Of a stretch of DNA of 57,257 nucleotides, positions 1-57,257 are shown piece by piece (positions within the stretch are counted from its first letter, which is position 1; every line of letters begins with the position of its first letter). The DNA is taken from NCBI RefSeq assembly GCF_009767945.1, contig NZ_WSRS01000002.1, positions 1 through 57,257 of the forward strand. The letters run 5' to 3'. The notes beneath the pieces were generated by a model that was not told where the DNA came from, ran no database searches, and was given only the letters and a program-made list of their open reading frames with translations. This DNA comes from Streptococcus danieliae. GTDB taxonomy: Bacteria > Bacillota > Bacilli > Lactobacillales > Streptococcaceae. Made by a program: the position numbers and the translations under genes.

Positions 1-99
1 TTCGCATCCACTAAACCAATCTCCTCTACTCATGTTTTCTGAGACTAGTATAGCTAGATTTCTACTTTATCGGAAGATACCTTGTTATTGGGCGCTTAC
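1..99. repeat. Left copy of exact 99-bp terminal inverted repeat (insertion-sequence fragment)
   Basis: Bases 1-99 are the exact reverse complement of 57159-57257, and identity stops abruptly at base 100. At the right end the same sequence follows an IS-like tip (GGGCACCTCTAAA) that interrupts an integrase gene, so this is most likely the outer part of an insertion sequence present at both window edges in opposite orientation. The fragment is too short to name the IS family. The sharp 99-bp limit also fits a k-mer overlap at a contig break. Bases 100-180 hold nothing I recognise. Confidence 0.7.
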
Positions 100-180
100 A
101 TTAAAAAGCTAAATAATAAAAGCCTAAAACTGTCAGTTTTCAGGGATTCCACACAACTTGACAAAGAGCCAATTTTTTTT

Positions 181-218
181 GCAAAAAAAAACTCTATGGA
201 TTAAAAATCCATAGAGTC
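181..218 (-). terminator. Rho-independent terminator of the ftsH operon
   Basis: An inverted repeat (ACTCTATGGATT / AATCCATAGAGT) has a run of nine A on the plus strand, which reads as a U-run on the minus transcript. It starts immediately after the ftsH stop codon and ends the long minus-strand cluster. Confidence 0.9.
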
Positions 219-223
219 AATGG

Positions 224-2221
224 CTATTCTGAATCAGACTCTGCTGCTTTCTCTGGGTTTGCTTCCATTTTTGAAACAATTTCATCAAAAGAAAGGGGGT
301 GAACATCTGTCTCCTCTTCCTCTTTATTAACTGGCATTTTACCAGTTTCATAAAGGGATTTAATCTCTTGACTATCTAGAGTTTCATGTTCTAAGAGAGC
401 TTGAGCAATGAGAGCGTGTTTTTCGCGGTTATCTTCAATAACTTTACGAGCTGCTTCATGGGCTTCTACCAAGAGTTTCCGGACTTCCTGATCAATTTCC
501 CGAGCTGTTTGTTCAGAAACTGATTTTTCTGGGCTCACTTGGCCACTAAACAAAGCATGGTTTCCTTCATATTGAACAGGACCAAGCACGTTGCTCATTC
601 CATATTCAGTAACCATACTTCGAGCTAACTGAGTCGCTTGTTCAAAGTCATTGGAAGCACCAGTGGTCTGAACACCAAAAATGATTTCTTCGGCAACACG
701 ACCACCCATCAAGCCTGCCAATTGTTCCTTCATATCATCCTTGGAAAGAAGGGATTGGTCTTCTTTTGGAAGAGCAATCATGTAACCACCTGCACGGCCA
801 CGGGGGACAATGGTAACTTTGTGGACCACACGCGCGTTTGACAATACCAAACCGACGATGGTATGACCAGCCTCGTGGTAGGCCACAATTTCCCGGTCTC
901 GTTTGGATACTTCCTTGTCTTTCTTGGATGGACCAGCAATCACACGGTCTTCCGCCTCATCGATATCTGAAGCATCAATTTCTGTTTTGTTGCGACGCGC
1001 AGCTACCAAGGCTGCTTCGTTCAAGACGTTCTCCAAATCAGCTCCCACAAAACCTGGGGTTTGTTGGGCCACCAATTTCAAGTCAACATCTTTGGCCAAA
1101 GGTTTGTTCTTGGCATGGACGCGAAGAATCGCTTCCCGGCCTTTCACATCTGGACGACCGACCAAAATCTTCCTATCAAAACGACCTGGACGAAGCAGGG
1201 CAGGATCCAAGACATCACTCCGGTTGGTTGCAGCAATAACAATAATGCCTTCGTTGCCTGCAAAACCATCCATTTCGATCAATAATTGGTTAAGGGTTTG
1301 TTCGCGTTCATCATTTCCGCCACCCATACCAACACCACGACGGCGACCAACAGCATCAATCTCATCAATAAAAATGATGGCTGGGGCAGCTTTTTTGGCA
1401 TCTTCAAAAAGGGAGCGAACCCGACTGGCTCCGACACCGACAAACATTTCCACAAAGTCCGAACCAGAAATACTGAAGAATGGCACACCAGCCTCCCCAG
1501 CAACAGCCTTGGCCAAGAGGGTTTTACCAGTCCCTGGAGGGCCCTCTAGCAAGACTCCAGCCGGAATCCGCGCACCAAGGTTGGTAAAGCGTTTTGGGTC
1601 CTTGAGGAATTCAACAACTTCTACCAACTCTTGTTTTTCTTCTTCAGCACCGGCTACGTCTGCAAACCGAACTTTGATTTCTTCCTTGGTAGCAGCTTTG
1701 GCACGGTTCCGACCAAAGTTCATAGCACCGCGTGCCCCGCCTCCGTTCTGGTTCATCATGGTCATGAAGAAGAACAGAACAATGACAAAGGGAACAATGC
1801 TGATCATAAACTGAATCCAAGCACCACTGGAGCTTTCCCGCTTAATGCTAAGATCAGCTCCCTTTTCTTGGGCTAGATCCTGAATTTTAGAAATATTGGC
1901 TTCTGATGGTAGGATGATGCTGGTAAACTGCTCAGCTTTCACCGAATTGGCGTCAAAAAATTGGACTCCTAGATCCGTTTTTACCTCTTGTGCTTCTTTA
2001 TAAGTCCCTTGGATCTCAATCACACTACCATTGGGTTGGTAGCTAAGCTTCTTGACATTGCCACTTTCTAATTGCTTGGTTAACTCTGAAAAGGAGAGTT
2101 GTTGTGTCTGACTACCAGAATTAGAGCCAAATAGCATTTGGAAACCAGTAATCACGGCAACAATCACAAGGAGATAGGCCAAGGGATTACGACCGACGAA
2201 TCGGTTGTTTTGTTTCTTCAT
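224..2221 (-). CDS. ftsH: ATP-dependent zinc metalloprotease FtsH
   Basis: Membrane-anchored AAA+ protease that degrades misfolded and short-lived membrane and cytosolic proteins. The 665-residue product has an N-terminal membrane segment (about 14-31), an extracytoplasmic domain, and a second membrane segment (about 136-155). The AAA module has Walker A GPPGTGKT, Walker B IIFIDEID and the arginine-finger region RPGRFDR. The zinc-binding protease motif HEAGH is near residue 450, and the tail is acidic. Length is normal for the family. It follows hpt by 23 bp, the conserved streptococcal hpt-ftsH order, and is last in the cluster, directly before a terminator. Confidence 0.97.
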
Positions 2222-2244
2222 GTAGTTCCGTTTCCTTTTATATT

Positions 2245-2784
2245 TTATTGATAAACTTCCTCTTTTAAAATTCCAATGTAAGGAAGGTTACGGTAATTCT
2301 CTTGATAATCTAGCCCAAAACCAACGACAAATTCATTGGGAATGGTGAAGCAAGAATAGTCTGCATCAATTTCAACCTGACGTCCTTCTGGCTTGTCCAA
2401 AAGGGTTACGATCTTAAGAGAGGCTGGCTTGCGCTCTAAAAACATCCGTTTCAAAACATCCAAGGTCAAACCGGAGTCAATAATATCCTCAATGATAACA
2501 ACGTGTCGATTTTCAATATCAGCTGTTAGATCTTTAACCACAGTCAACTCGCCTGTACTCGCCATTCCACCTTGGTAACTTGAAACAGCCATATAATCTG
2601 TCTCCAAATGAGCATCGACATGGTTAATCAACTCCGCCATAAAGGGAATGGAGCCTTTTAGAATTCCTACAAAAATTGGATTTTTCTCTTGGTATTCTTG
2701 GGTCAAAGTCTGACCTAACTTTTCTGCAGCGGCAACAATCTCTTCATGAGAGATAAGTACGTTCTTGATATCCTGATCTAACAT
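2245..2784 (-). CDS. hpt: Hypoxanthine-guanine phosphoribosyltransferase
   Basis: Salvages hypoxanthine and guanine to IMP and GMP using PRPP in the cytoplasm. The 179-residue protein has the PRPP-binding signature [14 protein letters not shown] (about 95-108) and the type I phosphoribosyltransferase fold pattern, with the C-terminal FVVGFGLDY segment that contacts the purine. It starts 9 bp downstream of tilS and precedes ftsH. The tilS-hpt-ftsH order is widespread in Firmicutes, which supports co-transcription. Confidence 0.96.
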
Positions 2785-2793
2785 ATATATTTC

Positions 2794-4071
2794 CTACTCT
2801 ATTTTCATTTTTTGGACATAAATTCTAGCCTTCATTATACCATGTTCATTCTCGATACTCAAACATGGGCCATGACTATTGACAATTCCCTGAATCTTTT
2901 CATTCTGCTCGACAATGACGGCCTGCTCCCGCTCCTGAACCGGAATTTTCTCATTAATAAACCAACGCCGCAATTTTCGCCGATAACCGTTCCATTCAAA
3001 GGCATCCCCTTCTTGACGTCGACGCAAGAGAACTGGCTTTGACTCCACGAGAATCTCCGCCAGAATAGGACCTTGGGGTTTTCTTTCGAAGAAAAAGCGA
3101 AAGGCACCAAAATCAGTCACCTGGCCGACTTCTAGCAAAAAGGGAGGGAGCTCTTCTTGGCTGGAAGGAGGACTTGTAATTTCAAAGCTATTGTAGCGTT
3201 TGTCTAACCAGTAGCCCTGCCCTAGATAAGTCCGGTGACTTCCATCTTTCCGCAATAGACGAGCCAGGGAGTCAAGGCTGTTCGGTCCCCTGTGGAGCTG
3301 GGGATAGTTCTTTAAATACTGGTCTAAGAGGTACATTTGTAAGACCTCTGGCTCCTCTTGCCATTTTTCCAAATGGGAGGGATCCAAAGGCGGAATCCGA
3401 CTGGCCAAGAGACCATAGAGGTCTTCCACCTGCTGGGATAAACGCAAAAGGCCACGATCAAGCCCCGGATTCTCCGCCCGCAAAAGGGGCAGTAGCTGAT
3501 GGCGAACTCGATTACGAAAATAGGTGGGGGAGCTATTGGAGCTATCTTCAAAATAAAACTCCTGGGGCAGGTCCTGCTTGGCAAAGGGAAGCAGAGGACG
3601 AATCAGCTGACCAGGGCCAAACAACTGACACTGCTTCATCCCTCCCAGGCTCTCCAAATGCTTGCCTTGAATAATTCGCATCAGGATGGTCTCAACCTGA
3701 TCATCCTGATGGTGGGCTGTGATCAGGGCTGTGTAGGCCTCTTCAACCATCAGGCGCTTAAAAAAGGTGTAACGAAAATCACGCGCCGCTAGCTCTGTAA
3801 ATTTTCCTGTAAAAGAGCATGAATAGAAGGGAATTTCCAAGTCTTGCGCCAGGCGCTCTAGGGACTTCTCCTCCCAAGCAGCTTCCGGACGTTGACCATA
3901 ATTTACATGGGCCAGCCCCATCTGAATCCCCAATTCCTCTTGGTGCCGATAGAGAAAACTCACTAAATACAGGGAGTCTTTACCTCCTGATAAGGCCACC
4001 AAAACCCGGCTATGCTCTTGAAAAAATTGCTGGTCTAGCACATGTTGGCGTAAATGTTCCTCAAATGTCAT
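2794..4071 (-). CDS. tilS: tRNA(Ile)-lysidine synthase TilS
   Basis: Converts C34 of the CAU-anticodon tRNA-Ile to lysidine, switching decoding from AUG to AUA; essential in most bacteria. The 425-residue protein opens with the N-type ATP pyrophosphatase P-loop SGGKDS (about residues 29-34), followed by the conserved HHQDDQVET segment, and has the TilS C-terminal domain (LRRRQEGD...LRRWFINEKIP). Its start overlaps the end of the preceding serine-hydrolase gene by 4 bp (ATGA), indicating translational coupling. Confidence 0.95.
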   Translation of the reverse strand: MTFEEHLRQHVLDQQFFQEHSRVLVALSGGKDSLYLVSFLYRHQEELGIQMGLAHVNYGQRPEAAWEEKSLERLAQDLEIPFYSCSFTGKFTELAARDFRYTFFKRLMVEEAYTALITAHHQDDQVETILMRIIQGKHLESLGGMKQCQLFGPGQLIRPLLPFAKQDLPQEFYFEDSSNSSPTYFRNRVRHQLLPLLRAENPGLDRGLLRLSQQVEDLYGLLASRIPPLDPSHLEKWQEEPEVLQMYLLDQYLKNYPQLHRGPNSLDSLARLLRKDGSHRTYLGQGYWLDKRYNSFEITSPPSSQEELPPFLLEVGQVTDFGAFRFFFERKPQGPILAEILVESKPVLLRRRQEGDAFEWNGYRRKLRRWFINEKIPVQEREQAVIVEQNEKIQGIVNSHGPCLSIENEHGIMKARIYVQKMKIE

Positions 4072-5372
4072 TTGAGTACCTCGTAGATATCCTTGGAAAT
4101 GCGAGCAATCAGGTCCATTTCTTTATTCTCCGTGAAAACAACAAGAACATAGGGAGACTTGGCAAAAACAATAGCTGCATCGTGGTGAAAGTCATCCGCA
4201 TCACCAATTTTATGAGCAACTAGAACCGGCAGATCTTTGGGAATCCGCTGGTCGTCAAAATTCGTTTGCTTGAGCATCTCCAAAAGCTCGCCTTGCTGGT
4301 CATAAATGGCTTCCATCAGGAAACCTGCCATTTGCGGGCTCACCTCCCGGTCCACAACATCCCAAGTCTGCCCCACAATCTGACGAATTTCCTGGTGGAA
4401 GTCTTGATTGGAGGAGTCCGTCCCATAATAGCCCAAGATATTATGAGCTACATTATCGGACTCTTTGGCTGCTTTTTCCTCTAGTTCCTTAAGACTGTAG
4501 TTTTTTCCATCCGGTTCTTTGGGAAGACTGCCTGTTCCAGCTGGATCATAAGCGCCATCATAGTCTTCCGTTTCTTTCTTATAAAGAAAGGTGTCTGTCC
4601 ACTTTAAAGTGCCGTCCAGGACCTGCTTTTGCACATAGTAAAGGTAGGGAAGTTTGGTGATACTAGCCGAATACATGATTTGATCTAGCTTCACCCCTGC
4701 CACCTGCTGGGTTTCCAGTTGTTTCACATAGATGCCCAGTCCCTCTTCTTGGTACTTCTGCTCCAAAAGCTCCTGTACCCGCTGGATACGGTTGTCCTCC
4801 TTTGATAAAGAAGACCAGGCAACATATTCCCCTTTATCGGTAAGGGCAAAGGGACCACGTGGATAGGTCAATTTTTGAACAATCCGTACCTGCTGATAAG
4901 GCTTGTAAGGAACAGAGGCAGGTTTTGTCTGAGCTGTTGGAAACTCTTTATAAAACTGGGCTCCGGGTTGGATAAAAAAGGACTGGTCCAAGGTCTCTGC
5001 CGTCAGAACTTGATTGTCATAGACCAGACTCCGACTACCCAAGATATGACTCCCGTCCTTTAGTGTAAACAGGGGAGTCCCATCTTCACGATAAATCAAG
5101 CTTTGGATCTCCAAAGCTTGATTGGGGAGGATTGTGTTTTTGATATCTTGCAACTCTTGATCCTTAAAACTAACTAATGCTTGAGCAGCTAAGGGCTGCT
5201 GGGGTAAGTCTTGGTAAAACAAACCGAAAGGCAGCTGGGTCAACAAGGCCTTTTCTCTAAGCCCCAGGGTTAAATTCTCGGCTGGGTCTAGTTTCACAAA
5301 AGGCCAGCTGACAAACCAGCACAGGACTGGCAAGAGTAGCCATTGCTGCTTACTGGTCTTCGACATGGTCAT
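4068..5372 (-). CDS. Secreted serine hydrolase of beta-lactamase/PBP-like fold
   Basis: The 434-residue product has an N-terminal hydrophobic stretch (about 10-26, WLLLPVLCWFVSWPFV) acting as signal or anchor, so most of it should lie outside the membrane. The C-terminal half resembles class A beta-lactamase-like hydrolases: SASITKLPYLYY matches an SxxK nucleophile motif, KESDNVAHNILG an SDN-type motif, and AHKIGDADDF a KTG-like motif. The substrate is unknown; a wall-related role is suggested by the neighbouring divIC. It overlaps the 40-codon gene upstream by 23 bp and tilS downstream by 4 bp. It is the conserved streptococcal gene before tilS. Confidence 0.8.
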   Translation of the reverse strand: MTMSKTSKQQWLLLPVLCWFVSWPFVKLDPAENLTLGLREKALLTQLPFGLFYQDLPQQPLAAQALVSFKDQELQDIKNTILPNQALEIQSLIYREDGTPLFTLKDGSHILGSRSLVYDNQVLTAETLDQSFFIQPGAQFYKEFPTAQTKPASVPYKPYQQVRIVQKLTYPRGPFALTDKGEYVAWSSLSKEDNRIQRVQELLEQKYQEEGLGIYVKQLETQQVAGVKLDQIMYSASITKLPYLYYVQKQVLDGTLKWTDTFLYKKETEDYDGAYDPAGTGSLPKEPDGKNYSLKELEEKAAKESDNVAHNILGYYGTDSSNQDFHQEIRQIVGQTWDVVDREVSPQMAGFLMEAIYDQQGELLEMLKQTNFDDQRIPKDLPVLVAHKIGDADDFHHDAAIVFAKSPYVLVVFTENKEMDLIARISKDIYEVLK

Positions 5373-5472
5373 TTAAATAGAAGGTTTTGTTCTTTTCCGC
5401 TAGTTCAGCTAGTTTTTCCTCTGAAAACTGGAGAAAAAGCGCAACCTTTTTCATGAGTTCTGATTTTTCCAT
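5350..5472 (-). CDS. Conserved 40-residue small protein between divIC and the serine hydrolase
   Basis: A short ORF starting directly after the divIC stop codon (stop and ATG are adjacent) and ending inside the start of the serine-hydrolase gene. The product is charged and helical-looking, opening MEKSELMKKVALFLQFSEEK and ending YLNDHVEDQ; no motif indicates function. Pneumococci carry a small hypothetical gene at this position, from my knowledge of the locus. The overlaps at both ends argue for a translationally coupled real gene rather than chance. Function unknown. Confidence 0.75.
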   Translation of the reverse strand: MEKSELMKKVALFLQFSEEKLAELAEKNKTFYLNDHVEDQ

Positions 5473-5841
5473 TTATTTAGGTAGGAGGTCCGGTATGGTA
5501 TAGATGGTTTCCCCGTCTTTTGAATAGTAATAACGGGCCCGCATATACTTGCTGGCATAGTCATCATCTTCTAGCTTCTTGGCTAGATTCGAGAGCCTCT
5601 CTTCTTCCCTTTCTAATTGTTGGTATTGTTGGTCCATTTCACGGTAGTGCTTCCGTCTTTGTTCCAAAACCTCGCGATTTCGAACCAGGTTAAAAATAGG
5701 AAGGATAAACAGGAGCACCACCAAAATAAGGACCCAACCTATAAACCGATTCCGCTGCCGGCGGTGGTCATGTTGTTCACGCCTTTGGGAGCTTTCTTCG
5801 TGAATATAGGCATTCTTCATTTGCAGGACATTTTTAGGCAT
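5473..5841 (-). CDS. divIC: Septum formation initiator DivIC (FtsB-like)
   Basis: A small bitopic division protein that joins the FtsL/DivIB complex at the septum. The 122-residue product has a basic cytoplasmic N-terminus ([13 protein letters not shown]), one membrane segment (about 34-51, [18 protein letters not shown]), then an extracellular coiled coil ([30 protein letters not shown]) and a short tail ([19 protein letters not shown]), the classic FtsB/DivIC layout. It overlaps the upstream rqcP gene by 8 bp. Confidence 0.92.
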
Positions 5842-6100
5842 CTTCTTCGATCCTTACTTCCTCCAACAATTCATACATTTTGGAGGCATCTTCTTTTTTG
5901 GTGCTGTCCAACATTTCTACAACACGAACGCGCACCAACTTGTTACCAAAACGGATTTCAACAATATCGTCGATTTTTAAATCAGTTGAGGATTTTGCCA
6001 GGATACCATTGACTTTAATTCTCCCCTTGTCAGCAACTTCCTTAGCCACTGGACGTCGTTTGATCAGGCGAGATACTTTCAAATACTTATCTAATCGCAT
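5834..6100 (-). CDS. rqcP: S4-domain RNA-binding protein RqcP (Hsp15-like)
   Basis: The 88-residue protein is essentially one S4 RNA-binding domain: [19 protein letters not shown], then the GRIKVNG turn and a VEIRFGNK strand. Homologues (YabO/RqcP, Hsp15) bind obstructed 50S subunits carrying peptidyl-tRNA and help RqcH add alanine tails in ribosome quality control. It lies between mfd and divIC, the same order as in Bacillus (mfd...yabO-divIC), which supports the orthology. Its end overlaps divIC. Confidence 0.9.
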
Positions 6101-6119
6101 GGTTCATTCTCCTTTTTTT

Positions 6120-9100
6120 CTATTGTAACACGTTTTGTTCAGGCTTTTGATCGTGATCCTCTAGTTTCTGATCCAATACCTGCGCTAAAAAGCGGGTTAC
6201 CTGGAGCAAAGCCTCGAGGATCTCGTAATCTTTTTCCTGTTTGGCCTTAAAAATGATTTCCATTTTTCCTTGGACATCGCTTAATTGTGCTTTCAAAGTC
6301 GTTTGTGAAAGGGCTTGGAAATAATCTTGGGCCAAGAAATAGCGGCTAGCTTTGGCAGCAAAGCGAAGGTGAATAGCTCCGTTTCGCAATAAAATATTTT
6401 CGACAAAAACCTTATCTGCATAGGCTTTTAAAAGGGCAATTTCAAGCAGATAGGCCACCGCATCTGGATACTCTCCAAAACGGTCAATCAACTCTTCCTG
6501 CAACTCTTGGTAAACTTCTGGTCCATCGATTTGACGAATCCGTTTATAGATCTCAATCTTCTGCCGTTCATCTTGAATATAGTCAGATGGCAAATAAGCA
6601 TCGATGCCCAAAGAAATCTCTGCGTGGGTTCCCTGTTTTACCTGAACCCGATTCTGCTTCTTAGCGATAGCTTCTTCTAATAATTGTGAATAGAGTTCAA
6701 ATCCAACGGAGTCAATGAAACCACTTTGGGAGCTTCCCAATAGATTTCCTGCTCCACGAATGGAAAGGTCCCGCATCGCAATTTTAAAACCACTGCCCAG
6801 CTCTGTGAAACCTTTAATCGCATCCAAGCGTTTCTCTGACACTTCTGTCAAGCTCTTGTCAGGCTTGTAAAAGAGATAGGAATAGGCAAGCCGATTGCTA
6901 CGGCCGACACGTCCCCGCAATTGGTAAAGGGTTGACAAGCCCATGTAATCGGCATTTTCAATAAAAAGCGTATTGGCGTTTGGAATATCAACCCCTGTTT
7001 CAATAATGGTTGTGGTGACCAAGACATCATAAACACCATTGATAAAATCCAAGAGGGTATTTTCCAAACGCACTTCCGACATTTGACCGTGGACAAAACC
7101 AATCGAAGCTTCTGGAATCAGTTCCTGCAATTCGGCAACCTTCAGTTCAATGGTTTCGACACGGTTGTAAAGATAGTAGGCCTGGCCGCCTCTTTCAATC
7201 TCCCTTAAAACAGCATCACGGATAACTTGGGGATTGGTTTCCATTACAAAGGTTTGGACTGGGTAGCGATTGGTTGGAGGGGTTTCAATAACCGATAAAT
7301 CTCGGATTCCTAGCATGGACATATGCAGGGTTCGGGGAATCGGAGTAGCAGTTAGGGTTAAGACATCTACCTTATTTTTCAAGGCTTTCAATTTTTCTTT
7401 ATGTTTCACCCCAAAACGCTGTTCTTCATCGATGATGATCAAACCTAGGTCGGCAAATACCACATCGTTTGAGAGGAGACGATGGGTTCCGATGATGATA
7501 TCGACTTGTCCCTTGGCCAATCTTTCCAGGATCTCCGCCTGTTCTTTTTTACTTCGAAAGCGGCTCAGACCGTCCACCTCAACCGCAAATTCTGCAAAAC
7601 GTTCTTGGAAGTTTACCAAGTGTTGTTGAGCGAGAACGGTCGTCGGCACTAGGATGGCCACTTGTTTCTGATCCTGCACCGCTTTAAAGGCTGCCCGCAT
7701 GGCGACCTCGGTTTTTCCAAACCCAACATCCCCTACCAAGAGACGATCCATGGGTTTGTCTTTTTCCATGTCCTCTTTGATTTCCTGAATACTCTTGAGC
7801 TGGTCCTCTGTTTCCACATAGGGAAAATCATTATCAAATTCTTCCTGATCCGGAGTGTCTGGCGAAAAGGCAAATCCCTTCAGCTGGGCACGCTCCGCAT
7901 AAAGCTTCAGCAAGTCATCGGCAATATCTTCGACCTGCTTTTCAATCTTCCGCTTGGTTTTCTGGAAACGACCGTCATTTAGTTTGTTCAGTTTCGGAGT
8001 TTTTCCGTCACTGGCCACATATTTAGACAGCAAATCCAATTGATCAACTGGTAGGGAGATACGATCGCCGTTTTCATAACGGACCGTGAGGTAGTCCCGA
8101 TGATTCCCGGAAACCTCTAAGGTCTCAATTCCTAGATATTGACCGATTCCATGGATGGAGTGAACAACATAGTCGCCTTTTTCCAACTCCTGATAACTTT
8201 TTAAGCGCTCGGCGTTTGAAATCGTCTGTCGCCGAACCCGGTGTTTATTCTTTTTATGGAATAGTTCCTTCTCTGTAATGACCAGTAATTTCTGATCTTG
8301 GAGTTGAAAACCTTGACTCAAGCCAAGTTGACACAATTGTATCCCATTAACCTTGATTTCATCGCTTTTCACAAAATCCACTGTCAATTCATACTCCTGT
8401 AAAGAAGATTGTAAAGACTGTAATCTTTCTTTAGAAGTGATGTCAAGCAGAATTGTATAGCCCGATTTCTGAAAACGAACCAACTCCTCTTTAATGATTG
8501 GGATTTGGTTAAAGTAGTCCTGGAGTGGAAATTCCTGAAACTGGTATAAGCCGCTTAATTTTAAGTTTCCAAACCCTCTTTGAATATAGGAAAAGAAACT
8601 AGCTGGCTTGTGGAGACGCCACTTAGAGTAGGTATCCAGATAGTAGCGTTGAGTTGACACTGCTTTGTCAATCTGTAATTGATCTGTCAAGAACTGAGCA
8701 ACCTCTAGTTCTTGTTGGGCTTTTCTATCTGTCAAGCGTTGAAATTCATCAAAAATGACCAAATTTTCCTTTGACAGGTAATCCAAAAGGCTCCATTCTC
8801 CCTCATAGAAGTATTGTAAGAATCCTGGATAGGCATCATGGTAAGAATAGTTACGAACTGCAGCAAGAATTTCCTGAAGATAAGAGAGAAGACTTGGATT
8901 GGATTGAGACTCCATCAATTCAATCAAGGCTGCTTCAGCACGGTCATAGTCTGCTTGACTAAGAATCTGATCAACAACTGGCTGGAGAGTCAAAGAATCA
9001 ACCTGTTGTTGCGAACGTTGATGGTCGGGACTAAAGATTCTGAGACTGTCTAATTCGTCGCCAAAGAACTCTAAACGATAGGGAAAGTCTTGGCCTAAGG

Positions 9101-9656
9101 GATAGATATCCAAAATATCTCCGCGGTGGCTATATTCTCCTGCTTGAGAAACCTGGCCCACCTTCCGATAGCCCATATCCGTTACTACTTGCAACAAATC
9201 GTCAAAGGCATAGGTTTGCCCTAATTCTAGGGTCATTTTGTAAGCCGCATAATCCTTAGGATTTGGTAAACGGAGGCCCAGAGCAGCTAGATTGGCAATC
9301 AGAATACCCGATTGATTTTCTTGCAGAAATTGGAGACTTTGAGCCCGTGCATATTCTCTCTCCTTGGAAGCAAAGGCTAACTCTACCGCCGCCACATCTT
9401 CAGCAATAAAAGGATAGACCTGCTCCTCTCCCACTAAGGCTACCAAATCGCTTTCCAAGCGTTCAGCCTCCACCACACTGGCAACAACCACCACAATTTT
9501 TGCTTGTTTGGTACGTAAGAGACTGGCAATTGCGAGAGCTTTGCTACTGGCAGAAAGGCCTAAAATCAGTTGCCGCGAGTCCTTGGTAAAGCCTTCTTGC
9601 CAAGCTTGCATTTGCTGATTTTGTTCAAAGAGTGAAATGAGATCGATTTTAGCCAT
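6120..9656 (-). CDS. mfd: Transcription-repair coupling factor Mfd
   Basis: A 1178-residue SF2 translocase that removes RNA polymerase stalled at lesions and recruits UvrA. Visible in order: a UvrB-like N-terminal half (RLEFFGDELDSLRIF), the CarD-like RNA-polymerase interaction module (YQELEKGDYVVHSIHGIGQYLG, about 490), Walker A GDVGFGKTE (about 645), IIDEEQRFGV Walker B, TATPIPRTL, QLRGRVGRSNR motif VI, and the TRCF C-terminal domain. Length is typical. It starts inside the end of pth (8-bp overlap), as in many Firmicutes. Confidence 0.97.
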   Translation of the reverse strand: MAKIDLISLFEQNQQMQAWQEGFTKDSRQLILGLSASSKALAIASLLRTKQAKIVVVVASVVEAERLESDLVALVGEEQVYPFIAEDVAAVELAFASKEREYARAQSLQFLQENQSGILIANLAALGLRLPNPKDYAAYKMTLELGQTYAFDDLLQVVTDMGYRKVGQVSQAGEYSHRGDILDIYPLGQDFPYRLEFFGDELDSLRIFSPDHQRSQQQVDSLTLQPVVDQILSQADYDRAEAALIELMESQSNPSLLSYLQEILAAVRNYSYHDAYPGFLQYFYEGEWSLLDYLSKENLVIFDEFQRLTDRKAQQELEVAQFLTDQLQIDKAVSTQRYYLDTYSKWRLHKPASFFSYIQRGFGNLKLSGLYQFQEFPLQDYFNQIPIIKEELVRFQKSGYTILLDITSKERLQSLQSSLQEYELTVDFVKSDEIKVNGIQLCQLGLSQGFQLQDQKLLVITEKELFHKKNKHRVRRQTISNAERLKSYQELEKGDYVVHSIHGIGQYLGIETLEVSGNHRDYLTVRYENGDRISLPVDQLDLLSKYVASDGKTPKLNKLNDGRFQKTKRKIEKQVEDIADDLLKLYAERAQLKGFAFSPDTPDQEEFDNDFPYVETEDQLKSIQEIKEDMEKDKPMDRLLVGDVGFGKTEVAMRAAFKAVQDQKQVAILVPTTVLAQQHLVNFQERFAEFAVEVDGLSRFRSKKEQAEILERLAKGQVDIIIGTHRLLSNDVVFADLGLIIIDEEQRFGVKHKEKLKALKNKVDVLTLTATPIPRTLHMSMLGIRDLSVIETPPTNRYPVQTFVMETNPQVIRDAVLREIERGGQAYYLYNRVETIELKVAELQELIPEASIGFVHGQMSEVRLENTLLDFINGVYDVLVTTTIIETGVDIPNANTLFIENADYMGLSTLYQLRGRVGRSNRLAYSYLFYKPDKSLTEVSEKRLDAIKGFTELGSGFKIAMRDLSIRGAGNLLGSSQSGFIDSVGFELYSQLLEEAIAKKQNRVQVKQGTHAEISLGIDAYLPSDYIQDERQKIEIYKRIRQIDGPEVYQELQEELIDRFGEYPDAVAYLLEIALLKAYADKVFVENILLRNGAIHLRFAAKASRYFLAQDYFQALSQTTLKAQLSDVQGKMEIIFKAKQEKDYEILEALLQVTRFLAQVLDQKLEDHDQKPEQNVLQ

Positions 9657-10218
9657 TGTAACGCCTCATTGTAGCTTCTAGGTCACTTGTCTCCAGATAA
9701 TGGTAAAGTCCGTCTGTGACGCGTTCTAGGGCTTCTGACATCGCGATTTGTTCCTCAGCCGTAAAATTCCCTAGTACATAGTTAGGAACAGACTGCTGGG
9801 GCGCTGGACGGCCAATCCCAACCTTGAAACGGAGAAAATCCGAATGCCCTAACAGATGGATAATGTGTTTGATCCCATTATGACCACCTGCTGAGCCTTT
9901 GGCTCGCAGACGAACTTTCCCGACAGCCATATCCAGGTCATCATAAATCAGGATTAGATCCTCAGCCGTTAACCCGTAATAGGCCAGGAGGGCTTCGACA
10001 GCCAAACCACTTCTATTCATAAAGGTCGTTGGTTTTACAAGATAGATTTTTTCTCCTCGATGGAAAAAGGAAGCTACTTCTGCTTGAAAAATACGATCTT
10101 CCTTGAACGTAATATTTTCTTTTTGGGCAACATGATCCACAAGCTGGAAACCCACATTATGGCGTGTTTGTTGATATTTAGAGCCTGGATTGCCCAAGCC
10201 GACTACAAGTTTGGTCAT
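9649..10218 (-). CDS. pth: Peptidyl-tRNA hydrolase
   Basis: Hydrolyses peptidyl-tRNA released prematurely from ribosomes, recycling tRNA. The 189-residue protein carries the family active-site residues: Asn10 in GLGNPG, His20 in TRHNVGF, and Asp93 in LILIYDDLD, plus SAGGHNGIKHI. It overlaps mfd, so repair and translation-rescue functions share a transcript with rqcP further on. Confidence 0.96.
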   Translation of the reverse strand: MTKLVVGLGNPGSKYQQTRHNVGFQLVDHVAQKENITFKEDRIFQAEVASFFHRGEKIYLVKPTTFMNRSGLAVEALLAYYGLTAEDLILIYDDLDMAVGKVRLRAKGSAGGHNGIKHIIHLLGHSDFLRFKVGIGRPAPQQSVPNYVLGNFTAEEQIAMSEALERVTDGLYHYLETSDLEATMRRYNG

Positions 10219-10237
10219 TATTCCTCCAATACGAAAA

Positions 10238-10260
10238 GAGGCTGGGAAGGTGCCAACCTC
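10238..10260 (-). terminator. Hairpin between ychF and pth
   Basis: A short inverted repeat (GAGGCTGG / CCAACCTC) lies in the 53-bp gap between ychF and pth. There is no clear U-run on the minus transcript, so it may be an RNA processing or attenuation element rather than a terminator. The GAGGCTGGGA motif recurs at 32819 and, in variant form, at 37785. Confidence 0.35.
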
Positions 10261-10271
10261 GCTTGATTATG

Positions 10272-11387
10272 TTAGACGTTAAAACGAAATTCCATGATGT
10301 CGCCATCTTGAACGACGTACTCTTTTCCTTCTTCACGCAGGCGTCCAGCTTCTTTAACAGCCTTTTCACTACCATAGGTCATCAAATCATCATAGGACAT
10401 GGTTACAGCGCGGATAAAGCCTTTTTCGAAGTCTGAATGGATAATCCCAGCTGCTTGTGGTGCTTTCATTCCCCGTTTAAAGGTCCAAGCGCGAACCTCT
10501 TTCTCACCAGCGGTGAAGTAGGTTCCCAAACCTAGAAGGTGGTAGGCAGCGCGAGTCAACTTGTCCACACCGGATTCTGCTAGTCCCATTGCTTCGAGAA
10601 ACTCAGCCTTGTCTTCATCTTCTAATTCGGAAATTTCTTCTTCCGCACGTGCTGAAATCACAACTACCTGAGCATTTTCTGTTTCCGCAAAGGCGCGAAT
10701 TTGTTGGACATACTCGATAGCATCAGGATCAGCTACTTCATCTTCTCCCACATTGGCCACGTAAAGAACCGGTTTTGTAGTTAAGAGGAATAAACCTTTG
10801 ACCATTGCTGCTTCTTCTGGACTAAACTCAATTGTCCGAGCAGACTTCCCATCTTCGAGTACCGGTTTAATTTTTTCTAAAACGGCAAATTCAGCGACAG
10901 AGTCCTTATCCTTTTGAGTACGGGCCATCTTCTCAACACGCGCATAGCGTTTGTTAATACTTTCGAGGTCGGCCAAAATCAATTCTAGATTAATAGTCTC
11001 AATATCTGCCATTGGATCCACAAAATCAGATTCACGTCCTTGTTCCCGCATGACATTTTCATCGTCAAAAGCCCGAACCACATGGACAATTGCATCAACT
11101 TCACGAATGTTAGCCAAGAACTTATTTCCTAGCCCTTCTCCCTTAGAAGCTCCTTTAACAATTCCAGCAATATCCGTAAATTCAAAAGTAGTTGGAACTG
11201 TTTTCTGTGGTTTAATAAATTCCGTTAGTTTGATCAAACGTTCATCGGGTACTTCCACCCGACCAACATTGGGATCAATAGTCGCAAAGGGATAGTTTGC
11301 TGCCTCTGCTCCTGCTTTGGTAATTGCATTAAATAAAGTGGATTTTCCAACATTTGGTAATCCAACAATTCCTGCTGTTAAAGCCAT
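10272..11387 (-). CDS. ychF: Obg-family ATPase/GTPase YchF (OLA1)
   Basis: A 371-residue ribosome-associated P-loop NTPase. The G1 motif GLPNVGKST is at residues 8-16, G3 is [17 protein letters not shown], and the usual NKxD is replaced by YVANVGED, the hallmark of YchF proteins that prefer ATP. The C-terminal TGS domain ends FRFNV. It is conserved at this position between dnaN/DUF951 and pth in streptococci and is thought to affect stress response and translation. Confidence 0.96.
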
Positions 11388-11439
11388 GTTTACTCTCCTA
11401 TTTTCAATTCAATCCATTATATCATATCCGCCTAAAAAA

Positions 11440-11491
11440 GGGCGTGCAACTCCAATTTCTCTTTCTAAACAGAAATTGGCCAGTCACACCC
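11440..11491 (-). terminator. Terminator after the dnaA-dnaN-DUF951 unit
   Basis: A long imperfect inverted repeat, with arms at about 11440-11460 and 11471-11491 and an inner perfect stem CCAATTTC/GAAATTGG. On the minus strand it is followed by a T-run (complement of the A-run at 11434-11439). It lies just downstream of the DUF951 stop and upstream of ychF. Confidence 0.75.
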
Positions 11492-11504
11492 CCTAAGGCT
11501 CCAT

Positions 11505-11699
11505 TTATTGTAAAATTCGTTTTATTTTTTGTTCAAAATCATGCCGACTCATCATAATCAAATGCTGGCAATTGTGACACCGCAGTTTAATATCGGCCCC
11601 TAAGCGTAGAACTTCCCAATCATTGGCCTTCTTACCCGTCTCTTTAACCAGACAGGCATGCGGTTTTTTCATTTCAATCCTAGTTCCAACTTGATACAT
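11505..11699 (-). CDS. DUF951 family protein
   Basis: A 64-residue conserved Firmicutes protein always found close to dnaN and ychF. It opens with a basic strand (MYQVGTRIEMKKPHAC), contains IKLRCHNCQHLIMMSR with a CxxC pair that may bind zinc or nucleic acid, and ends with a basic helix. No biochemical function is established. It starts 8 bp after the dnaN stop, so it is probably co-transcribed with the initiation genes. Confidence 0.88.
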   Translation of the reverse strand: MYQVGTRIEMKKPHACLVKETGKKANDWEVLRLGADIKLRCHNCQHLIMMSRHDFEQKIKRILQ

Positions 11700-11707
11700 C
11701 CTACCTC

Positions 11708-12841
11708 CTAATTGGTCCGAACTGGAGTAATTAACTGAATCAGATGATCATCTTCCATTCCTTTTAAGGTAAAAGGTCGAATATGAGAAATAAAGCTAAG
11801 CTCGACTTCCTCAGCCTTAATCGCCTTTAAGGCCTCAATCAAATAGTTAGGGTTAAAACTGATCGTCAAGTCTTCCCCAACAAGATGAATCGTTTCTAAC
11901 TCTTCGTCAACCTGTCCCACCTCTGGAGAATGAACATAGGAACGGACTATCTGGTCTTTGATTTCCATTTTGACAGTTCCATTCTCGGTCGCATTGGAAA
12001 GAAGCCGTGCCCGCTCCATAGCTTGCCGCAGGCTAGCAACATTGAACGTAATTTGACTATTAAATTCTTTTGGAATCAAGCGGTCTGTATCCGGGTAATT
12101 TCCTTCTAGCAAACGCGTGTAAAAGGAAATATACTCACTTTTGAAGAGCATTTGGTTGTGGGCAAAATAAACCTTAACTGTTTCAATTGCGTCATCAAAG
12201 ACAGCTGTAAATTCCTTCAAAGAACGGCTGGGAACGACCACATCAAAATGATCACCCACATTCTCCAGTTGAATTACTTTTTGGCTTAGCCGGTGGGAGT
12301 CTGTGGCCACTGTTTTAAGTTGTTTCTGATCATTGAGAACAAAGTGAACCCCTGTTAGGATTGGGCGACTTTCCTGGTTACTTGCTGCAAAGGCTGTTTC
12401 TGAAATGAGTTCCTTAAGGACTTTCGTTTCCAATAGGAGGGGATTGGTTGTTGGGACTTCCTGAATTCGAGGATACTGATGACTATCTTTTCCTTTTAGG
12501 GTAATCTCAGACTTGCCACTTTTAAGAATCAATTGGTGATTTTCAATTTCTTTCAACTCCAATTCAACGGATGGAAGGCTGGAAACGACATTAATGAAAA
12601 AATTAGCTTCTAACAGCAAACTACCTGGGGCATCAATGACTAGGCCAGCATTTTCTTGGTCAATTGAAATAAAGTTTTCAATTGAGATCTGACCGTTGGA
12701 ACCAATTAAGGTAATCCCTTCAGCTGCTACTTCTATTTTTAAGGTTGATAGAATGGGAATTGCATTTTTGGTACTAATGGCACGTTTCACTGTATTCAGA
12801 GCTTGAAGAAAAAAATTCTTGTTAATTGAAAATTGAAACAT
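11708..12841 (-). CDS. dnaN: DNA polymerase III sliding clamp (beta subunit)
   Basis: The ring-shaped processivity clamp of the replicase. The 377-residue protein has the three-domain beta-clamp pattern: N-terminal MFQFSINKNFFLQALNTVKRAIS, the central TGVHFVLNDQ...TDSHRLSQ segment, and the C-terminal MEDDHLIQLITPVR that lines the partner-binding groove. It lies 160 bp downstream of dnaA, separated by a DnaA-box-rich stretch, the standard arrangement in Firmicutes. Confidence 0.97.
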   Translation of the reverse strand: MFQFSINKNFFLQALNTVKRAISTKNAIPILSTLKIEVAAEGITLIGSNGQISIENFISIDQENAGLVIDAPGSLLLEANFFINVVSSLPSVELELKEIENHQLILKSGKSEITLKGKDSHQYPRIQEVPTTNPLLLETKVLKELISETAFAASNQESRPILTGVHFVLNDQKQLKTVATDSHRLSQKVIQLENVGDHFDVVVPSRSLKEFTAVFDDAIETVKVYFAHNQMLFKSEYISFYTRLLEGNYPDTDRLIPKEFNSQITFNVASLRQAMERARLLSNATENGTVKMEIKDQIVRSYVHSPEVGQVDEELETIHLVGEDLTISFNPNYLIEALKAIKAEEVELSFISHIRPFTLKGMEDDHLIQLITPVRTN

Positions 12842-13001
12842 GGGGTCTCCTTTATTTATTATTTTAGTTATTAATTGTTAAGTATTAGTAGTAGGGCTTG
12901 TGGATCTTGTGGAAAAGTCGCTTCAAGTGAGTCCACAAGTGAGGTTAGACTTGTGCACAACCTGTGAATAACTTGGGGAAAACTTCGGGAGTTATCCACA
13001 G
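12842..13001. other. oriC part 1: DnaA-box cluster between dnaA and dnaN
   Basis: This 160-bp gap contains an exact consensus DnaA box TTATCCACA at 12992-13000 and several near-consensus boxes in both orientations (CTTGTGGAT and CTTGTGGAAAA near 12898-12916, GTCCACAAG near 12932, CTGTGAATAA near 12962). An AT-rich run at 12850-12890 could serve unwinding. It also carries dnaN transcription signals. Confidence 0.85.
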
Positions 13002-14342
13002 CTACTTTTTCAGGTTTTTTTTAATTTCCTCAATTTCCAAAAATAAACTTTGGTCATCTTTAATTTGTTTTTTGATTTTTCGATGGGCATGGATGACAGT
13101 TGTGTGGTCTTTGCCCCCGAAAGCTTTGCCAATTTTGGGTTGAGAGTTATCTGTCAGTTCGCGACTAAGATACATGGCAACTGAACGAGCCAAGACGATG
13201 TGTTGTTTCCGAGAGCTCCCTTTAATTTCCTTGACACTGATTCCGTAGAATTTGCCAACTTCTTCTTGGATATTTTCGATTGGGATAACGGTAATCCGTC
13301 GAACATCTTCTTTGCGAGAACGGATGGCTTGAGCGGCCAATTCGACGGTAATGGTTTCAACTCCTTGGACATCTGCAACGAGTCGGATGTCATTTAGAGC
13401 TCCCTCTAGTTCTCGCACGTTGCTATCGAATTGATTGGCTAGGTATTCGAAGGTTTCAATGGGGAAGGTGTAGGGAAGATTCTGGGTTTTGGCTTGAAGG
13501 ATGGCAATCCGTGTTTCATAGTCAGGAGGTGTGATGTCAGTGATTAGGCCCCATTCAAAGCGGTTAATCAAACGCTCGGGCATGCCATTTAGTTGATCGG
13601 GTCTACGGTCACTGGTAAAGACAATTTGTTTTTCTTTTTTGAAGAGGGTTTCGAAGGTATTGAACAATTCTTCCTGAGTGCTGGCCATGGTGTCTTTGTT
13701 GAGTGATTGGATATCATCAATAATCAGCAAGTCCAGGTTGCGGAAACGCTCTTTAAAATCTTCGGTATTGGCCAAGCGAATGCTTTCGATAAAGGAATTG
13801 AGAAAGCTTTCAGCCGAGATGTAGAGAACTCGATTATTAGGGTAGTCTTCGAAAAAGGCATTTCCAAGAGCATTGATCAGATGGGTTTTTCCGAGACCCG
13901 GGCCGCCATAAATGAATAGGGGATTGTAGGTATTCCCTGGTGCTTCGACAACAGCTAGGGCTGCCCCCAGGGCATGGATATTCCCATCTCCGCGGACAAA
14001 GTTGTCAAAGCTATGTTTCCTGATCAGTCCTGTATCTTCCCGATTTTGAGGCTGGACCTGGGGAGCTGCCCTGTACTGCTCTTGGTAGGCAAGTGGACGC
14101 TCAAAAACGTAGTGCACTTTGAAATCAACGTGATAGAGTTCAAAGCCAGCAACGCGGAGATTTTCTTGGAAATTATTCTCCCAATAGTCTTGTTTGATGG
14201 GATTGTCCAGGTAAACTGTAATGGTGTCTCCATCAATTGAAACAAGTTCAGCTCTATCGACAAAAAACTGGATGGATTCAGCGTCATTTGTTTGCTGGCT
14301 TAATTCTAAAAAACGCTGCCAAAATTGTTGATTTTTGTCCAT
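13002..14342 (-). CDS. dnaA: Chromosomal replication initiator DnaA
   Basis: Binds DnaA boxes and melts oriC. The 446-residue protein has an N-terminal helicase-interaction domain, a short linker (about 85-105), the AAA+ domain with Walker A GGPGLGKTH and Walker B LLIIDDIQ, and the C-terminal DNA-binding domain containing SSRKQHIVLARSVAMYLSRE and GGKDHTTVIHAHRKI. It is flanked by DnaA-box clusters on both sides. A promoter with -10 TATAAT and -35 TTGTGG (minus strand) overlaps a DnaA box upstream, consistent with autoregulation. Confidence 0.98.
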   Translation of the reverse strand: MDKNQQFWQRFLELSQQTNDAESIQFFVDRAELVSIDGDTITVYLDNPIKQDYWENNFQENLRVAGFELYHVDFKVHYVFERPLAYQEQYRAAPQVQPQNREDTGLIRKHSFDNFVRGDGNIHALGAALAVVEAPGNTYNPLFIYGGPGLGKTHLINALGNAFFEDYPNNRVLYISAESFLNSFIESIRLANTEDFKERFRNLDLLIIDDIQSLNKDTMASTQEELFNTFETLFKKEKQIVFTSDRRPDQLNGMPERLINRFEWGLITDITPPDYETRIAILQAKTQNLPYTFPIETFEYLANQFDSNVRELEGALNDIRLVADVQGVETITVELAAQAIRSRKEDVRRITVIPIENIQEEVGKFYGISVKEIKGSSRKQHIVLARSVAMYLSRELTDNSQPKIGKAFGGKDHTTVIHAHRKIKKQIKDDQSLFLEIEEIKKNLKK

Positions 14343-14554
14343 AGCGATTCCTTTCCTGTGTATAACTCGATTAGTAGGATTATATCATAGCTAAAAGTTT
14401 TCCACAACCTGTGAATTGATATCCACATGTTTAGAAAAAGTTTTCCACAACCTGTGAATTCCAGTTAGAACTGTTGAACAATCAACTTTTGGCTTGTGAA
14501 TAATTTTGAGAATAAAAAAGAAAAATCCACAAGTCTATTTTAACTTGTGGATAA
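14343..14554. other. oriC part 2: DnaA-box cluster upstream of dnaA
   Basis: The gap between dnaA and parB holds repeated TTTTCCACAACCTGTGAATT units (at 14398 and about 14443), ATATCCACA near 14419, CTTGTGAATAA near 14494, AATCCACAAG near 14524, and an exact TGTGGATAA at 14546-14554 inside the 3' end of parB. Together with the cluster on the other side of dnaA this forms a bipartite oriC. Confidence 0.85.
14379..14407 (-). promoter_or_regulatory. dnaA promoter overlapping a DnaA box
   Basis: On the minus strand, -10 TATAAT (14379-14384) and -35 TTGTGG (14402-14407) are separated by 17 bp. The -35 overlaps DnaA box TTTTCCACA (14398-14406), a layout suited to autorepression. This is a sequence inference. 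Confidence 0.6.
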
Positions 14555-15296
14555 TTCGCTCGTATTCGTCAAGATCTTTGTAGAAGATGGTGATACTTCC
14601 TTGATTATTAGAATTTTGTTGGATCTGGATGCGCGTGCCGAGATTTTCTTGAAGTTGACGTTCGGCATCTGCAAGGAAGGGATCTGTTTTTTTCGTTTTT
14701 GGAGTTTCCTCTTTGTGTTTCAAGGCAGCCTCTAGCTGACGTACCGACCAGCTCTTGCTTTGGATTTCTTGCAGGAGGTAGAGTTGTTTTTCAACTGTTA
14801 AAGGAAGCAGGAGGCGCGCGTGTCCAGGGCTAATATCTCCTTGAATGAGGGCCTCTTGTAAGATAGGGGCTAGTTTTAGGAGACGGAGGCTGTTGCTAAT
14901 ATAGGGGCGGGATTTGCCCAGTTGCTGGCCAATGTCTTCATGGGTTAAGCCGTGTTGAACCAGTTTTTGGAAGGCCAGTGCTTCCTCGATGGGATTTAAA
15001 TCTTCCCGTTGTAAGTTTTCAATAATGGCTTGTTCCATCATCTGGGAGTTGGACAAGTCTTTAACCAGAGCTGGAATGGTGGACCAGCCTAGCTTTTTAC
15101 AGGCACGTAAGCGCCGTTCCCCAGCCAATAATTCGTAACCGGTAATGGGGGATTGACGGACAATGATGGGTTGAATGAGGCCGTTGACAGCGATGGATTG
15201 ACTTAATTCTGTCAAGGCTTGCTCTGAAAATTGTTGTCTTGGTTGATACGGATTGGTTTGAATTTCTGCAATCCGAATGTCTGTCATGTAATCCAT
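14535..15296 (-). CDS. parB: Chromosome partitioning protein ParB/Spo0J
   Basis: A CTP-dependent clamp that loads at parS and recruits SMC. The 253-residue protein has the N-terminal CTP-binding motif GERRLRACKKLG, the central HTH (THEDIGQQLGKSRPYISNSLRLLKL) and a C-terminal dimerisation segment. No parA is visible, as is normal for streptococci, which use an orphan ParB. The start chosen is ATG at 15296; a second ATG lies three codons in. Neither has a convincing Shine-Dalgarno sequence. Confidence 0.95.
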   Translation of the reverse strand: MDYMTDIRIAEIQTNPYQPRQQFSEQALTELSQSIAVNGLIQPIIVRQSPITGYELLAGERRLRACKKLGWSTIPALVKDLSNSQMMEQAIIENLQREDLNPIEEALAFQKLVQHGLTHEDIGQQLGKSRPYISNSLRLLKLAPILQEALIQGDISPGHARLLLPLTVEKQLYLLQEIQSKSWSVRQLEAALKHKEETPKTKKTDPFLADAERQLQENLGTRIQIQQNSNNQGSITIFYKDLDEYERIIHKLK

Positions 15297-15306
15297 TTGT
15301 AAAGTA

Positions 15307-15337
15307 TAACACCGCCTTACGAAATTGTAAAGCGGTG
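15307..15337 (-). terminator. Hairpin in the htrA-parB gap
   Basis: The inverted repeat CACCGCCTTAC / GTAAAGCGGTG occupies most of the 47-bp gap just upstream of parB. It has no U-run, so it may be a processing or partial-termination element separating htrA from parB expression. A weak -10-like TATACT follows it on the minus strand. Confidence 0.4.
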
Positions 15338-15343
15338 CAGGGA

Positions 15344-16510
15344 CTATTGTTTTAGGTCTTTGGTTGATTTGTCGAGTTTTACTTCAACTTTTTCTAACTT
15401 ACCATCGCGGTAATATTCAATGGTGACGGTGTCGTTTAGTTTTTTACTGTAAAGAGCGGTTTGTAAATCGCTAGTTGACTGGATTTCGCTGTCGTCAATC
15501 TTGGTAATGACGTCGTATTGTTTCAATTTACCGTCAACAGGGAAACCAGCTTGGATGGAGCGGATCACAACACCGCTTTGAATTGTTTCAGGCAGTTGGA
15601 GTTGGTCCAAGTCACTGGTTGAAAGGTTTGTCAGGTTGGTCATGCTGATGCCAAGGGCTGGTCGATTAACGGAACCATTTTGCTCCAGTTGTTCGACGAT
15701 GGCAATAACTTCATTAGAAGGAATGGCAAAGCCCATACCTTCAACGGATACGCCAGAGATGCTGGAAGCAATCTTACTGGATGTAATCCCAATCACCTGT
15801 CCGTCAATGTTGATGAGGGGACCGCCAGAGTTTCCTGGGTTAATGGCTGCATCAGTTTGTAAGGCTTTAGTGGAGATGGTTTGGCCATCTTCTGAACGCG
15901 AGGTAACCGTCCGTTCCAGGCTGGAGATAATTCCTTGGGTGACGGAATTTGCATAGTCGGTTCCCAGAGGGCTTCCGATTGCAATGGCTGTTTCTCCAAT
16001 GCTTAGTTGACTAGAATCGCCTAGTGTTGCAACTTCTTGGACTTTATCAGCAGGAATGCGGACTACCGAAATATCTGAATAGACATCGGAACCGACCACC
16101 TCGCCTTCGACCTTGCTTCCATCAGCGAATTGAATATCGAGACGATCTGCCCCAGAAATGACATGGGTATTAGTGACGAGATAGGCATGTTTATTATCTT
16201 TTTTATAGATAACCCCAGAACCTTCTCCAGCAGCCATATCTTCGCCATTATCGCTAGGACTCAGATTAAAAATACTATTACTTTGGTTGTTTTCCGTATA
16301 GCTAATCACAGATACAACGGCGTTTTGTACTTTATTAACAGCTAGTGTTGTACTGGTTTCATGTTTTTGCGTTTTTTTGGGAACAACTTGAGTCTGGTTG
16401 TTCATGAGCATTTGATTTTGAGAAAGCTGACTTCCAGCATAGCCTCCTAAAAAACTAAGTCCGAGGATACCAGCAGCAATCACAGGTGTTTTTAATGATT
16501 TATGTTTCAT
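15344..16510 (-). CDS. htrA: Surface serine protease HtrA (DegP family)
   Basis: A quality-control protease at the outer face of the membrane; in pneumococcus it degrades competence peptide and helps stress survival. The product is 388 residues from ATG at 16510, chosen because GGAGG sits 6 bp upstream; a longer reading would begin inside that ribosome-binding site. There is one N-terminal membrane anchor (about 10-28). The trypsin-like triad is visible as His116 (TNTHVISG), Asp146 (SDISVV) and Ser228 (NPGNSGGPL), followed by one PDZ domain (about 275-370). A CiaR-type box lies upstream. Confidence 0.96.
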   Translation of the reverse strand: MKHKSLKTPVIAAGILGLSFLGGYAGSQLSQNQMLMNNQTQVVPKKTQKHETSTTLAVNKVQNAVVSVISYTENNQSNSIFNLSPSDNGEDMAAGEGSGVIYKKDNKHAYLVTNTHVISGADRLDIQFADGSKVEGEVVGSDVYSDISVVRIPADKVQEVATLGDSSQLSIGETAIAIGSPLGTDYANSVTQGIISSLERTVTSRSEDGQTISTKALQTDAAINPGNSGGPLINIDGQVIGITSSKIASSISGVSVEGMGFAIPSNEVIAIVEQLEQNGSVNRPALGISMTNLTNLSTSDLDQLQLPETIQSGVVIRSIQAGFPVDGKLKQYDVITKIDDSEIQSTSDLQTALYSKKLNDTVTIEYYRDGKLEKVEVKLDKSTKDLKQ

Positions 16511-16549
16511 GTGGACCTCCAATTCACAAGTTGACTATATAAAATCAGA

Positions 16550-16566
16550 CTTAATTATAGCTTAAA
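16550..16566 (-). promoter_or_regulatory. CiaR-type binding box upstream of htrA
   Basis: On the minus strand the sequence is TTTAAG-N5-ATTAAG, one mismatch from the CiaR consensus TTTAAG-N5-TTTAAG known from pneumococcus, where htrA is a main CiaRH target. It lies about 40 bp upstream of the htrA start, next to a TATAGT-like -10. Confidence 0.75.
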
Positions 16567-16570
16567 TCCC

Positions 16571-16601
16571 CAAAGTTATCCACACATTGTGGATAACTTT
16601 G
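16571..16601. promoter_or_regulatory. Perfect palindrome of two consensus DnaA boxes between htrA and rlmH
   Basis: Two 14-bp arms (CAAAGTTATCCACA and its exact complement) surround a 3-bp centre. The boxes TTATCCACA (16576-16584) and TGTGGATAA (16588-16596) are both exact consensus. The palindrome abuts the rlmH -10 TATAAT at 16604-16609 and covers its expected -35 region, so DnaA bound here should affect rlmH transcription. Confidence 0.8.
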
Positions 16602-16615
16602 TGTATAATGGGGAT

Positions 16616-17095
16616 ATGAAAGTAAAAATTATCACAGTGGGAAAACTAAAAGAAAAGTATCTGCGTGACGGAATCCAAGAATATCAGAAACGGCTGTCAC
16701 GTTTTACACAGGTCGAGATGATTGAATTGGCCGATGAACGAATCCCAGATCGGGCCAGCCAAAGTGAAAAGGATCAAATCATTGAAAAAGAACACCAAAA
16801 GATTATGGCCAAAATCCAGGAACGTGATTACCTGGTCGTTTTAGCCATTGAAGGTCGCTTGCAGTCTTCTGAAGCTTTCAGTCAAGCCTTGGCTCAGGCA
16901 ACTTTAAAAGGTTATTCTACTTTGACCTTTGTGATTGGTGGGAGTTTGGGACTGTCTGAAAAATTAAAAAAACGGGCTCATTTACTTCTCAGTTTTGGAT
17001 TAATGACTTTACCCCACCAGTTAATGAAATTGGTTCTGGTTGAGCAGATCTATCGTTCCTTTATGATCCAGGAGGGCAGTCCCTATCATAAATAG
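16616..17095 (+). CDS. rlmH: 23S rRNA (pseudouridine-1915-N3) methyltransferase RlmH
   Basis: A SPOUT-class methyltransferase that modifies pseudouridine 1915 in helix 69 of 23S rRNA. The 159-residue length is exactly the family norm when read from ATG at 16616 ([20 protein letters not shown]); an upstream in-frame extension to 16589 would start inside the promoter and was rejected. The C-terminal SAM-binding knot FVIGGSLGL...[23 protein letters not shown] is clear. Its position next to htrA/parB near oriC is conserved in streptococci. Confidence 0.96.
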
Positions 17096-17147
17096 TTTCC
17101 CCCGCTAGGACGAGGAGCCTTTCAGTAGTAGGGAATAGTTGAACTGC

Positions 17148-17176
17148 TTGCATTTGAAGGGTTTATTTGGTAGAAT
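17148..17176 (+). promoter_or_regulatory. tRNA-Arg promoter
   Basis: -35 TTGCAT (17148-17153), 17-bp spacer, -10 TAGAAT (17171-17176), 10 bp before the tRNA. The same -35 hexamer precedes tRNA-Glu at 29959. Confidence 0.6.
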
Positions 17177-17186
17177 AAATCGTGTT

Positions 17187-17260
17187 GGTCCCATAGCTCA
17201 GCCGGATAGAGCATTCGCCTTCTAAGCGAACGGTCGCAGGTTCGAATCCTGCTGGGATCA
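17187..17260 (+). tRNA. tRNA-Arg (anticodon TCT)
   Basis: A full cloverleaf can be folded: acceptor GGTCCCA/TGGGATC, D arm with AGCTC...GAGC, anticodon stem TTCGC/GCGAA with loop CTTCTAA (anticodon TCT), and T arm GCAGG TTCGAAT CCTGC. CCA is not encoded. In streptococci this tRNA sits between rlmH and comCDE; here the satellite island follows it. Confidence 0.96.
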
Positions 17261-17289
17261 TGTAGATAGAGTCTATAGTAGAATAGAGG

Positions 17290-17315
17290 ACTGGTCTATA
17301 GCCAGTTCTTTTTTT
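17290..17315 (+). terminator. Terminator after tRNA-Arg
   Basis: The short hairpin ACTGG/CCAGT is followed by TTCTTTTTTT, 30 bp downstream of the tRNA. Confidence 0.65.
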
Positions 17316-17368
17316 GACGGCTCTTATGAAAATATCTGCTTGTTTTTTTAGAAATGGTCTTGTGTAGT

Positions 17369-17398
17369 TTCATTTCAGGCAGTTTGGGGTACATCTTG
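17369..17398 (+). promoter_or_regulatory. Orphaned ComE-box-like direct repeat (remnant of the comC promoter)
   Basis: TCATTTCAG, a 12-bp spacer, then ACATCTTGG resembles the streptococcal ComE site (aCAnTTcaG-N12-aCAgTTgaG) with the exact 12-bp spacing. A -10-like TAAAAT follows at about 17432-17437. This is where the comCDE promoter should be, between tRNA-Arg and comC. However, no comC follows; the integrase end begins about 140 bp later, and comD is 10 kb away. Confidence 0.55.
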
Positions 17399-17538
17399 GG
17401 ATTTGAATCCCTTTAGGAGGCTATTTTAAGATAAAATAGACAAAAAGTTTCAAGGATTACCAAGAAAGCCTGTAATAATGGGATTTATGACCTATCGAAA
17501 AATATTGACTTCTGAATTTATTCCCCAATTTGTTCCCC

Positions 17539-18705
17539 CTAGAGATTTTTCAGAGCTGTTTCAAAGTATGAGACGGCTTTTTTTGCGTTCTCTTTTGAGA
17601 GGTGGCTGTAGATGTCCATAGTCATTGATAGCTGGGAGTGTCCCAGTCGGTGCTGGAGTTCCTTGTAAGGGATCCCCGAGTTAAGCAGTAAGCTGGCGTG
17701 AGTATGTCGGAAGCAATGGAATCCAAGATAAGGAACGCGGGCTTTTTCGCAATGTACTTGAAGGCGATAGCGTAACCTCCGACTATGCGGGTAATCATTG
17801 ATGAAATCAGAAAAGACCACAGTTTCAGTCCTTCCCAGTTTCCAAGCCTCTTGAGTTTGTTCTCGCTTGTAACTCTTTAGCATGGCCACAGTCTCTTGGC
17901 TTATATCTATATCCCTTTTACTTGATTGGGACTTAGGACTGTTTACCTCCTGTTTATGGTTCAACGTCTTAGTGATGTGTACCACCGATTGGGAAAGGTC
18001 AATATCTGACCAGTGGAGTGCCAGCGCTTCATTGATACGGCAACCAGTAGCCAGTAAGAACTTGTAGAGGGTGACCTCGTATCGATGGCGGTAGATGGTT
18101 TGGTCAAGGGTATCTAAATAATCAAGAAATTGTTTTAACTCCTGATTGTCAAAGTATTTTAGCTTTTGGTGATTGGCTTTCTGGGTATTTCTTGGCAGTA
18201 TTACCTCCCTGGCTGGATTGTAGGGGAGTGCTTGCATGGTAACACCATACTGAAGAATCCGCTTATTGAGCGCGTGGATTTTGTCATAGTGAAGATATGC
18301 CCCTTGGTCTCCCCTATTGGTTTGCTCGGCCAGTTTGTTGATGATTGACTGAATCAATGGAGTGGTGAGCTTATCCAGTTTGTACTGACCGAACAAGGGG
18401 ATAATATGACGGTTTAGGAGTGTCTTTATCCCATTTTGAGTATTGGGCTTGACTGTATGCTGGTAGCTGTCCCACCAAAGGTTGGCAAGTTCTTGATAAG
18501 TGGTAATGCTGGTAGATTTGATCCGAGTAGTACCGTTTTTCTGAAAGTCTACAATAGTCTTCCGAGCCTTTGCCTTGACCTCTTTCTTGGTTCTGCCCGT
18601 GATGGTGGTTTTGACTTTCTTTCCTGTCACCTTGTCAGTTCCAAGGTAGATGTTAGCCCTGTAGACGGTTGAGCCGTCCTTTTTTGTAATCTGTTTGATA
18701 TTCAT
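17539..18705 (-). CDS. int: Tyrosine-family site-specific integrase of the island
   Basis: The 388-residue recombinase starts at ATG 18705, chosen for the AGAGG ribosome site just upstream and because the 11 extra codons before it lack one. The N-terminal AP2-like arm-binding part (KKDGSTVYRANIYLGTDKVTGKK) is followed by a SAM-like core-binding domain (about 60-160) and the catalytic domain. The catalytic domain has ATGCRINEAL (Arg), FHCFRHTHAS (HxxR), LGHSQ (His) and nucleophile Tyr in MDIYSHLS. It should excise and integrate the island. Its last 127 bases are about 94% identical to the truncated copy after rpsD at 57018. Confidence 0.94.
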   Translation of the reverse strand: MNIKQITKKDGSTVYRANIYLGTDKVTGKKVKTTITGRTKKEVKAKARKTIVDFQKNGTTRIKSTSITTYQELANLWWDSYQHTVKPNTQNGIKTLLNRHIIPLFGQYKLDKLTTPLIQSIINKLAEQTNRGDQGAYLHYDKIHALNKRILQYGVTMQALPYNPAREVILPRNTQKANHQKLKYFDNQELKQFLDYLDTLDQTIYRHRYEVTLYKFLLATGCRINEALALHWSDIDLSQSVVHITKTLNHKQEVNSPKSQSSKRDIDISQETVAMLKSYKREQTQEAWKLGRTETVVFSDFINDYPHSRRLRYRLQVHCEKARVPYLGFHCFRHTHASLLLNSGIPYKELQHRLGHSQLSMTMDIYSHLSKENAKKAVSYFETALKNL

Positions 18706-18727
18706 GATAAACCTCTTTCTAAATTCA

Positions 18728-18740
18728 TCAGTAGGCAAGC
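18728..18740 (+). repeat. 13-bp repeat, copy 1 (TCAGTAGGCAAGC)
   Basis: Lies just upstream of the integrase start. An almost identical copy (TCAGTAGGCATGC) is at 21515-21527, within a roughly 35-bp similar stretch, and an exact inverted copy is at 27696-27708 near the right edge. Possibly a binding site for integrase, Xis or an island regulator. Confidence 0.6.
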
Positions 18741-18943
18741 GATAAAGTTTTTTAGGTTTGAATCATGAATGGAGCGCACGCGCCCCGGATTAGATTTTGT
18801 CAGAGTGTTTGGAAAGAGTGAGTCCGTAGAATGTGGGGTCACGTTTTGTCACCTCATAGGGTGAGGTAAGGGTTAGGTATCGTGAGTTCTTCTCTTGGTT
18901 CGTTTTGGAACTTCTCGGCGTTCGGCATGTAAACAAAAAAAAG

Positions 18944-19756
18944 CTAGATGACCCTATCACTCCCGATAACTGAAAAGATTTTGATGTGAGTATCTTCAGT
19001 AGGTGGGAAGTCAATCACGATGTCAGAGTATTTAGGGTTGATGGAGACCAGGCGGAGCGCGTGGGGTTCGGTGTAGACACGTTTCAAGTACGTTTTATCA
19101 TTGACCACGACAGCGCAGACTTGGCCTGAATAGTTAGAAATCCCCTTATCTATTAAGTAGACCACGTCCCCATCATGGTAGTTAGGTAGCATACTATCAC
19201 CGTCAACGATTGAAGCGATGTCGTGCCTCGGTGGTTCGTTGGTGACTTGTACGGTGGTTTTGTCGTCGTCATCATAGCTAAAACCAAGGCCAGCAGCTAG
19301 ACTTGATACTGTTTCCACGTCATAAGTGATACCTAGTTCTTCTACAGCCGTTTCTTGTTCTTCTAGGAGACTATGGCCATACTGTACCCACTTTTGGCGA
19401 TTATCGGCTGTTAGTTTTTGGTCAAGCTGGTTTAGGTCGGAAGGAGTGGGGGATGAGGTTGAGGTATTTGAAAAAGTTCCGACTTGGCCACTTAGTTTCA
19501 TCACCTCGTGTGGGATATTGTCTACAAATCTTGGGTCAAGTTGTGATTTTCTGATATTTAAAAAGTCGGCCATCTTTTGTAAGTTTCCCGCAGTCGGTAA
19601 CGATGTTCCTTTTACATAACCGGTTATAGTACTTTTGGGAATCCCAGTAGAGTTGTGGAGGTCTATTTGGCGGACTCCTCTAGCAGACATATATTTATTT
19701 AGATTGTGTGAAAATAATTTCCTGTTTAGTAGGTCTTGAGGGCTAGATTTTGCCAT
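18944..19756 (-). CDS. CI/LexA-like phage repressor (XRE HTH plus S24 peptidase)
   Basis: The 270-residue master repressor has an N-terminal XRE HTH (about 14-70: RQIDLHNSTGIPKSTITGYVKG). The C-terminal S24/LexA-type domain has the nucleophile serine in VDGDSMLPNY and the general-base lysine in KTYLKRVY. The segment SSLAAGLGF (about 152-160) offers an Ala-Gly bond of the type self-cleaved when RecA filaments form, so derepression by SOS is plausible. It is divergently transcribed from the small HTH gene, with palindromic operators in between. It should silence the rightward replication operon. Confidence 0.9.
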   Translation of the reverse strand: MAKSSPQDLLNRKLFSHNLNKYMSARGVRQIDLHNSTGIPKSTITGYVKGTSLPTAGNLQKMADFLNIRKSQLDPRFVDNIPHEVMKLSGQVGTFSNTSTSSPTPSDLNQLDQKLTADNRQKWVQYGHSLLEEQETAVEELGITYDVETVSSLAAGLGFSYDDDDKTTVQVTNEPPRHDIASIVDGDSMLPNYHDGDVVYLIDKGISNYSGQVCAVVVNDKTYLKRVYTEPHALRLVSINPKYSDIVIDFPPTEDTHIKIFSVIGSDRVI

Positions 19757-19812
19757 ATTATTTCCCTGCTTTCATTGTCTCTTATAGAATAATTGTAACA
19801 CTAAAATAGAAA

Positions 19813-19873
19813 AAATACGAGTATTTCAGAATTTTTTTAAAAAAGTTTGACAAAGTACGAAAATAATAGTACT
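19813..19873. promoter_or_regulatory. Divergent control region of the island with operator palindromes
   Basis: The near-palindrome AAATAC-GA-GTATTT (19813-19826) and AGTAC-N10-GTACT (19854-19873) lie between the divergent repressor and HTH genes. The second covers the rightward promoter: -35 TTGACA (19848-19853), 17-bp spacer, -10 TACTAT (19871-19876). Likely repressor operators. Confidence 0.65.
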
Positions 19874-19908
19874 ATCTTTCTATCACTTTTGAAAGGAAAT
19901 TAGAAAAA

Positions 19909-20127
19909 ATGCAACAATGGACACTAAAGGCTTGCCGTATAAATGCTGGATATACGTTGAGACAAGTTGCCGAAAAGGTAGGAAAAAGTTTTCAAACTAT
20001 ATCCAAGTACGAAAAAGATAGTACTGAAATTCCTTTAAGTCTACTAAAAGATTTAGCAAAACTTTATAACATGAAAATAGATGATATTTTTTTGGGAGAT
20101 AGTACGAAAAAATCCGAACAGAGGTAG
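19909..20127 (+). CDS. Small Cro/XRE-type HTH regulator
   Basis: A 72-residue protein that is a single XRE helix-turn-helix (about 4-62: YTLRQVAEKVGKSFQTISKYEKDS...LLKDLAKLYNMKIDDIF). It is the first rightward gene after the operator region, the usual cro position, so it probably antagonises the CI-like repressor. The ribosome site GAAAGG is about 10 bp upstream of the ATG. Confidence 0.88.
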   Translation: MQQWTLKACRINAGYTLRQVAEKVGKSFQTISKYEKDSTEIPLSLLKDLAKLYNMKIDDIFLGDSTKKSEQR

Positions 20128-20195
20128 AGTCTCAGAGAGATTGAACCGACCATCACTATTGATGACTTATTTTTCAGTTAGAAAGGATCAACACC

Positions 20196-20726
20196 ATGAA
20201 CCTAGTCTATTTAGACGGCAAGAAAGAGCCGTACACAACTCACGAAATCGTGGCAGAACATGCTGAAATCGATAGTATTTCAGTTAGAAAGCTGATTGAT
20301 AAACACAGAAAGCGATTGGAAGCCTTTGGGGTTTTGTCATTTGAAATCCATAAACCTGAAAAAGGTTCTTTAGGTGGGAGGCCTAGAAAAATCTATCACC
20401 TAAACGAACAACAAGCGACCTTACTTGTTACCTACCTGGGAAATTCTCTCCCCGTGGTTGAATTTAAGACAAACCTAGTCCGTGCCTTCTTTGAAATGCG
20501 GGACGAGTTGGCCAAGTTTCAATTACAACGACAACTTGAAGCACCGAAACGCAAAGCCTTACATAGTGCCATAGCAAGATGGGAACACGCTCCCAAGCAT
20601 GCCCATTCTACAATGGTCAACCTGCTTTTGAAGGGAACCACAGGCTTGAATAAGAAGCAACTGACTGAAGCGCGTGGGGGAACTACAGCAAACTCATTGA
20701 CGAGTTGCGAACTATCCACGGCTTGA
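20196..20726 (+). CDS. Rha-family phage regulatory protein, C-terminus frameshifted
   Basis: A 176-codon ORF whose first about 110 residues match the Rha pattern (TTHEIVAE...RKLIDKHRKR, GGRPRKIYHLNEQQATLLVTYLG, VVEFKTNLVRAFFEMRDEL). The reading frame departs at a GGGGG run at 20676-20680. Continuing in the next frame gives YSKLIDELRTIHGLNLVAIG and an HTH-like segment that runs on into the following gene. One extra G would restore a longer protein, so the present end (...TSCELSTA) is probably the product of a one-base deletion or a sequencing error. Confidence 0.7.
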   Translation: MNLVYLDGKKEPYTTHEIVAEHAEIDSISVRKLIDKHRKRLEAFGVLSFEIHKPEKGSLGGRPRKIYHLNEQQATLLVTYLGNSLPVVEFKTNLVRAFFEMRDELAKFQLQRQLEAPKRKALHSAIARWEHAPKHAHSTMVNLLLKGTTGLNKKQLTEARGGTTANSLTSCELSTA

Positions 20727-20857
20727 ACCTGGTTGCTATTGGCCAACGTATCGGTACAGATCCGAGGACGGTAGGCAAATGGCAAGCAGGTAAGCATAAA
20801 CCGAATAAAGATAGTCGCAAGAAGATAAATGCCTTATATAGAGAAGTGAGGAAAGAC
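20684..20857 (+). pseudogene. Displaced C-terminal HTH segment of the Rha-like gene
   Basis: The frame used by the downstream antirepressor is open upstream of its ATG and encodes KLIDELRTIHGLNLVAIGQR followed by an HTH-like TDPRTVGKWQAGKHKPNKDS. It has only a TTG start (20705) and no ribosome site. It reads naturally as the continuation of the Rha-like protein across the G-run frameshift. Confidence 0.5.
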
Positions 20858-21439
20858 ATGACAACACAGAATACAGTGAATCCATTTGAAGATTTTTTCG
20901 ATTGGTCAAAAGAAGTTAGTAAGAAACCAGTTGCTGAAGTTATTACAGTTCAACAATTCGGGGAACACTCTTTTGAAATTTATGGAGACAAAGATAATCC
21001 GCTTTTTATTGCCGTTGAAGTCGCTAAAATGATTGAGGTACAAAACACAACGGACTTATTAAAGAGGGTTGATGAAGATGAAAAGCTGACCTATGTAGTA
21101 TCTAGGGCAGGACAAAAACGAGAAGTGAACATGTTGACAGAATTCGGCTTATATGAAGTTCTATTCCAGTCACGCAAACCAAAAGCGAAAGAATTCAAAA
21201 GGGTTGTCAAACAAATCCTGAAAGAAATCCGTCAGCAGGGTTACTACATGCAGGGCGAGCTGGTAGAACCAACAACAGCACCCACAGAAGAAGAAGCAGA
21301 ACGCTACTACATTGACGCACTGACAAAGCTTATTTTGGAGGCCACAGACCTAAGCGAGAAAGAGCGTCTAAATCAACGCCTGGGGCTTTTCTTAAAGAAT
21401 CGTAACTACTACAGCAAGCGAATCGAAACGAGTCACTAA
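20858..21439 (+). CDS. Phage antirepressor with BRO-N domain
   Basis: A 193-residue product from ATG 20858, chosen because GAGG lies 7 bp upstream. Residues about 30-130 form a BRO-N (Bro/Ant) domain: FGEHSFEIYGDKDNPLFIA, DLLKRVDEDEK, MLTEFGLYEVLFQSRKPKAK, VVKQILKEIRQQGYY. The C-terminal part is charged and helical (EEEAERYYIDALTKLILEAT). Such proteins typically inactivate or compete with phage repressors, so it may help switch the island on. Confidence 0.85.
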   Translation: MTTQNTVNPFEDFFDWSKEVSKKPVAEVITVQQFGEHSFEIYGDKDNPLFIAVEVAKMIEVQNTTDLLKRVDEDEKLTYVVSRAGQKREVNMLTEFGLYEVLFQSRKPKAKEFKRVVKQILKEIRQQGYYMQGELVEPTTAPTEEEAERYYIDALTKLILEATDLSEKERLNQRLGLFLKNRNYYSKRIETSH

Positions 21440-21451
21440 GCGCGTGAGAAC

Positions 21452-21491
21452 ACAAAAAAAAAGACCTAACGGATACCAGCCGTTAAGTCTG
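21452..21491 (-). terminator. Hairpin with A-run after the antirepressor
   Basis: GACCTAACGG / CCGTTAAGTC stem-loop preceded by nine A on the plus strand, so it would terminate minus-strand rather than plus-strand transcription. It is followed at 21515 by the repeat TCAGTAGGCATGC. Confidence 0.5.
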
Positions 21492-21514
21492 ACGGAACAA
21501 ACCAAAACCAACCA

Positions 21515-21527
21515 TCAGTAGGCATGC
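21515..21527 (+). repeat. 13-bp repeat, copy 2 (TCAGTAGGCATGC)
   Basis: One mismatch from the copies at 18728 and 27696. Similarity to the 18728 region extends rightwards (GCGATA, then TTTTTA and GTTT) for about 35 bp, ending just before a small gene in both places. Confidence 0.55.
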
Positions 21528-21621
21528 GATAGAGGTTTTTAAGTTTATCATGAATATTTTAATTATATCAGAAATTAGGGCGAGAAGCTATGAACGTAAT
21601 GAATATTATGGGGAGGGAAGC

Positions 21622-21816
21622 ATGAACGAATTATATTTATCAATCCATGACCAACTGTTGACCTTGCTTGTTTTGTTCCTTCTGCTGGGGCTTACGGTAT
21701 TCCACCGAAAGCCAAAGATTGAGACCACAGAGGAAACACGCGCCACAAAGCAAGAAACAGAACTAACCCCAGACTATGGCCGATATATTTGGTTAGCTGG
21801 TCGGTACTACAATTAG
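21622..21816 (+). CDS. Small single-pass membrane protein of the island
   Basis: A 64-residue protein from ATG 21622, preceded by GGGGAGGG; the longer frame upstream lacks a ribosome site. It has one membrane helix (about 11-29, LLTLLVLFLLLGLTVFH) and a charged, Glu/Thr/Lys-rich tail ending YGRYIWLAGRYYN. Not recognised; a cargo or phage-interference role is possible but not shown. Confidence 0.65.
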   Translation: MNELYLSIHDQLLTLLVLFLLLGLTVFHRKPKIETTEETRATKQETELTPDYGRYIWLAGRYYN

Positions 21817-21826
21817 GAGGCAGAAG

Positions 21827-22165
21827 ATGACAGATTTAGAAGTAAGGCTACTTAGGCTTATTCCAGTAGGGAGTCAGAGGCCTATCAATACGAAGGAGCT
21901 TGCTAAACTCCTAGGAATCAATGAGCGGACAGCACGGGATATTATTAGCCGTTTGATTGTTCGCTACCGCGTCCCAATTGTGGCCAACCGTGGGGGCAAT
22001 AGCGGGCATTATATCCCAGTTGATGATGGGGAGCGTTTGGCGGGAATCCGTGAGCTACAAGCCCAGCATAAGGCAGAGGGTGAACGCTTGAATACACTTA
22101 TTATGGCCGACCTAAAGCAACATGAAAAAGTGTTGGCAGAGTTTGAGGAGAAAGAACATGAATAA
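21827..22165 (+). CDS. Winged-helix DNA-binding protein
   Basis: A 112-residue protein starting MTDLEVRLLRLIPVGSQRPI. A winged helix spans about 1-68 (TKELAKLLGINERTARDIISRLIVRY, wing GGNSGHYIPVD), then a long charged helix (about 70-112) probably used for dimerisation. Ribosome site AGGAGG lies 9 bp upstream. It overlaps the next gene by 8 bp. Probably a regulator in the island operon. Confidence 0.75.
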   Translation: MTDLEVRLLRLIPVGSQRPINTKELAKLLGINERTARDIISRLIVRYRVPIVANRGGNSGHYIPVDDGERLAGIRELQAQHKAEGERLNTLIMADLKQHEKVLAEFEEKEHE

Positions 22166-22322
22166 GATTGATTTAGAAGATATTAGGGTAAAACTTCCCA
22201 ACTTGGTGACTATATCCGATAGTACTCTAGCTTGTGATGACCGTAATTTGACCTATGCGACACTATCTACTGTTACCGACGTCTTAGACACGATTGTCAG
22301 AGCGATTGATGAAGTAGTTTAG
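22158..22322 (+). CDS. Small hypothetical protein of the island
   Basis: A 54-residue acidic protein from ATG 22158 (MNKIDLEDIRVKLPNLVTIS). The start overlaps the preceding gene, whose end supplies GAGGAGAAAG as ribosome site. No recognised domain. It sits in a tightly packed rightward operon. Confidence 0.6.
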   Translation: MNKIDLEDIRVKLPNLVTISDSTLACDDRNLTYATLSTVTDVLDTIVRAIDEVV

Positions 22323-22333
22323 GAGGAAAGACC

Positions 22334-22606
22334 ATGAATCTATTAAGCCAAGAGGTTGAAACAGCTTTGAAGTTGGAACTATTGACCATGGTTAAGAAAT
22401 TTCTGGAATCCTATGAGAGAAAAAGGAATCGCAAGACGGGGCTTATTTCTCAAAAAGAATTAATGGAGGAGCTTGAGATCAGTTATCAAACTTTGACAAG
22501 GTGGGAAAAAGCTGGCTTGAAACGCTACCAACCACCGCTTGAGGATACCCGAACAGTATTCTACAGAGAGTCCGATATATTGATGTTTTTAGGAGCTGAA
22601 AGATGA
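22334..22606 (+). CDS. MerR/AlpA-like HTH protein (possible excisionase)
   Basis: A 90-residue protein with a basic helical N-terminus and a MerR-type helix-turn-helix (about 37-85: LISQKELMEELEISYQTLTRWEKAGLK...VFYRESDILMFLG). AlpA/Xis-like proteins of this form control excision in PICIs. It overlaps the primase start by 4 bp (ATGA), so it is translationally coupled to the replication genes. Confidence 0.75.
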   Translation: MNLLSQEVETALKLELLTMVKKFLESYERKRNRKTGLISQKELMEELEISYQTLTRWEKAGLKRYQPPLEDTRTVFYRESDILMFLGAER

Positions 22607-23481
22607 TTTATACAAGTATTGGAGTACAAAACAGACGACTGACCCCAGTAGCTCCTGATATGAGTTCATGGGACTACTTGGTCGCCTTAGAGCCTGTACC
22701 TGTCCCACCTACAGCAGGATTGGGGCAATGGAAGAAGAGCCAAGCCCCGTACTGTATCGCTGGAACAGTTGAAGCTGAACCAGACGGGAGTTACAAACGG
22801 AGTAATAAAACACTCGTGGCGCGTGATTTGATTTTTCTTGATTATGACGAACTAGAGAATCAAGATGATTTTTTCGAAGCAGTCAAAGAAGTTTTGAGCG
22901 ACTACACTTTCTTGATCTATCCAACCATCTCATATAGCTTAGAAAAGCCAAAGTACAGGTTAGTAGTCAAGCCAAGCGAGGAAATGGATGAAGTTAGTTA
23001 TAAAGCTACTGTTAGGGAGATAGGGGACAGAATCGGCCTACCTTACGACGGGGCTTCTCTAACGTGGTCGCAGCTACAAGGTTTACCCGTGAAGACACAA
23101 GCAATGGCTGGGGCTATCCGTTTTCAGAATCTGGGGCAGGACTACCCCGTGCAGAAAGTTGAAAAGACTGACTCGGTTGGCGGTTCTTCTCCTAGAAGTT
23201 CGGGAGGTATTTCAACGGCTTACAGCGGGGACTCACTTACAATGCGGGTTGTTAAAACTCTCCTGAATGGTCTAGGAGACGAGGGAGGGCGAAATGTTGC
23301 GCTGACTCGATTTGTGGGACTTCTATACTCGAAGTATGTTCGGTGCGATGTGGCCACAGCGTATGAGTTGGCAAAAATTGCCAATAGTGTGACGACTGAC
23401 CCGTTACCGATTGAAGAAGTTGACAGGACTTTTAAAAGTATCACAGAACGAGAAATCGAAAAAAGGAGACTAGGGCTATAG
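22603..23481 (+). CDS. Primase with archaeo-eukaryotic-like fold and PriCT segment
   Basis: A 292-residue replication protein. The motif DLIFLDYDELENQ (about 75-87) resembles the metal-binding acidic pair of AEP primases, followed by a second conserved block (YPTISYSLEKPKYRLVVKPSE). The C-terminal about 80 residues (RVVKTLLNGLGDEGGRNVALTRFVGLL...VDRTFKSITERE) match the PriCT primase C-terminal helical domain. It directly precedes the helicase gene, forming the island's replication module. Confidence 0.8.
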   Translation: MIYTSIGVQNRRLTPVAPDMSSWDYLVALEPVPVPPTAGLGQWKKSQAPYCIAGTVEAEPDGSYKRSNKTLVARDLIFLDYDELENQDDFFEAVKEVLSDYTFLIYPTISYSLEKPKYRLVVKPSEEMDEVSYKATVREIGDRIGLPYDGASLTWSQLQGLPVKTQAMAGAIRFQNLGQDYPVQKVEKTDSVGGSSPRSSGGISTAYSGDSLTMRVVKTLLNGLGDEGGRNVALTRFVGLLYSKYVRCDVATAYELAKIANSVTTDPLPIEEVDRTFKSITEREIEKRRLGL

Positions 23482-25002
23482 ATGAATATTGAAGAATTAA
23501 CCCAAAGCATGAATCAGGCGGAAGCTGAATATGATTTTAATGAGATTGAGAGCATGGCGGATTTGTACCGCAGAATCAAGCAAGCTGGGGAGCTTTGGAG
23601 AATAGAACATACCGAAATAAAGATTATTTCAAAAGGACCGAGAAAGGGGGAAACTGAAACAAAAATCCCGATACCCTCCCCTGTTGATGTTGCAGAGAAT
23701 TTGAACAAGCTATGCCATTTTACTTTCATTGGTCGGGGTGGGATTTCTGATAGCAGCCCCGTGTATACATTCGATTGGGATAGTGGGGTATACACTCATA
23801 GTCGGGATTTATTGTGGCGATTGTGTCGGGCTTTTGATGGTCGTTTGAAGTCGGCACACTACAAAGAAGTTGAAATGCAACTAAGAACCATGATAAAGAT
23901 GAAGCGACCTCTAGAAGATAGAAATCTTATCCCGGTCAATAATGGAATCTTTAATCTCAAAGACAAGACTTTCAGACCACACGCGCCCCAGTTCATTATC
24001 ACCAGCAAGATTAAGACTAGTTATAACCCAGGGGCTGAAAAGCCGATCCTCGGGGGCTGGTTTGATTTTGATGAATGGCTGGACGGTATCGCAGTAGGTG
24101 ATGAAGATGTAGTGACTCTCCTTTGGCAGATCATGAATGAAGCTATCAATCCCAACTATACAAGGGGGAAAATTGTTCTCCTTCTAGGAGATGGGAACAA
24201 CGGAAAAGGGACTTATCAAGATTTACCAAAGAATTTGATAGGCCAAGAGAATGTAGCTGCCTTGCGGCCTGACCAGTTTGAAGGGCATAAGCCTGAAATG
24301 TTGCTCGGTAAAGTTTGTAATATCGGTGATGATATTAGTAACAAGTATCTTGATGAAGTTTCTGACTTGATGAGTATAGCGACAGGGGACACCGTGATGA
24401 TCAATCCCAAGCATGAAAAACCTGTAGAACTAACCACGAAGCCTTTGTGTCTTTTCTCGGCCAATGCGTTGCCTAACAGTCGAAACAAGTCCCAAGGTTG
24501 GTATAGGCGTTTATGTATCGTTCCTTTTAACGCTGATTTTAACGGACAGAAGGAGCGCCCAGAAATCAAGCAAGTATTTTTAAAAGACAGGGAGCTTTTA
24601 GAGTGGGTTCTGTTTAAGATTTTGAACATGGAGAACTTTAAGAAATTCATTGAGCCAGAAGTGACCAAGACGACGCTTGAGGAATACAAGTCAGATAATG
24701 ACTATATCCTTGGTTTCGTGAAAAACAGGTACGTTCCTAACGGTTGGGATGGACTAACTCATGTACCTACAGCATTTTTAAAAAGAGAGCTGTCAGAGTA
24801 TGCCCATGACGAGGGAATCAGCAACCCACAGCTTTACGGAGCGGGTAAGCGAGTTGTAGCTGTTTTGAATAAAGAGACAGAGGGAAGGTATGAAATAAAG
24901 TCGGGGCGGGTAGTTTTTGGTGATGAAAAAATCTTAGATCCGTTTGGTTTTTTTCAAAAAGACCTAGCAGGGTCACGGAGGGGAATCAGTAAAATCAGAT
25001 AA
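23482..25002 (+). CDS. SF3-type replicative helicase (phage/plasmid P4-D5 family)
   Basis: A 506-residue protein with a D5-like N-terminal region and a superfamily-3 helicase core. Walker A is GDGNNGKGTYQDL (about 232-244), Walker B region VCNIGDDIS, then the sensor stretch PLCLFSANALPNSRN and the arginine-finger candidate GWYRRLCIVPF. The C-terminus (about 430-506) is a winged-helix-like origin-binding segment. It follows the primase with no gap. Together with the adjacent repeats it suggests autonomous theta-type replication after excision. Confidence 0.88.
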   Translation: MNIEELTQSMNQAEAEYDFNEIESMADLYRRIKQAGELWRIEHTEIKIISKGPRKGETETKIPIPSPVDVAENLNKLCHFTFIGRGGISDSSPVYTFDWDSGVYTHSRDLLWRLCRAFDGRLKSAHYKEVEMQLRTMIKMKRPLEDRNLIPVNNGIFNLKDKTFRPHAPQFIITSKIKTSYNPGAEKPILGGWFDFDEWLDGIAVGDEDVVTLLWQIMNEAINPNYTRGKIVLLLGDGNNGKGTYQDLPKNLIGQENVAALRPDQFEGHKPEMLLGKVCNIGDDISNKYLDEVSDLMSIATGDTVMINPKHEKPVELTTKPLCLFSANALPNSRNKSQGWYRRLCIVPFNADFNGQKERPEIKQVFLKDRELLEWVLFKILNMENFKKFIEPEVTKTTLEEYKSDNDYILGFVKNRYVPNGWDGLTHVPTAFLKRELSEYAHDEGISNPQLYGAGKRVVAVLNKETEGRYEIKSGRVVFGDEKILDPFGFFQKDLAGSRRGISKIR

Positions 25003-25349
25003 AAGGTTTGTGCCCTTGTTTGAAATAGCCAAAACCCTTGATAATACTAGCTGTTTAGGTGGTTTGTGCCTTTGTTGTGACTTTCTTTTTTAAGAATGGC
25101 ACAACGAAAACCATTGGTGTTGCTGGGTTTGTTGCTATTATGTGACCTTGTGACGTTCTTTTTCTATTATGGATAAAATAAAATAAATAATAATTATTAT
25201 CTATTTAAAATATATATAATGTCCGAGAAAAACGGCACTGGCACACAACGTGGCTAAACCCTTACAGCCCCAAGGGTTTGAGCGTGTTCCCTTTCTAGGG
25301 CACAAAAGGTCACAAAATCTATTTTTTAACATAAATTAGGAGGAGACAC
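25003..25349. other. Candidate island replication origin: iterons plus AT-rich tract
   Basis: The gene-free 347 bp right after the helicase holds TTTGTGCC at 25007-25014 and 25063-25070, inverted GGCACAA at 25098-25104 and GGCACAAA at 25299-25306, and variants GGCACAC (25240) and TGTGACC (25141). Between them is a strongly AT-rich run (about 25178-25220). Iterons flanking an AT-rich region next to a primase-helicase pair is the arrangement of satellite origins. It has not been functionally shown. Confidence 0.6.
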
Positions 25350-25574
25350 ATGAAAGAAATTGTAAATATTGAAGAAATGATGGTATTCATCATGAAATTA
25401 TTGGTCAGCGGTGCCGTGGTTATGTTGGAAGATGGTGGAATTTCCCATGTACCTAGACCCAAAAATGACGCTTTGGTTATTGAGTTTGAAGATGGAGAAC
25501 CGACCGGGTGCATGAGAGCGGAAAAGGTTGAGGAATTTTATGAGGTTAAGAAAGGGGTGTTGAGATGTTTATAA
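25350..25574 (+). CDS. Small hypothetical protein
   Basis: A 74-residue product with a good ribosome site (AGGAGG). It opens MKEIVNIEEMMVFIMKLL, and the middle looks like small beta strands (AVVMLEDGGISHVPRPKND). No recognised domain. It overlaps the next gene by 10 bp, indicating a coupled pair. Confidence 0.65.
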   Translation: MKEIVNIEEMMVFIMKLLVSGAVVMLEDGGISHVPRPKNDALVIEFEDGEPTGCMRAEKVEEFYEVKKGVLRCL

Positions 25575-25747
25575 AAACCGAAAAAGGACTGGTCAATATT
25601 GATCAGATTAAAATGATGAGATTTCCTTATGATGAGGATGAACACCAAGGAATGCTTTTGGTATTAAAAAATGACCGAGTCGTGATGACGGAAATACTTT
25701 ACCCCGATTTAGTGGAAAAAATGGAGAAATTAGGGGTATTGATTTAA
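25565..25747 (+). CDS. Small hypothetical protein
   Basis: A 60-residue acidic product (MFIKTEKGLVNIDQIKMMRF...GVLI), overlapping the preceding gene. It has predicted beta-rich character and no recognised motif. It belongs to the late part of the island operon. Confidence 0.6.
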   Translation: MFIKTEKGLVNIDQIKMMRFPYDEDEHQGMLLVLKNDRVVMTEILYPDLVEKMEKLGVLI

Positions 25748-25762
25748 GAAGGAGGAAGAAAA

Positions 25763-25899
25763 ATGCAAATCGGAAACAATAACATGGTGGGAATAGATAG
25801 TTACAACGATCAATGCTTACGCCTAACGTGTTGAAGCTGATGAAAGTCTTGGATCATGACGGAATTTATACGGAGTTCCTGGAGAATGTTGAAGTCTAA
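25763..25899 (+). pseudogene. Frameshifted small ORF
   Basis: An ATG at 25763 with a strong site GGAGGAAG opens MQIGNNNMVGIDSYNDQ but stops at 25834 after 23 residues. In the next frame MLTPNVLKLMKVLDHDGIYT continues to a stop at 25899. One extra A near 25812 would join them into a roughly 45-residue protein. Either a one-base deletion or a sequencing error. Confidence 0.4.
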
Positions 25900-25913
25900 A
25901 CAATAAAAAACGA

Positions 25914-25943
25914 GGGTAGCCCAAAAGTGGGTTGCCTTTTTGC
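25914..25943 (+). terminator. Terminator in the island operon
   Basis: Hairpin GGGTAGCCC / GGGTTGCC followed by TTTTT, downstream of the small genes and before the zinc-ribbon gene. Confidence 0.6.
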
Positions 25944-25975
25944 CTACATAGTTGGGCATTTGGAGGTATATAGTG

Positions 25976-26464
25976 ATGATGAAGCTAACCATAGAACAAT
26001 TTGTCGGTATAATGGACAGCCCACGCGCAAAAGGTATGTCAGAGGGTGAGCCTTTTGAAATTGATTTAGAAGCTGAATCATTGTACTTGGGTAGTCAGTA
26101 CATACCGCTGGAGTCACGACCAGCCAACTATGGCGGTAAGCAATGGTATTTTGTTTGTCCTGATTGTGATACAAAGAGACGGGTACTGTATGGCGAGATT
26201 GGACTCATGGCTTGCGGTGAGTGCCAAGGGATCTATAAGCAGACACGGAACAGAACCAAAACAGATTGTGGGTATTGGTGGGATATGGCACTAAAGGAAA
26301 TCCGAAAGCTAGATCCAAATTTTAAACCGCCAAAAGGTTACGTAGATTATGATGACTTTCCAAAGCGCCCAAAGTGGATGAGATGGCCTGATTATCTGAA
26401 GCGCTGGAGGAAGTTCCATAAGTACATGGATAAAGCCCACACCTTATGGCTTAAAGGGTGGTAG
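25976..26464 (+). CDS. Zinc-ribbon phage-type protein of unknown function
   Basis: About 162 residues from ATG 25976; a GTG at 25973 better fits the GGAGG at 25962 and cannot be excluded. The middle carries a four-cysteine zinc ribbon (FVCPDCDTKRRVLYGEIGLM then CGEC). The C-terminal third is rich in Trp, Lys and Pro (PKRPKWMRWPDYLKRWRKFH), suggesting nucleic-acid contact. Phage and satellite genomes often carry such a protein before the DUF1492 gene. Confidence 0.7.
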   Translation: MMKLTIEQFVGIMDSPRAKGMSEGEPFEIDLEAESLYLGSQYIPLESRPANYGGKQWYFVCPDCDTKRRVLYGEIGLMACGECQGIYKQTRNRTKTDCGYWWDMALKEIRKLDPNFKPPKGYVDYDDFPKRPKWMRWPDYLKRWRKFHKYMDKAHTLWLKGW

Positions 26465-26473
26465 AATATTGCA

Positions 26474-26884
26474 ATGACAGATATTAAGAAACGATTGAAC
26501 AGACTGAAGAAAATACCTGAACGCTTGCAAGAAATCAAAAGGGAAATCGAATACTTGGAGAGTAACCCGATAGCTTCCCAGCAGTTTGAGAATCAGCCAC
26601 GGAACAATAGCAACAGGAATACCACCGAGGATAGAACTATCAATACCATTGACAGGTTGTCCGAGTTGAAAGTGGAGTTTAAAGCTTGTCTTGACGAGCA
26701 GAAAGAGATGGCCCAGGGCATTGAATCCTTGTCTGACCCGTTAGACAATATGGTTATCAGGTTGTTCTACATCGATGGCAATAGCTGGGACGAGGTAGCT
26801 AGGAGTTTACGGGTCAGCAAAGCCACTATACAACGGGCTAGGACAAGAGCCATGGAGGAGTTGGAGGAGTTGCTGGGTGGGTGA
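26474..26884 (+). CDS. DUF1492/ArpU-like late transcription regulator
   Basis: A 136-residue protein with an N-terminal coiled coil (about 1-35, LKKIPERLQEIKREIEYLES) and a C-terminal sigma-70-region-4-like HTH (VIRLFYIDGNSWDEVARSLRVSKATIQRARTRAMEEL). Proteins of this family end the early region of streptococcal prophages and control late gene expression. Here there is no late gene cluster after it, consistent with a satellite. Confidence 0.82.
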   Translation: MTDIKKRLNRLKKIPERLQEIKREIEYLESNPIASQQFENQPRNNSNRNTTEDRTINTIDRLSELKVEFKACLDEQKEMAQGIESLSDPLDNMVIRLFYIDGNSWDEVARSLRVSKATIQRARTRAMEELEELLGG

Positions 26885-27261
26885 TATTACTAGAAAATAC
26901 GAGAATAAAATCTGATATAGATGAACAGGAAACCAATACAAACTAGTAACGTCCATTTTTGGACACAACTTAAAACATTTCAACATGCTCAAATTTGAGT
27001 GGGTTCAGAGAAGGAATATGATCAAGTAAGAAGCGAAGCCTTGCATGAGTTCACTTATGGTTATCTAGGCGGTTGCTTGATGGAGTTGGTAGCTGGTACA
27101 TAATCGATTTTTTGGGAACGGTCACAGTAGGAAACAGTAGGGGAGCTGACCCTGTAAAACACAGACTTAGGTTAGACTAGTCCCCCATGTCGAAAAAATC
27201 GGGATTTAATTTTAATTCCGCCACCGGTGGTGGGGTCGATTACGGAGATATTTGCATTTCT

Positions 27262-27288
27262 CGCGTACGACCCCCCTCCCCCCTGTCG
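27262..27288 (+). other. C-rich candidate packaging (cos-like) site
   Basis: CGCGTACGA is followed by two runs of six C split by one T, then GTCG. It lies after the DUF1492 gene, where cos-type streptococcal phages have the cos/HNH/terS region. If real it would allow packaging by a helper without a satellite terminase. The assignment rests on position and composition only. Confidence 0.3.
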
Positions 27289-27695
27289 TTTTCTTGTCAT
27301 TGCTGACTTCTGACTGATTTGGGGATTCCTTTTTGGTGCATTTTAGGCTGTTTTTTAAAAGAATACCGCTCAGAATAGCAAAAATTTCAACGAGACCGCC
27401 CCTATTTTGAACCCTAGTAATGTCGGTGGTGATTTATACCTTGAATCCTTAAAAGCTCCCAGGGGGAAAATACGGGGCTATTGTGGTTATCAACTATTAG
27501 TTGACTGTTTCCATTTTTGGCAGAGCACGCGCAGATTGAAAGCAGGTAATCCAGTAGCTCCCTTATAGGCTGAAAAATGTCAAGTTTTATCAAGTTGTAT
27601 ATTTTAGTAGCTATGTGGGTATTTGCTCGCTGGCAACGGTGTAGGCCTATCCCTTAGCAGACCAACAAAAAAGCGAAGTCGTTTTGACCTCGCCA

Positions 27696-27708
27696 GCTTG
27701 CCTACTGA
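27696..27708 (-). repeat. 13-bp repeat, copy 3 (exact inverted copy)
   Basis: GCTTGCCTACTGA is the exact complement of the 18728-18740 copy and lies about 20 bp from the TTTGTTCCCC motif at the right edge. Confidence 0.6.
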
Positions 27709-27871
27709 ACTCGTAAAAAATTTGTTCCCCTTTTTGTTCTCCTTTGGTGGTAGTCTATGGGGGTGTATGGAATATCTAAACCCCTAAAAGTGTTGATTTG
27801 GTGGTTTTTGTTGGCTGTATGGCGGAATAATAATAATTAGTATTTGCTTTAAGATATAGTATACAGTTGCT

Positions 27872-29191
27872 ATGGAAGTTCATTTGTTTTTAGGACAGGA
27901 GAGTCCGTTTCTTCTGCTTTTATTGCTGATCCGTTCTGGGAGCCTGGGCTGGCTCTTTTTTAGTCTACTGAGAAATCGTTTAAAAATGCCTTTCTTTAGT
28001 GGTTTCTGCTTGTATGAGCTACTGTTGATAGGGTTTGGAATCTCTTATCCTCCGATCTTTCATCTATTTCTTCTGGTAGAACCTTTTTTCCTGTCTTGGA
28101 TTCTGTATCGAAATACCTATGAGAGTTTTTCGTTCTCGGCTTATTCGGTTGGGATCCTCTATCTAGGTTTTGATCTATTACGTGCCTTTTTTCTTTTTGG
28201 CCTGTATGCGATTGTAGATCACCGGGTGTTTGTGGATTTTCATGTGCTCCTATATGGTGTAGTTGCAGGTTTGTCTGTCTATACTTTGGGTCTCTGTTTT
28301 CACTATGTTCATCGCTATTTATTATTGTTGGATAAGCCTCGTTTTCAACAGCAGGTGCGGAGCTCCTTTTTGTGCTTTATGTTGATCCATTTGCTGTTAA
28401 CCCTGTCGCAAATGTGCAGCTGTTCCTTGTTATCTCTTGGTTGCTTTAACTTCTTGCGAACGGCCTCGCTTTATGGATTTGCTTTTGTTATCTTACGTTT
28501 GCGTTTGTCTATTCTTGCTTTTGAAAAAGAAGAAAGGGAGGCACGGCTTCCTATGGCTAAGTTGTGTAAAAAGTTAGGTTGCCTCTATCAGGACTTAAGG
28601 GGATTCCGACATGACTTTGCGGGCATGATGGTCAGCTTTACGATGGCGATTGAAAGTCGGGATTGGGAATTGATTGAAAAATTACATCGAGAAGTACTGT
28701 TGGAGGCCAATAAGAGCTTGTCCTCTCACGAATATTCTTATTTTGATTTGTGCCTGTTGGAGGATAAGACCATCCGGAGTTTAATCTTTCACTATCTGGG
28801 GCAGGCTCAGGAAAAAGGATTGGAATTTTCTCTGGAAATTCGCGAAGAGGTCCCAGCCCTGAATGTAAACCAGCTGGCCTTGGTTCGCTTGCTGACCATT
28901 TTACTGACCAATGCAGTTGAAGCAGCTCAAGCATCTGCAGAGAAGGAGATTGCGCTAGCGATTTTTTCAACGGAACACGGGGTAGAGTTGATTTTGGAAA
29001 ATAGCCGACCAGCTGGTGACTTGGATATTCAAAAAATCTACCAATCTGATTGGTCGACCAAGGGGCCTAGTCGAGGAACCGGTCTCTTTACGGTAAAGCG
29101 GATTCTCAATCATGAGGAATCTATGTTATTGGCTACGGACTTTGAGGACCATCGCTTTACCCAACACCTAACGATAAGGAGTCACACATGA
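27872..29191 (+). CDS. comD: Competence-type sensor histidine kinase ComD
   Basis: A 439-residue HPK10-type kinase. The N-terminal half is polytopic (six or seven membrane helices, residues about 5-215). The dimerisation/phosphoacceptor motif DLRGFRHDFAGMMVS is at about 250 (His in GFRHD), and a diverged ATPase domain has LLTNAVEAAQ (N box) and STKGPSRGTGLFTVKRIL (G box). It overlaps comE by 4 bp. The sequence is divergent from pneumococcal ComD. There is no Shine-Dalgarno before the ATG, and the usual comC is missing upstream, where the satellite island lies. Confidence 0.87.
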   Translation: MEVHLFLGQESPFLLLLLLIRSGSLGWLFFSLLRNRLKMPFFSGFCLYELLLIGFGISYPPIFHLFLLVEPFFLSWILYRNTYESFSFSAYSVGILYLGFDLLRAFFLFGLYAIVDHRVFVDFHVLLYGVVAGLSVYTLGLCFHYVHRYLLLLDKPRFQQQVRSSFLCFMLIHLLLTLSQMCSCSLLSLGCFNFLRTASLYGFAFVILRLRLSILAFEKEEREARLPMAKLCKKLGCLYQDLRGFRHDFAGMMVSFTMAIESRDWELIEKLHREVLLEANKSLSSHEYSYFDLCLLEDKTIRSLIFHYLGQAQEKGLEFSLEIREEVPALNVNQLALVRLLTILLTNAVEAAQASAEKEIALAIFSTEHGVELILENSRPAGDLDIQKIYQSDWSTKGPSRGTGLFTVKRILNHEESMLLATDFEDHRFTQHLTIRSHT

Positions 29192-29949
29192 AAGTACTGA
29201 TTTTAGAAGACCAGCTTCACCATCAAATTCGTTTGGAAGGAGCTTTGCAGGAATTAGGGGAAGAATTGCAGCAGAAGCTAGAAATTCGAACCACGGGGAA
29301 ACTAGAGGAATTTATGGCTTACCACGCGCAGGCGGAAGTTCATCAACTCTATTTTCTGGACATTGAGATTCAGAATCGGGAGCGAACGGGATTGGAACTG
29401 GCACGTGAAATTAGGAAAGACAACCCCTTTGCGATCATTGTGTTTACCAGTTCCCATTCTGAATTTGCTCTTTTAACCTTCCGTTATCAGGTGGCTGCTC
29501 TGGATTTTATTCCCAAGGATTTGGCAGATGATCTATTTCGTATCAGGTTACGAGACGTGTTAGAATATAGCCGTTCGCATTTTGTAGATGTGGATACCCA
29601 GGCAGATTATTTTGATTTTTGTACCAAAGGCGAACGCCTACAAATCCCTTTTCAGGATATTTTCTACATTGAAACGGCACCCAACTCCCACAAACTACGA
29701 ATGGTCGGAAAAAATTTTATCAAGGAATTTCCAGGAACCCTACAAGAATTAAGTGATTTAAAGGACTCCAAAGGACGAGACCGGTTTTTCCGCCCTCACA
29801 AGTCCTATCTAGCCAATATTCAAAATATCCGAGGCTGGGATCGACGAAATAGGATGGTGTTATTTCTGGAACAGGTGAGCTGTCCCTTGTCCCGTTTACG
29901 GTTTGCAGCCATGAAAGAGTTATTAGCTGAAAAAAATGAAATTTTTTGA
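29188..29949 (+). CDS. comE: LytTR response regulator ComE
   Basis: A 253-residue regulator with a receiver domain (1-125; acidic ED at 7-8, phospho-acceptor Asp58 in YFLDIEIQ, Lys109-type in FIPKDLAD) and a C-terminal LytTR DNA-binding domain (about 140-250; FYIETAPNSHKLRM, RPHKSYLANIQNI, LSRLRF). In related species, phosphorylated ComE activates comCDE and comX by binding paired repeats with 12-bp spacing. It is directly coupled to comD. The tRNA-Glu that follows is the usual right neighbour of comCDE. Confidence 0.92.
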   Translation: MKVLILEDQLHHQIRLEGALQELGEELQQKLEIRTTGKLEEFMAYHAQAEVHQLYFLDIEIQNRERTGLELAREIRKDNPFAIIVFTSSHSEFALLTFRYQVAALDFIPKDLADDLFRIRLRDVLEYSRSHFVDVDTQADYFDFCTKGERLQIPFQDIFYIETAPNSHKLRMVGKNFIKEFPGTLQELSDLKDSKGRDRFFRPHKSYLANIQNIRGWDRRNRMVLFLEQVSCPLSRLRFAAMKELLAEKNEIF

Positions 29950-29958
29950 AAAAAAGAC

Positions 29959-29987
29959 TTGCATTCTCAAATCTGAACTGCTATAAT
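29959..29987 (+). promoter_or_regulatory. tRNA-Glu promoter
   Basis: -35 TTGCAT (29959-29964), 17-bp spacer, -10 TATAAT (29982-29987). Confidence 0.7.
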
Positions 29988-30010
29988 TATTCTTGTCCTT
30001 GAGATGAGAT

Positions 30011-30082
30011 GGTCCGTTGGTCAAGGGGTTAAGACACCGCCTTTTCACGGCGGTAACACGGGTTCGAATCCCGTACGGACTA
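30011..30082 (+). tRNA. tRNA-Glu (anticodon TTC)
   Basis: A 72-nt cloverleaf: acceptor GGTCCGT/ACGGACT, anticodon stem CCGCC/GGCGG with loop TTTTCAC (anticodon TTC), T arm ACGGG TTCGAAT CCCGT. CCA not encoded. Confidence 0.96.
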
Positions 30083-30087
30083 TAGTT

Positions 30088-30113
30088 GAGTCGGAGTTCC
30101 TCCGGCTCTTTTC
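30088..30113 (+). terminator. Terminator after tRNA-Glu
   Basis: GAGTCGGA/TCCGGCTC hairpin followed by TTTTCTT. Confidence 0.8.
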
Positions 30114-30134
30114 TTATGTCTAGAAGCCATAATC

Positions 30135-30199
30135 AAAAACCACACTGCGATAACTCCATCTTGATTCATTTTAAGATTGGGAATTGTAGTGTGGTTTTT
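30135..30199. terminator. Bidirectional terminator between tRNA-Glu and yfhO
   Basis: AAAAACCACACT pairs perfectly with AGTGTGGTTTTT across a 41-nt interior that itself can form a smaller hairpin. It lies between convergent units. Its 65-nt length could also represent a small RNA 3' end. Confidence 0.7.
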
Positions 30200-30259
30200 A
30201 GTTAAGCCTAGTTTTGTCAAGTATCTCTTTTTTATGTTTTATGAGACTTTTGTCCTGGC

Positions 30260-32797
30260 TTAAGTGGCTCTAGTTTTTAAGAAACGCTGGTAGAGCAGAA
30301 AAGCTATGAGGGAGATGAAACTGATCCAGAAACTAGCATAGAATCCTTGTGGAACAAAGACGAATTGAATGGTGTTAGATCCTTTTGCCAGATCTATGGC
30401 CATAAATCCTGTTTGTGCTTGACGGATGGGGATTTCTTTTCCATCTTGGTAAGCTTTCCATCCTTTGTCGTAAGGGAGGGTTACAAAGAGACTGCTAGTT
30501 TTGTCGGTTTGGTACTGGATGTTCAGTTTATTGCCTTCTATACGAACCTCTGGTTGATTCTCTTTGAGTTTGCTAAAGAGACTTTCCAGACTTTCTTGAG
30601 GAATGTTGTAGACATGGGGTTGACCGTAGCTGGCTTTGGTAGCTCCTGGAAAGAGGAGTTTCAGGTTCACTTCCTTGGCTTCAGAGAAGTAGCCTAAATC
30701 AAAGAAGGAGAAGGTGTTATCTAAGGTGTAGGTGTAGACGTTCCCGTCTATCTGGAGTTGGACATTGGAGTCTTCATCATCAGGGAATTGGATATTTGGG
30801 AGACTGAGGTAGAGTTGCTGATTGGCTGGTACCTGCAGTACAAAGCTTGTCTGTGGAGGAGTATCCCCGTCCTTTTTGAGATTCCGTTTCAGGTTGTTTT
30901 CATAGATAGGAACTTCTTCAAAAAGGGGAGAGTCCAGGCCAGTCAGATGGTGCAGCAAATTGCGCTGATTGTCTAGCGTTAAGCTGGATAATTCAATATC
31001 TTCATAGATTTCTTGGGTTAGAAAGGCGAGGGGAAGAGCCCAGTTATTTTCCTCAAGGCGATAGTCGTTTGCTGTTGCAATGGTAGTAAAGCCTAACCGT
31101 GGTGGCTGATTTTTACCAATAAGGTAGCGGATACCAAAGAGACTGTCCATGAGGACGGTGTTGTTTTGATAGCGAAGATTGAGGTTGCTACCGGAAGATT
31201 TGTACCCGAGGACGTCTAAGGTACCGCTAGTCAGGCGATTGCGAACAGAGGAGAACTGGGAGATGCCATTGAGTCCATGCTTCATCGTATCATTCCCTGT
31301 TTGCACCTGTGTTAGTTCTGCTCGGTAGTCTCCTTCTGACATCTGTTCTTTGAGAGCGAGGATCTCTGTTTGGCCTCTTTGGTAGGAATCAAGAGAGGCG
31401 AAGCCCCATTCCCCGGCAATTCCCTGAATTTGAAAAAAGGAATTGCAACCAATCTCCACGATTAGGAAGAAACTAACCGCCACAGTGTAGAAGATAGGAG
31501 ACAATTTGGCCTTCTTGTAAGCCCAGAAGAGCAGCAAATAAGCACCTAAAAATTCAAACGTTAATAAAAACTGGGTAGAATCGAGATAGGTATAGTGCTT
31601 GCTGGAGAAATACCAGGTGAGTCCCCAGCCACAGGCTAGGAAGAGGTTGGCGAGGAGTACTTGCTTGAATTGCAGCTCCTCGAGGCGCTCTAAGACAGTT
31701 GCGGCCATAAAGACGAGCAGTACGGAAAAGAGCCAGGAGTAACGGTGGAGAAACATATTGGGCGCATGGAATCCTTGCCAGAAGAGGTCTAGGCCTTCAA
31801 GATAGAAACTAGTAATTAGGAAACTGATGAGGAGGCCATAGGACAGTTTCACATGAAACCGGATCGATTTTAGGAGAAAGAAGCAGAGACTGAGAATTAA
31901 GGGGATTAATCCGACATAAATCATCGGGATCGCCCCGTATTTGGTAGTGTCAAAGGCTCCCACCAAGGTTTTGGCAAAGATATCGAGATACCACGAATCC
32001 TCTGTCAAGAGCCGATCAATCGGTGTCAAGGACTCGCCATGACCCCGAAGGTCCAAGAAAGTCGGGAGTAGCATGATGGCGCTACTGGTTCCAGCTAGAA
32101 TAGAGGTAAGACTAAAGCGGGTTAAACTTGACAGTCTTCTCTTGAAATCCCAGCTGAGTTGAACCAGGTACCAAAGTGGAAGGAAAATGACCAGCATATA
32201 GCCAAAGTAGTAATTTTGAATCAAAAGAACGGTCAAACTAACATAGTAAAGACCAACTTTACCCTGCTTGATGAGCTTGTCTAGTCCGTAGAGAATGAGT
32301 GGGACCAAGATAAAGACGTCCAACCAGGTCTTGATTTCCAATTGACTAACTGTAAAGCTCATAAAACTATAGCAAAGTGAAAGTATTAGTGCCAGATAGG
32401 GTTTTAGTTGCTTAAACGTTCCTTTGATGGAAATAAAGCTAGACAGGCCAATGCAAGCAAATTTAAGGATTGTAAAGAGATAGACGGCATTGGGCATGGT
32501 CTTTACGTCGAAGAAATACACTAAAGGAGAGAAGAAACTCCCTAAATAGTAGGAACTTAAGGCATAGAAATTCAAGCCTAAACCGGTGGTAAATGAATAG
32601 AATAGACTATCTTTCCCATGTAAAATATCTCGTAAAGCAGTGTCAAAAATGACATACTGGTGGAAACCGTCTCCGAGCAAGGCTGTTTTAGGGCTTGACC
32701 AGTAAATTTCCTGACTGTAATAGAGGAGAATCATGCCTAGAGCTGGCAGTATAAATGAGAGGATGGCAAGAGATTGCCTTTTGAGCAAATCTTTCAT
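30260..32797 (-). CDS. YfhO-family polytopic membrane protein
   Basis: An 845-residue protein with about 11-13 N-terminal membrane helices (to about residue 430), a large extracytoplasmic domain (about 440-815) and a last membrane helix (ASFWISFISLIAFLLYQRF). YfhO proteins are GT-C-like and implicated in glycosylation of teichoic or lipoteichoic acids. The early loop PKTALLGDGFHQY corresponds to the conserved acidic loop of the family. Monocistronic on the minus strand between tRNA-Glu and the ABC-F gene. The coding sequence contains a near-parS palindrome at 31846. Confidence 0.9.
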   Translation of the reverse strand: MKDLLKRQSLAILSFILPALGMILLYYSQEIYWSSPKTALLGDGFHQYVIFDTALRDILHGKDSLFYSFTTGLGLNFYALSSYYLGSFFSPLVYFFDVKTMPNAVYLFTILKFACIGLSSFISIKGTFKQLKPYLALILSLCYSFMSFTVSQLEIKTWLDVFILVPLILYGLDKLIKQGKVGLYYVSLTVLLIQNYYFGYMLVIFLPLWYLVQLSWDFKRRLSSLTRFSLTSILAGTSSAIMLLPTFLDLRGHGESLTPIDRLLTEDSWYLDIFAKTLVGAFDTTKYGAIPMIYVGLIPLILSLCFFLLKSIRFHVKLSYGLLISFLITSFYLEGLDLFWQGFHAPNMFLHRYSWLFSVLLVFMAATVLERLEELQFKQVLLANLFLACGWGLTWYFSSKHYTYLDSTQFLLTFEFLGAYLLLFWAYKKAKLSPIFYTVAVSFFLIVEIGCNSFFQIQGIAGEWGFASLDSYQRGQTEILALKEQMSEGDYRAELTQVQTGNDTMKHGLNGISQFSSVRNRLTSGTLDVLGYKSSGSNLNLRYQNNTVLMDSLFGIRYLIGKNQPPRLGFTTIATANDYRLEENNWALPLAFLTQEIYEDIELSSLTLDNQRNLLHHLTGLDSPLFEEVPIYENNLKRNLKKDGDTPPQTSFVLQVPANQQLYLSLPNIQFPDDEDSNVQLQIDGNVYTYTLDNTFSFFDLGYFSEAKEVNLKLLFPGATKASYGQPHVYNIPQESLESLFSKLKENQPEVRIEGNKLNIQYQTDKTSSLFVTLPYDKGWKAYQDGKEIPIRQAQTGFMAIDLAKGSNTIQFVFVPQGFYASFWISFISLIAFLLYQRFLKTRAT
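31845..31860. promoter_or_regulatory. parS-like palindrome inside yfhO
   Basis: The core GTTTCACATGAAAC (31846-31859) differs by one base from the parS core GTTTCACGTGAAAC. It is the exact complement of the site at 43825. A plausible ParB/Spo0J binding site about 17 kb from dnaA. Confidence 0.6.
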
Positions 32798-32818
32798 AAT
32801 AATTCCTATATAAAAAGG

Positions 32819-32844
32819 GAGGCTGGGACATCGGTCCTGGCCTC
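32819..32844. repeat. GGCTGGGACA hairpin (intergenic streptococcal repeat)
   Basis: GAGGCTGGGA / GGTCCTGGCCTC imperfect stem in the 294-bp yfhO/ABC-F gap. Related GAGG(C/T)TGGGA starts occur at 10238 and 37785. Confidence 0.5.
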
Positions 32845-32913
32845 GAAGTTTATTTACAGAGTCTTTTAATTTAGCGCTTATTCCTGCTTCTTACTCCCTA
32901 GTTTGAATTCAAA

Positions 32914-33010
32914 GGGCACCTCTAAAAACTAAATTTCTGAAAATCTAAATGTTGATTTATCAAGGTTTGAGTGATTCAATTTGAAGAAAAACTGGGGTTT
33001 TTAGAGGTCC
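32914..33010. mobile_element. MITE-like element of about 97 bp with 16-bp inverted ends
   Basis: The left tip GGGCACCTCTAAAAAC and the right tip (complement GGGACCTCTAAAAAC, read from 33010) are near-perfect inverted repeats around about 65 bp of AT-rich non-coding sequence. The left tip shares GGGCACCTCTAAA with the IS tip at 57146. This suggests a miniature element mobilised by that transposase family. It lies between yfhO and the ABC-F gene. Confidence 0.65.
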
Positions 33011-33091
33011 CCAAAAATAGAGCGTAATGGAGAGTAAGGGAACAGTAAACTAAAAGATGATAAGGGAAGCAGAGTGTAAATTCAAAGAGTC

Positions 33092-34714
33092 TTAATTTTT
33101 CCAGAGTTCTTGAACCTTAGCTTGAACTTCTTCATTTTCAAGGAATTCATCGTAGGTTTCGTCAATCCGGTCAATCACACCATTTTTAGAAAGGACGATG
33201 ATGTGGTTGGCTAGGGTTTGAATAAACTCATGGTCATGACTGGCAAAGATAATGCTTTCTTTAAAGTTTTTCAAGCCATCGTTAAGGCTGGAGATAGATT
33301 CCAAGTCTAAGTGATTGGTTGGATCATCAAGAACCAAGACGTTAGATTTCAGCAGCATCATTTTTGATAACATGACGCGGACCTTTTCTCCCCCTGACAA
33401 GACGTTGACAGCCTTGTTGACTTCATCTCCACTGAAGAGCATGCGTCCAAGGAAGCCACGGAGGAAGGTATTGTCATCTTCTTCTTTACTTGCAAATTGA
33501 CGTAACCAATCGAGGATCGATTCATTGCCAGCAAAGTCTTTGGAATTATCTTTTGGTAGGTAGCTTTGACTGGTGGTTACCCCCCACTTGACAGTTCCTT
33601 CATAGTCGATATCTCCCATAATGGCACGAATGAGTGCAGTTGTCTGGATATCGTTTTGTCCGATGAGGGCTGTTTTATCACCTGGGCGGAGAATGAAGCT
33701 GATGTTGTCAAGGATTGTTTCACCATCAATTTTGACACTGAGGTTTTCGACTGTCAAGAGGTCATTCCCAATTTCACGTTCTGCTTTGAAGTTGATAAAT
33801 GGGTATTTGCGGCTGGAAGGGACGATTTCTTCCAAGACAATCTTATCAAGCATTTTTTTACGGGAGGTTGCCTGTTTTGACTTACTTGCATTTGCTGAGA
33901 AACGTGCCACAAACTCTTGGAGTTCTTTGATTTTCTCTTCTGCTTTGGCATTACGGTCAGCTTGCAATTTGGCAGCCAATTCACTTGATTCTTTCCAGAA
34001 GTCGTAGTTTCCAACGTATAGTTGAATTTTTCCAAAGTCAAGATCGGCCATATGGGTGCAGACCTTATTGAGGAAGTGACGGTCGTGGGAGACGACGATG
34101 ACGGTGTTGTCAAAGTCAATCAGAAAGTTTTCTAACCAGGTGATGGATTGAATGTCCAAACCGTTGGTCGGCTCATCGAGGAGGAGAACGTCTGGTTTAC
34201 CAAAGAGAGCCTTGGCTAAGAGAACCTTCACCTTTTCACCATTGGTCAATTCACTCATGTTTTGGTAGTGAAGCGCTTCTGGGATATTGAGGTTTTGGAG
34301 TAGTTGTGCTGCTTCACTTTCTGCTTCCCAACCACCCAACTCTGCAAAAAGACCTTCGAGTTCGGCAGCTCGAACCCCGTCTTCATCAGAAAAATCAGCT
34401 TTCATATAAATAGCATCTTTTTCTTTCATAATGCTATAAAGATGCTCATTTCCCATGATAACGACATCAATCACGCGCTCGTCTTCATAGTCAAAGTGAT
34501 TTTGACGAAGGACAGATAGACGTTCGTCTGGACCGAGGCTGATCTGACCAGTACTTGGTTCGATGTCTCCGGCTAGAATTTTTAGAAAAGTGGATTTTCC
34601 GGCCCCATTGGCTCCAATGAGACCATAGGTATTTCCTTCTGTGAATTTGATGGTTACATCATCAAAAAGTTTGCGATCACTGAATCGCAATGATACGTCT
34701 GTTACTGTTAACAA
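33092..34714 (-). CDS. ABC-F protein (YbiT-like) with degenerate second Walker A
   Basis: A 540-residue soluble twin-ATPase of the translation-associated ABC-F class. NBD1 has Walker A GANGAGKST (about 35-43), a relaxed signature LTNGEKVKVLLAKAL and Walker B LLLDEPTNGLD. The inter-domain linker SANASKSKQATSRKKMLDKI matches YbiT proteins. NBD2 has signature LSGGEKVRVMLSKMML and Walker B VLVLDDPTNHLD. Its Walker A, however, reads LIGQNDIQTTALI, with no GKS/T. No membrane segments. Likely acts at the ribosome E site. Monocistronic on the minus strand. Confidence 0.92.
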   Translation of the reverse strand: MLTVTDVSLRFSDRKLFDDVTIKFTEGNTYGLIGANGAGKSTFLKILAGDIEPSTGQISLGPDERLSVLRQNHFDYEDERVIDVVIMGNEHLYSIMKEKDAIYMKADFSDEDGVRAAELEGLFAELGGWEAESEAAQLLQNLNIPEALHYQNMSELTNGEKVKVLLAKALFGKPDVLLLDEPTNGLDIQSITWLENFLIDFDNTVIVVSHDRHFLNKVCTHMADLDFGKIQLYVGNYDFWKESSELAAKLQADRNAKAEEKIKELQEFVARFSANASKSKQATSRKKMLDKIVLEEIVPSSRKYPFINFKAEREIGNDLLTVENLSVKIDGETILDNISFILRPGDKTALIGQNDIQTTALIRAIMGDIDYEGTVKWGVTTSQSYLPKDNSKDFAGNESILDWLRQFASKEEDDNTFLRGFLGRMLFSGDEVNKAVNVLSGGEKVRVMLSKMMLLKSNVLVLDDPTNHLDLESISSLNDGLKNFKESIIFASHDHEFIQTLANHIIVLSKNGVIDRIDETYDEFLENEEVQAKVQELWKN

Positions 34715-34776
34715 TGGACTTCTCCTATTTTTAATATTATTCTCATTTTACTAGAAAGGAGGCTATTTATCAAATC

Positions 34777-34805
34777 TTGACTTACAATAAGGAAGACTAT
34801 ACAAT
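34777..34805 (+). promoter_or_regulatory. trpS promoter
   Basis: -35 TTGACT (34777-34782), 17-bp spacer, -10 TACAAT (34800-34805), ahead of the T-box leader. Confidence 0.75.
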
Positions 34806-34811
34806 AGTATC

Positions 34812-35087
34812 CATCAGAAAAGTAATTTTGTCTCCTCTCAAGAGAGCTTGTGGTTGCTGGGAACAAGTGGGGAACAGGGTGAAGATTGGGCTGATAGACC
34901 CTTTAAGTTGCTCTTTTATGATTGTGTTAGCTCGTCTTGGCATAGACAGGACTGCTAGGATTTGCTACCTTATAAAAGACTAGAAGGAATAGATGAATAG
35001 AGTAAAAAGAGATGGTTTTCCATAACTGAGGTGGCACCGCGGTATATCGTCCTCACAGAGTTTTTTCTGTGTGGACTTTTCTTTTTA
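34812..35087 (+). ncRNA. T-box leader controlling trpS (specifier TGG)
   Basis: The T-box sequence AGGTGGCACCGCGG (35029-35042) is followed by a terminator hairpin GTCCTCACAGA/TCTGTGTGGAC with T-run (35049-35087). Upstream, CATCAG (34823) pairs with CTGATAG (34891) as the base of stem I. The trinucleotide TGG at 34887-34889 plus a purine sits just before that helix, where the specifier codon is expected, and matches tryptophan. The AGAGAG and GGTTGCTG motifs of stem I are present. Uncharged tRNA-Trp should allow read-through into trpS. Confidence 0.93.
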
Positions 35088-35112
35088 TAATTCGAAATGA
35101 GAAAGGATTTCT

Positions 35113-36135
35113 ATGACTAAACCAGTTATTTTAACAGGAGATAGACCGACTGGAAAGCTCCATATCGGTCATTATGTTGGGAGCTTGAAAAATCGTGTGC
35201 TACTCCAGGAGCAGGGCCAGCACCAGCTATACGTTTTTTTAGCGGATCAGCAAGCTTTAACAGATCACGCCAAGGACCCCCAAACGATTGTGGAATCGAT
35301 TGGGAATGTTGCCTTGGACTATCTAGCTGCTGGACTTGATCCAGCCAAAAGCACTATTTTTATTCAAAGTCAAATTCCCGAGTTGGCAGAATTGTCCATG
35401 TATTACATGAACCTGGTATCACTGGCTCGTCTGGAACGTAATCCAACTGTCAAGACAGAGATTGCCCAAAAAGGTTTTGGGGAGAGTATCCCAACAGGAT
35501 TTTTGGTTTATCCAATTGCCCAGGCTGCAGATATTACAGCCTTTAAGGCAAATTTTGTTCCAGTGGGCAATGACCAGAAACCGATGATTGAGCAAACCCG
35601 TGAGATTGTCCGGAGCTTTAATCATACTTACCAAACAGATGTGTTGGTTGAGCCGGAAGGGATTTATCCTGAGAATGAATCAGCAGGTCGCCTACCAGGT
35701 TTGGATGGCAATGCCAAGATGTCCAAGTCTTTAGGGAACGGTATTTATCTGGCTGATGATATGGATACCTTGCAGAAAAAGGTGATGAGCATGTATACTG
35801 ATTCAAACCATATTCGTGTTGAGGATCCAGGACAAATTGAGGGCAATATGGTTTTCTATTACCTCGATGTCTTTGGTCGTCCGGAGGATGTAGCTGACAT
35901 TCAAGCCATGAAAGACCACTATCAACAGGGAGGTCTCGGGGATGTCAAGACCAAACGTTACTTACTAGAGATTTTGGAAAGAGAACTCGGACCTATTCGG
36001 GAACGCCGCTTAGAATTTGCCCAAGATATGGGACAGGTTTATGAGATGCTCAAAAAAGGGAGTCAGGTTGCTCAAGCAGTGGCTGCGGAAACTCTGGATC
36101 AGGTCAAGGAAGCAATGGGGATTCGCTATTTTTAA
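35113..36135 (+). CDS. trpS: Tryptophanyl-tRNA synthetase
   Basis: A class I synthetase that charges tRNA-Trp. The 340-residue protein has the HIGH motif in [13 protein letters not shown] (about 12-24) and KMSKS in [14 protein letters not shown] (about 194-207), with a helical C-terminal anticodon domain. Regulated by the T-box leader just upstream. Confidence 0.97.
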
Positions 36136-36151
36136 TCTTAAGTGATACTAG

Positions 36152-36179
36152 TTGACAATTCAGTTGAGAGTGATAAAAT
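36152..36179 (+). promoter_or_regulatory. guaB promoter
   Basis: -35 TTGACA (36152-36157), 16-bp spacer, -10 TAAAAT (36174-36179); ribosome site AGGAGA before the ATG at 36235. Confidence 0.7.
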
Positions 36180-36216
36180 ATTTTAAACCTATCAGGATTG
36201 GCCTGATAAAAGATAA

Positions 36217-37716
<1,500 letters not shown>

Positions 37717-37730
37717 ACCTATAAAACTAA

Positions 37731-37777
37731 AAGGGTCTGACTCCTCTTGAATTGAGGGAGAAGACCCTTATTTTTTT
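37731..37777 (+). terminator. guaB terminator
   Basis: AAGGGTCT...AGACCCTT hairpin with inner CTCCTC/GAGGGAG stem, followed by ATTTTTTT. Confidence 0.92.
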
Positions 37778-37784
37778 ATTAATG

Positions 37785-38147
37785 AGGTTGGGACAAAAGT
37801 TTAGCCTCTCTATTTATGATTAGCAAAATAAGATGACGCAGTAGTTGATTGGGTCTAACAGTATTGTATGCTATTAGAGAGTACCAAATATTGTTTGCTA
37901 AGCAAACTCCAATCGTTCGCCATATGAAGAACACTACATAATCAACCTTGCGGGGGTGGGATGGAAAAGGTCCTGAAGACTTTTTCCATCCCAGCCTAAA
38001 AATAAGGACGCGAGGTAGGTTCGGGGAACCTTTTCAACCTGAGCTAAGAAATTGGAAAGCAAAGTAAGATCCAGTGGATCTTTTTAGTATGAGCCTAAAA
38101 TTAAGAGATCGAATAAACTAATTTTTTTCATCTTAGTTCTGTCCCAC
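37785..38147. repeat. Intergenic repeat segment bounded by TGGGACA / TGTCCCA
   Basis: A 360-bp gene-free segment between guaB and recF. Its outer bases form an inverted pair, TGGGACA (37789-37795) and TGTCCCA (38140-38146). A strong internal hairpin GGGATGGAAAAGG/CTTTTTCCATCCC lies at about 37957-37991. The composition resembles the scattered streptococcal GGCTGGGACA repeats. No ORF with a start signal. A structured RNA is possible. Confidence 0.5.
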
Positions 38148-38149
38148 AC

Positions 38150-38177
38150 CCTTCTTATTGCTCGGAATAAGAAGGGT
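38150..38177. terminator. Stable hairpin downstream of recF
   Basis: The CCCTTCTTATT / AATAAGAAGGG stem lies just beyond the 3' end of recF on the minus strand. It lacks a clear U-run, so termination efficiency is uncertain. Confidence 0.5.
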
Positions 38178-38195
38178 TCGTTAGCCTATTTACCG

Positions 38196-39290
38196 TTATT
38201 GGCTTGTAATTTTTCCTTGATGGATGTTAAAAACCTGTAAATCTACTTGTAAATCTTGTAAATGGTCGAGTGAAGTTGTTGTCAAGAATGTTTGGATATC
38301 ACCGCTAATAGCTTCTAGAAGTCTTGTTTGACGATGATTGTCCAATTCACTCATCACATCATCCAATAAGAGGATGGGACTTTCTCGGGTAACATTTTTG
38401 ATTAATTGAATTTCAGCTAGTTTTAGAGAGAGAATCAGACTTCGTTGTTGGCCTTGGCTGCCATATTTAGCATCAATACCGTTAAGAGAAAAGCGAACAT
38501 CGTCTCGATGGGGACCAACGCTTGTACTTCGTTTGAAGATATCGGTTTGTCTTTTTTCTAAAAGAGCTTGAGTCAAATTCTGAGAAAGGAGTTGTAAATC
38601 ATCTTGTAAATCAACAGAACTCTTGTAATGGACTCTCAAAATTTCTTGATCTTCGGATAAATGTTCTTGTTGAGTTCTGGCTACGGTTTCTAAATCAGCG
38701 AGAAACTGCAGCCGATGTTGGATAACACGAGCACCAGACTGAGCGAGTTGCTCGTCTAAAACATCTAAATAATTGCTGTCAATTTTCTGACTAGATTTGA
38801 GATAGGAGTTGCGTTGTTTTAAGATATACTGGTATTGAGATAGTTCAGCCAAATAGGTGGATTTTATTTGTCCTAAATCCATGTCCACAAACCTCCTTCT
38901 TAAAGAAGGAGAACCTTTAACGAGCTGTAAATCTTCTGGGGCAAATAGGACGACATTCATATGTCCGATATAGTTGGATAGTCGGGCTTGCTTTAAGTGA
39001 TTTACCTTGGTCATCCGTCCCTTACTGGTCCAAGCTATTTCTAATGGTAGTGTCCCTGTTAGCTTTGCTAAAACTCCTTGCAGCTGGAAGTTATCCGTAT
39101 CAAACTGAGTCAACTCTTTGTCAAGACGAGTACGGTGGCTCCGGGTAAGCGCTAAAAAATAAATAGCTTCTAGCAGGTTGGTTTTTCCCTGTGCATTTTG
39201 TCCCAAGAAGACGGTTAGGCCTGGTTGAAATTGGAGCTTGACATCCTTGTAATTTCGAAATTGGTGAATTTGTAGTTCTTTTAACCACAT
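38196..39290 (-). CDS. recF: DNA replication/repair protein RecF
   Basis: An SMC-like ATPase that loads RecA at ssDNA gaps. The 364-residue protein starts [20 protein letters not shown], has Walker [12 protein letters not shown] (about 30-40), signature [16 protein letters not shown] and Walker [13 protein letters not shown]. It follows yaaA with a 1-bp gap. In Bacillus, yaaA-recF sit between dnaN and gyrB; in streptococci the pair is relocated here next to guaB. Confidence 0.97.
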
Positions 39291-39291
39291 C

Positions 39292-39645
39292 TTATCTACC
39301 TGGGAACCGAACGGGTTTTCTTTTTGGTTTAGCTTTATCAGGGCTTTGCTGTTTATTTAATTCCTTGACGAGTTGAGCCACTCGTTTTTTTTCTGCGAGG
39401 GCTTCTTGGTGTTCCGCAATCTCTTCTTGACTTGGGGCTATTAATTGGATTTGTAAGTCTAGATTGGGAATTTGAAGGTTGTCTTGCAGGTAGAGTTTTT
39501 TACCACGACGATTTTCTTCTTGTCCATTTAGAAAGACTTGATTTTCGGCTAAAAAAGCTTTCACAGCGCCTCCACTTTGGATAATTCCTAGGTCTTTCAA
39601 TAGGGCTTGTAATGTAATAAATTCATCAAATAATTTGTAGTTCAT
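39292..39645 (-). CDS. yaaA: S4-domain protein YaaA (RecF partner gene)
   Basis: A 117-residue protein with a YaaA/YbcJ-like S4 domain in the first about 60 residues ([35 protein letters not shown]), followed by a charged tail ending [13 protein letters not shown] role in ribosome-related or RNA binding is inferred from the family. Nearly contiguous with recF. Confidence 0.88.
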
Positions 39646-39767
39646 AATATACCTCTGAGGCTATTATAGCATACCCATTCCATTCCTGCTTTGCGGTGTG
39701 TAGAGTATGTTTTTAGAGGGATTAGTGGTATAATGAAATCCTATATAGAATTTATTTCGAGGTGGTT

Positions 39768-41024
39768 ATGGAATTAGTAGATGGCGTACATATACATGTC
39801 ATGAATAGTCATAAATTTAAAAGCAATGTCATCAAGATTCGCTTTACATCTACCTTGTCTCGGTATTCCGTTTCTGCGAGAGCTATTGTGGCGGCTATTT
39901 TGGAAACTGCTAATCAATCCTATCCGCGTTTAAAGGATTTGCAAAGATATTTGGCATCTTTGTATGGTGCGGAATTGTCAACGTCGATCCATATTGTAGG
40001 GGATTTACACTTAGTTGACATTGATTTAATCTTTGTAAAAGACCGATTTTTGAGTAAAAAGCAATTTTTGATTGAGAGGATTTTTGATTTAATTTCCGAG
40101 GTATTGTTTAATCCTTTAATTGAAGATGAGGCTTTTGCGCACTCTTTATTCCAAACTGAGCGAGAGAATTTAATCGAGTTGTCCGAGCGAGAATGGGAAA
40201 ATGATTTTAGCCAGGCACGCAATGAAAGTTTCAAAGCCTTTTATCGAGGCCATCCCGATTTGTCCCTGGCCAATTATGGGAATAAGGAACTACTAGAGTC
40301 GGAGACGGCAAGGTCCACCTATAAAGAATTTCAACGAATGATGCGCGAGGACCGAATCGACTTTCTCTTCTTTGGAGAATTTCCTGAAAAAATGATTCGA
40401 GACCGAATTCGTAGCTGGGATTTACAGCCTCGAAAAGAATTGAAATCCTTAACTCATTTTCAAGCAGAGAGCTCCGTTGTCCAAGAGGTATTTCAAAAAG
40501 CGATGGGGCAACAGTCTGTATTGGATTTGGCCTATTATACCCCTGTTTTTCGAGATGAAAAATCTTATCCAGCCTTGGTTTTATTAAATGCCCTTTTGGG
40601 CCAGTTTCCCCATTCCTTCCTTTTTCGTAAAATCCGAGAGGAGGAGGGACTGGCCTATACGGTTGGTAGTCAGCTTCATGTATTTTCCCATCTCTTCCGG
40701 ATTTATGTAGGATTTGAAGCACCTCAGCGGAATGTGATTTTTAAACAGATTCGTCAAGAAATGAATCGTATCCGAAGAGGTTTTATCAGTGAAGAGCAGT
40801 TGTCCATGAGTAAAAAGATGTTGTTGAATCTGATTGTTCAAGTCGAAGATTCACCCATGGCCATGGTCGAGCGAACTTATCAAACAGCTACGTTTGGTTC
40901 TGCTTACAGTGTAGATGGTTCTTTCCAAAAAGCGATTGAAGCTGTGACACCTAAAGACATTCAAATGGTTGCTAGAAGTTTACAGTTACAGTCAATGATT
41001 TTTTTAGAAGGGAGTAGCGAATGA
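39768..41024 (+). CDS. M16-family peptidase homologue, catalytically inactive-looking subunit (YmfF-like)
   Basis: 418 residues from ATG 39768, chosen because GAGG lies 5 bp upstream; a GTG six bases earlier overlaps that site. The fold pattern is M16 (YPRLKDLQRYLASLYGA, REEEGLAYTVGSQLH, SEEQLSMSKKMLLNLIVQ), but no HxxEH zinc motif is present. It is coupled by a 4-bp overlap to the next gene, which keeps the motif. Together they resemble ymfF-ymfH of Bacillus, also upstream of rodZ-pgsA. Probably a heterodimeric zinc peptidase; substrate unknown. Confidence 0.88.
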   Translation: MELVDGVHIHVMNSHKFKSNVIKIRFTSTLSRYSVSARAIVAAILETANQSYPRLKDLQRYLASLYGAELSTSIHIVGDLHLVDIDLIFVKDRFLSKKQFLIERIFDLISEVLFNPLIEDEAFAHSLFQTERENLIELSEREWENDFSQARNESFKAFYRGHPDLSLANYGNKELLESETARSTYKEFQRMMREDRIDFLFFGEFPEKMIRDRIRSWDLQPRKELKSLTHFQAESSVVQEVFQKAMGQQSVLDLAYYTPVFRDEKSYPALVLLNALLGQFPHSFLFRKIREEEGLAYTVGSQLHVFSHLFRIYVGFEAPQRNVIFKQIRQEMNRIRRGFISEEQLSMSKKMLLNLIVQVEDSPMAMVERTYQTATFGSAYSVDGSFQKAIEAVTPKDIQMVARSLQLQSMIFLEGSSE

Positions 41025-42286
41025 GAAAAATCGAAGAAAAACATTTTTCCAGTATTGATGAGACCTTATTTACCTATCGTTTTTCCAATGGCTTTTTGCT
41101 ACGCATGCTTCCTAAAAAAGGCTTCAAGGAACAGGCTGGTTTACTGACTGTCAATTTGGGTAGTCTAGATTGGAAGGGAAGTGAGCCAGCAGGGCTAGCT
41201 CACTTTTTAGAACATAAAATTTTTGAAGCAGAGTCTGGGGAGGATTTTCTGTTAAAGTTTACAGAATCTGCGACGGATAGTAATGCTTTTACAACCTTTG
41301 GCTACACGGGCTATACCTTTTCTTCCAGTAAGGCTATTACGGAGAATGCACATCTACTTCTAGAAATGATTTCCAGCTTTACTACATCTGTAGAGTCTAT
41401 TGACAAGGAAAAGGAGATTATCCAGCAGGAGTTGGAGATGTATAAGGCGGATCCAGATCAAGTTCTGTTTACAGAAGCTTTAGCCAGGATGTATCCAGAT
41501 ACCCCCTTGGCCATGGAAATTGTTGGCAGCCGTGAATCGATTGCGCAAATAGATTTGAGAGATTTACAGCGTATTTACCAAGATTACTATCACCCACAAA
41601 ACATGCAGTTGTTTCTAATTGGTGATTTCAATCCCCAAGAACTGGTGGACTCACTGACCGAGGGTGTTTCAGGACTGCCAACTACTGTCAGCTCGATACC
41701 AAAAAGAAGTCCTCTGCCTCGTCACCCAGTAGAGTCTGGAAAATCCATGCGGATGGATGTTTCCAAAGCAAAATTGGCCATTGGCTTACGAGGAAATAAA
41801 GGCCTAGGTCAGGAAGATTTATTCCTTTACAAGGTAAAGTTGCAATTGTTCTTTTCCTTATTACTGGGATGGACTTCGCAACGTTACCAAGAGTTACTGG
41901 ATGCAGGAAAAATCGACTATTCCTTTCAATTTGAAATTGATGTTCAAGAGCTTTATCACCATGTATTCTTTTTCTTGGACACGGATGAACCGGTTTCGTT
42001 TTCGCACCAGTTACGAACGATTGTCAAACGTTTTGAACAGTCTAGAGATTTGTCGGAAGAGCACCTTGATTTATTGAAGAATGAGATGTACGGGGACTTT
42101 ATCCGACAATTGGATCACTATGACTTTATCTTTAATAACTATTTGCCCGGGGTTGAAGGATTAAATCTTTTTGACCTCCCAGCCATCCTACCGAATATCC
42201 ATCTTGTCGATGTGCTTGAAGTTGGACGTGAATTTATAGAAAGCTGCGATATGATGGATTTTACGATTTTACCGAATTATACCTAG
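41021..42286 (+). CDS. M16-family zinc metallopeptidase, active subunit (YmfH-like)
   Basis: 421 residues with the inverted zinc motif HFLEH (about 66-70) in GLAHFLEHKIFE and the downstream glutamate region (ENAHLLLEMISSF...EKEIIQQELEMYKADPD). The C-terminal M16 domain is less conserved. Start overlaps the partner gene (ATGA). rodZ follows after 18 bp, so peptidase, shape and phospholipid genes probably share a transcript. Confidence 0.92.
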   Translation: MRKIEEKHFSSIDETLFTYRFSNGFLLRMLPKKGFKEQAGLLTVNLGSLDWKGSEPAGLAHFLEHKIFEAESGEDFLLKFTESATDSNAFTTFGYTGYTFSSSKAITENAHLLLEMISSFTTSVESIDKEKEIIQQELEMYKADPDQVLFTEALARMYPDTPLAMEIVGSRESIAQIDLRDLQRIYQDYYHPQNMQLFLIGDFNPQELVDSLTEGVSGLPTTVSSIPKRSPLPRHPVESGKSMRMDVSKAKLAIGLRGNKGLGQEDLFLYKVKLQLFFSLLLGWTSQRYQELLDAGKIDYSFQFEIDVQELYHHVFFFLDTDEPVSFSHQLRTIVKRFEQSRDLSEEHLDLLKNEMYGDFIRQLDHYDFIFNNYLPGVEGLNLFDLPAILPNIHLVDVLEVGREFIESCDMMDFTILPNYT

Positions 42287-42304
42287 AAAGAGAAGGACCC
42301 TGAT

Positions 42305-43201
42305 ATGAGAAAAGTTACAATCGGTGAAGTATTGCGTCGTGAACGTATTCATCAAGGAAAAAAGTTGAGTCAGCTTCAAAAGGCCGTTGATATTCAAGTA
42401 GAATATCTGGAAGCTCTTGAAAATAATGATTTTGATCAGTTACCAAGCCCCTTCTATGCCCGTTCTTTTATCAAAAAGTATGCTTGGGAGTTGGGACTAG
42501 ACGAAAAGATTTTACTTGCGGCTTATGAAAATGGCTCCATGGTTGCCTACGATGAGATTGAGGTGGACGAAGAACATGGCCGTACGACACGGATTGAAAG
42601 ACGTAAGATAAAATCTTATTTACCGATTTTTTACTTTGTGCTGATATCGTTAGGGATTCTGGGTTCAGTCGGCTACTTTGTTTGGAATTATTCGACCAGC
42701 CACGTGTCTGAAACTCCAATCACCACCTCTAGTAGCAGTCAGGAAGAAAAGGCTTCAGAGGAGGCAAAGCAGCGGGAGCAGTTGGATATTTCTGTTTCTA
42801 TGGTTAATGGCGTAACCTATGTGACTGCAGCTGGAGCTAGTGAACCTGTTGAATTAACAATCAGTAGGTCTAAAGAGACAGATACTTGGGTCACTGTTTC
42901 TGAAACGAGGGCTGCAAGTGGCCTGGCTCTAACTGCAAACGCCCCAAGCTTTAAGGAAGACCTGGTGACCAATTATGAATTTTATATTGGTTTAGGGGAT
43001 CCAAACCTAGTGGAGTTAACTCTGAATGGACAGAAGGTGGCACTGGAGAATTTACCTGAGGAAGCTACAACTCTTGTCCTGCGGACTAGTTCGGCTGCGG
43101 CGCAGAGTTCACCAGCAAGCAGTTCTACAGCTAGTTCTGTAACTGAAGAAGTATCCCAAGATACAGAAGTAGGCCTTCCAAGCGAAGGTTTAGAGGAGTA
43201 A
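42305..43201 (+). CDS. rodZ: Cell-shape protein RodZ
   Basis: A 298-residue bitopic protein: cytoplasmic HTH_25 domain (about 5-72, GEVLRRERIHQGKKLSQLQK...SPFYARSFIKKYA), basic linker (RIERRKIKS), one membrane helix (about 103-123), a Ser/Glu-rich linker, a DUF4115 beta domain (about 155-255) and a Ser/Ala-rich tail. In streptococci RodZ works with MreCD in peripheral wall synthesis. Four bases separate it from pgsA. Confidence 0.92.
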   Translation: MRKVTIGEVLRRERIHQGKKLSQLQKAVDIQVEYLEALENNDFDQLPSPFYARSFIKKYAWELGLDEKILLAAYENGSMVAYDEIEVDEEHGRTTRIERRKIKSYLPIFYFVLISLGILGSVGYFVWNYSTSHVSETPITTSSSSQEEKASEEAKQREQLDISVSMVNGVTYVTAAGASEPVELTISRSKETDTWVTVSETRAASGLALTANAPSFKEDLVTNYEFYIGLGDPNLVELTLNGQKVALENLPEEATTLVLRTSSAAAQSSPASSSTASSVTEEVSQDTEVGLPSEGLEE

Positions 43202-43205
43202 GTTT

Positions 43206-43745
43206 ATGAAAAAAGAAAATATTCCTAATCTTTTAACCCTTCTACGAATCGCCATGATTCCGATCTTTATTCTCATTCTGAGCCTACCAGGTCGGAGGGA
43301 CCTGCATTGGGTAGCCGCTGTGATTTTTGCGGTGGCTAGTTTTACGGATTATTTAGACGGTTATCTAGCCCGCAAGTGGCAGGTGGTGTCGAACTTTGGG
43401 AAGTTTGCCGATCCGATGGCGGATAAGCTTCTGGTAATGTCAGCCTTTATTCTCCTCGTTGGCTTAGGCTTTGTGCCAGCCTGGATTGCTGCCCTGATTG
43501 TGTGTCGTGAGTTAGCAGTCACCGGCTTGCGCTTACTCCTGGTTGAGCAGGGGGGGACGGTGTTGGCAGCCGCCATGCCTGGGAAAATCAAAACCTTCTC
43601 ACAAATGTTCGCGATTATTTTCTACCTTCTCCATTTCTCCTTACTAGCCGACATAACGCTTTACATCGCCTTATTCTTTACCCTATATTCCGGTTATGAT
43701 TACTTTAAAGGCGCATCTTTCTTATTTAAGGATACATTTAAATGA
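43206..43745 (+). CDS. pgsA: CDP-diacylglycerol-glycerol-3-phosphate 3-phosphatidyltransferase
   Basis: Makes phosphatidylglycerophosphate, the precursor of phosphatidylglycerol. The 179-residue membrane enzyme has the CDP-alcohol phosphotransferase signature D-x2-D-G-x2-A-R...G-x3-D-x3-D as FTDYLDGYLARKWQ...FGKFADPMADK (about 46-75). Overlaps ecfA1 by 4 bp. Confidence 0.95.
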   Translation: MKKENIPNLLTLLRIAMIPIFILILSLPGRRDLHWVAAVIFAVASFTDYLDGYLARKWQVVSNFGKFADPMADKLLVMSAFILLVGLGFVPAWIAALIVCRELAVTGLRLLLVEQGGTVLAAAMPGKIKTFSQMFAIIFYLLHFSLLADITLYIALFFTLYSGYDYFKGASFLFKDTFK

Positions 43746-44569
43746 AGAAAAATAGTATTGAGGTTCGCAATCTCAGCTTCCGTTACCAAAAAGAAGATGC
43801 TCACCTGACCCTCAAGCAGGTAGAGTTTCATGTGAAACAGGGCGAGTGGCTATCTATTGTCGGCCATAATGGTAGTGGCAAATCTACCCTAGTACGTTTG
43901 CTAAATGGACTGTTAGAGGCTGAAGAGGGCCAGGTTTTAATCAATGGCCAAGTCCTATCAGCCGAGAATATCTGGGAAAAACGCCAAGAAATGGGAATTG
44001 TCTTCCAAAATCCAGACAATCAGTTTGTTGGCGCGACGGTTGAAGACGATGTTGCCTTCGCCTTGGAGAACAATCAAGTTCCACCTGAGGAGATGCAGGT
44101 ACGAGTTGAGGAAGCGCTCAAGATGGTCAATATGTGGGATTTCCGGGATCGGGAACCTGCTCGCTTGTCTGGAGGTCAGAAGCAACGGGTGGCCGTTGCA
44201 GGAATTCTAGCTCTAAGGCCAAATATTATCATTCTCGATGAAGTAACGAGCATGCTCGATCCAGAGGGGCGCAAAGAGCTGATGGAGACAATTGCGGCTA
44301 TTCGGAGCCAGCAGGCCATCACAGTTTTATCTGTCACCCATGATTTGGAAGAGGTCAGTCTTAGTGACCGTGTGTTGGTGATGAAAGCGGGACGTGTGAA
44401 ATCCCTGCAGACACCCCAAGAGTTGTTTCAACGACCAGATTTAGAGGATCTTGGTTTAGACCTCCCCTTCACCCGCCAATTAGTAGAAATGCTAGATTTA
44501 GATGTATCTGGCTACTTATCAGAAGAAGAATTGCAGGACTATTTATGGGAATTACAGTTTCCAAGGTAA
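43742..44569 (+). CDS. ecfA1: ECF transporter ATPase A1
   Basis: A 275-residue ATPase of the energy-coupling-factor module that powers vitamin uptake with exchangeable S components. Walker [10 protein letters not shown] (about 40-48), Q-loop FQNPDNQ, signature [12 protein letters not shown], Walker [14 protein letters not shown]-loop THD. It begins within the pgsA stop and overlaps ecfA2 by 25 bp. The sequence also carries a near-parS palindrome at 43825. Confidence 0.96.
43824..43839. promoter_or_regulatory. parS-like palindrome inside ecfA1
   Basis: The core GTTTCATGTGAAAC (43825-43838), with flanking A at both sides, matches the parS 16-mer TGTTTCACGTGAAACA at 14 of 16 positions. It is the same 14-mer as at 31846, in the other orientation. 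Confidence 0.65.
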
Positions 44570-45384
44570 ATTATAGCTACCAAGCAGGTACACCATTCGA
44601 AGGACCGGCCTTGTTTGATCTGAATTTAGAGATTGCCGAAAAGAATTATACGGCGATTATCGGTCATACCGGCAGTGGTAAATCAACACTATTACAATTG
44701 CTGAATGGCTTATTGCTGCCGACCAGTGGTCAGATCAAAGTTGGAACCCTCATTTTAGAAGCTGGAAAAAAGCAAAAGGATATCAAAGCAGTTCGAAAAC
44801 GGATTGGCTTGGCTTTCCAATTTCCAGAAAGTCAGCTATTTGAAGAGACTGTTTTAAAAGATGTTGCCTTTGGTCCCCAAAATTTTGGTTCCTCTCAGGC
44901 AGAAGCTGAGCAGCTAGCGCGTGAAAAATTAGCTCTAGTTGGTATTGCCCCAGAGCTTTGGGAGCGTAGCCCCTTTGAATTATCCGGTGGACAAATGCGA
45001 CGGGTTGCTCTGGCTGGTATCTTGGCCATGGAACCAGAGATTTTGGTACTGGATGAGCCAACTGCTGGTTTGGATCCAGCTGGTCGAAAAGAGTTTATGC
45101 AGTTATTTGCCAAACTGCATGCTCAAGGGATGGGAATCATCCTAGTAACCCACCTCATGGATGATGTGGCTGATTATGCCGACTATGTCTACCTTTTGTC
45201 AAAAGGACGTCTAGAGGCTCAGGGACAGCCACGAGAGTTGTTCCAGCAAGTAGAGCGTATGGAGGAACTCCATCTAGGTTTACCCAAGGTGACTCGTTTT
45301 GCCCTTGGTTTAAGAGAAAAAGGCTTTTCGTTTGACCGCTTACCGACAACCCTAGCAGAATTTAAGGAGGCCTATCATGGATAA
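44545..45384 (+). CDS. ecfA2: ECF transporter ATPase A2
   Basis: A 279-residue partner ATPase. Walker [10 protein letters not shown] (about 40-48), [13 protein letters not shown]-loop typical of the A2 subunit, signature [12 protein letters not shown], Walker [13 protein letters not shown]. Overlaps ecfA1 and ecfT on either side, giving the usual A1-A2-T order. Confidence 0.96.
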
Positions 45385-46171
45385 ATTGATCTTAGGTCGT
45401 TATATTCCAGGTAAGTCCTTTATCCATCGTTTGGATCCCAGGGCTAAATTATTAGGGATGTTTGCCTTTGTGCTCATGGTGTTTTGGGCCAATAATCTTG
45501 TGACAAATGCGTTGATTTTGTTGGTTACAGGAGTCCTTTTATTTCTGTCAGGTTTACCGCTTAAAGTCTATTGGGACGGCTTAAAACCGATGTGGTTTCT
45601 TATTTTCTTTACGATTAGTTTGCAGTTGTTTACGCTAAACACAGGGACGGTTTTAGTTCAGTTTGGTTGGTTGACAATAACGGATCAAGGTTTGTCTCAA
45701 GCAGGGATTATTTTGGTCCGCTTCTTAACGATTGTCCTCTGGTCGACAGTTTTAACCTTGACTACCATGCCTTTGACCTTGGCGCGAGCGATTGAATCAC
45801 TCTTAGGTCCTCTGAAAGTATTTCGTTTTCCAGTTCAGGAAATTGGCTTGATGTTATCTATGAGTTTACGGTTTATTCCTACCTTGATGGATGATACGGT
45901 CAAGGTCATGAATGCTCAACGAGCGCGTGGTGTTGATTTTGGAGAAGGAAATATCATCCAGAAGGCCAAGTCCTTTATTCCTATCTTAATTCCGTTGTTT
46001 GCCTCAAGCTTTAAACGAGCAGATGCCTTGGCAACAGCGATGGAGGCGCGTGGCTATCAAGTTGGTTTACCACGAACAGCCTACCGTAAACTGCAGTGGA
46101 CTTTTTTAGATACCTTGTCACTTATTTTACTTTTCTGTCTAGCTCTAGCTCTCTTTTTCCTTAAAAATTAG
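45377..46171 (+). CDS. ecfT: ECF transporter transmembrane component EcfT
   Basis: A 264-residue polytopic protein with five or six membrane helices. The two ATPase-coupling Ala-Arg-Gly type motifs are visible as AQRARGVDF and MEARGYQVG (about 175-225). Completes the group I ECF module; S components are not in this window. Confidence 0.95.
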
Positions 46172-46285
46172 CTTTTATTACAGTAAAAAGCTGTAAATAT
46201 CATCTTCTTGTAACAAACGTTACTTTTTGTATAAGAAAGAGTAACAAACACCCTGTATGATAGGTGTAGGAAAAAGGAGAAAAGA
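46172..46285 (+). promoter_or_regulatory. Upstream region of the secreted transglycosylase with TGTAA repeats
   Basis: The 114-bp gap holds CTGTAAAT (46190), TTGTAACAAACGTTAC (46210-46225) and GAGTAACA (46241). TGTAA half-sites resemble streptococcal VicR/WalR boxes, but the direct-repeat spacing is not exact. The site AAGGAG precedes the ATG. Confidence 0.35.
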
Positions 46286-46966
46286 ATGCGTAACGATCAA
46301 AAGCAAAAGTATAGAAACTTTGGAATCTTGTCAGCGGCTTCCGCCCTTGTTATTGGTGGCACAGTTCTGGCAGAAAACTATACTGTAAGTAGAGAGACTG
46401 CGTCTTCAACTACAAAAAAGGTAGAGACAGTAGCATCATCAAGCTCTGTCAAAAAGTCTACAAACTCAGTTGAAAAGACTTCAGAAGTTCAAAAAGCGTC
46501 TGAAGAAAACATGCCAGAAGTGTCTGCTGCTTCAGAGTCAGCGACGCTTGTTCAAGCAAGTGCAACACCTGTACATGCACCAAATCAAGAAACTATTGAA
46601 GTGACACCTCTTGTAGCAGCTGCTGAAAACCATACTTATGCAGCTCCGTCAACCTTGTCACTTGCTCCAGTCAGTTATTCAAATACAGCAGCAGGTTCTG
46701 TTGTATTGGCCAATGGTAATACTGCTGGTGAGCAGGGCATGTATGCGGCAGCCCGTATGGCAGAATTGACAGGTGTGTCAGCTTCTACTTGGGAAAATAT
46801 TATTGCTCGTGAATCAAACGGAAATATGTATGCTGCCAACGCTTCTGGTGCTAGTGGACTCTTCCAAACCATGCCAGGTTGGGGATCAACAGCCAGCGTT
46901 GATGACCAAATTCAAGCTGCCTACAATGCCTACAGTAATCAAGGCCTGGCTGCTTGGGGTTACTAA
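46286..46966 (+). CDS. Secreted SLT-domain lytic transglycosylase-like protein
   Basis: A 226-residue protein with a signal peptide (about 1-30, [20 protein letters not shown]), a Ser/Thr/Glu/Ala-rich low-complexity linker (about 32-130), and a C-terminal transglycosylase-like domain (about 145-226). In the latter, [19 protein letters not shown] contains the candidate catalytic glutamate, and [23 protein letters not shown] and the terminal AAWGY are typical of IsaA-like proteins. Probably a peptidoglycan-remodelling exoenzyme. Ends at a bidirectional terminator. Confidence 0.85.
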
Positions 46967-46983
46967 TAAAATGACTATAGAAG

Positions 46984-47017
46984 AAAACGCCTCGAGAAAA
47001 GTATCTCAGGCGTTTTT
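46984..47017. terminator. Bidirectional terminator between the transglycosylase and HAD genes
   Basis: AAAACGCCT/AGGCGTTTTT hairpin with A and T runs on either side, between convergent genes. Confidence 0.92.
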
Positions 47018-47019
47018 AC

Positions 47020-47643
47020 TTATTCAAAAAATGCGGTCAGCTCCTGTGTTTCTGTCAGTAAAATCTGGGCTCCGTTTTCAAGGAGAGACTCGGAACTGCC
47101 ATAGCCCCATGTAACTCCGATACGCCCGATGGCTAGATCGCGACCAGCAGCCATGTCAAACAAGGTATCACCGATGATATAGGCTTGATCATTAGGAGCC
47201 TGAGCGTGTTCGATGCCTCTTTTAAGGACATCAATTTTGTCATGTGACTCTGGAAGAGCTCCAAAGACTTGGTGGAAGTAGGTTTCTAAGCCAAAGTGCT
47301 GAACCATGACCTGGGCCATGGGTTGATTTTTACTGGTCGTAATGGCTAGATAATGCCCTTGTTCTTTCAGAGTCTGGAGTGTCTCTTTTATCCCAGGATA
47401 GGGGATGGCTTGATAGACCCCTTTTTCTCTGTAATAGTGACGGAAAAGGGTGATCGCTTCTTCAACTTTATCCTTTGGAAGATAGAGGGCAAAGGATCGT
47501 TCCAGTGGTGGGCCAATCAGTGTATCCAATTCGGAATCAGCAGGTACGGCTTGCTGTAGTTCTGTGAAGGCATAGTGGAAGGCAGCCTTAATACCAGGTC
47601 CGCTATCGACTAAGGTTCCATCTAAATCAAAAAATAAAAACAT
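47020..47643 (-). CDS. HAD-superfamily phosphatase (phosphoglycolate phosphatase-like)
   Basis: A 207-residue soluble hydrolase. Motif I is FFDLDGTLVDS with nucleophile Asp6, motif II AITTSK, motif III lysine before the IIGDTLFDMAAG acidic motif. The alpha-helical cap (about 15-80) is of the Gph/PgmB class. The exact substrate cannot be told from sequence. It is the only minus-strand gene in this stretch, between two secreted wall proteins. Confidence 0.88.
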   Translation of the reverse strand: MFLFFDLDGTLVDSGPGIKAAFHYAFTELQQAVPADSELDTLIGPPLERSFALYLPKDKVEEAITLFRHYYREKGVYQAIPYPGIKETLQTLKEQGHYLAITTSKNQPMAQVMVQHFGLETYFHQVFGALPESHDKIDVLKRGIEHAQAPNDQAYIIGDTLFDMAAGRDLAIGRIGVTWGYGSSESLLENGAQILLTETQELTAFFE

Positions 47644-47802
47644 ATAAACTCCTTTACATCCAGTATACCATAAGCTAAAAGGGCTTGGATTGTAAAGAAT
47701 CTAATCAATCTTCTTCACACTCCTGTAAAATTCTCTCGGTTTTTGCTATCTTTTCGTAATATTCCTAGGGTAGAATAAGGTCAGATAAGAAAGGAACTTT
47801 AC

Positions 47803-48390
47803 ATGAAAAGAAAACAATATTCCCTCTTAACGGGATTGGTAGCTCTTCTAATGCTAGGAACTGTAAATACTGTGTCAGCTGAGTCCTATACAGTAAAATC
47901 GGGGGACACCTTATCAAAAATTGCTGCAGAAAAACAAACAAGCCTTGAAAAGATTCTAGAACGCAATAACATTCAGAATCCAAATGTGATTCAGGTTGGC
48001 CAAGTCCTGGAGTTAGCAACAGGAACTCCAGCGGCTGATCCGGTTCAAACGGAAATAGTAGCTTCAGACCAACAAGATCTTGTCAATGAAGGAGTCAAGG
48101 AAGCGGAAGCTCCCGCAGAAACAGCTCAGGAGCAGGTAGCTCCAGCGGTGACAAGTAATTTGTCAAGTGATGAGCAAGCAGCCAAAGAATGGATTGCTCA
48201 AAAGGAGTCAAGTGGTAGTTACACGGCCCAAAATGGCATCTATTATGGACGTTACCAATTGACACTTTCTTACCTCAATGGTGATTTGTCACCCGAGAAC
48301 CAAGAACGAGTCGCAGATGAATATGTCAAAAATCGCTATGGTTCATGGACCCAAGCCTATCAATTTTGGCTTGCCAATGGCTGGTATTAA
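47803..48390 (+). CDS. Secreted LysM protein with C-terminal aggregation/transglycosylase-like domain
   Basis: A 195-residue protein with a signal peptide (about 1-26, cleaved near VSAES), one LysM domain (about 28-72: YTVKSGDTLSKIAAEKQTS...VIQVGQVLEL) that binds peptidoglycan, an acidic Ala/Glu linker, and a C-terminal domain (about 125-195; AAKEWIAQKESSGSYTAQNG, YYGRYQLT, QAYQFWLANGWY). That domain resembles Apf/Sag-type transglycosylase domains and keeps a candidate catalytic Glu in KESSG. Followed by its own terminator. Confidence 0.86.
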   Translation: MKRKQYSLLTGLVALLMLGTVNTVSAESYTVKSGDTLSKIAAEKQTSLEKILERNNIQNPNVIQVGQVLELATGTPAADPVQTEIVASDQQDLVNEGVKEAEAPAETAQEQVAPAVTSNLSSDEQAAKEWIAQKESSGSYTAQNGIYYGRYQLTLSYLNGDLSPENQERVADEYVKNRYGSWTQAYQFWLANGWY

Positions 48391-49653
<1,263 letters not shown>

Positions 49654-49704
49654 ATTGACAAGTTACTAAGATATGCTACAATACTAAGAAGCAAATACAC
49701 TGAT

Positions 49705-49768
49705 GGTCAAAGCTCATGGATTTGCAGGTTTTTTGGCCTGCAATCAAATGAAGCCTTGACCTTTTTTT
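49705..49768 (+). terminator. Long hairpin with T-run between mnmA and mnmG
   Basis: Imperfect inverted repeat GGTCAA.GCT.CAT..GATTGCAGG with its complement (arms about 49705-49728 and 49737-49761), followed by seven T. It terminates mnmA transcription or attenuates entry into mnmG, which begins 16 bp later. Confidence 0.75.
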
Positions 49769-49784
49769 GTGAAAGGAAGGAAAA

Positions 49785-51716
49785 ATGACTAGACAGTTTG
49801 CGGAGACTTATGATGTGATTGTCATTGGTGCTGGCCATGCAGGAGTAGAAGCATCTCTTGCGGCTGCCCGGATGGGTTGTAAAACACTCTTGGCAACCAT
49901 TAATATTGAAATGTTGGCGTTTATGCCTTGTAACCCTTCGATTGGAGGATCTGCCAAAGGAATCGTGGTCCGTGAAGTAGATGCCCTGGGTGGTGAAATG
50001 GCCAAAAATATTGATAAAACCTATATTCAAATGAAGATGCTGAATACAGGTAAAGGGCCTGCTGTCCGCGCCTTACGAGCTCAAGCTGACAAGGAACTCT
50101 ATGCGAAAGAAATGCGCAAGACAGTTGAAAACCAAGAGAATCTGACCCTACGCCAAACCATGGTTGATGAAATTTTGGTTGAGGATGAAAAGGTTATTGG
50201 GATTCGGACTGCAACCAATCAAGAGTTTGGTGCCAAAACGGTTATTGTGACAACCGGGACAGCCCTGCGTGGAGAGATCATCATTGGTGATTTAAAATAC
50301 TCTTCTGGACCCAACCACAGTATTGCTTCTGTCAAGCTAGCTGACAACCTAAAAGCACTAGGATTTGAAATCGGTCGCTTTAAGACAGGGACTCCACCCC
50401 GTGTCAAGGCATCCTCCATTGACTATAGTGAGACTGAAATCCAACCAGGGGATGAAGCACCCAACCATTTCTCCTATCGCTCCAAGGATGAGGACTACTT
50501 GAAAGATCAGGTACCTTGCTGGTTAACCTACACTAACCAGGATAGCCACCAAATCATTCAAGATAATTTACACCGAGCACCTATGTTTACAGGTGTTGTT
50601 GAAGGAGTAGGCCCTCGCTATTGCCCATCCATTGAAGATAAAATTGTTCGATTTGCAGACAAGGAAAGACACCAACTATTCTTAGAACCCGAAGGACGCG
50701 ATACCGAAGAGGTTTACATCCAAGGACTATCAACTAGTCTTCCAGAAGATGTGCAACGTGAGTTGGTTCATTCTATTAAAGGACTTGAAAAAGCTGAAAT
50801 GATGCGGACAGGTTATGCTATTGAATACGATATGATTCTCCCTCATCAATTGCGAGCTACTCTTGAAACTAAGAAAATTTCAGGTCTCTTTACGGCCGGT
50901 CAAACCAATGGAACTTCAGGCTATGAAGAAGCTGCAGGGCAAGGAATCATGGCCGGCATTAATGCGGCTCTTAAAGTTTTAGGGAAACCAGAACTAATTC
51001 TCAAACGCAGTGATGGTTACATTGGTGTGATGATTGATGATCTGGTTACTAAAGGAACCTTGGAACCTTACCGTCTCTTGACCAGTCGAGCAGAGTACCG
51101 CTTGATTTTACGGCATGACAATGCAGATATGCGTCTAACGGAGATTGGGCGTTCGATTGGTTTGGTCGATGATGAGCGTTGGGAAGATTTCCAAATGAAG
51201 AAAAACAGTTTCCAAACAGAAATGGAACGCTTGGAAAGTCATAAATTAAAACCAACCGCGGAAACCAACCAAAAAGTTACCGATCTTGGTTTTAAACCGT
51301 TAGCGGATGCCCTAACAGCCAAGGAATTTCTACGGAGACCAGAAGTCAGTTATGATGACCTGGCCCATTTCATTGGATCAGCTTCTGAGGAAATCGATGA
51401 AAAGGTCAAAGAACTATTGGAAACGGAAATCAAATACGAAGGTTATATCCAAAAAGCACTTGACCAGGTTGACAAGATGAAGCGAATGGAAGAAAAACGA
51501 ATTCCGGCAGATATTGACTGGGATGATATCGATTCAATTGCTACCGAAGCTCGGCAAAAATTCAAGCAAATCAATCCAGAAACGATTGGTCAAGCCAGCC
51601 GGATCTCGGGTGTAAATCCAGCAGACATTTCAATCCTGATGGTATACCTAGAAGGGAAGTCTCGTAGTATTTCGAAGCGACAACAACAAGTAAACGCTTC
51701 GTCAACAAACAAGTAA
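49785..51716 (+). CDS. mnmG: tRNA uridine 5-carboxymethylaminomethyl modification enzyme MnmG
   Basis: An FAD- and folate-dependent partner of MnmE that installs the cmnm5 group on wobble U34. The 643-residue protein has the FAD-binding [10 protein letters not shown] (about 15-24), the signature [24 protein letters not shown], a second dinucleotide region ([21 protein letters not shown]), and the C-terminal helical MnmE/tRNA-binding domain. Strong ribosome site AAGGAAGG. Confidence 0.98.
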
Positions 51717-51725
51717 AGTGATTTT

Positions 51726-51767
51726 TAAAAACAGAGGTTTTATTCTTTGAAATAGCCTCTGTTTTTA
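51726..51767 (+). terminator. mnmG terminator
   Basis: AAAAACAGAGG/CCTCTGTTTTT hairpin with flanking T-run; probably works in both directions. Confidence 0.9.
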
Positions 51768-52040
51768 GTCTTTTGATAAAGTTGTATTGGTCAAGAATCT
51801 TAACAGAATTATAAAACTACTTGACGACACGAGAGCGAAGAAGGATTGTTTGAAGCTACTTAACGCTGCTTCGAACAGGACTCAACAAGAATCTAGAGTT
51901 GACAATTTCGTCAAGTGTTTTCATAAATACTTGACACAGAAACTTGACCTATGTCGTAAAATCCCATCTTTTCTTGCTTGTTTTTACAGTGAAAACTTGG
52001 TGTCATACCTCCTTTATGGTAAAATATCAGGAAGAGGTTT
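51768..52040 (+). other. Gene-free leader upstream of gdpP
   Basis: About 270 bp with repeated CTTGAC(G/A) motifs (near 51820, 51931 and 51941) and TTTCGTCAAGTG (about 51907), the inverted form. A TAAAAT -10 at about 52019 precedes the gdpP start. An 85-codon frame here has no ribosome site and odd composition, so I do not call a gene. Possibly a regulatory leader. Confidence 0.4.
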
Positions 52041-54017
52041 ATGATGAAAAAATTTCCATTATCCCCCTTTCATTACTTTATGATCGGGATCATTTTTTTA
52101 GGGATTTTGTCCGTTGTTTGGCAACATTCCATGAATGGTATCCCTATCGCTATTACCATGATTTTAATGGGAGCTTTACTCCTTCTGGTTTTAATGGACC
52201 AAGAATTGGTGGTGACCAAGGTCGACGAAGAACACCAACGACAGGTGGAAGATCAGGTAGAGGCGAGCTTAGCCAATCTCCTTAATAAAATCCCCATCGG
52301 CATTCTGAAGTTGAGCGAGGATTCCGGGGAAATAGATTGGTACAATCCCTATGCAGAGCTGATTTTTGTAGGTGAAGATGGCGTTCTAGATTTGAAACTC
52401 GTAAAATCGGTGCTTGAAGCTGCGCAAAAGGACCAAGGTCACTATGTCACCTTAGGTGAGCGAACTTACGCCGTTCATCTGGATCAATCCGGGAACATGG
52501 TCTATTTCTTTGATGCCAGCAATGAGTACAATGCTACGGAAGAACTAGCCACCAGTCGCCCCGTTATTGGAGCGATTTCTCTGGACAACTATGATGATTT
52601 CAGAGAGGGTTTATCTGATTCAGAAATCAGTACTACCAATAGTTTTATTGCTGATTTTGTATCGCGTTTTGCGGAGGAATATCAAATGTTTTACCGCCGC
52701 GTAGATGCAGATCGCTACTATTTATTTACAGATTACACAGTCCTAAATCAACTGATGACGGATAAATTTGCGATTATCGATGTATTCCGCAATGAAGCTA
52801 AGGAGAAAAAACTCCCTCTGACCTTAAGTATGGGCTTTGCCTTCGGAGATGGCAATCATGCGGCGATTGGAAAAACAGCCCTCGAGAATTTGAACCTAGC
52901 CCTTGTGCGGGGTGGAGACCAGGCAGTTGTCCGTGAAAATCGGGAAAATAAAAATCCGATTTACTTCGGAGGTGGTAGTGTCTCAGCCGTAAAACGGACC
53001 CGTACTCGTACCCGGGCCATGATGACAGCCATCTCAGACAAGATTCGGTCTGCAGATCAGGTCTTTATCGTGGGTCACCGCAATTTGGACTTGGATGCCC
53101 TAGGGGCTTCCATCGGGATGCAGAAATTTGCGGAAAATCTAACCGATCAGTCCTATGCGGTTTATGATCCGGAATACATGTCAGCGGACATTCAGAGAGC
53201 TATCTCCAGTTTACAGGAGGAAGAGCGAACCAAGCTGTTGACCTTGGATGAAGCCATGCCACGGGTGACTCGCCAGTCGCTCCTGATCATGGTCGACCAT
53301 TCCAAGATTAGTCTGACCCTATCAGAGGCTTTTTATCAGGAATTTTATCAAACCATTGTTATTGACCACCATCGCCGGGATGAAAACTTCCCAGAGAATG
53401 CGGTTATCACTTATATCGAAAGTGGAGCGAGCAGCGCCTGTGAATTGGTGACAGAATTGATTCAGTTCCAAAATGCCAAGTCAAACCGTCTCAGTAAAAT
53501 CCAAGCCAGCATTCTCATGGCTGGTATTATGCTGGATACCAAGAATTTTTCAGTTCAGGTAACCAACAGAACTTTTGATGTGGCGAGTTATCTACGCAGC
53601 CGCGGTAGTGATAGCACCTTGATCAAAGAAATCATGGCTAATGATTTTGAAGAGTACCGTCGGGTCAACGAATTGATTCTACAAGGTCAGCGTCTAGCGT
53701 CGACGATTGTCCTGGCTGTTGCTCTAGAAGAAAATCACTATTCAACGATTGAACTCAGCAAGGCAGCCGATACTATTCTGAATATGTCAGGGATTGAAGC
53801 GACCTTTGTGGTGAGTTATCTGGATGCTGAAACGGTTGGAATCTCTGCTCGGAGTCGCAGTCGGATCAATGTACAGAGAATAATGGAGGAGATGGGCGGA
53901 GGTGGCCACTTTAACCTGGCTGCTGCCCAACTGCGGAATATCGACCTCTCCAGGGTGACGGCGCGATTAAAAGATGTTATTATAAATGAAACGCAAGAAA
54001 AGGAGACTCAAGCATGA
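52041..54017 (+). CDS. gdpP: Cyclic-di-AMP phosphodiesterase GdpP
   Basis: Hydrolyses c-di-AMP, controlling potassium and osmotic homeostasis and wall stress. The 658-residue protein has two N-terminal membrane helices (about 10-55), a PAS-like sensor (about 75-165), a degenerate GGDEF domain (about 170-300), and a DHH/DHHA1 phosphodiesterase ([27 protein letters not shown], and C-terminal [12 protein letters not shown]). Overlaps rplI by 4 bp, the standard gdpP-rplI-dnaC arrangement. Confidence 0.96.
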
Positions 54018-54466
54018 AAGTTATTTTCTTAGAAGATGTCAAAGGAAAAGGTAAAAAAGGCGAAATTAAGGAAGTGCCAACAGGTTACGCCCAAAACTTC
54101 CTAATTAAGAAAAATCTAGCTAAAGAAGCAACTGCCCAAGCTATCGGTGAGCTTCGCGGTAAGCAAAAGTCTCAAGAAAAAGCGCATGCGGAGCTAATTG
54201 CAGAAGCTGAAGTTGTGAAAGCGCAATTGGCCAAGGAAGAGACTGTGGTTCGTTTCACTGAAAAAGTTGGACCAGATGGTCGGACCTTTGGCTCGATTAC
54301 CAGCAAGAAAATTGCAGAAGAGTTGCAGAAACAATTTGGCATTAAAGTTGAAAAACGGAACATCCGTTTGGACCATCAACTCCGCTCCATTGGTTCTGTG
54401 GAAGTACCTGTTAAGCTCTACCAAGATGTAGCCGGAGAGATTAAGATTTACATCCAGGAAGCTTAA
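54014..54466 (+). CDS. rplI: 50S ribosomal protein L9
   Basis: A 150-residue two-domain protein. The N-terminal signature [20 protein letters not shown] binds 23S rRNA, then comes the long connecting helix and the C-terminal domain ([15 protein letters not shown]). Coupled to gdpP upstream; dnaC starts 9 bp downstream. Confidence 0.98.
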
Positions 54467-54475
54467 GGAGGAGAA

Positions 54476-55828
54476 ATGGCCAATCTAGAAGAGTTGCGGA
54501 CCCAACCGCAAGATATTTTAGCAGAGCAGTCTGTTCTGGGGGCTATTTTTTTGGATGAGAGTAAGCTGGTTTTTGTACGCGAGTACATTGAACCAGCTGA
54601 CTTTTTTAAATATGCGAACCGCCTTATTTTTCAGGCCATGATTGACTTGAATGATCGGGGAGATGTCATTGACGCTACCACCATGAGAGCTATTTTGGAA
54701 GCCCAAGGAGACCTGGAAAATATTGGTGGTTTTTCTTATTTAGTGGAAGTCGTAAACGCTGTTCCGACTAGCTCCAATGCTGAATATTATGCCCAAATTG
54801 TGGCCGATATGGCCATGCGGCGCCGTTTTATTTCACGCTTAACCGAAAGTATTAACCAGGCTTACGAAGGAGCCCTGGGGACTGATGAACTGATTGCAGG
54901 GGCAGAAAAGACCCTGATTGATTTAAATGAAAATAATAAAAGAAGTGGTTTCAGAGTTATCAAGGATATCCTGAACATCAACTTCGAAAATCTGGAAATT
55001 AGGTCCCAGCAAACGTCTGATGTGACAGGGATTCCAACGGGCTATCCGGAGCTGGATCGGATGACAACCGGCTTGCATGAAGAGGAGCTGATTATCTTGG
55101 CTGCTCGGCCGGCCGTTGGTAAAACGGCTTTTGCCCTCAATATTGCCCAAAATATTGGCAGTAAATTCGGAAAAACTGTGGCTATCTTCTCGCTGGAAAT
55201 GGGGGCAGAAAGCTTGGTAGATCGGATGTTGGCGGCAGAGGGACTGATTGATTCTCACTCAATTCGGACAGGTCAACTGTCAGATGAGGAATGGCGGAAG
55301 GTTACAATTGCCCAAGCCAACCTGGCAACCGCGCCGATCTATATCGATGATACACCGGGGATTCGGATTACGGAGATTCGCTCGCGATCACGGAAACTGG
55401 CTAAAGAATCCGGTAATCTGGGACTGGTCCTCATCGATTACCTCCAGCTTATTACAGGAACTGGGCGGGAAAATCGCCAGCAGGAAGTCTCTGAAATCTC
55501 CCGCCAGCTCAAAATTCTTGCCAAAGAATTGAAAGTCCCTGTTATCGCTCTCAGTCAGCTGTCACGGGGCGTGGAACAGCGGCAAGATAAACGTCCCGTC
55601 CTCTCTGATATCCGGGAATCCGGATCTATCGAGCAGGATGCTGACATCGTTGCCTTCCTCTACCGGGATGATTATTACGATCGCGCGGGTGAATCCGAAG
55701 ATGAAATTCCCAATAATAAGGTCGAAGTGATCATCGAGAAAAACCGGAGCGGGGCGCGTGGAACCGTCGAACTTCTATTTCAGAAAGAATACAATAAATT
55801 TTCAGCTATATCCAAAAGGGAGGAATAA
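54476..55828 (+). CDS. dnaC: Replicative DNA helicase (DnaB type, named DnaC in Firmicutes)
   Basis: A 450-residue hexameric 5'-3' helicase. The N-terminal DnaG-interacting domain (EQSVLGAIFLDESKLVFV) is followed by the linker helix and a RecA-like motor with Walker A ARPAVGKTAFAL (about 208), Walker B LVLIDYLQLI, and SQLSRGVEQRQDKRPVLSDI with the arginine finger. Normal length. Confidence 0.97.
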   Translation: MANLEELRTQPQDILAEQSVLGAIFLDESKLVFVREYIEPADFFKYANRLIFQAMIDLNDRGDVIDATTMRAILEAQGDLENIGGFSYLVEVVNAVPTSSNAEYYAQIVADMAMRRRFISRLTESINQAYEGALGTDELIAGAEKTLIDLNENNKRSGFRVIKDILNINFENLEIRSQQTSDVTGIPTGYPELDRMTTGLHEEELIILAARPAVGKTAFALNIAQNIGSKFGKTVAIFSLEMGAESLVDRMLAAEGLIDSHSIRTGQLSDEEWRKVTIAQANLATAPIYIDDTPGIRITEIRSRSRKLAKESGNLGLVLIDYLQLITGTGRENRQQEVSEISRQLKILAKELKVPVIALSQLSRGVEQRQDKRPVLSDIRESGSIEQDADIVAFLYRDDYYDRAGESEDEIPNNKVEVIIEKNRSGARGTVELLFQKEYNKFSAISKREE

Positions 55829-55830
55829 CT

Positions 55831-56115
55831 ATGAGCGATGCATTTACAGATGTTGCTAAAATGAAAAAAATCAAAGAAGATATTAAAAACCATGAGGGAA
55901 AAATGGTTGAAATGACCTTGGAACATGGCCGTAAACGTCAAAAAAATAAAACAGGTCGTTTGATTGAAGTTTACCCATCCCTATTCATCGTTGAATACAA
56001 CAATGTTGGAACCCTACCTGGTGAAATCACAAACACTTATGTGGAATCTTACACTTACTCAGATATCCTAACGGAAAAAACACTGATCCGTTACTTGGAT
56101 GATGAGGAAGCATAA
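55831..56115 (+). CDS. Veg-family protein (DUF1021)
   Basis: A 94-residue protein. The C-terminal two-thirds match the Veg/DUF1021 beta-barrel (KTGRLIEVYPSLFIVEYNN then SYTYSDILTEKT); Veg of Bacillus stimulates biofilm genes, but its molecular role is unclear. It starts 2 bp after dnaC with site GGGAGG and probably shares its transcript. Confidence 0.88.
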   Translation: MSDAFTDVAKMKKIKEDIKNHEGKMVEMTLEHGRKRQKNKTGRLIEVYPSLFIVEYNNVGTLPGEITNTYVESYTYSDILTEKTLIRYLDDEEA

Positions 56116-56128
56116 CCGAAAAAAATCC

Positions 56129-56157
56129 TTTACAAGCTGAAGGAAACTTGTTACAAT
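56129..56157 (+). promoter_or_regulatory. rpsD promoter
   Basis: -35 TTTACA (56129-56134), 17-bp spacer, -10 TACAAT (56152-56157). Confidence 0.75.
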
Positions 56158-56164
56158 AGAGAAC

Positions 56165-56305
56165 GTGCGAAATAGCAGCAGAAAAATATGAAGCTCGTCA
56201 ACAGGAAGTCCCAGTAAGTAACCCTTGCTGTTTGGGCGAAGGTTTCCTGCACGAATCAGGATTTTTCAAATGACTATTTCCTCAAACAATTATTTAGAGG
56301 AGGAC
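56165..56305 (+). promoter_or_regulatory. Structured rpsD leader (probable S4 autoregulatory site)
   Basis: A roughly 140-nt untranslated leader containing AGGAAG...CTTCCTG-like complementary segments (AACAGGAAG at about 56199 with GTTTCCTGC at 56242) and AATAGCAGC/GCTGTTT-type pairs. Low-GC Gram-positive rpsD leaders fold into a structure bound by S4 that represses translation. The assignment rests on position, length and pairing potential. The site AGGAGG precedes the ATG. Confidence 0.55.
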
Positions 56306-56311
56306 ATTTAA

Positions 56312-56923
56312 ATGTCACGTTATACAGGACCATCATGGAAAAAATCTCGTCGTCTTGGCTTGTCTCTATCAGGAACTGGTAAAGAACTTGCACGTCGTAA
56401 CTACGTACCAGGACAACACGGACCAAACAACCGCAGCAAACTTTCAGAATATGGTTTGCAATTGGCTGAAAAACAAAAACTTCGTTTCATGTACGGAGTA
56501 GGTGAAAAACAATTCCGTAACTTGTTCGTACAAGCTACAAAAATCAAAGGTGGAATCCTTGGTTTCAACTTCATGCTTCTTCTTGAACGTCGTTTGGACA
56601 ACGTGGTTTACCGCCTAGGTTTGGCTTCAACACGTCGCCAAGCTCGTCAATTTGTTAACCACGGTCATATCCTTGTTGACGGTAAACGTGTTGACATCCC
56701 TAGCTACCGTGTTGAAGTTGGTCAAGTAATCTCTGTTCGTGAGAAATCAGCTAAAGTTCCAGCAATTTTGGAAGCTGTTGAGTCAACTCTTGGACGCCCA
56801 GCATTTGTATCTTTCGATGCAGAAAAATTGGAAGGTTCATTGACTCGTCTCCCAGAACGTGATGAAATCAACCCAGAAATCAACGAAGCACTTGTCGTTG
56901 AATTCTACAACAAAATGCTTTAA
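56312..56923 (+). CDS. rpsD: 30S ribosomal protein S4
   Basis: A 203-residue primary 16S-rRNA-binding protein. It starts [20 protein letters not shown] and has the S4 domain ([39 protein letters not shown]), ending VVEFYNKML. It is the Zn-independent form without the N-terminal CxxC cluster. Coding sequence shows highly-expressed-gene codon choice. Monocistronic with leader and terminator. Confidence 0.98.
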
Positions 56924-56942
56924 GATCAGACTTTATATTGCA

Positions 56943-56968
56943 GAAAGCCTACAACAGTGGGCTTTTTG
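56943..56968 (+). terminator. rpsD terminator
   Basis: AAAGCCTAC...GTGGGCTTTTT hairpin with T-run. Confidence 0.85.
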
Positions 56969-56975
56969 CTTTGTC

Positions 56976-57145
56976 TTAAAACGTTGATTTCTGGGTTTGT
57001 TCCCCTTTTTGTTCCCCTTAGAGATTTTTCAGAGCCGTTTCAAAGTATGAGACGGCTTTTTCTGTATTCTCTTTTGAGAGGTGGCTGTAGATGTCCATAG
57101 TCATTGATAGCTGGGAGTGTCCCAGCCGGTGTTGGAGTTCCTTGT
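56976..57145 (-). pseudogene. 3' remnant of a second tyrosine integrase next to rpsD
   Basis: 57018-57145 encodes the last about 42 residues of an integrase (KELQHRLGHSQLSMTMDIYS...ETALKNL), nearly identical to the island integrase at 17539 (about 94% at DNA level). It includes the catalytic LGHSQ and the tyrosine. The rest is cut off at 57145/57146 by an IS-like tip. The 3' flank (AAAACGTTGATTTCTGG and TTTGTTCCCC, 56976-57008) parallels the left edge of the island, so this is an att-like end of a related element integrated after rpsD. Confidence 0.85.
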
Positions 57146-57257
57146 GGGCACCTCTAAAGTAAGCGCCCAATAACAAGGTATCTTCCGATAAAGTAGAAAT
57201 CTAGCTATACTAGTCTCAGAAAACATGAGTAGAGGAGATTGGTTTAGTGGATGCGAA
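57146..57257. mobile_element. Insertion-sequence end truncating the integrase; right copy of the 99-bp repeat
   Basis: The tip GGGCACCTCTAAA starts exactly where the integrase sequence is broken. Bases 57159-57257 are the inverted copy of 1-99. The frame from ATG 57225 (MSRGDWFSGCE) is open to the window edge but too short to assign to a transposase. The tip is shared with the MITE-like element at 32914. Confidence 0.65.

Follow-up and report, generated by a model that had tools for sequence, protein, structure and literature searches.

A satellite prophage of 10,432 bp from core to core (~10.4 kb) lies between the conserved ComE promoter and comDE in the window, i.e. the whole stretch of 57,257 nucleotides analysed here. 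The att core falls partly on the -10 box of the com promoter, and comDE is probably cut off from its own control signal by the island. The effect on competence, as far as gene content and promoter sequence allow it to be judged, may be nil, since the com circuit seems to be damaged independently of the island and integration may thus cost nothing.

Insertion in the com promoter

The features of the com region, on which the argument depends, are the following:

17186..17261, +, tRNA-Arg(TCT), conserved upstream neighbour of com (ARAGORN; Rfam)
17370..17399, +, ComE-type direct repeat TCATTTCAG-N12-ACATCTTGG of the com promoter (matrix; homologous site in L032)
17425..17433, +, attL core TTTAAGATA, junction of host and island (the two flank alignments overlap by 9 bp at the empty site L032)
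17432..17437, +, rebuilt -10 box TAAAAT, 32 nt past the second ComE repeat
17552..17584, +, terminator-like hairpin with T7, antisense to the 3' end of int and facing host transcription
27848..27856, +, attR core TTTAAGATA (same 9-bp overlap with L032)
27855..27860, +, host -10 box TATAGT that remains at attR with no ComE boxes, 11 nt ahead of the start of comD
27872..29191, +, intact histidine kinase gene comD
29188..29949, +, intact response regulator gene comE
30010-30083, tRNA-Glu (ARAGORN)

Annotation and ARAGORN confirm the order given in a preliminary description of this DNA (tRNA-Arg, a ComE-like repeat, int-CI...primase-helicase-DUF1492, comD-comE, tRNA-Glu), and its island limits of 17260-27872 are corrected to the att cores at 17425-17433 and 27848-27856. 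These cores follow from the empty locus (L032) of Streptococcus sp. 121, which aligns with both flanks with an overlap of exactly 9 bp and carries the same core at the same place without an island. The alignment with an empty site, which had been proposed as a check, thus puts the att core inside the com promoter and bears out that the island splits the ComE promoter from comDE. The distance from tRNA-Arg to comD in Streptococcus sp. 121 is only 186 bp, which leaves no room for comC, so that the suggested removal of comC by the integration does not hold. The 9-bp core is missing from the output of a reference-free direct-repeat search, and TTTAAGATA has a further copy at 38818 in the window.

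ComE sites were scored with a matrix of 23 distinct com-promoter sites from other genomes, at the 32-nt spacing to the -10 box that is the register of the empty relative. The repeat at 17370-17399 scores 14.5 and ranks third among 114,454 positions when both strands are counted (fraction 2.6e-5); one base off, in the 31-nt register, its score drops to -11.7. In the -10 box TAAAAT at attL, the core supplies the first two bases and the island the last four. A new ComE box contributed by the island at attR was considered and rejected, as the scores there are -3.4 at 32 nt, equalled or bettered by 1.2% of positions, and -12.3 at 31 nt.

Of the 97 comD loci examined, out of 178 genomes of the genus in which comD had a match (197 genomes searched), 96 have a tRNA-Arg 166-1971 bp upstream of comD, as had been stated for related streptococci, and the exception (L135) adjoins a peptidase-ABC transporter; the gap in the window is 10,610 bp. 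A clear ComE repeat was found by scan in 85 of the 96 com loci and none clear in the other 11. The best -10 hexamer is located 31 nt past the second repeat in 83 of these 85 loci and 32 nt past it in 2, and the att core covers the position where com loci carry it.

Two island-bearing genomes were compared, that of the window (G000) and S. danieliae (G197), one genome per species. The S. danieliae island sits at the same base with the same junctions, and the islands differ at 31 of 10,432 positions; the patch 26125-26230 accounts for 20 of these. Flank identity per 500 bp is 91-99% on the left and 84-91% on the right up to 30000; bins past that position (66% and 52%) were excluded, as the S. 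danieliae contig goes no further. Similarly, dS is 0 for int and helicase and 0.10-0.52 for six host genes, and mismatches between the genomes start 38 bp to the left and 56 bp to the right of the cores. As near-identical islands stand between more diverged flanks, the satellite has probably entered the com site more than once, and mismatches so near the cores are most simply explained by two or more independent site-specific insertions. The DNA itself shows the core, the unoccupied site in Streptococcus sp. 121, the separation of the ComE boxes from comDE and the shared insertion.

Gene content and class of the island

17517..17538, -, left GGRGAAYAAA direct-repeat pair, 12 bp apart, probable integrase arm sites (presumed role)
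17539..18738, -, tyrosine integrase (int), 399 aa (Pfam/PHROGs; 73.7% to Javan360)
18944..19756, -, CI-like repressor with S24 peptidase domain (Pfam/PHROGs)
19909..20127, +, Cro-like HTH regulator (Pfam/PHROGs)
20196..20726, +, Rha-type regulator (Pfam/PHROGs)
20705..21439, +, BRO-N/Ant anti-repressor (Pfam/PHROGs)
21827..22165, +, PHROG 2113 protein of unknown function (PHROGs)
22334..22606, +, excisionase-like HTH/MerR (xis-like) protein (best match a PHROG of unknown function)
22603..23481, +, PriCT primase (Pfam/PHROGs)
23482..25002, +, P4-type (D5_N/DUF5906) primase-helicase (Pfam/PHROGs; 57.1% to Javan653)
25952..26464, +, 170-aa protein without family, which includes the stretch diverging from S. 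danieliae (26125-26230)
26474..26884, +, ArpU/sigma-like regulator, previously noted as DUF1492 (profile matches; the name ArpU is presumed)
27721..27742, -, right GGRGAAYAAA direct-repeat pair, 12 bp apart, probable integrase arm sites (presumed role)

The integrase, CI and replication ORFs are all open. With an integrase at one end, a length within 7-20 kb, divergent CI/Cro regulation and a replication module, direct-repeat attL and attR with a matching empty site, and kinship to named members, the island has the characters of the Javan type. A PHROGs scan of 15 island ORFs gave no match to structural, terminase, packaging or lysis families, and terS or helper-packaging interference families are absent from the profile matches of the scanned ORFs. 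The PICI profile that had been ascribed to the island therefore stands as a satellite-type content without structural or packaging families; on its sequence the island is PICI-like only, as a PICI in the strict sense carries terS or packaging-interference genes. A search of eight island proteins for defence cargo yielded a weak RmrA-like match to the anti-repressor only. In other viral contigs, the helicase query found 0 relatives, and the 76 loci found with the integrase query were all at 72% identity or below.

Origin of the insertion

56312..56923, +, common target of this integrase group, which I take from its protein sequence to be rpsD
56906..56981, +, 76-bp repeat at rpsD, att site of a second satellite (copy at G000:C186:4630-4705)
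57018..57176, -, ORF with a second integrase's 3' end, fused to sequence that recurs as the left end of the window

The best 30 integrase loci are found predominantly upstream of corA (12) and at the 3' end of rpsD (10); of the rest, 3 lie upstream of another gene, 3 are unassigned, and the 2 at com are those of the window and S. danieliae. The predicted attP has 13 bp in common with the S. danieliae rpsD site, 11 with the window rpsD site and 9 with com. These other insertion sites of the best-matching relatives and the likeness of attP to the rpsD site are, again, apparent from the sequences themselves. The left arm of the island also aligns with that of the rpsD satellite, with a score of 67.5 that was reached by 0 of 2000 mononucleotide shuffles. 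Att repeats were inspected in eight further satellites (L253-L260): a repeat that contains the rpsD end measures 72 bp in L253 and 20 bp in L260, pieces of it occur in L254, L255 and L256, and the corA-type satellite L257 has a 17-bp att repeat over the corA -10 box, while none was recognised in L258 (contig cut) and L259.

An rpsD-type satellite has apparently shifted to the com promoter. Its ancestors would have inserted at the 3' end of rpsD, and the move would have been made because TTTAAGATA in the com promoter matches the satellite core, perhaps with rpsD already taken; in the window, the rpsD site is indeed occupied by the second satellite. Core similarity to rpsD and an occupied rpsD form a plausible route to the site, and offer an explanation, open to test, that needs no selection for the blocking of competence. 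The idea of a satellite with a competence locus as its site is retained insofar as the core lies in the com promoter, but specialisation on competence is weakened because 28 of the 30 integrase loci are elsewhere, attP is rpsD-like and the corA relative likewise sits on a -10 box.

Proposed consequences for comDE

I consider it fairly probable that a Javan/PICI-like satellite of rpsD ancestry, seated at the -10 core of com, uncouples comDE and acts as a reversible block. The satellite's own tyrosine integrase would insert at the 9-bp core overlapping the -10 box of the ComE-dependent promoter. In the integrated state comDE would lose its ComE-driven autoinduction and be left to the bare -10 box of attR or to transcription running through from the island, while the ComE boxes and the rebuilt -10 box at attL would fire towards the island, producing an RNA predicted to end ~140 nt on, at the conserved terminator antisense to int. 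The hairpin at 17552-17584 is backed by synonymous covariation and is notable on its own, the overall fold of the attL transcript being ordinary (z -0.68); its conservation suggests a general shield of these satellites against host promoters at the landing site. Excision would restore the com promoter exactly, and the block would therefore be reversible.

It is rather unlikely that, beyond this, the com promoter has become a regular attachment site of the satellite and the ComE promoter a reversible switch that guards the satellite against removal by transformation. Elements in competence genes are thought to guard themselves against deletion in this way. If true, a -10 box sharing two bases with the att core would make the ComE promoter such a switch, giving only a short RNA that ends antisense to int when integrated, and a restored competence circuit when excised.

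Alternative explanations

Judging from their genes, both hosts seem to have a damaged pheromone circuit. comC is absent in the window genome, in S. danieliae and even in the empty-site Streptococcus sp. 121, and a simple pattern search for a relocated comC near comA found no convincing GG-leader peptide (L246-L248). The first ~30 codons of comA in G000 are replaced by unrelated sequence (the first 193 bases of contig C163), and comA is frameshifted in the S. danieliae draft. comX was undetected in G000 and Streptococcus sp. 121, as opposed to 12 of 12 other genus genomes sampled, and G000 has no second perfect ComE site. The satellite may thus be a neutral bystander without effect on competence, having found a tolerated AT-rich promoter in a clade whose com circuit was already defunct, which is quite possible if not probable. 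However, comD and comE are not only intact but also kept by purifying selection, with dN/dS of 0.11 and 0.05 when the two species are compared, a conservation mostly older than the island. comEC is present in G000, and S. danieliae has comX (G197:C11:422-886, at the start of the same contig as its com locus; best upstream ComE score only 2.6 in a check for its control by ComE). The absence of comX from G000 may be only apparent, because its region falls at a contig end: the window contig ends in foreign sequence at the place equivalent to the S. danieliae comX. Moreover, eight of the nine ComE-like places in G000, all but the com one, have 2 mismatches, compared with 0 places for the reversed pattern as a control.

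Selection for the com promoter, in that blocking comDE would guard the satellite from removal by transformation, could explain why near-identical islands occupy the same base in two species, and the CI bears an S24 peptidase domain, as do repressors responding to RecA. The parallel would be the prophages at comYC or ccnC in the pneumococcus. Prophages at competence sites inhibit transformation (PMC12637031, PMC9764711). I nevertheless regard such selection as unlikely: the attP is still rpsD-like and rpsD is occupied in the window, so that the move is explained without it, the corA-type relative likewise took a -10 box, and the pheromone circuit is damaged. Read-through from the island could instead have captured comDE, so that induction of the satellite switches kinase and regulator on. 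The early island genes are oriented towards comD, and a simple consensus scan of 26300-28100 detected no plus-strand terminators between the last island gene, ending at 26884, and comD. Yet ~1 kb of gene-free sequence separates the two, and excision upon induction would sever the link, which makes the capture of comDE distinctly unlikely. In the same scan, the nearest plus-strand promoter-like site upstream of comD ends at 27104, and 3 such sites were found versus 3.1 expected from shuffles. Both genomes are many-contig drafts, but an assembly artefact or a degenerate remnant is very improbable, given identical junctions in two separate genomes that fit the empty-site relative to the base, and open int, CI and replication ORFs.

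Comparison with known systems

The nearest kin are the Javan streptococcal satellite prophages, as far as their description is available (PMC6813308), with 73.7% identity of the integrase to Javan360 and 57.1% of the P4-type helicase to Javan653. The order int, regulator, small ORFs, primase is common to the island and Javan653, whereas Javan360 differs in the genes behind the integrase. The att core of 9 bp is shorter than the 16-26 bp repeats given in the accessible descriptions of satellites, and unlike 28 of the best 30 integrase loci, the island is in the com promoter. The StCI elements of S. thermophilus resemble it in size (7-20 kb) and in having integrase, regulation and replication without structural genes; they use several integration sites, with direct repeats of 16-18 bp as against 9 bp, and a com site is not mentioned in the available part of that account (PMC13376191).

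Pneumococcal prophages use competence genes or their control regions as attB, namely ccnC (attBOXC), comYC, the yjbK promoter, ssbB and scr/dut; in the portions available, the comCDE promoter is not named (PMC12637031, PMC9764711). At attBscr both neighbours are preserved by the repeat, much as the -10 box is rebuilt at the island. These cases concern prophages or a 6.2-kb prophage remnant at other loci, whereas the island is a satellite with a possible competence effect. The PMC literature searched, within its main texts as far as available, yielded no account of an element inserted in the comCDE promoter. Prophages at competence loci are therefore known, and the com promoter site appears new; to the streptococcal examples in these sources, pneumococcal prophages, the present case adds a satellite placed base-precisely in the master com promoter. 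In Listeria, a prophage in comK interrupts the competence regulator, and its regulated excision has been demonstrated. That is a full prophage inside a coding gene, whereas the island lies in a promoter and its excision is predicted; in both, a competence regulator is interrupted and excision could restore it.

Results and discussion

The window makes up one entire contig, C167, of a Streptococcus draft genome (G000). The interval between tRNA-Arg and comD is occupied by a 10.4-kb element encoding an integrase, a CI-like repressor with an S24 domain, Cro, Rha and BRO/Ant regulators, an excisionase-like protein, a PriCT primase, a P4-type helicase and an ArpU-like regulator. None of the 15 island ORFs scanned matched a structural, packaging or lysis PHROG, which bears out the phage-satellite profile given in the preliminary description. 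The features concerned are:

17186-17261, tRNA-Arg, left neighbour of the island
17370-17399, ComE repeat at attL, the left end
17425-17433 and 27848-27856, att core
17552-17584, + strand, hairpin with T-run, antisense to the end of int, about 115 nt past the attL -10
27872, start of comD, right neighbour of the island
56312-56923, rpsD, at the right end of the window
56906-56981, 76-bp repeat, recurring at 4630-4705 of contig C186 of the same draft genome (G000)

In the empty locus of Streptococcus sp. 121 the order is tRNA-Arg, ComE repeat, TTTAAGATATACT and comD, 11 nt past the -10. The left flank of the window aligns with this locus through base 9985 and the right flank from base 9977, and the 9-bp overlap, TTTAAGATA, is the att core. 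A clear ComE repeat was found in 85 of 96 com loci with tRNA-Arg (none clear in 11), the best -10 hexamer standing 31 nt after the second repeat in 83 of the 85 and 32 nt in two; the att core covers this -10 place. At attL, TAAAAT stands 32 nt past the ComE repeat (matrix-score fraction 2.6e-5); its TA belongs to the core and its AAAT to the island. At attR, the right end, TATAGT is retained before comD, with no ComE box in the same register before this -10 (score -3.4), and a consensus scan of 26300-28100 gave three promoter-like sites, equal to chance expectation, the nearest on the plus strand ending at 27104, far from comD. The ComE promoter thus now faces the island and comDE are without it, which may have altered comDE expression. 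The proposed split of the com promoter from comDE is upheld by the empty-site alignment suggested as its check, in which both flanks fit and the core lies inside the promoter. In the window (27855-27872) as in the sp. 121 locus (9977-10001), comD begins only 11 nt past the -10 box and no ribosome-binding site is visible before it, so its mRNA may be leaderless.

The further claim that integration removed comC did not hold: the empty sp. 121 locus leaves 186 bp from tRNA-Arg to comD, and these contain no comC either, so that its loss predates the island. By inspection, comC is likewise absent from five other Streptococcus com loci (L018, L020, L075, L096, L116), where 166-169 bp separate tRNA-Arg from comD; their ComE promoter is still present.

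The ComD protein is 90% identical to that of Streptococcus danieliae and 74% to that of sp. 121, the two relatives that a single scan of comD-bearing named genome contigs brought up. The island is shared with S. danieliae, where it is inserted at the identical base. The two islands differ at 31 of 10,432 positions, 20 of them within 26125-26230, a patch suggestive of mosaic exchange; it falls within an ORF of 170 aa without known family. Flank identity per 500 bp is 91-99% on the left and 84-91% on the right (up to 30000); int and helicase show a dS of 0, four left-hand genes 0.10-0.24, and comD and comE 0.47-0.52. Going outward from the cores, the first flank mismatch comes at 38 bp on the left and at 56 bp on the right. 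Inheritance from a common ancestor of both hosts does not fit these values, and transfer through long flanking homology is unlikely; with a near-identical island, diverged flanks and such early mismatches, the simplest account is that the com site was used at least twice.

The integrase has matches in 136 of 284 genus genomes (E <= 1e-60). Among the best 30 loci, 12 lie upstream of corA and 10 at the 3' end of rpsD (gene names taken from protein motifs), three upstream of a gene with an initial ETIDTRFG motif, three without assigned site, and the remaining two, in the window and in S. danieliae, at com. In a corA-type satellite (L257, 7998 and 18820) the corA -10 box is covered by a 17-bp att repeat, GATTTTGTAGTATAATA; com is therefore not the only place where this integrase group lands on a -10 box.

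A second satellite of this group has its left end at the 3' end of rpsD in the window, its int cut off near the contig end. Contig C186 carries a related satellite with truncated int, probably the remainder of the one at 56906-57176, int being apparently split over two contigs. In S. danieliae, a similar satellite arm follows rpsD, and then foreign sequence. When compared with the predicted attP of the com satellite, the rpsD ends of S. danieliae, the window and sp. 121 share 13 bp (TGCTTTAAGATAA), 11 bp and 8 bp with it, respectively, and the com site shares 9 bp. The left arms of the com and rpsD satellites align with a score of 67.5 (shuffle mean 19.2; 0 of 2000 shuffles as good), and both satellites contain paired GGRGAAYAAA repeats 12 bp apart. 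I infer from these likenesses that a satellite of rpsD descent may have shifted to com, where a matching core was available, perhaps owing to prior occupation of rpsD.

A terminator-like hairpin comparable to that at 17552-17584 is present in 30 of 30 integrase loci. In the ETA-motif subfamily, picked after the pattern was seen, two third-codon positions (Ala and Thr codons, both synonymous) pair in all 25 distinct sequences (A-T 14, T-G 6, C-G 3, T-A 2), against a shuffling mean of 12.4, with 25 reached 0 times in 100,000; collapsed to distinct stems, 14 of 14 pair (mean 6.7; 11 of 100,000 as good), figures that kinship among the sequences inflates. In other subfamilies the same pair forms in only 10 of 19. 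The hairpin would halt ComE-driven transcription before its passage through int, and could act as the island's shield from host transcription.

The island may also be a neutral bystander in an already defunct com circuit, without effect on competence. The comA gene of G000 (contig C163) has unrelated sequence in place of its first ~30 codons, and that of the S. danieliae draft is frameshifted; comX was found in neither the G000 nor the sp. 121 genome, its place in G000 being a contig end. However, both comD and comE are intact and give dN/dS values of 0.11 and 0.05, respectively, when the two island-bearing species are compared; G000 also has comEC, and S. danieliae has comX. As most of the divergence behind these ratios is older than the island, and given the damaged comA and the undetected comX, this explanation stays strong. 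Eight further ComE-like direct repeats (2 mismatches) occur in G000, on C55, C163, C170, C179, C181, C188, C190 and C229 (reversed control pattern, 0), and are possible other ComE targets. The expected comX position is just beyond the left end of the window. Identical 99-base stretches in opposite orientation close the contig (1-99 and 57159-57257), probably an insertion-sequence end. An Rfam match to the Streptococcus sRNA Spd-sr37 lies at 49692-49756 (+).

Pneumococcal prophage insertions at competence loci are well established for ccnC, comYC, the yjbK promoter, ssbB and scr/dut (PMC12637031, PMC9764711), and pneumococcal satellite prophages occupy several fixed sites (PMC6813308). The com promoter is not named as an element insertion site in the portions of the literature searched on such insertions. 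The Javan satellite phages are the named relatives of the island, which can be classed as a satellite of Javan type in a new insertion site.
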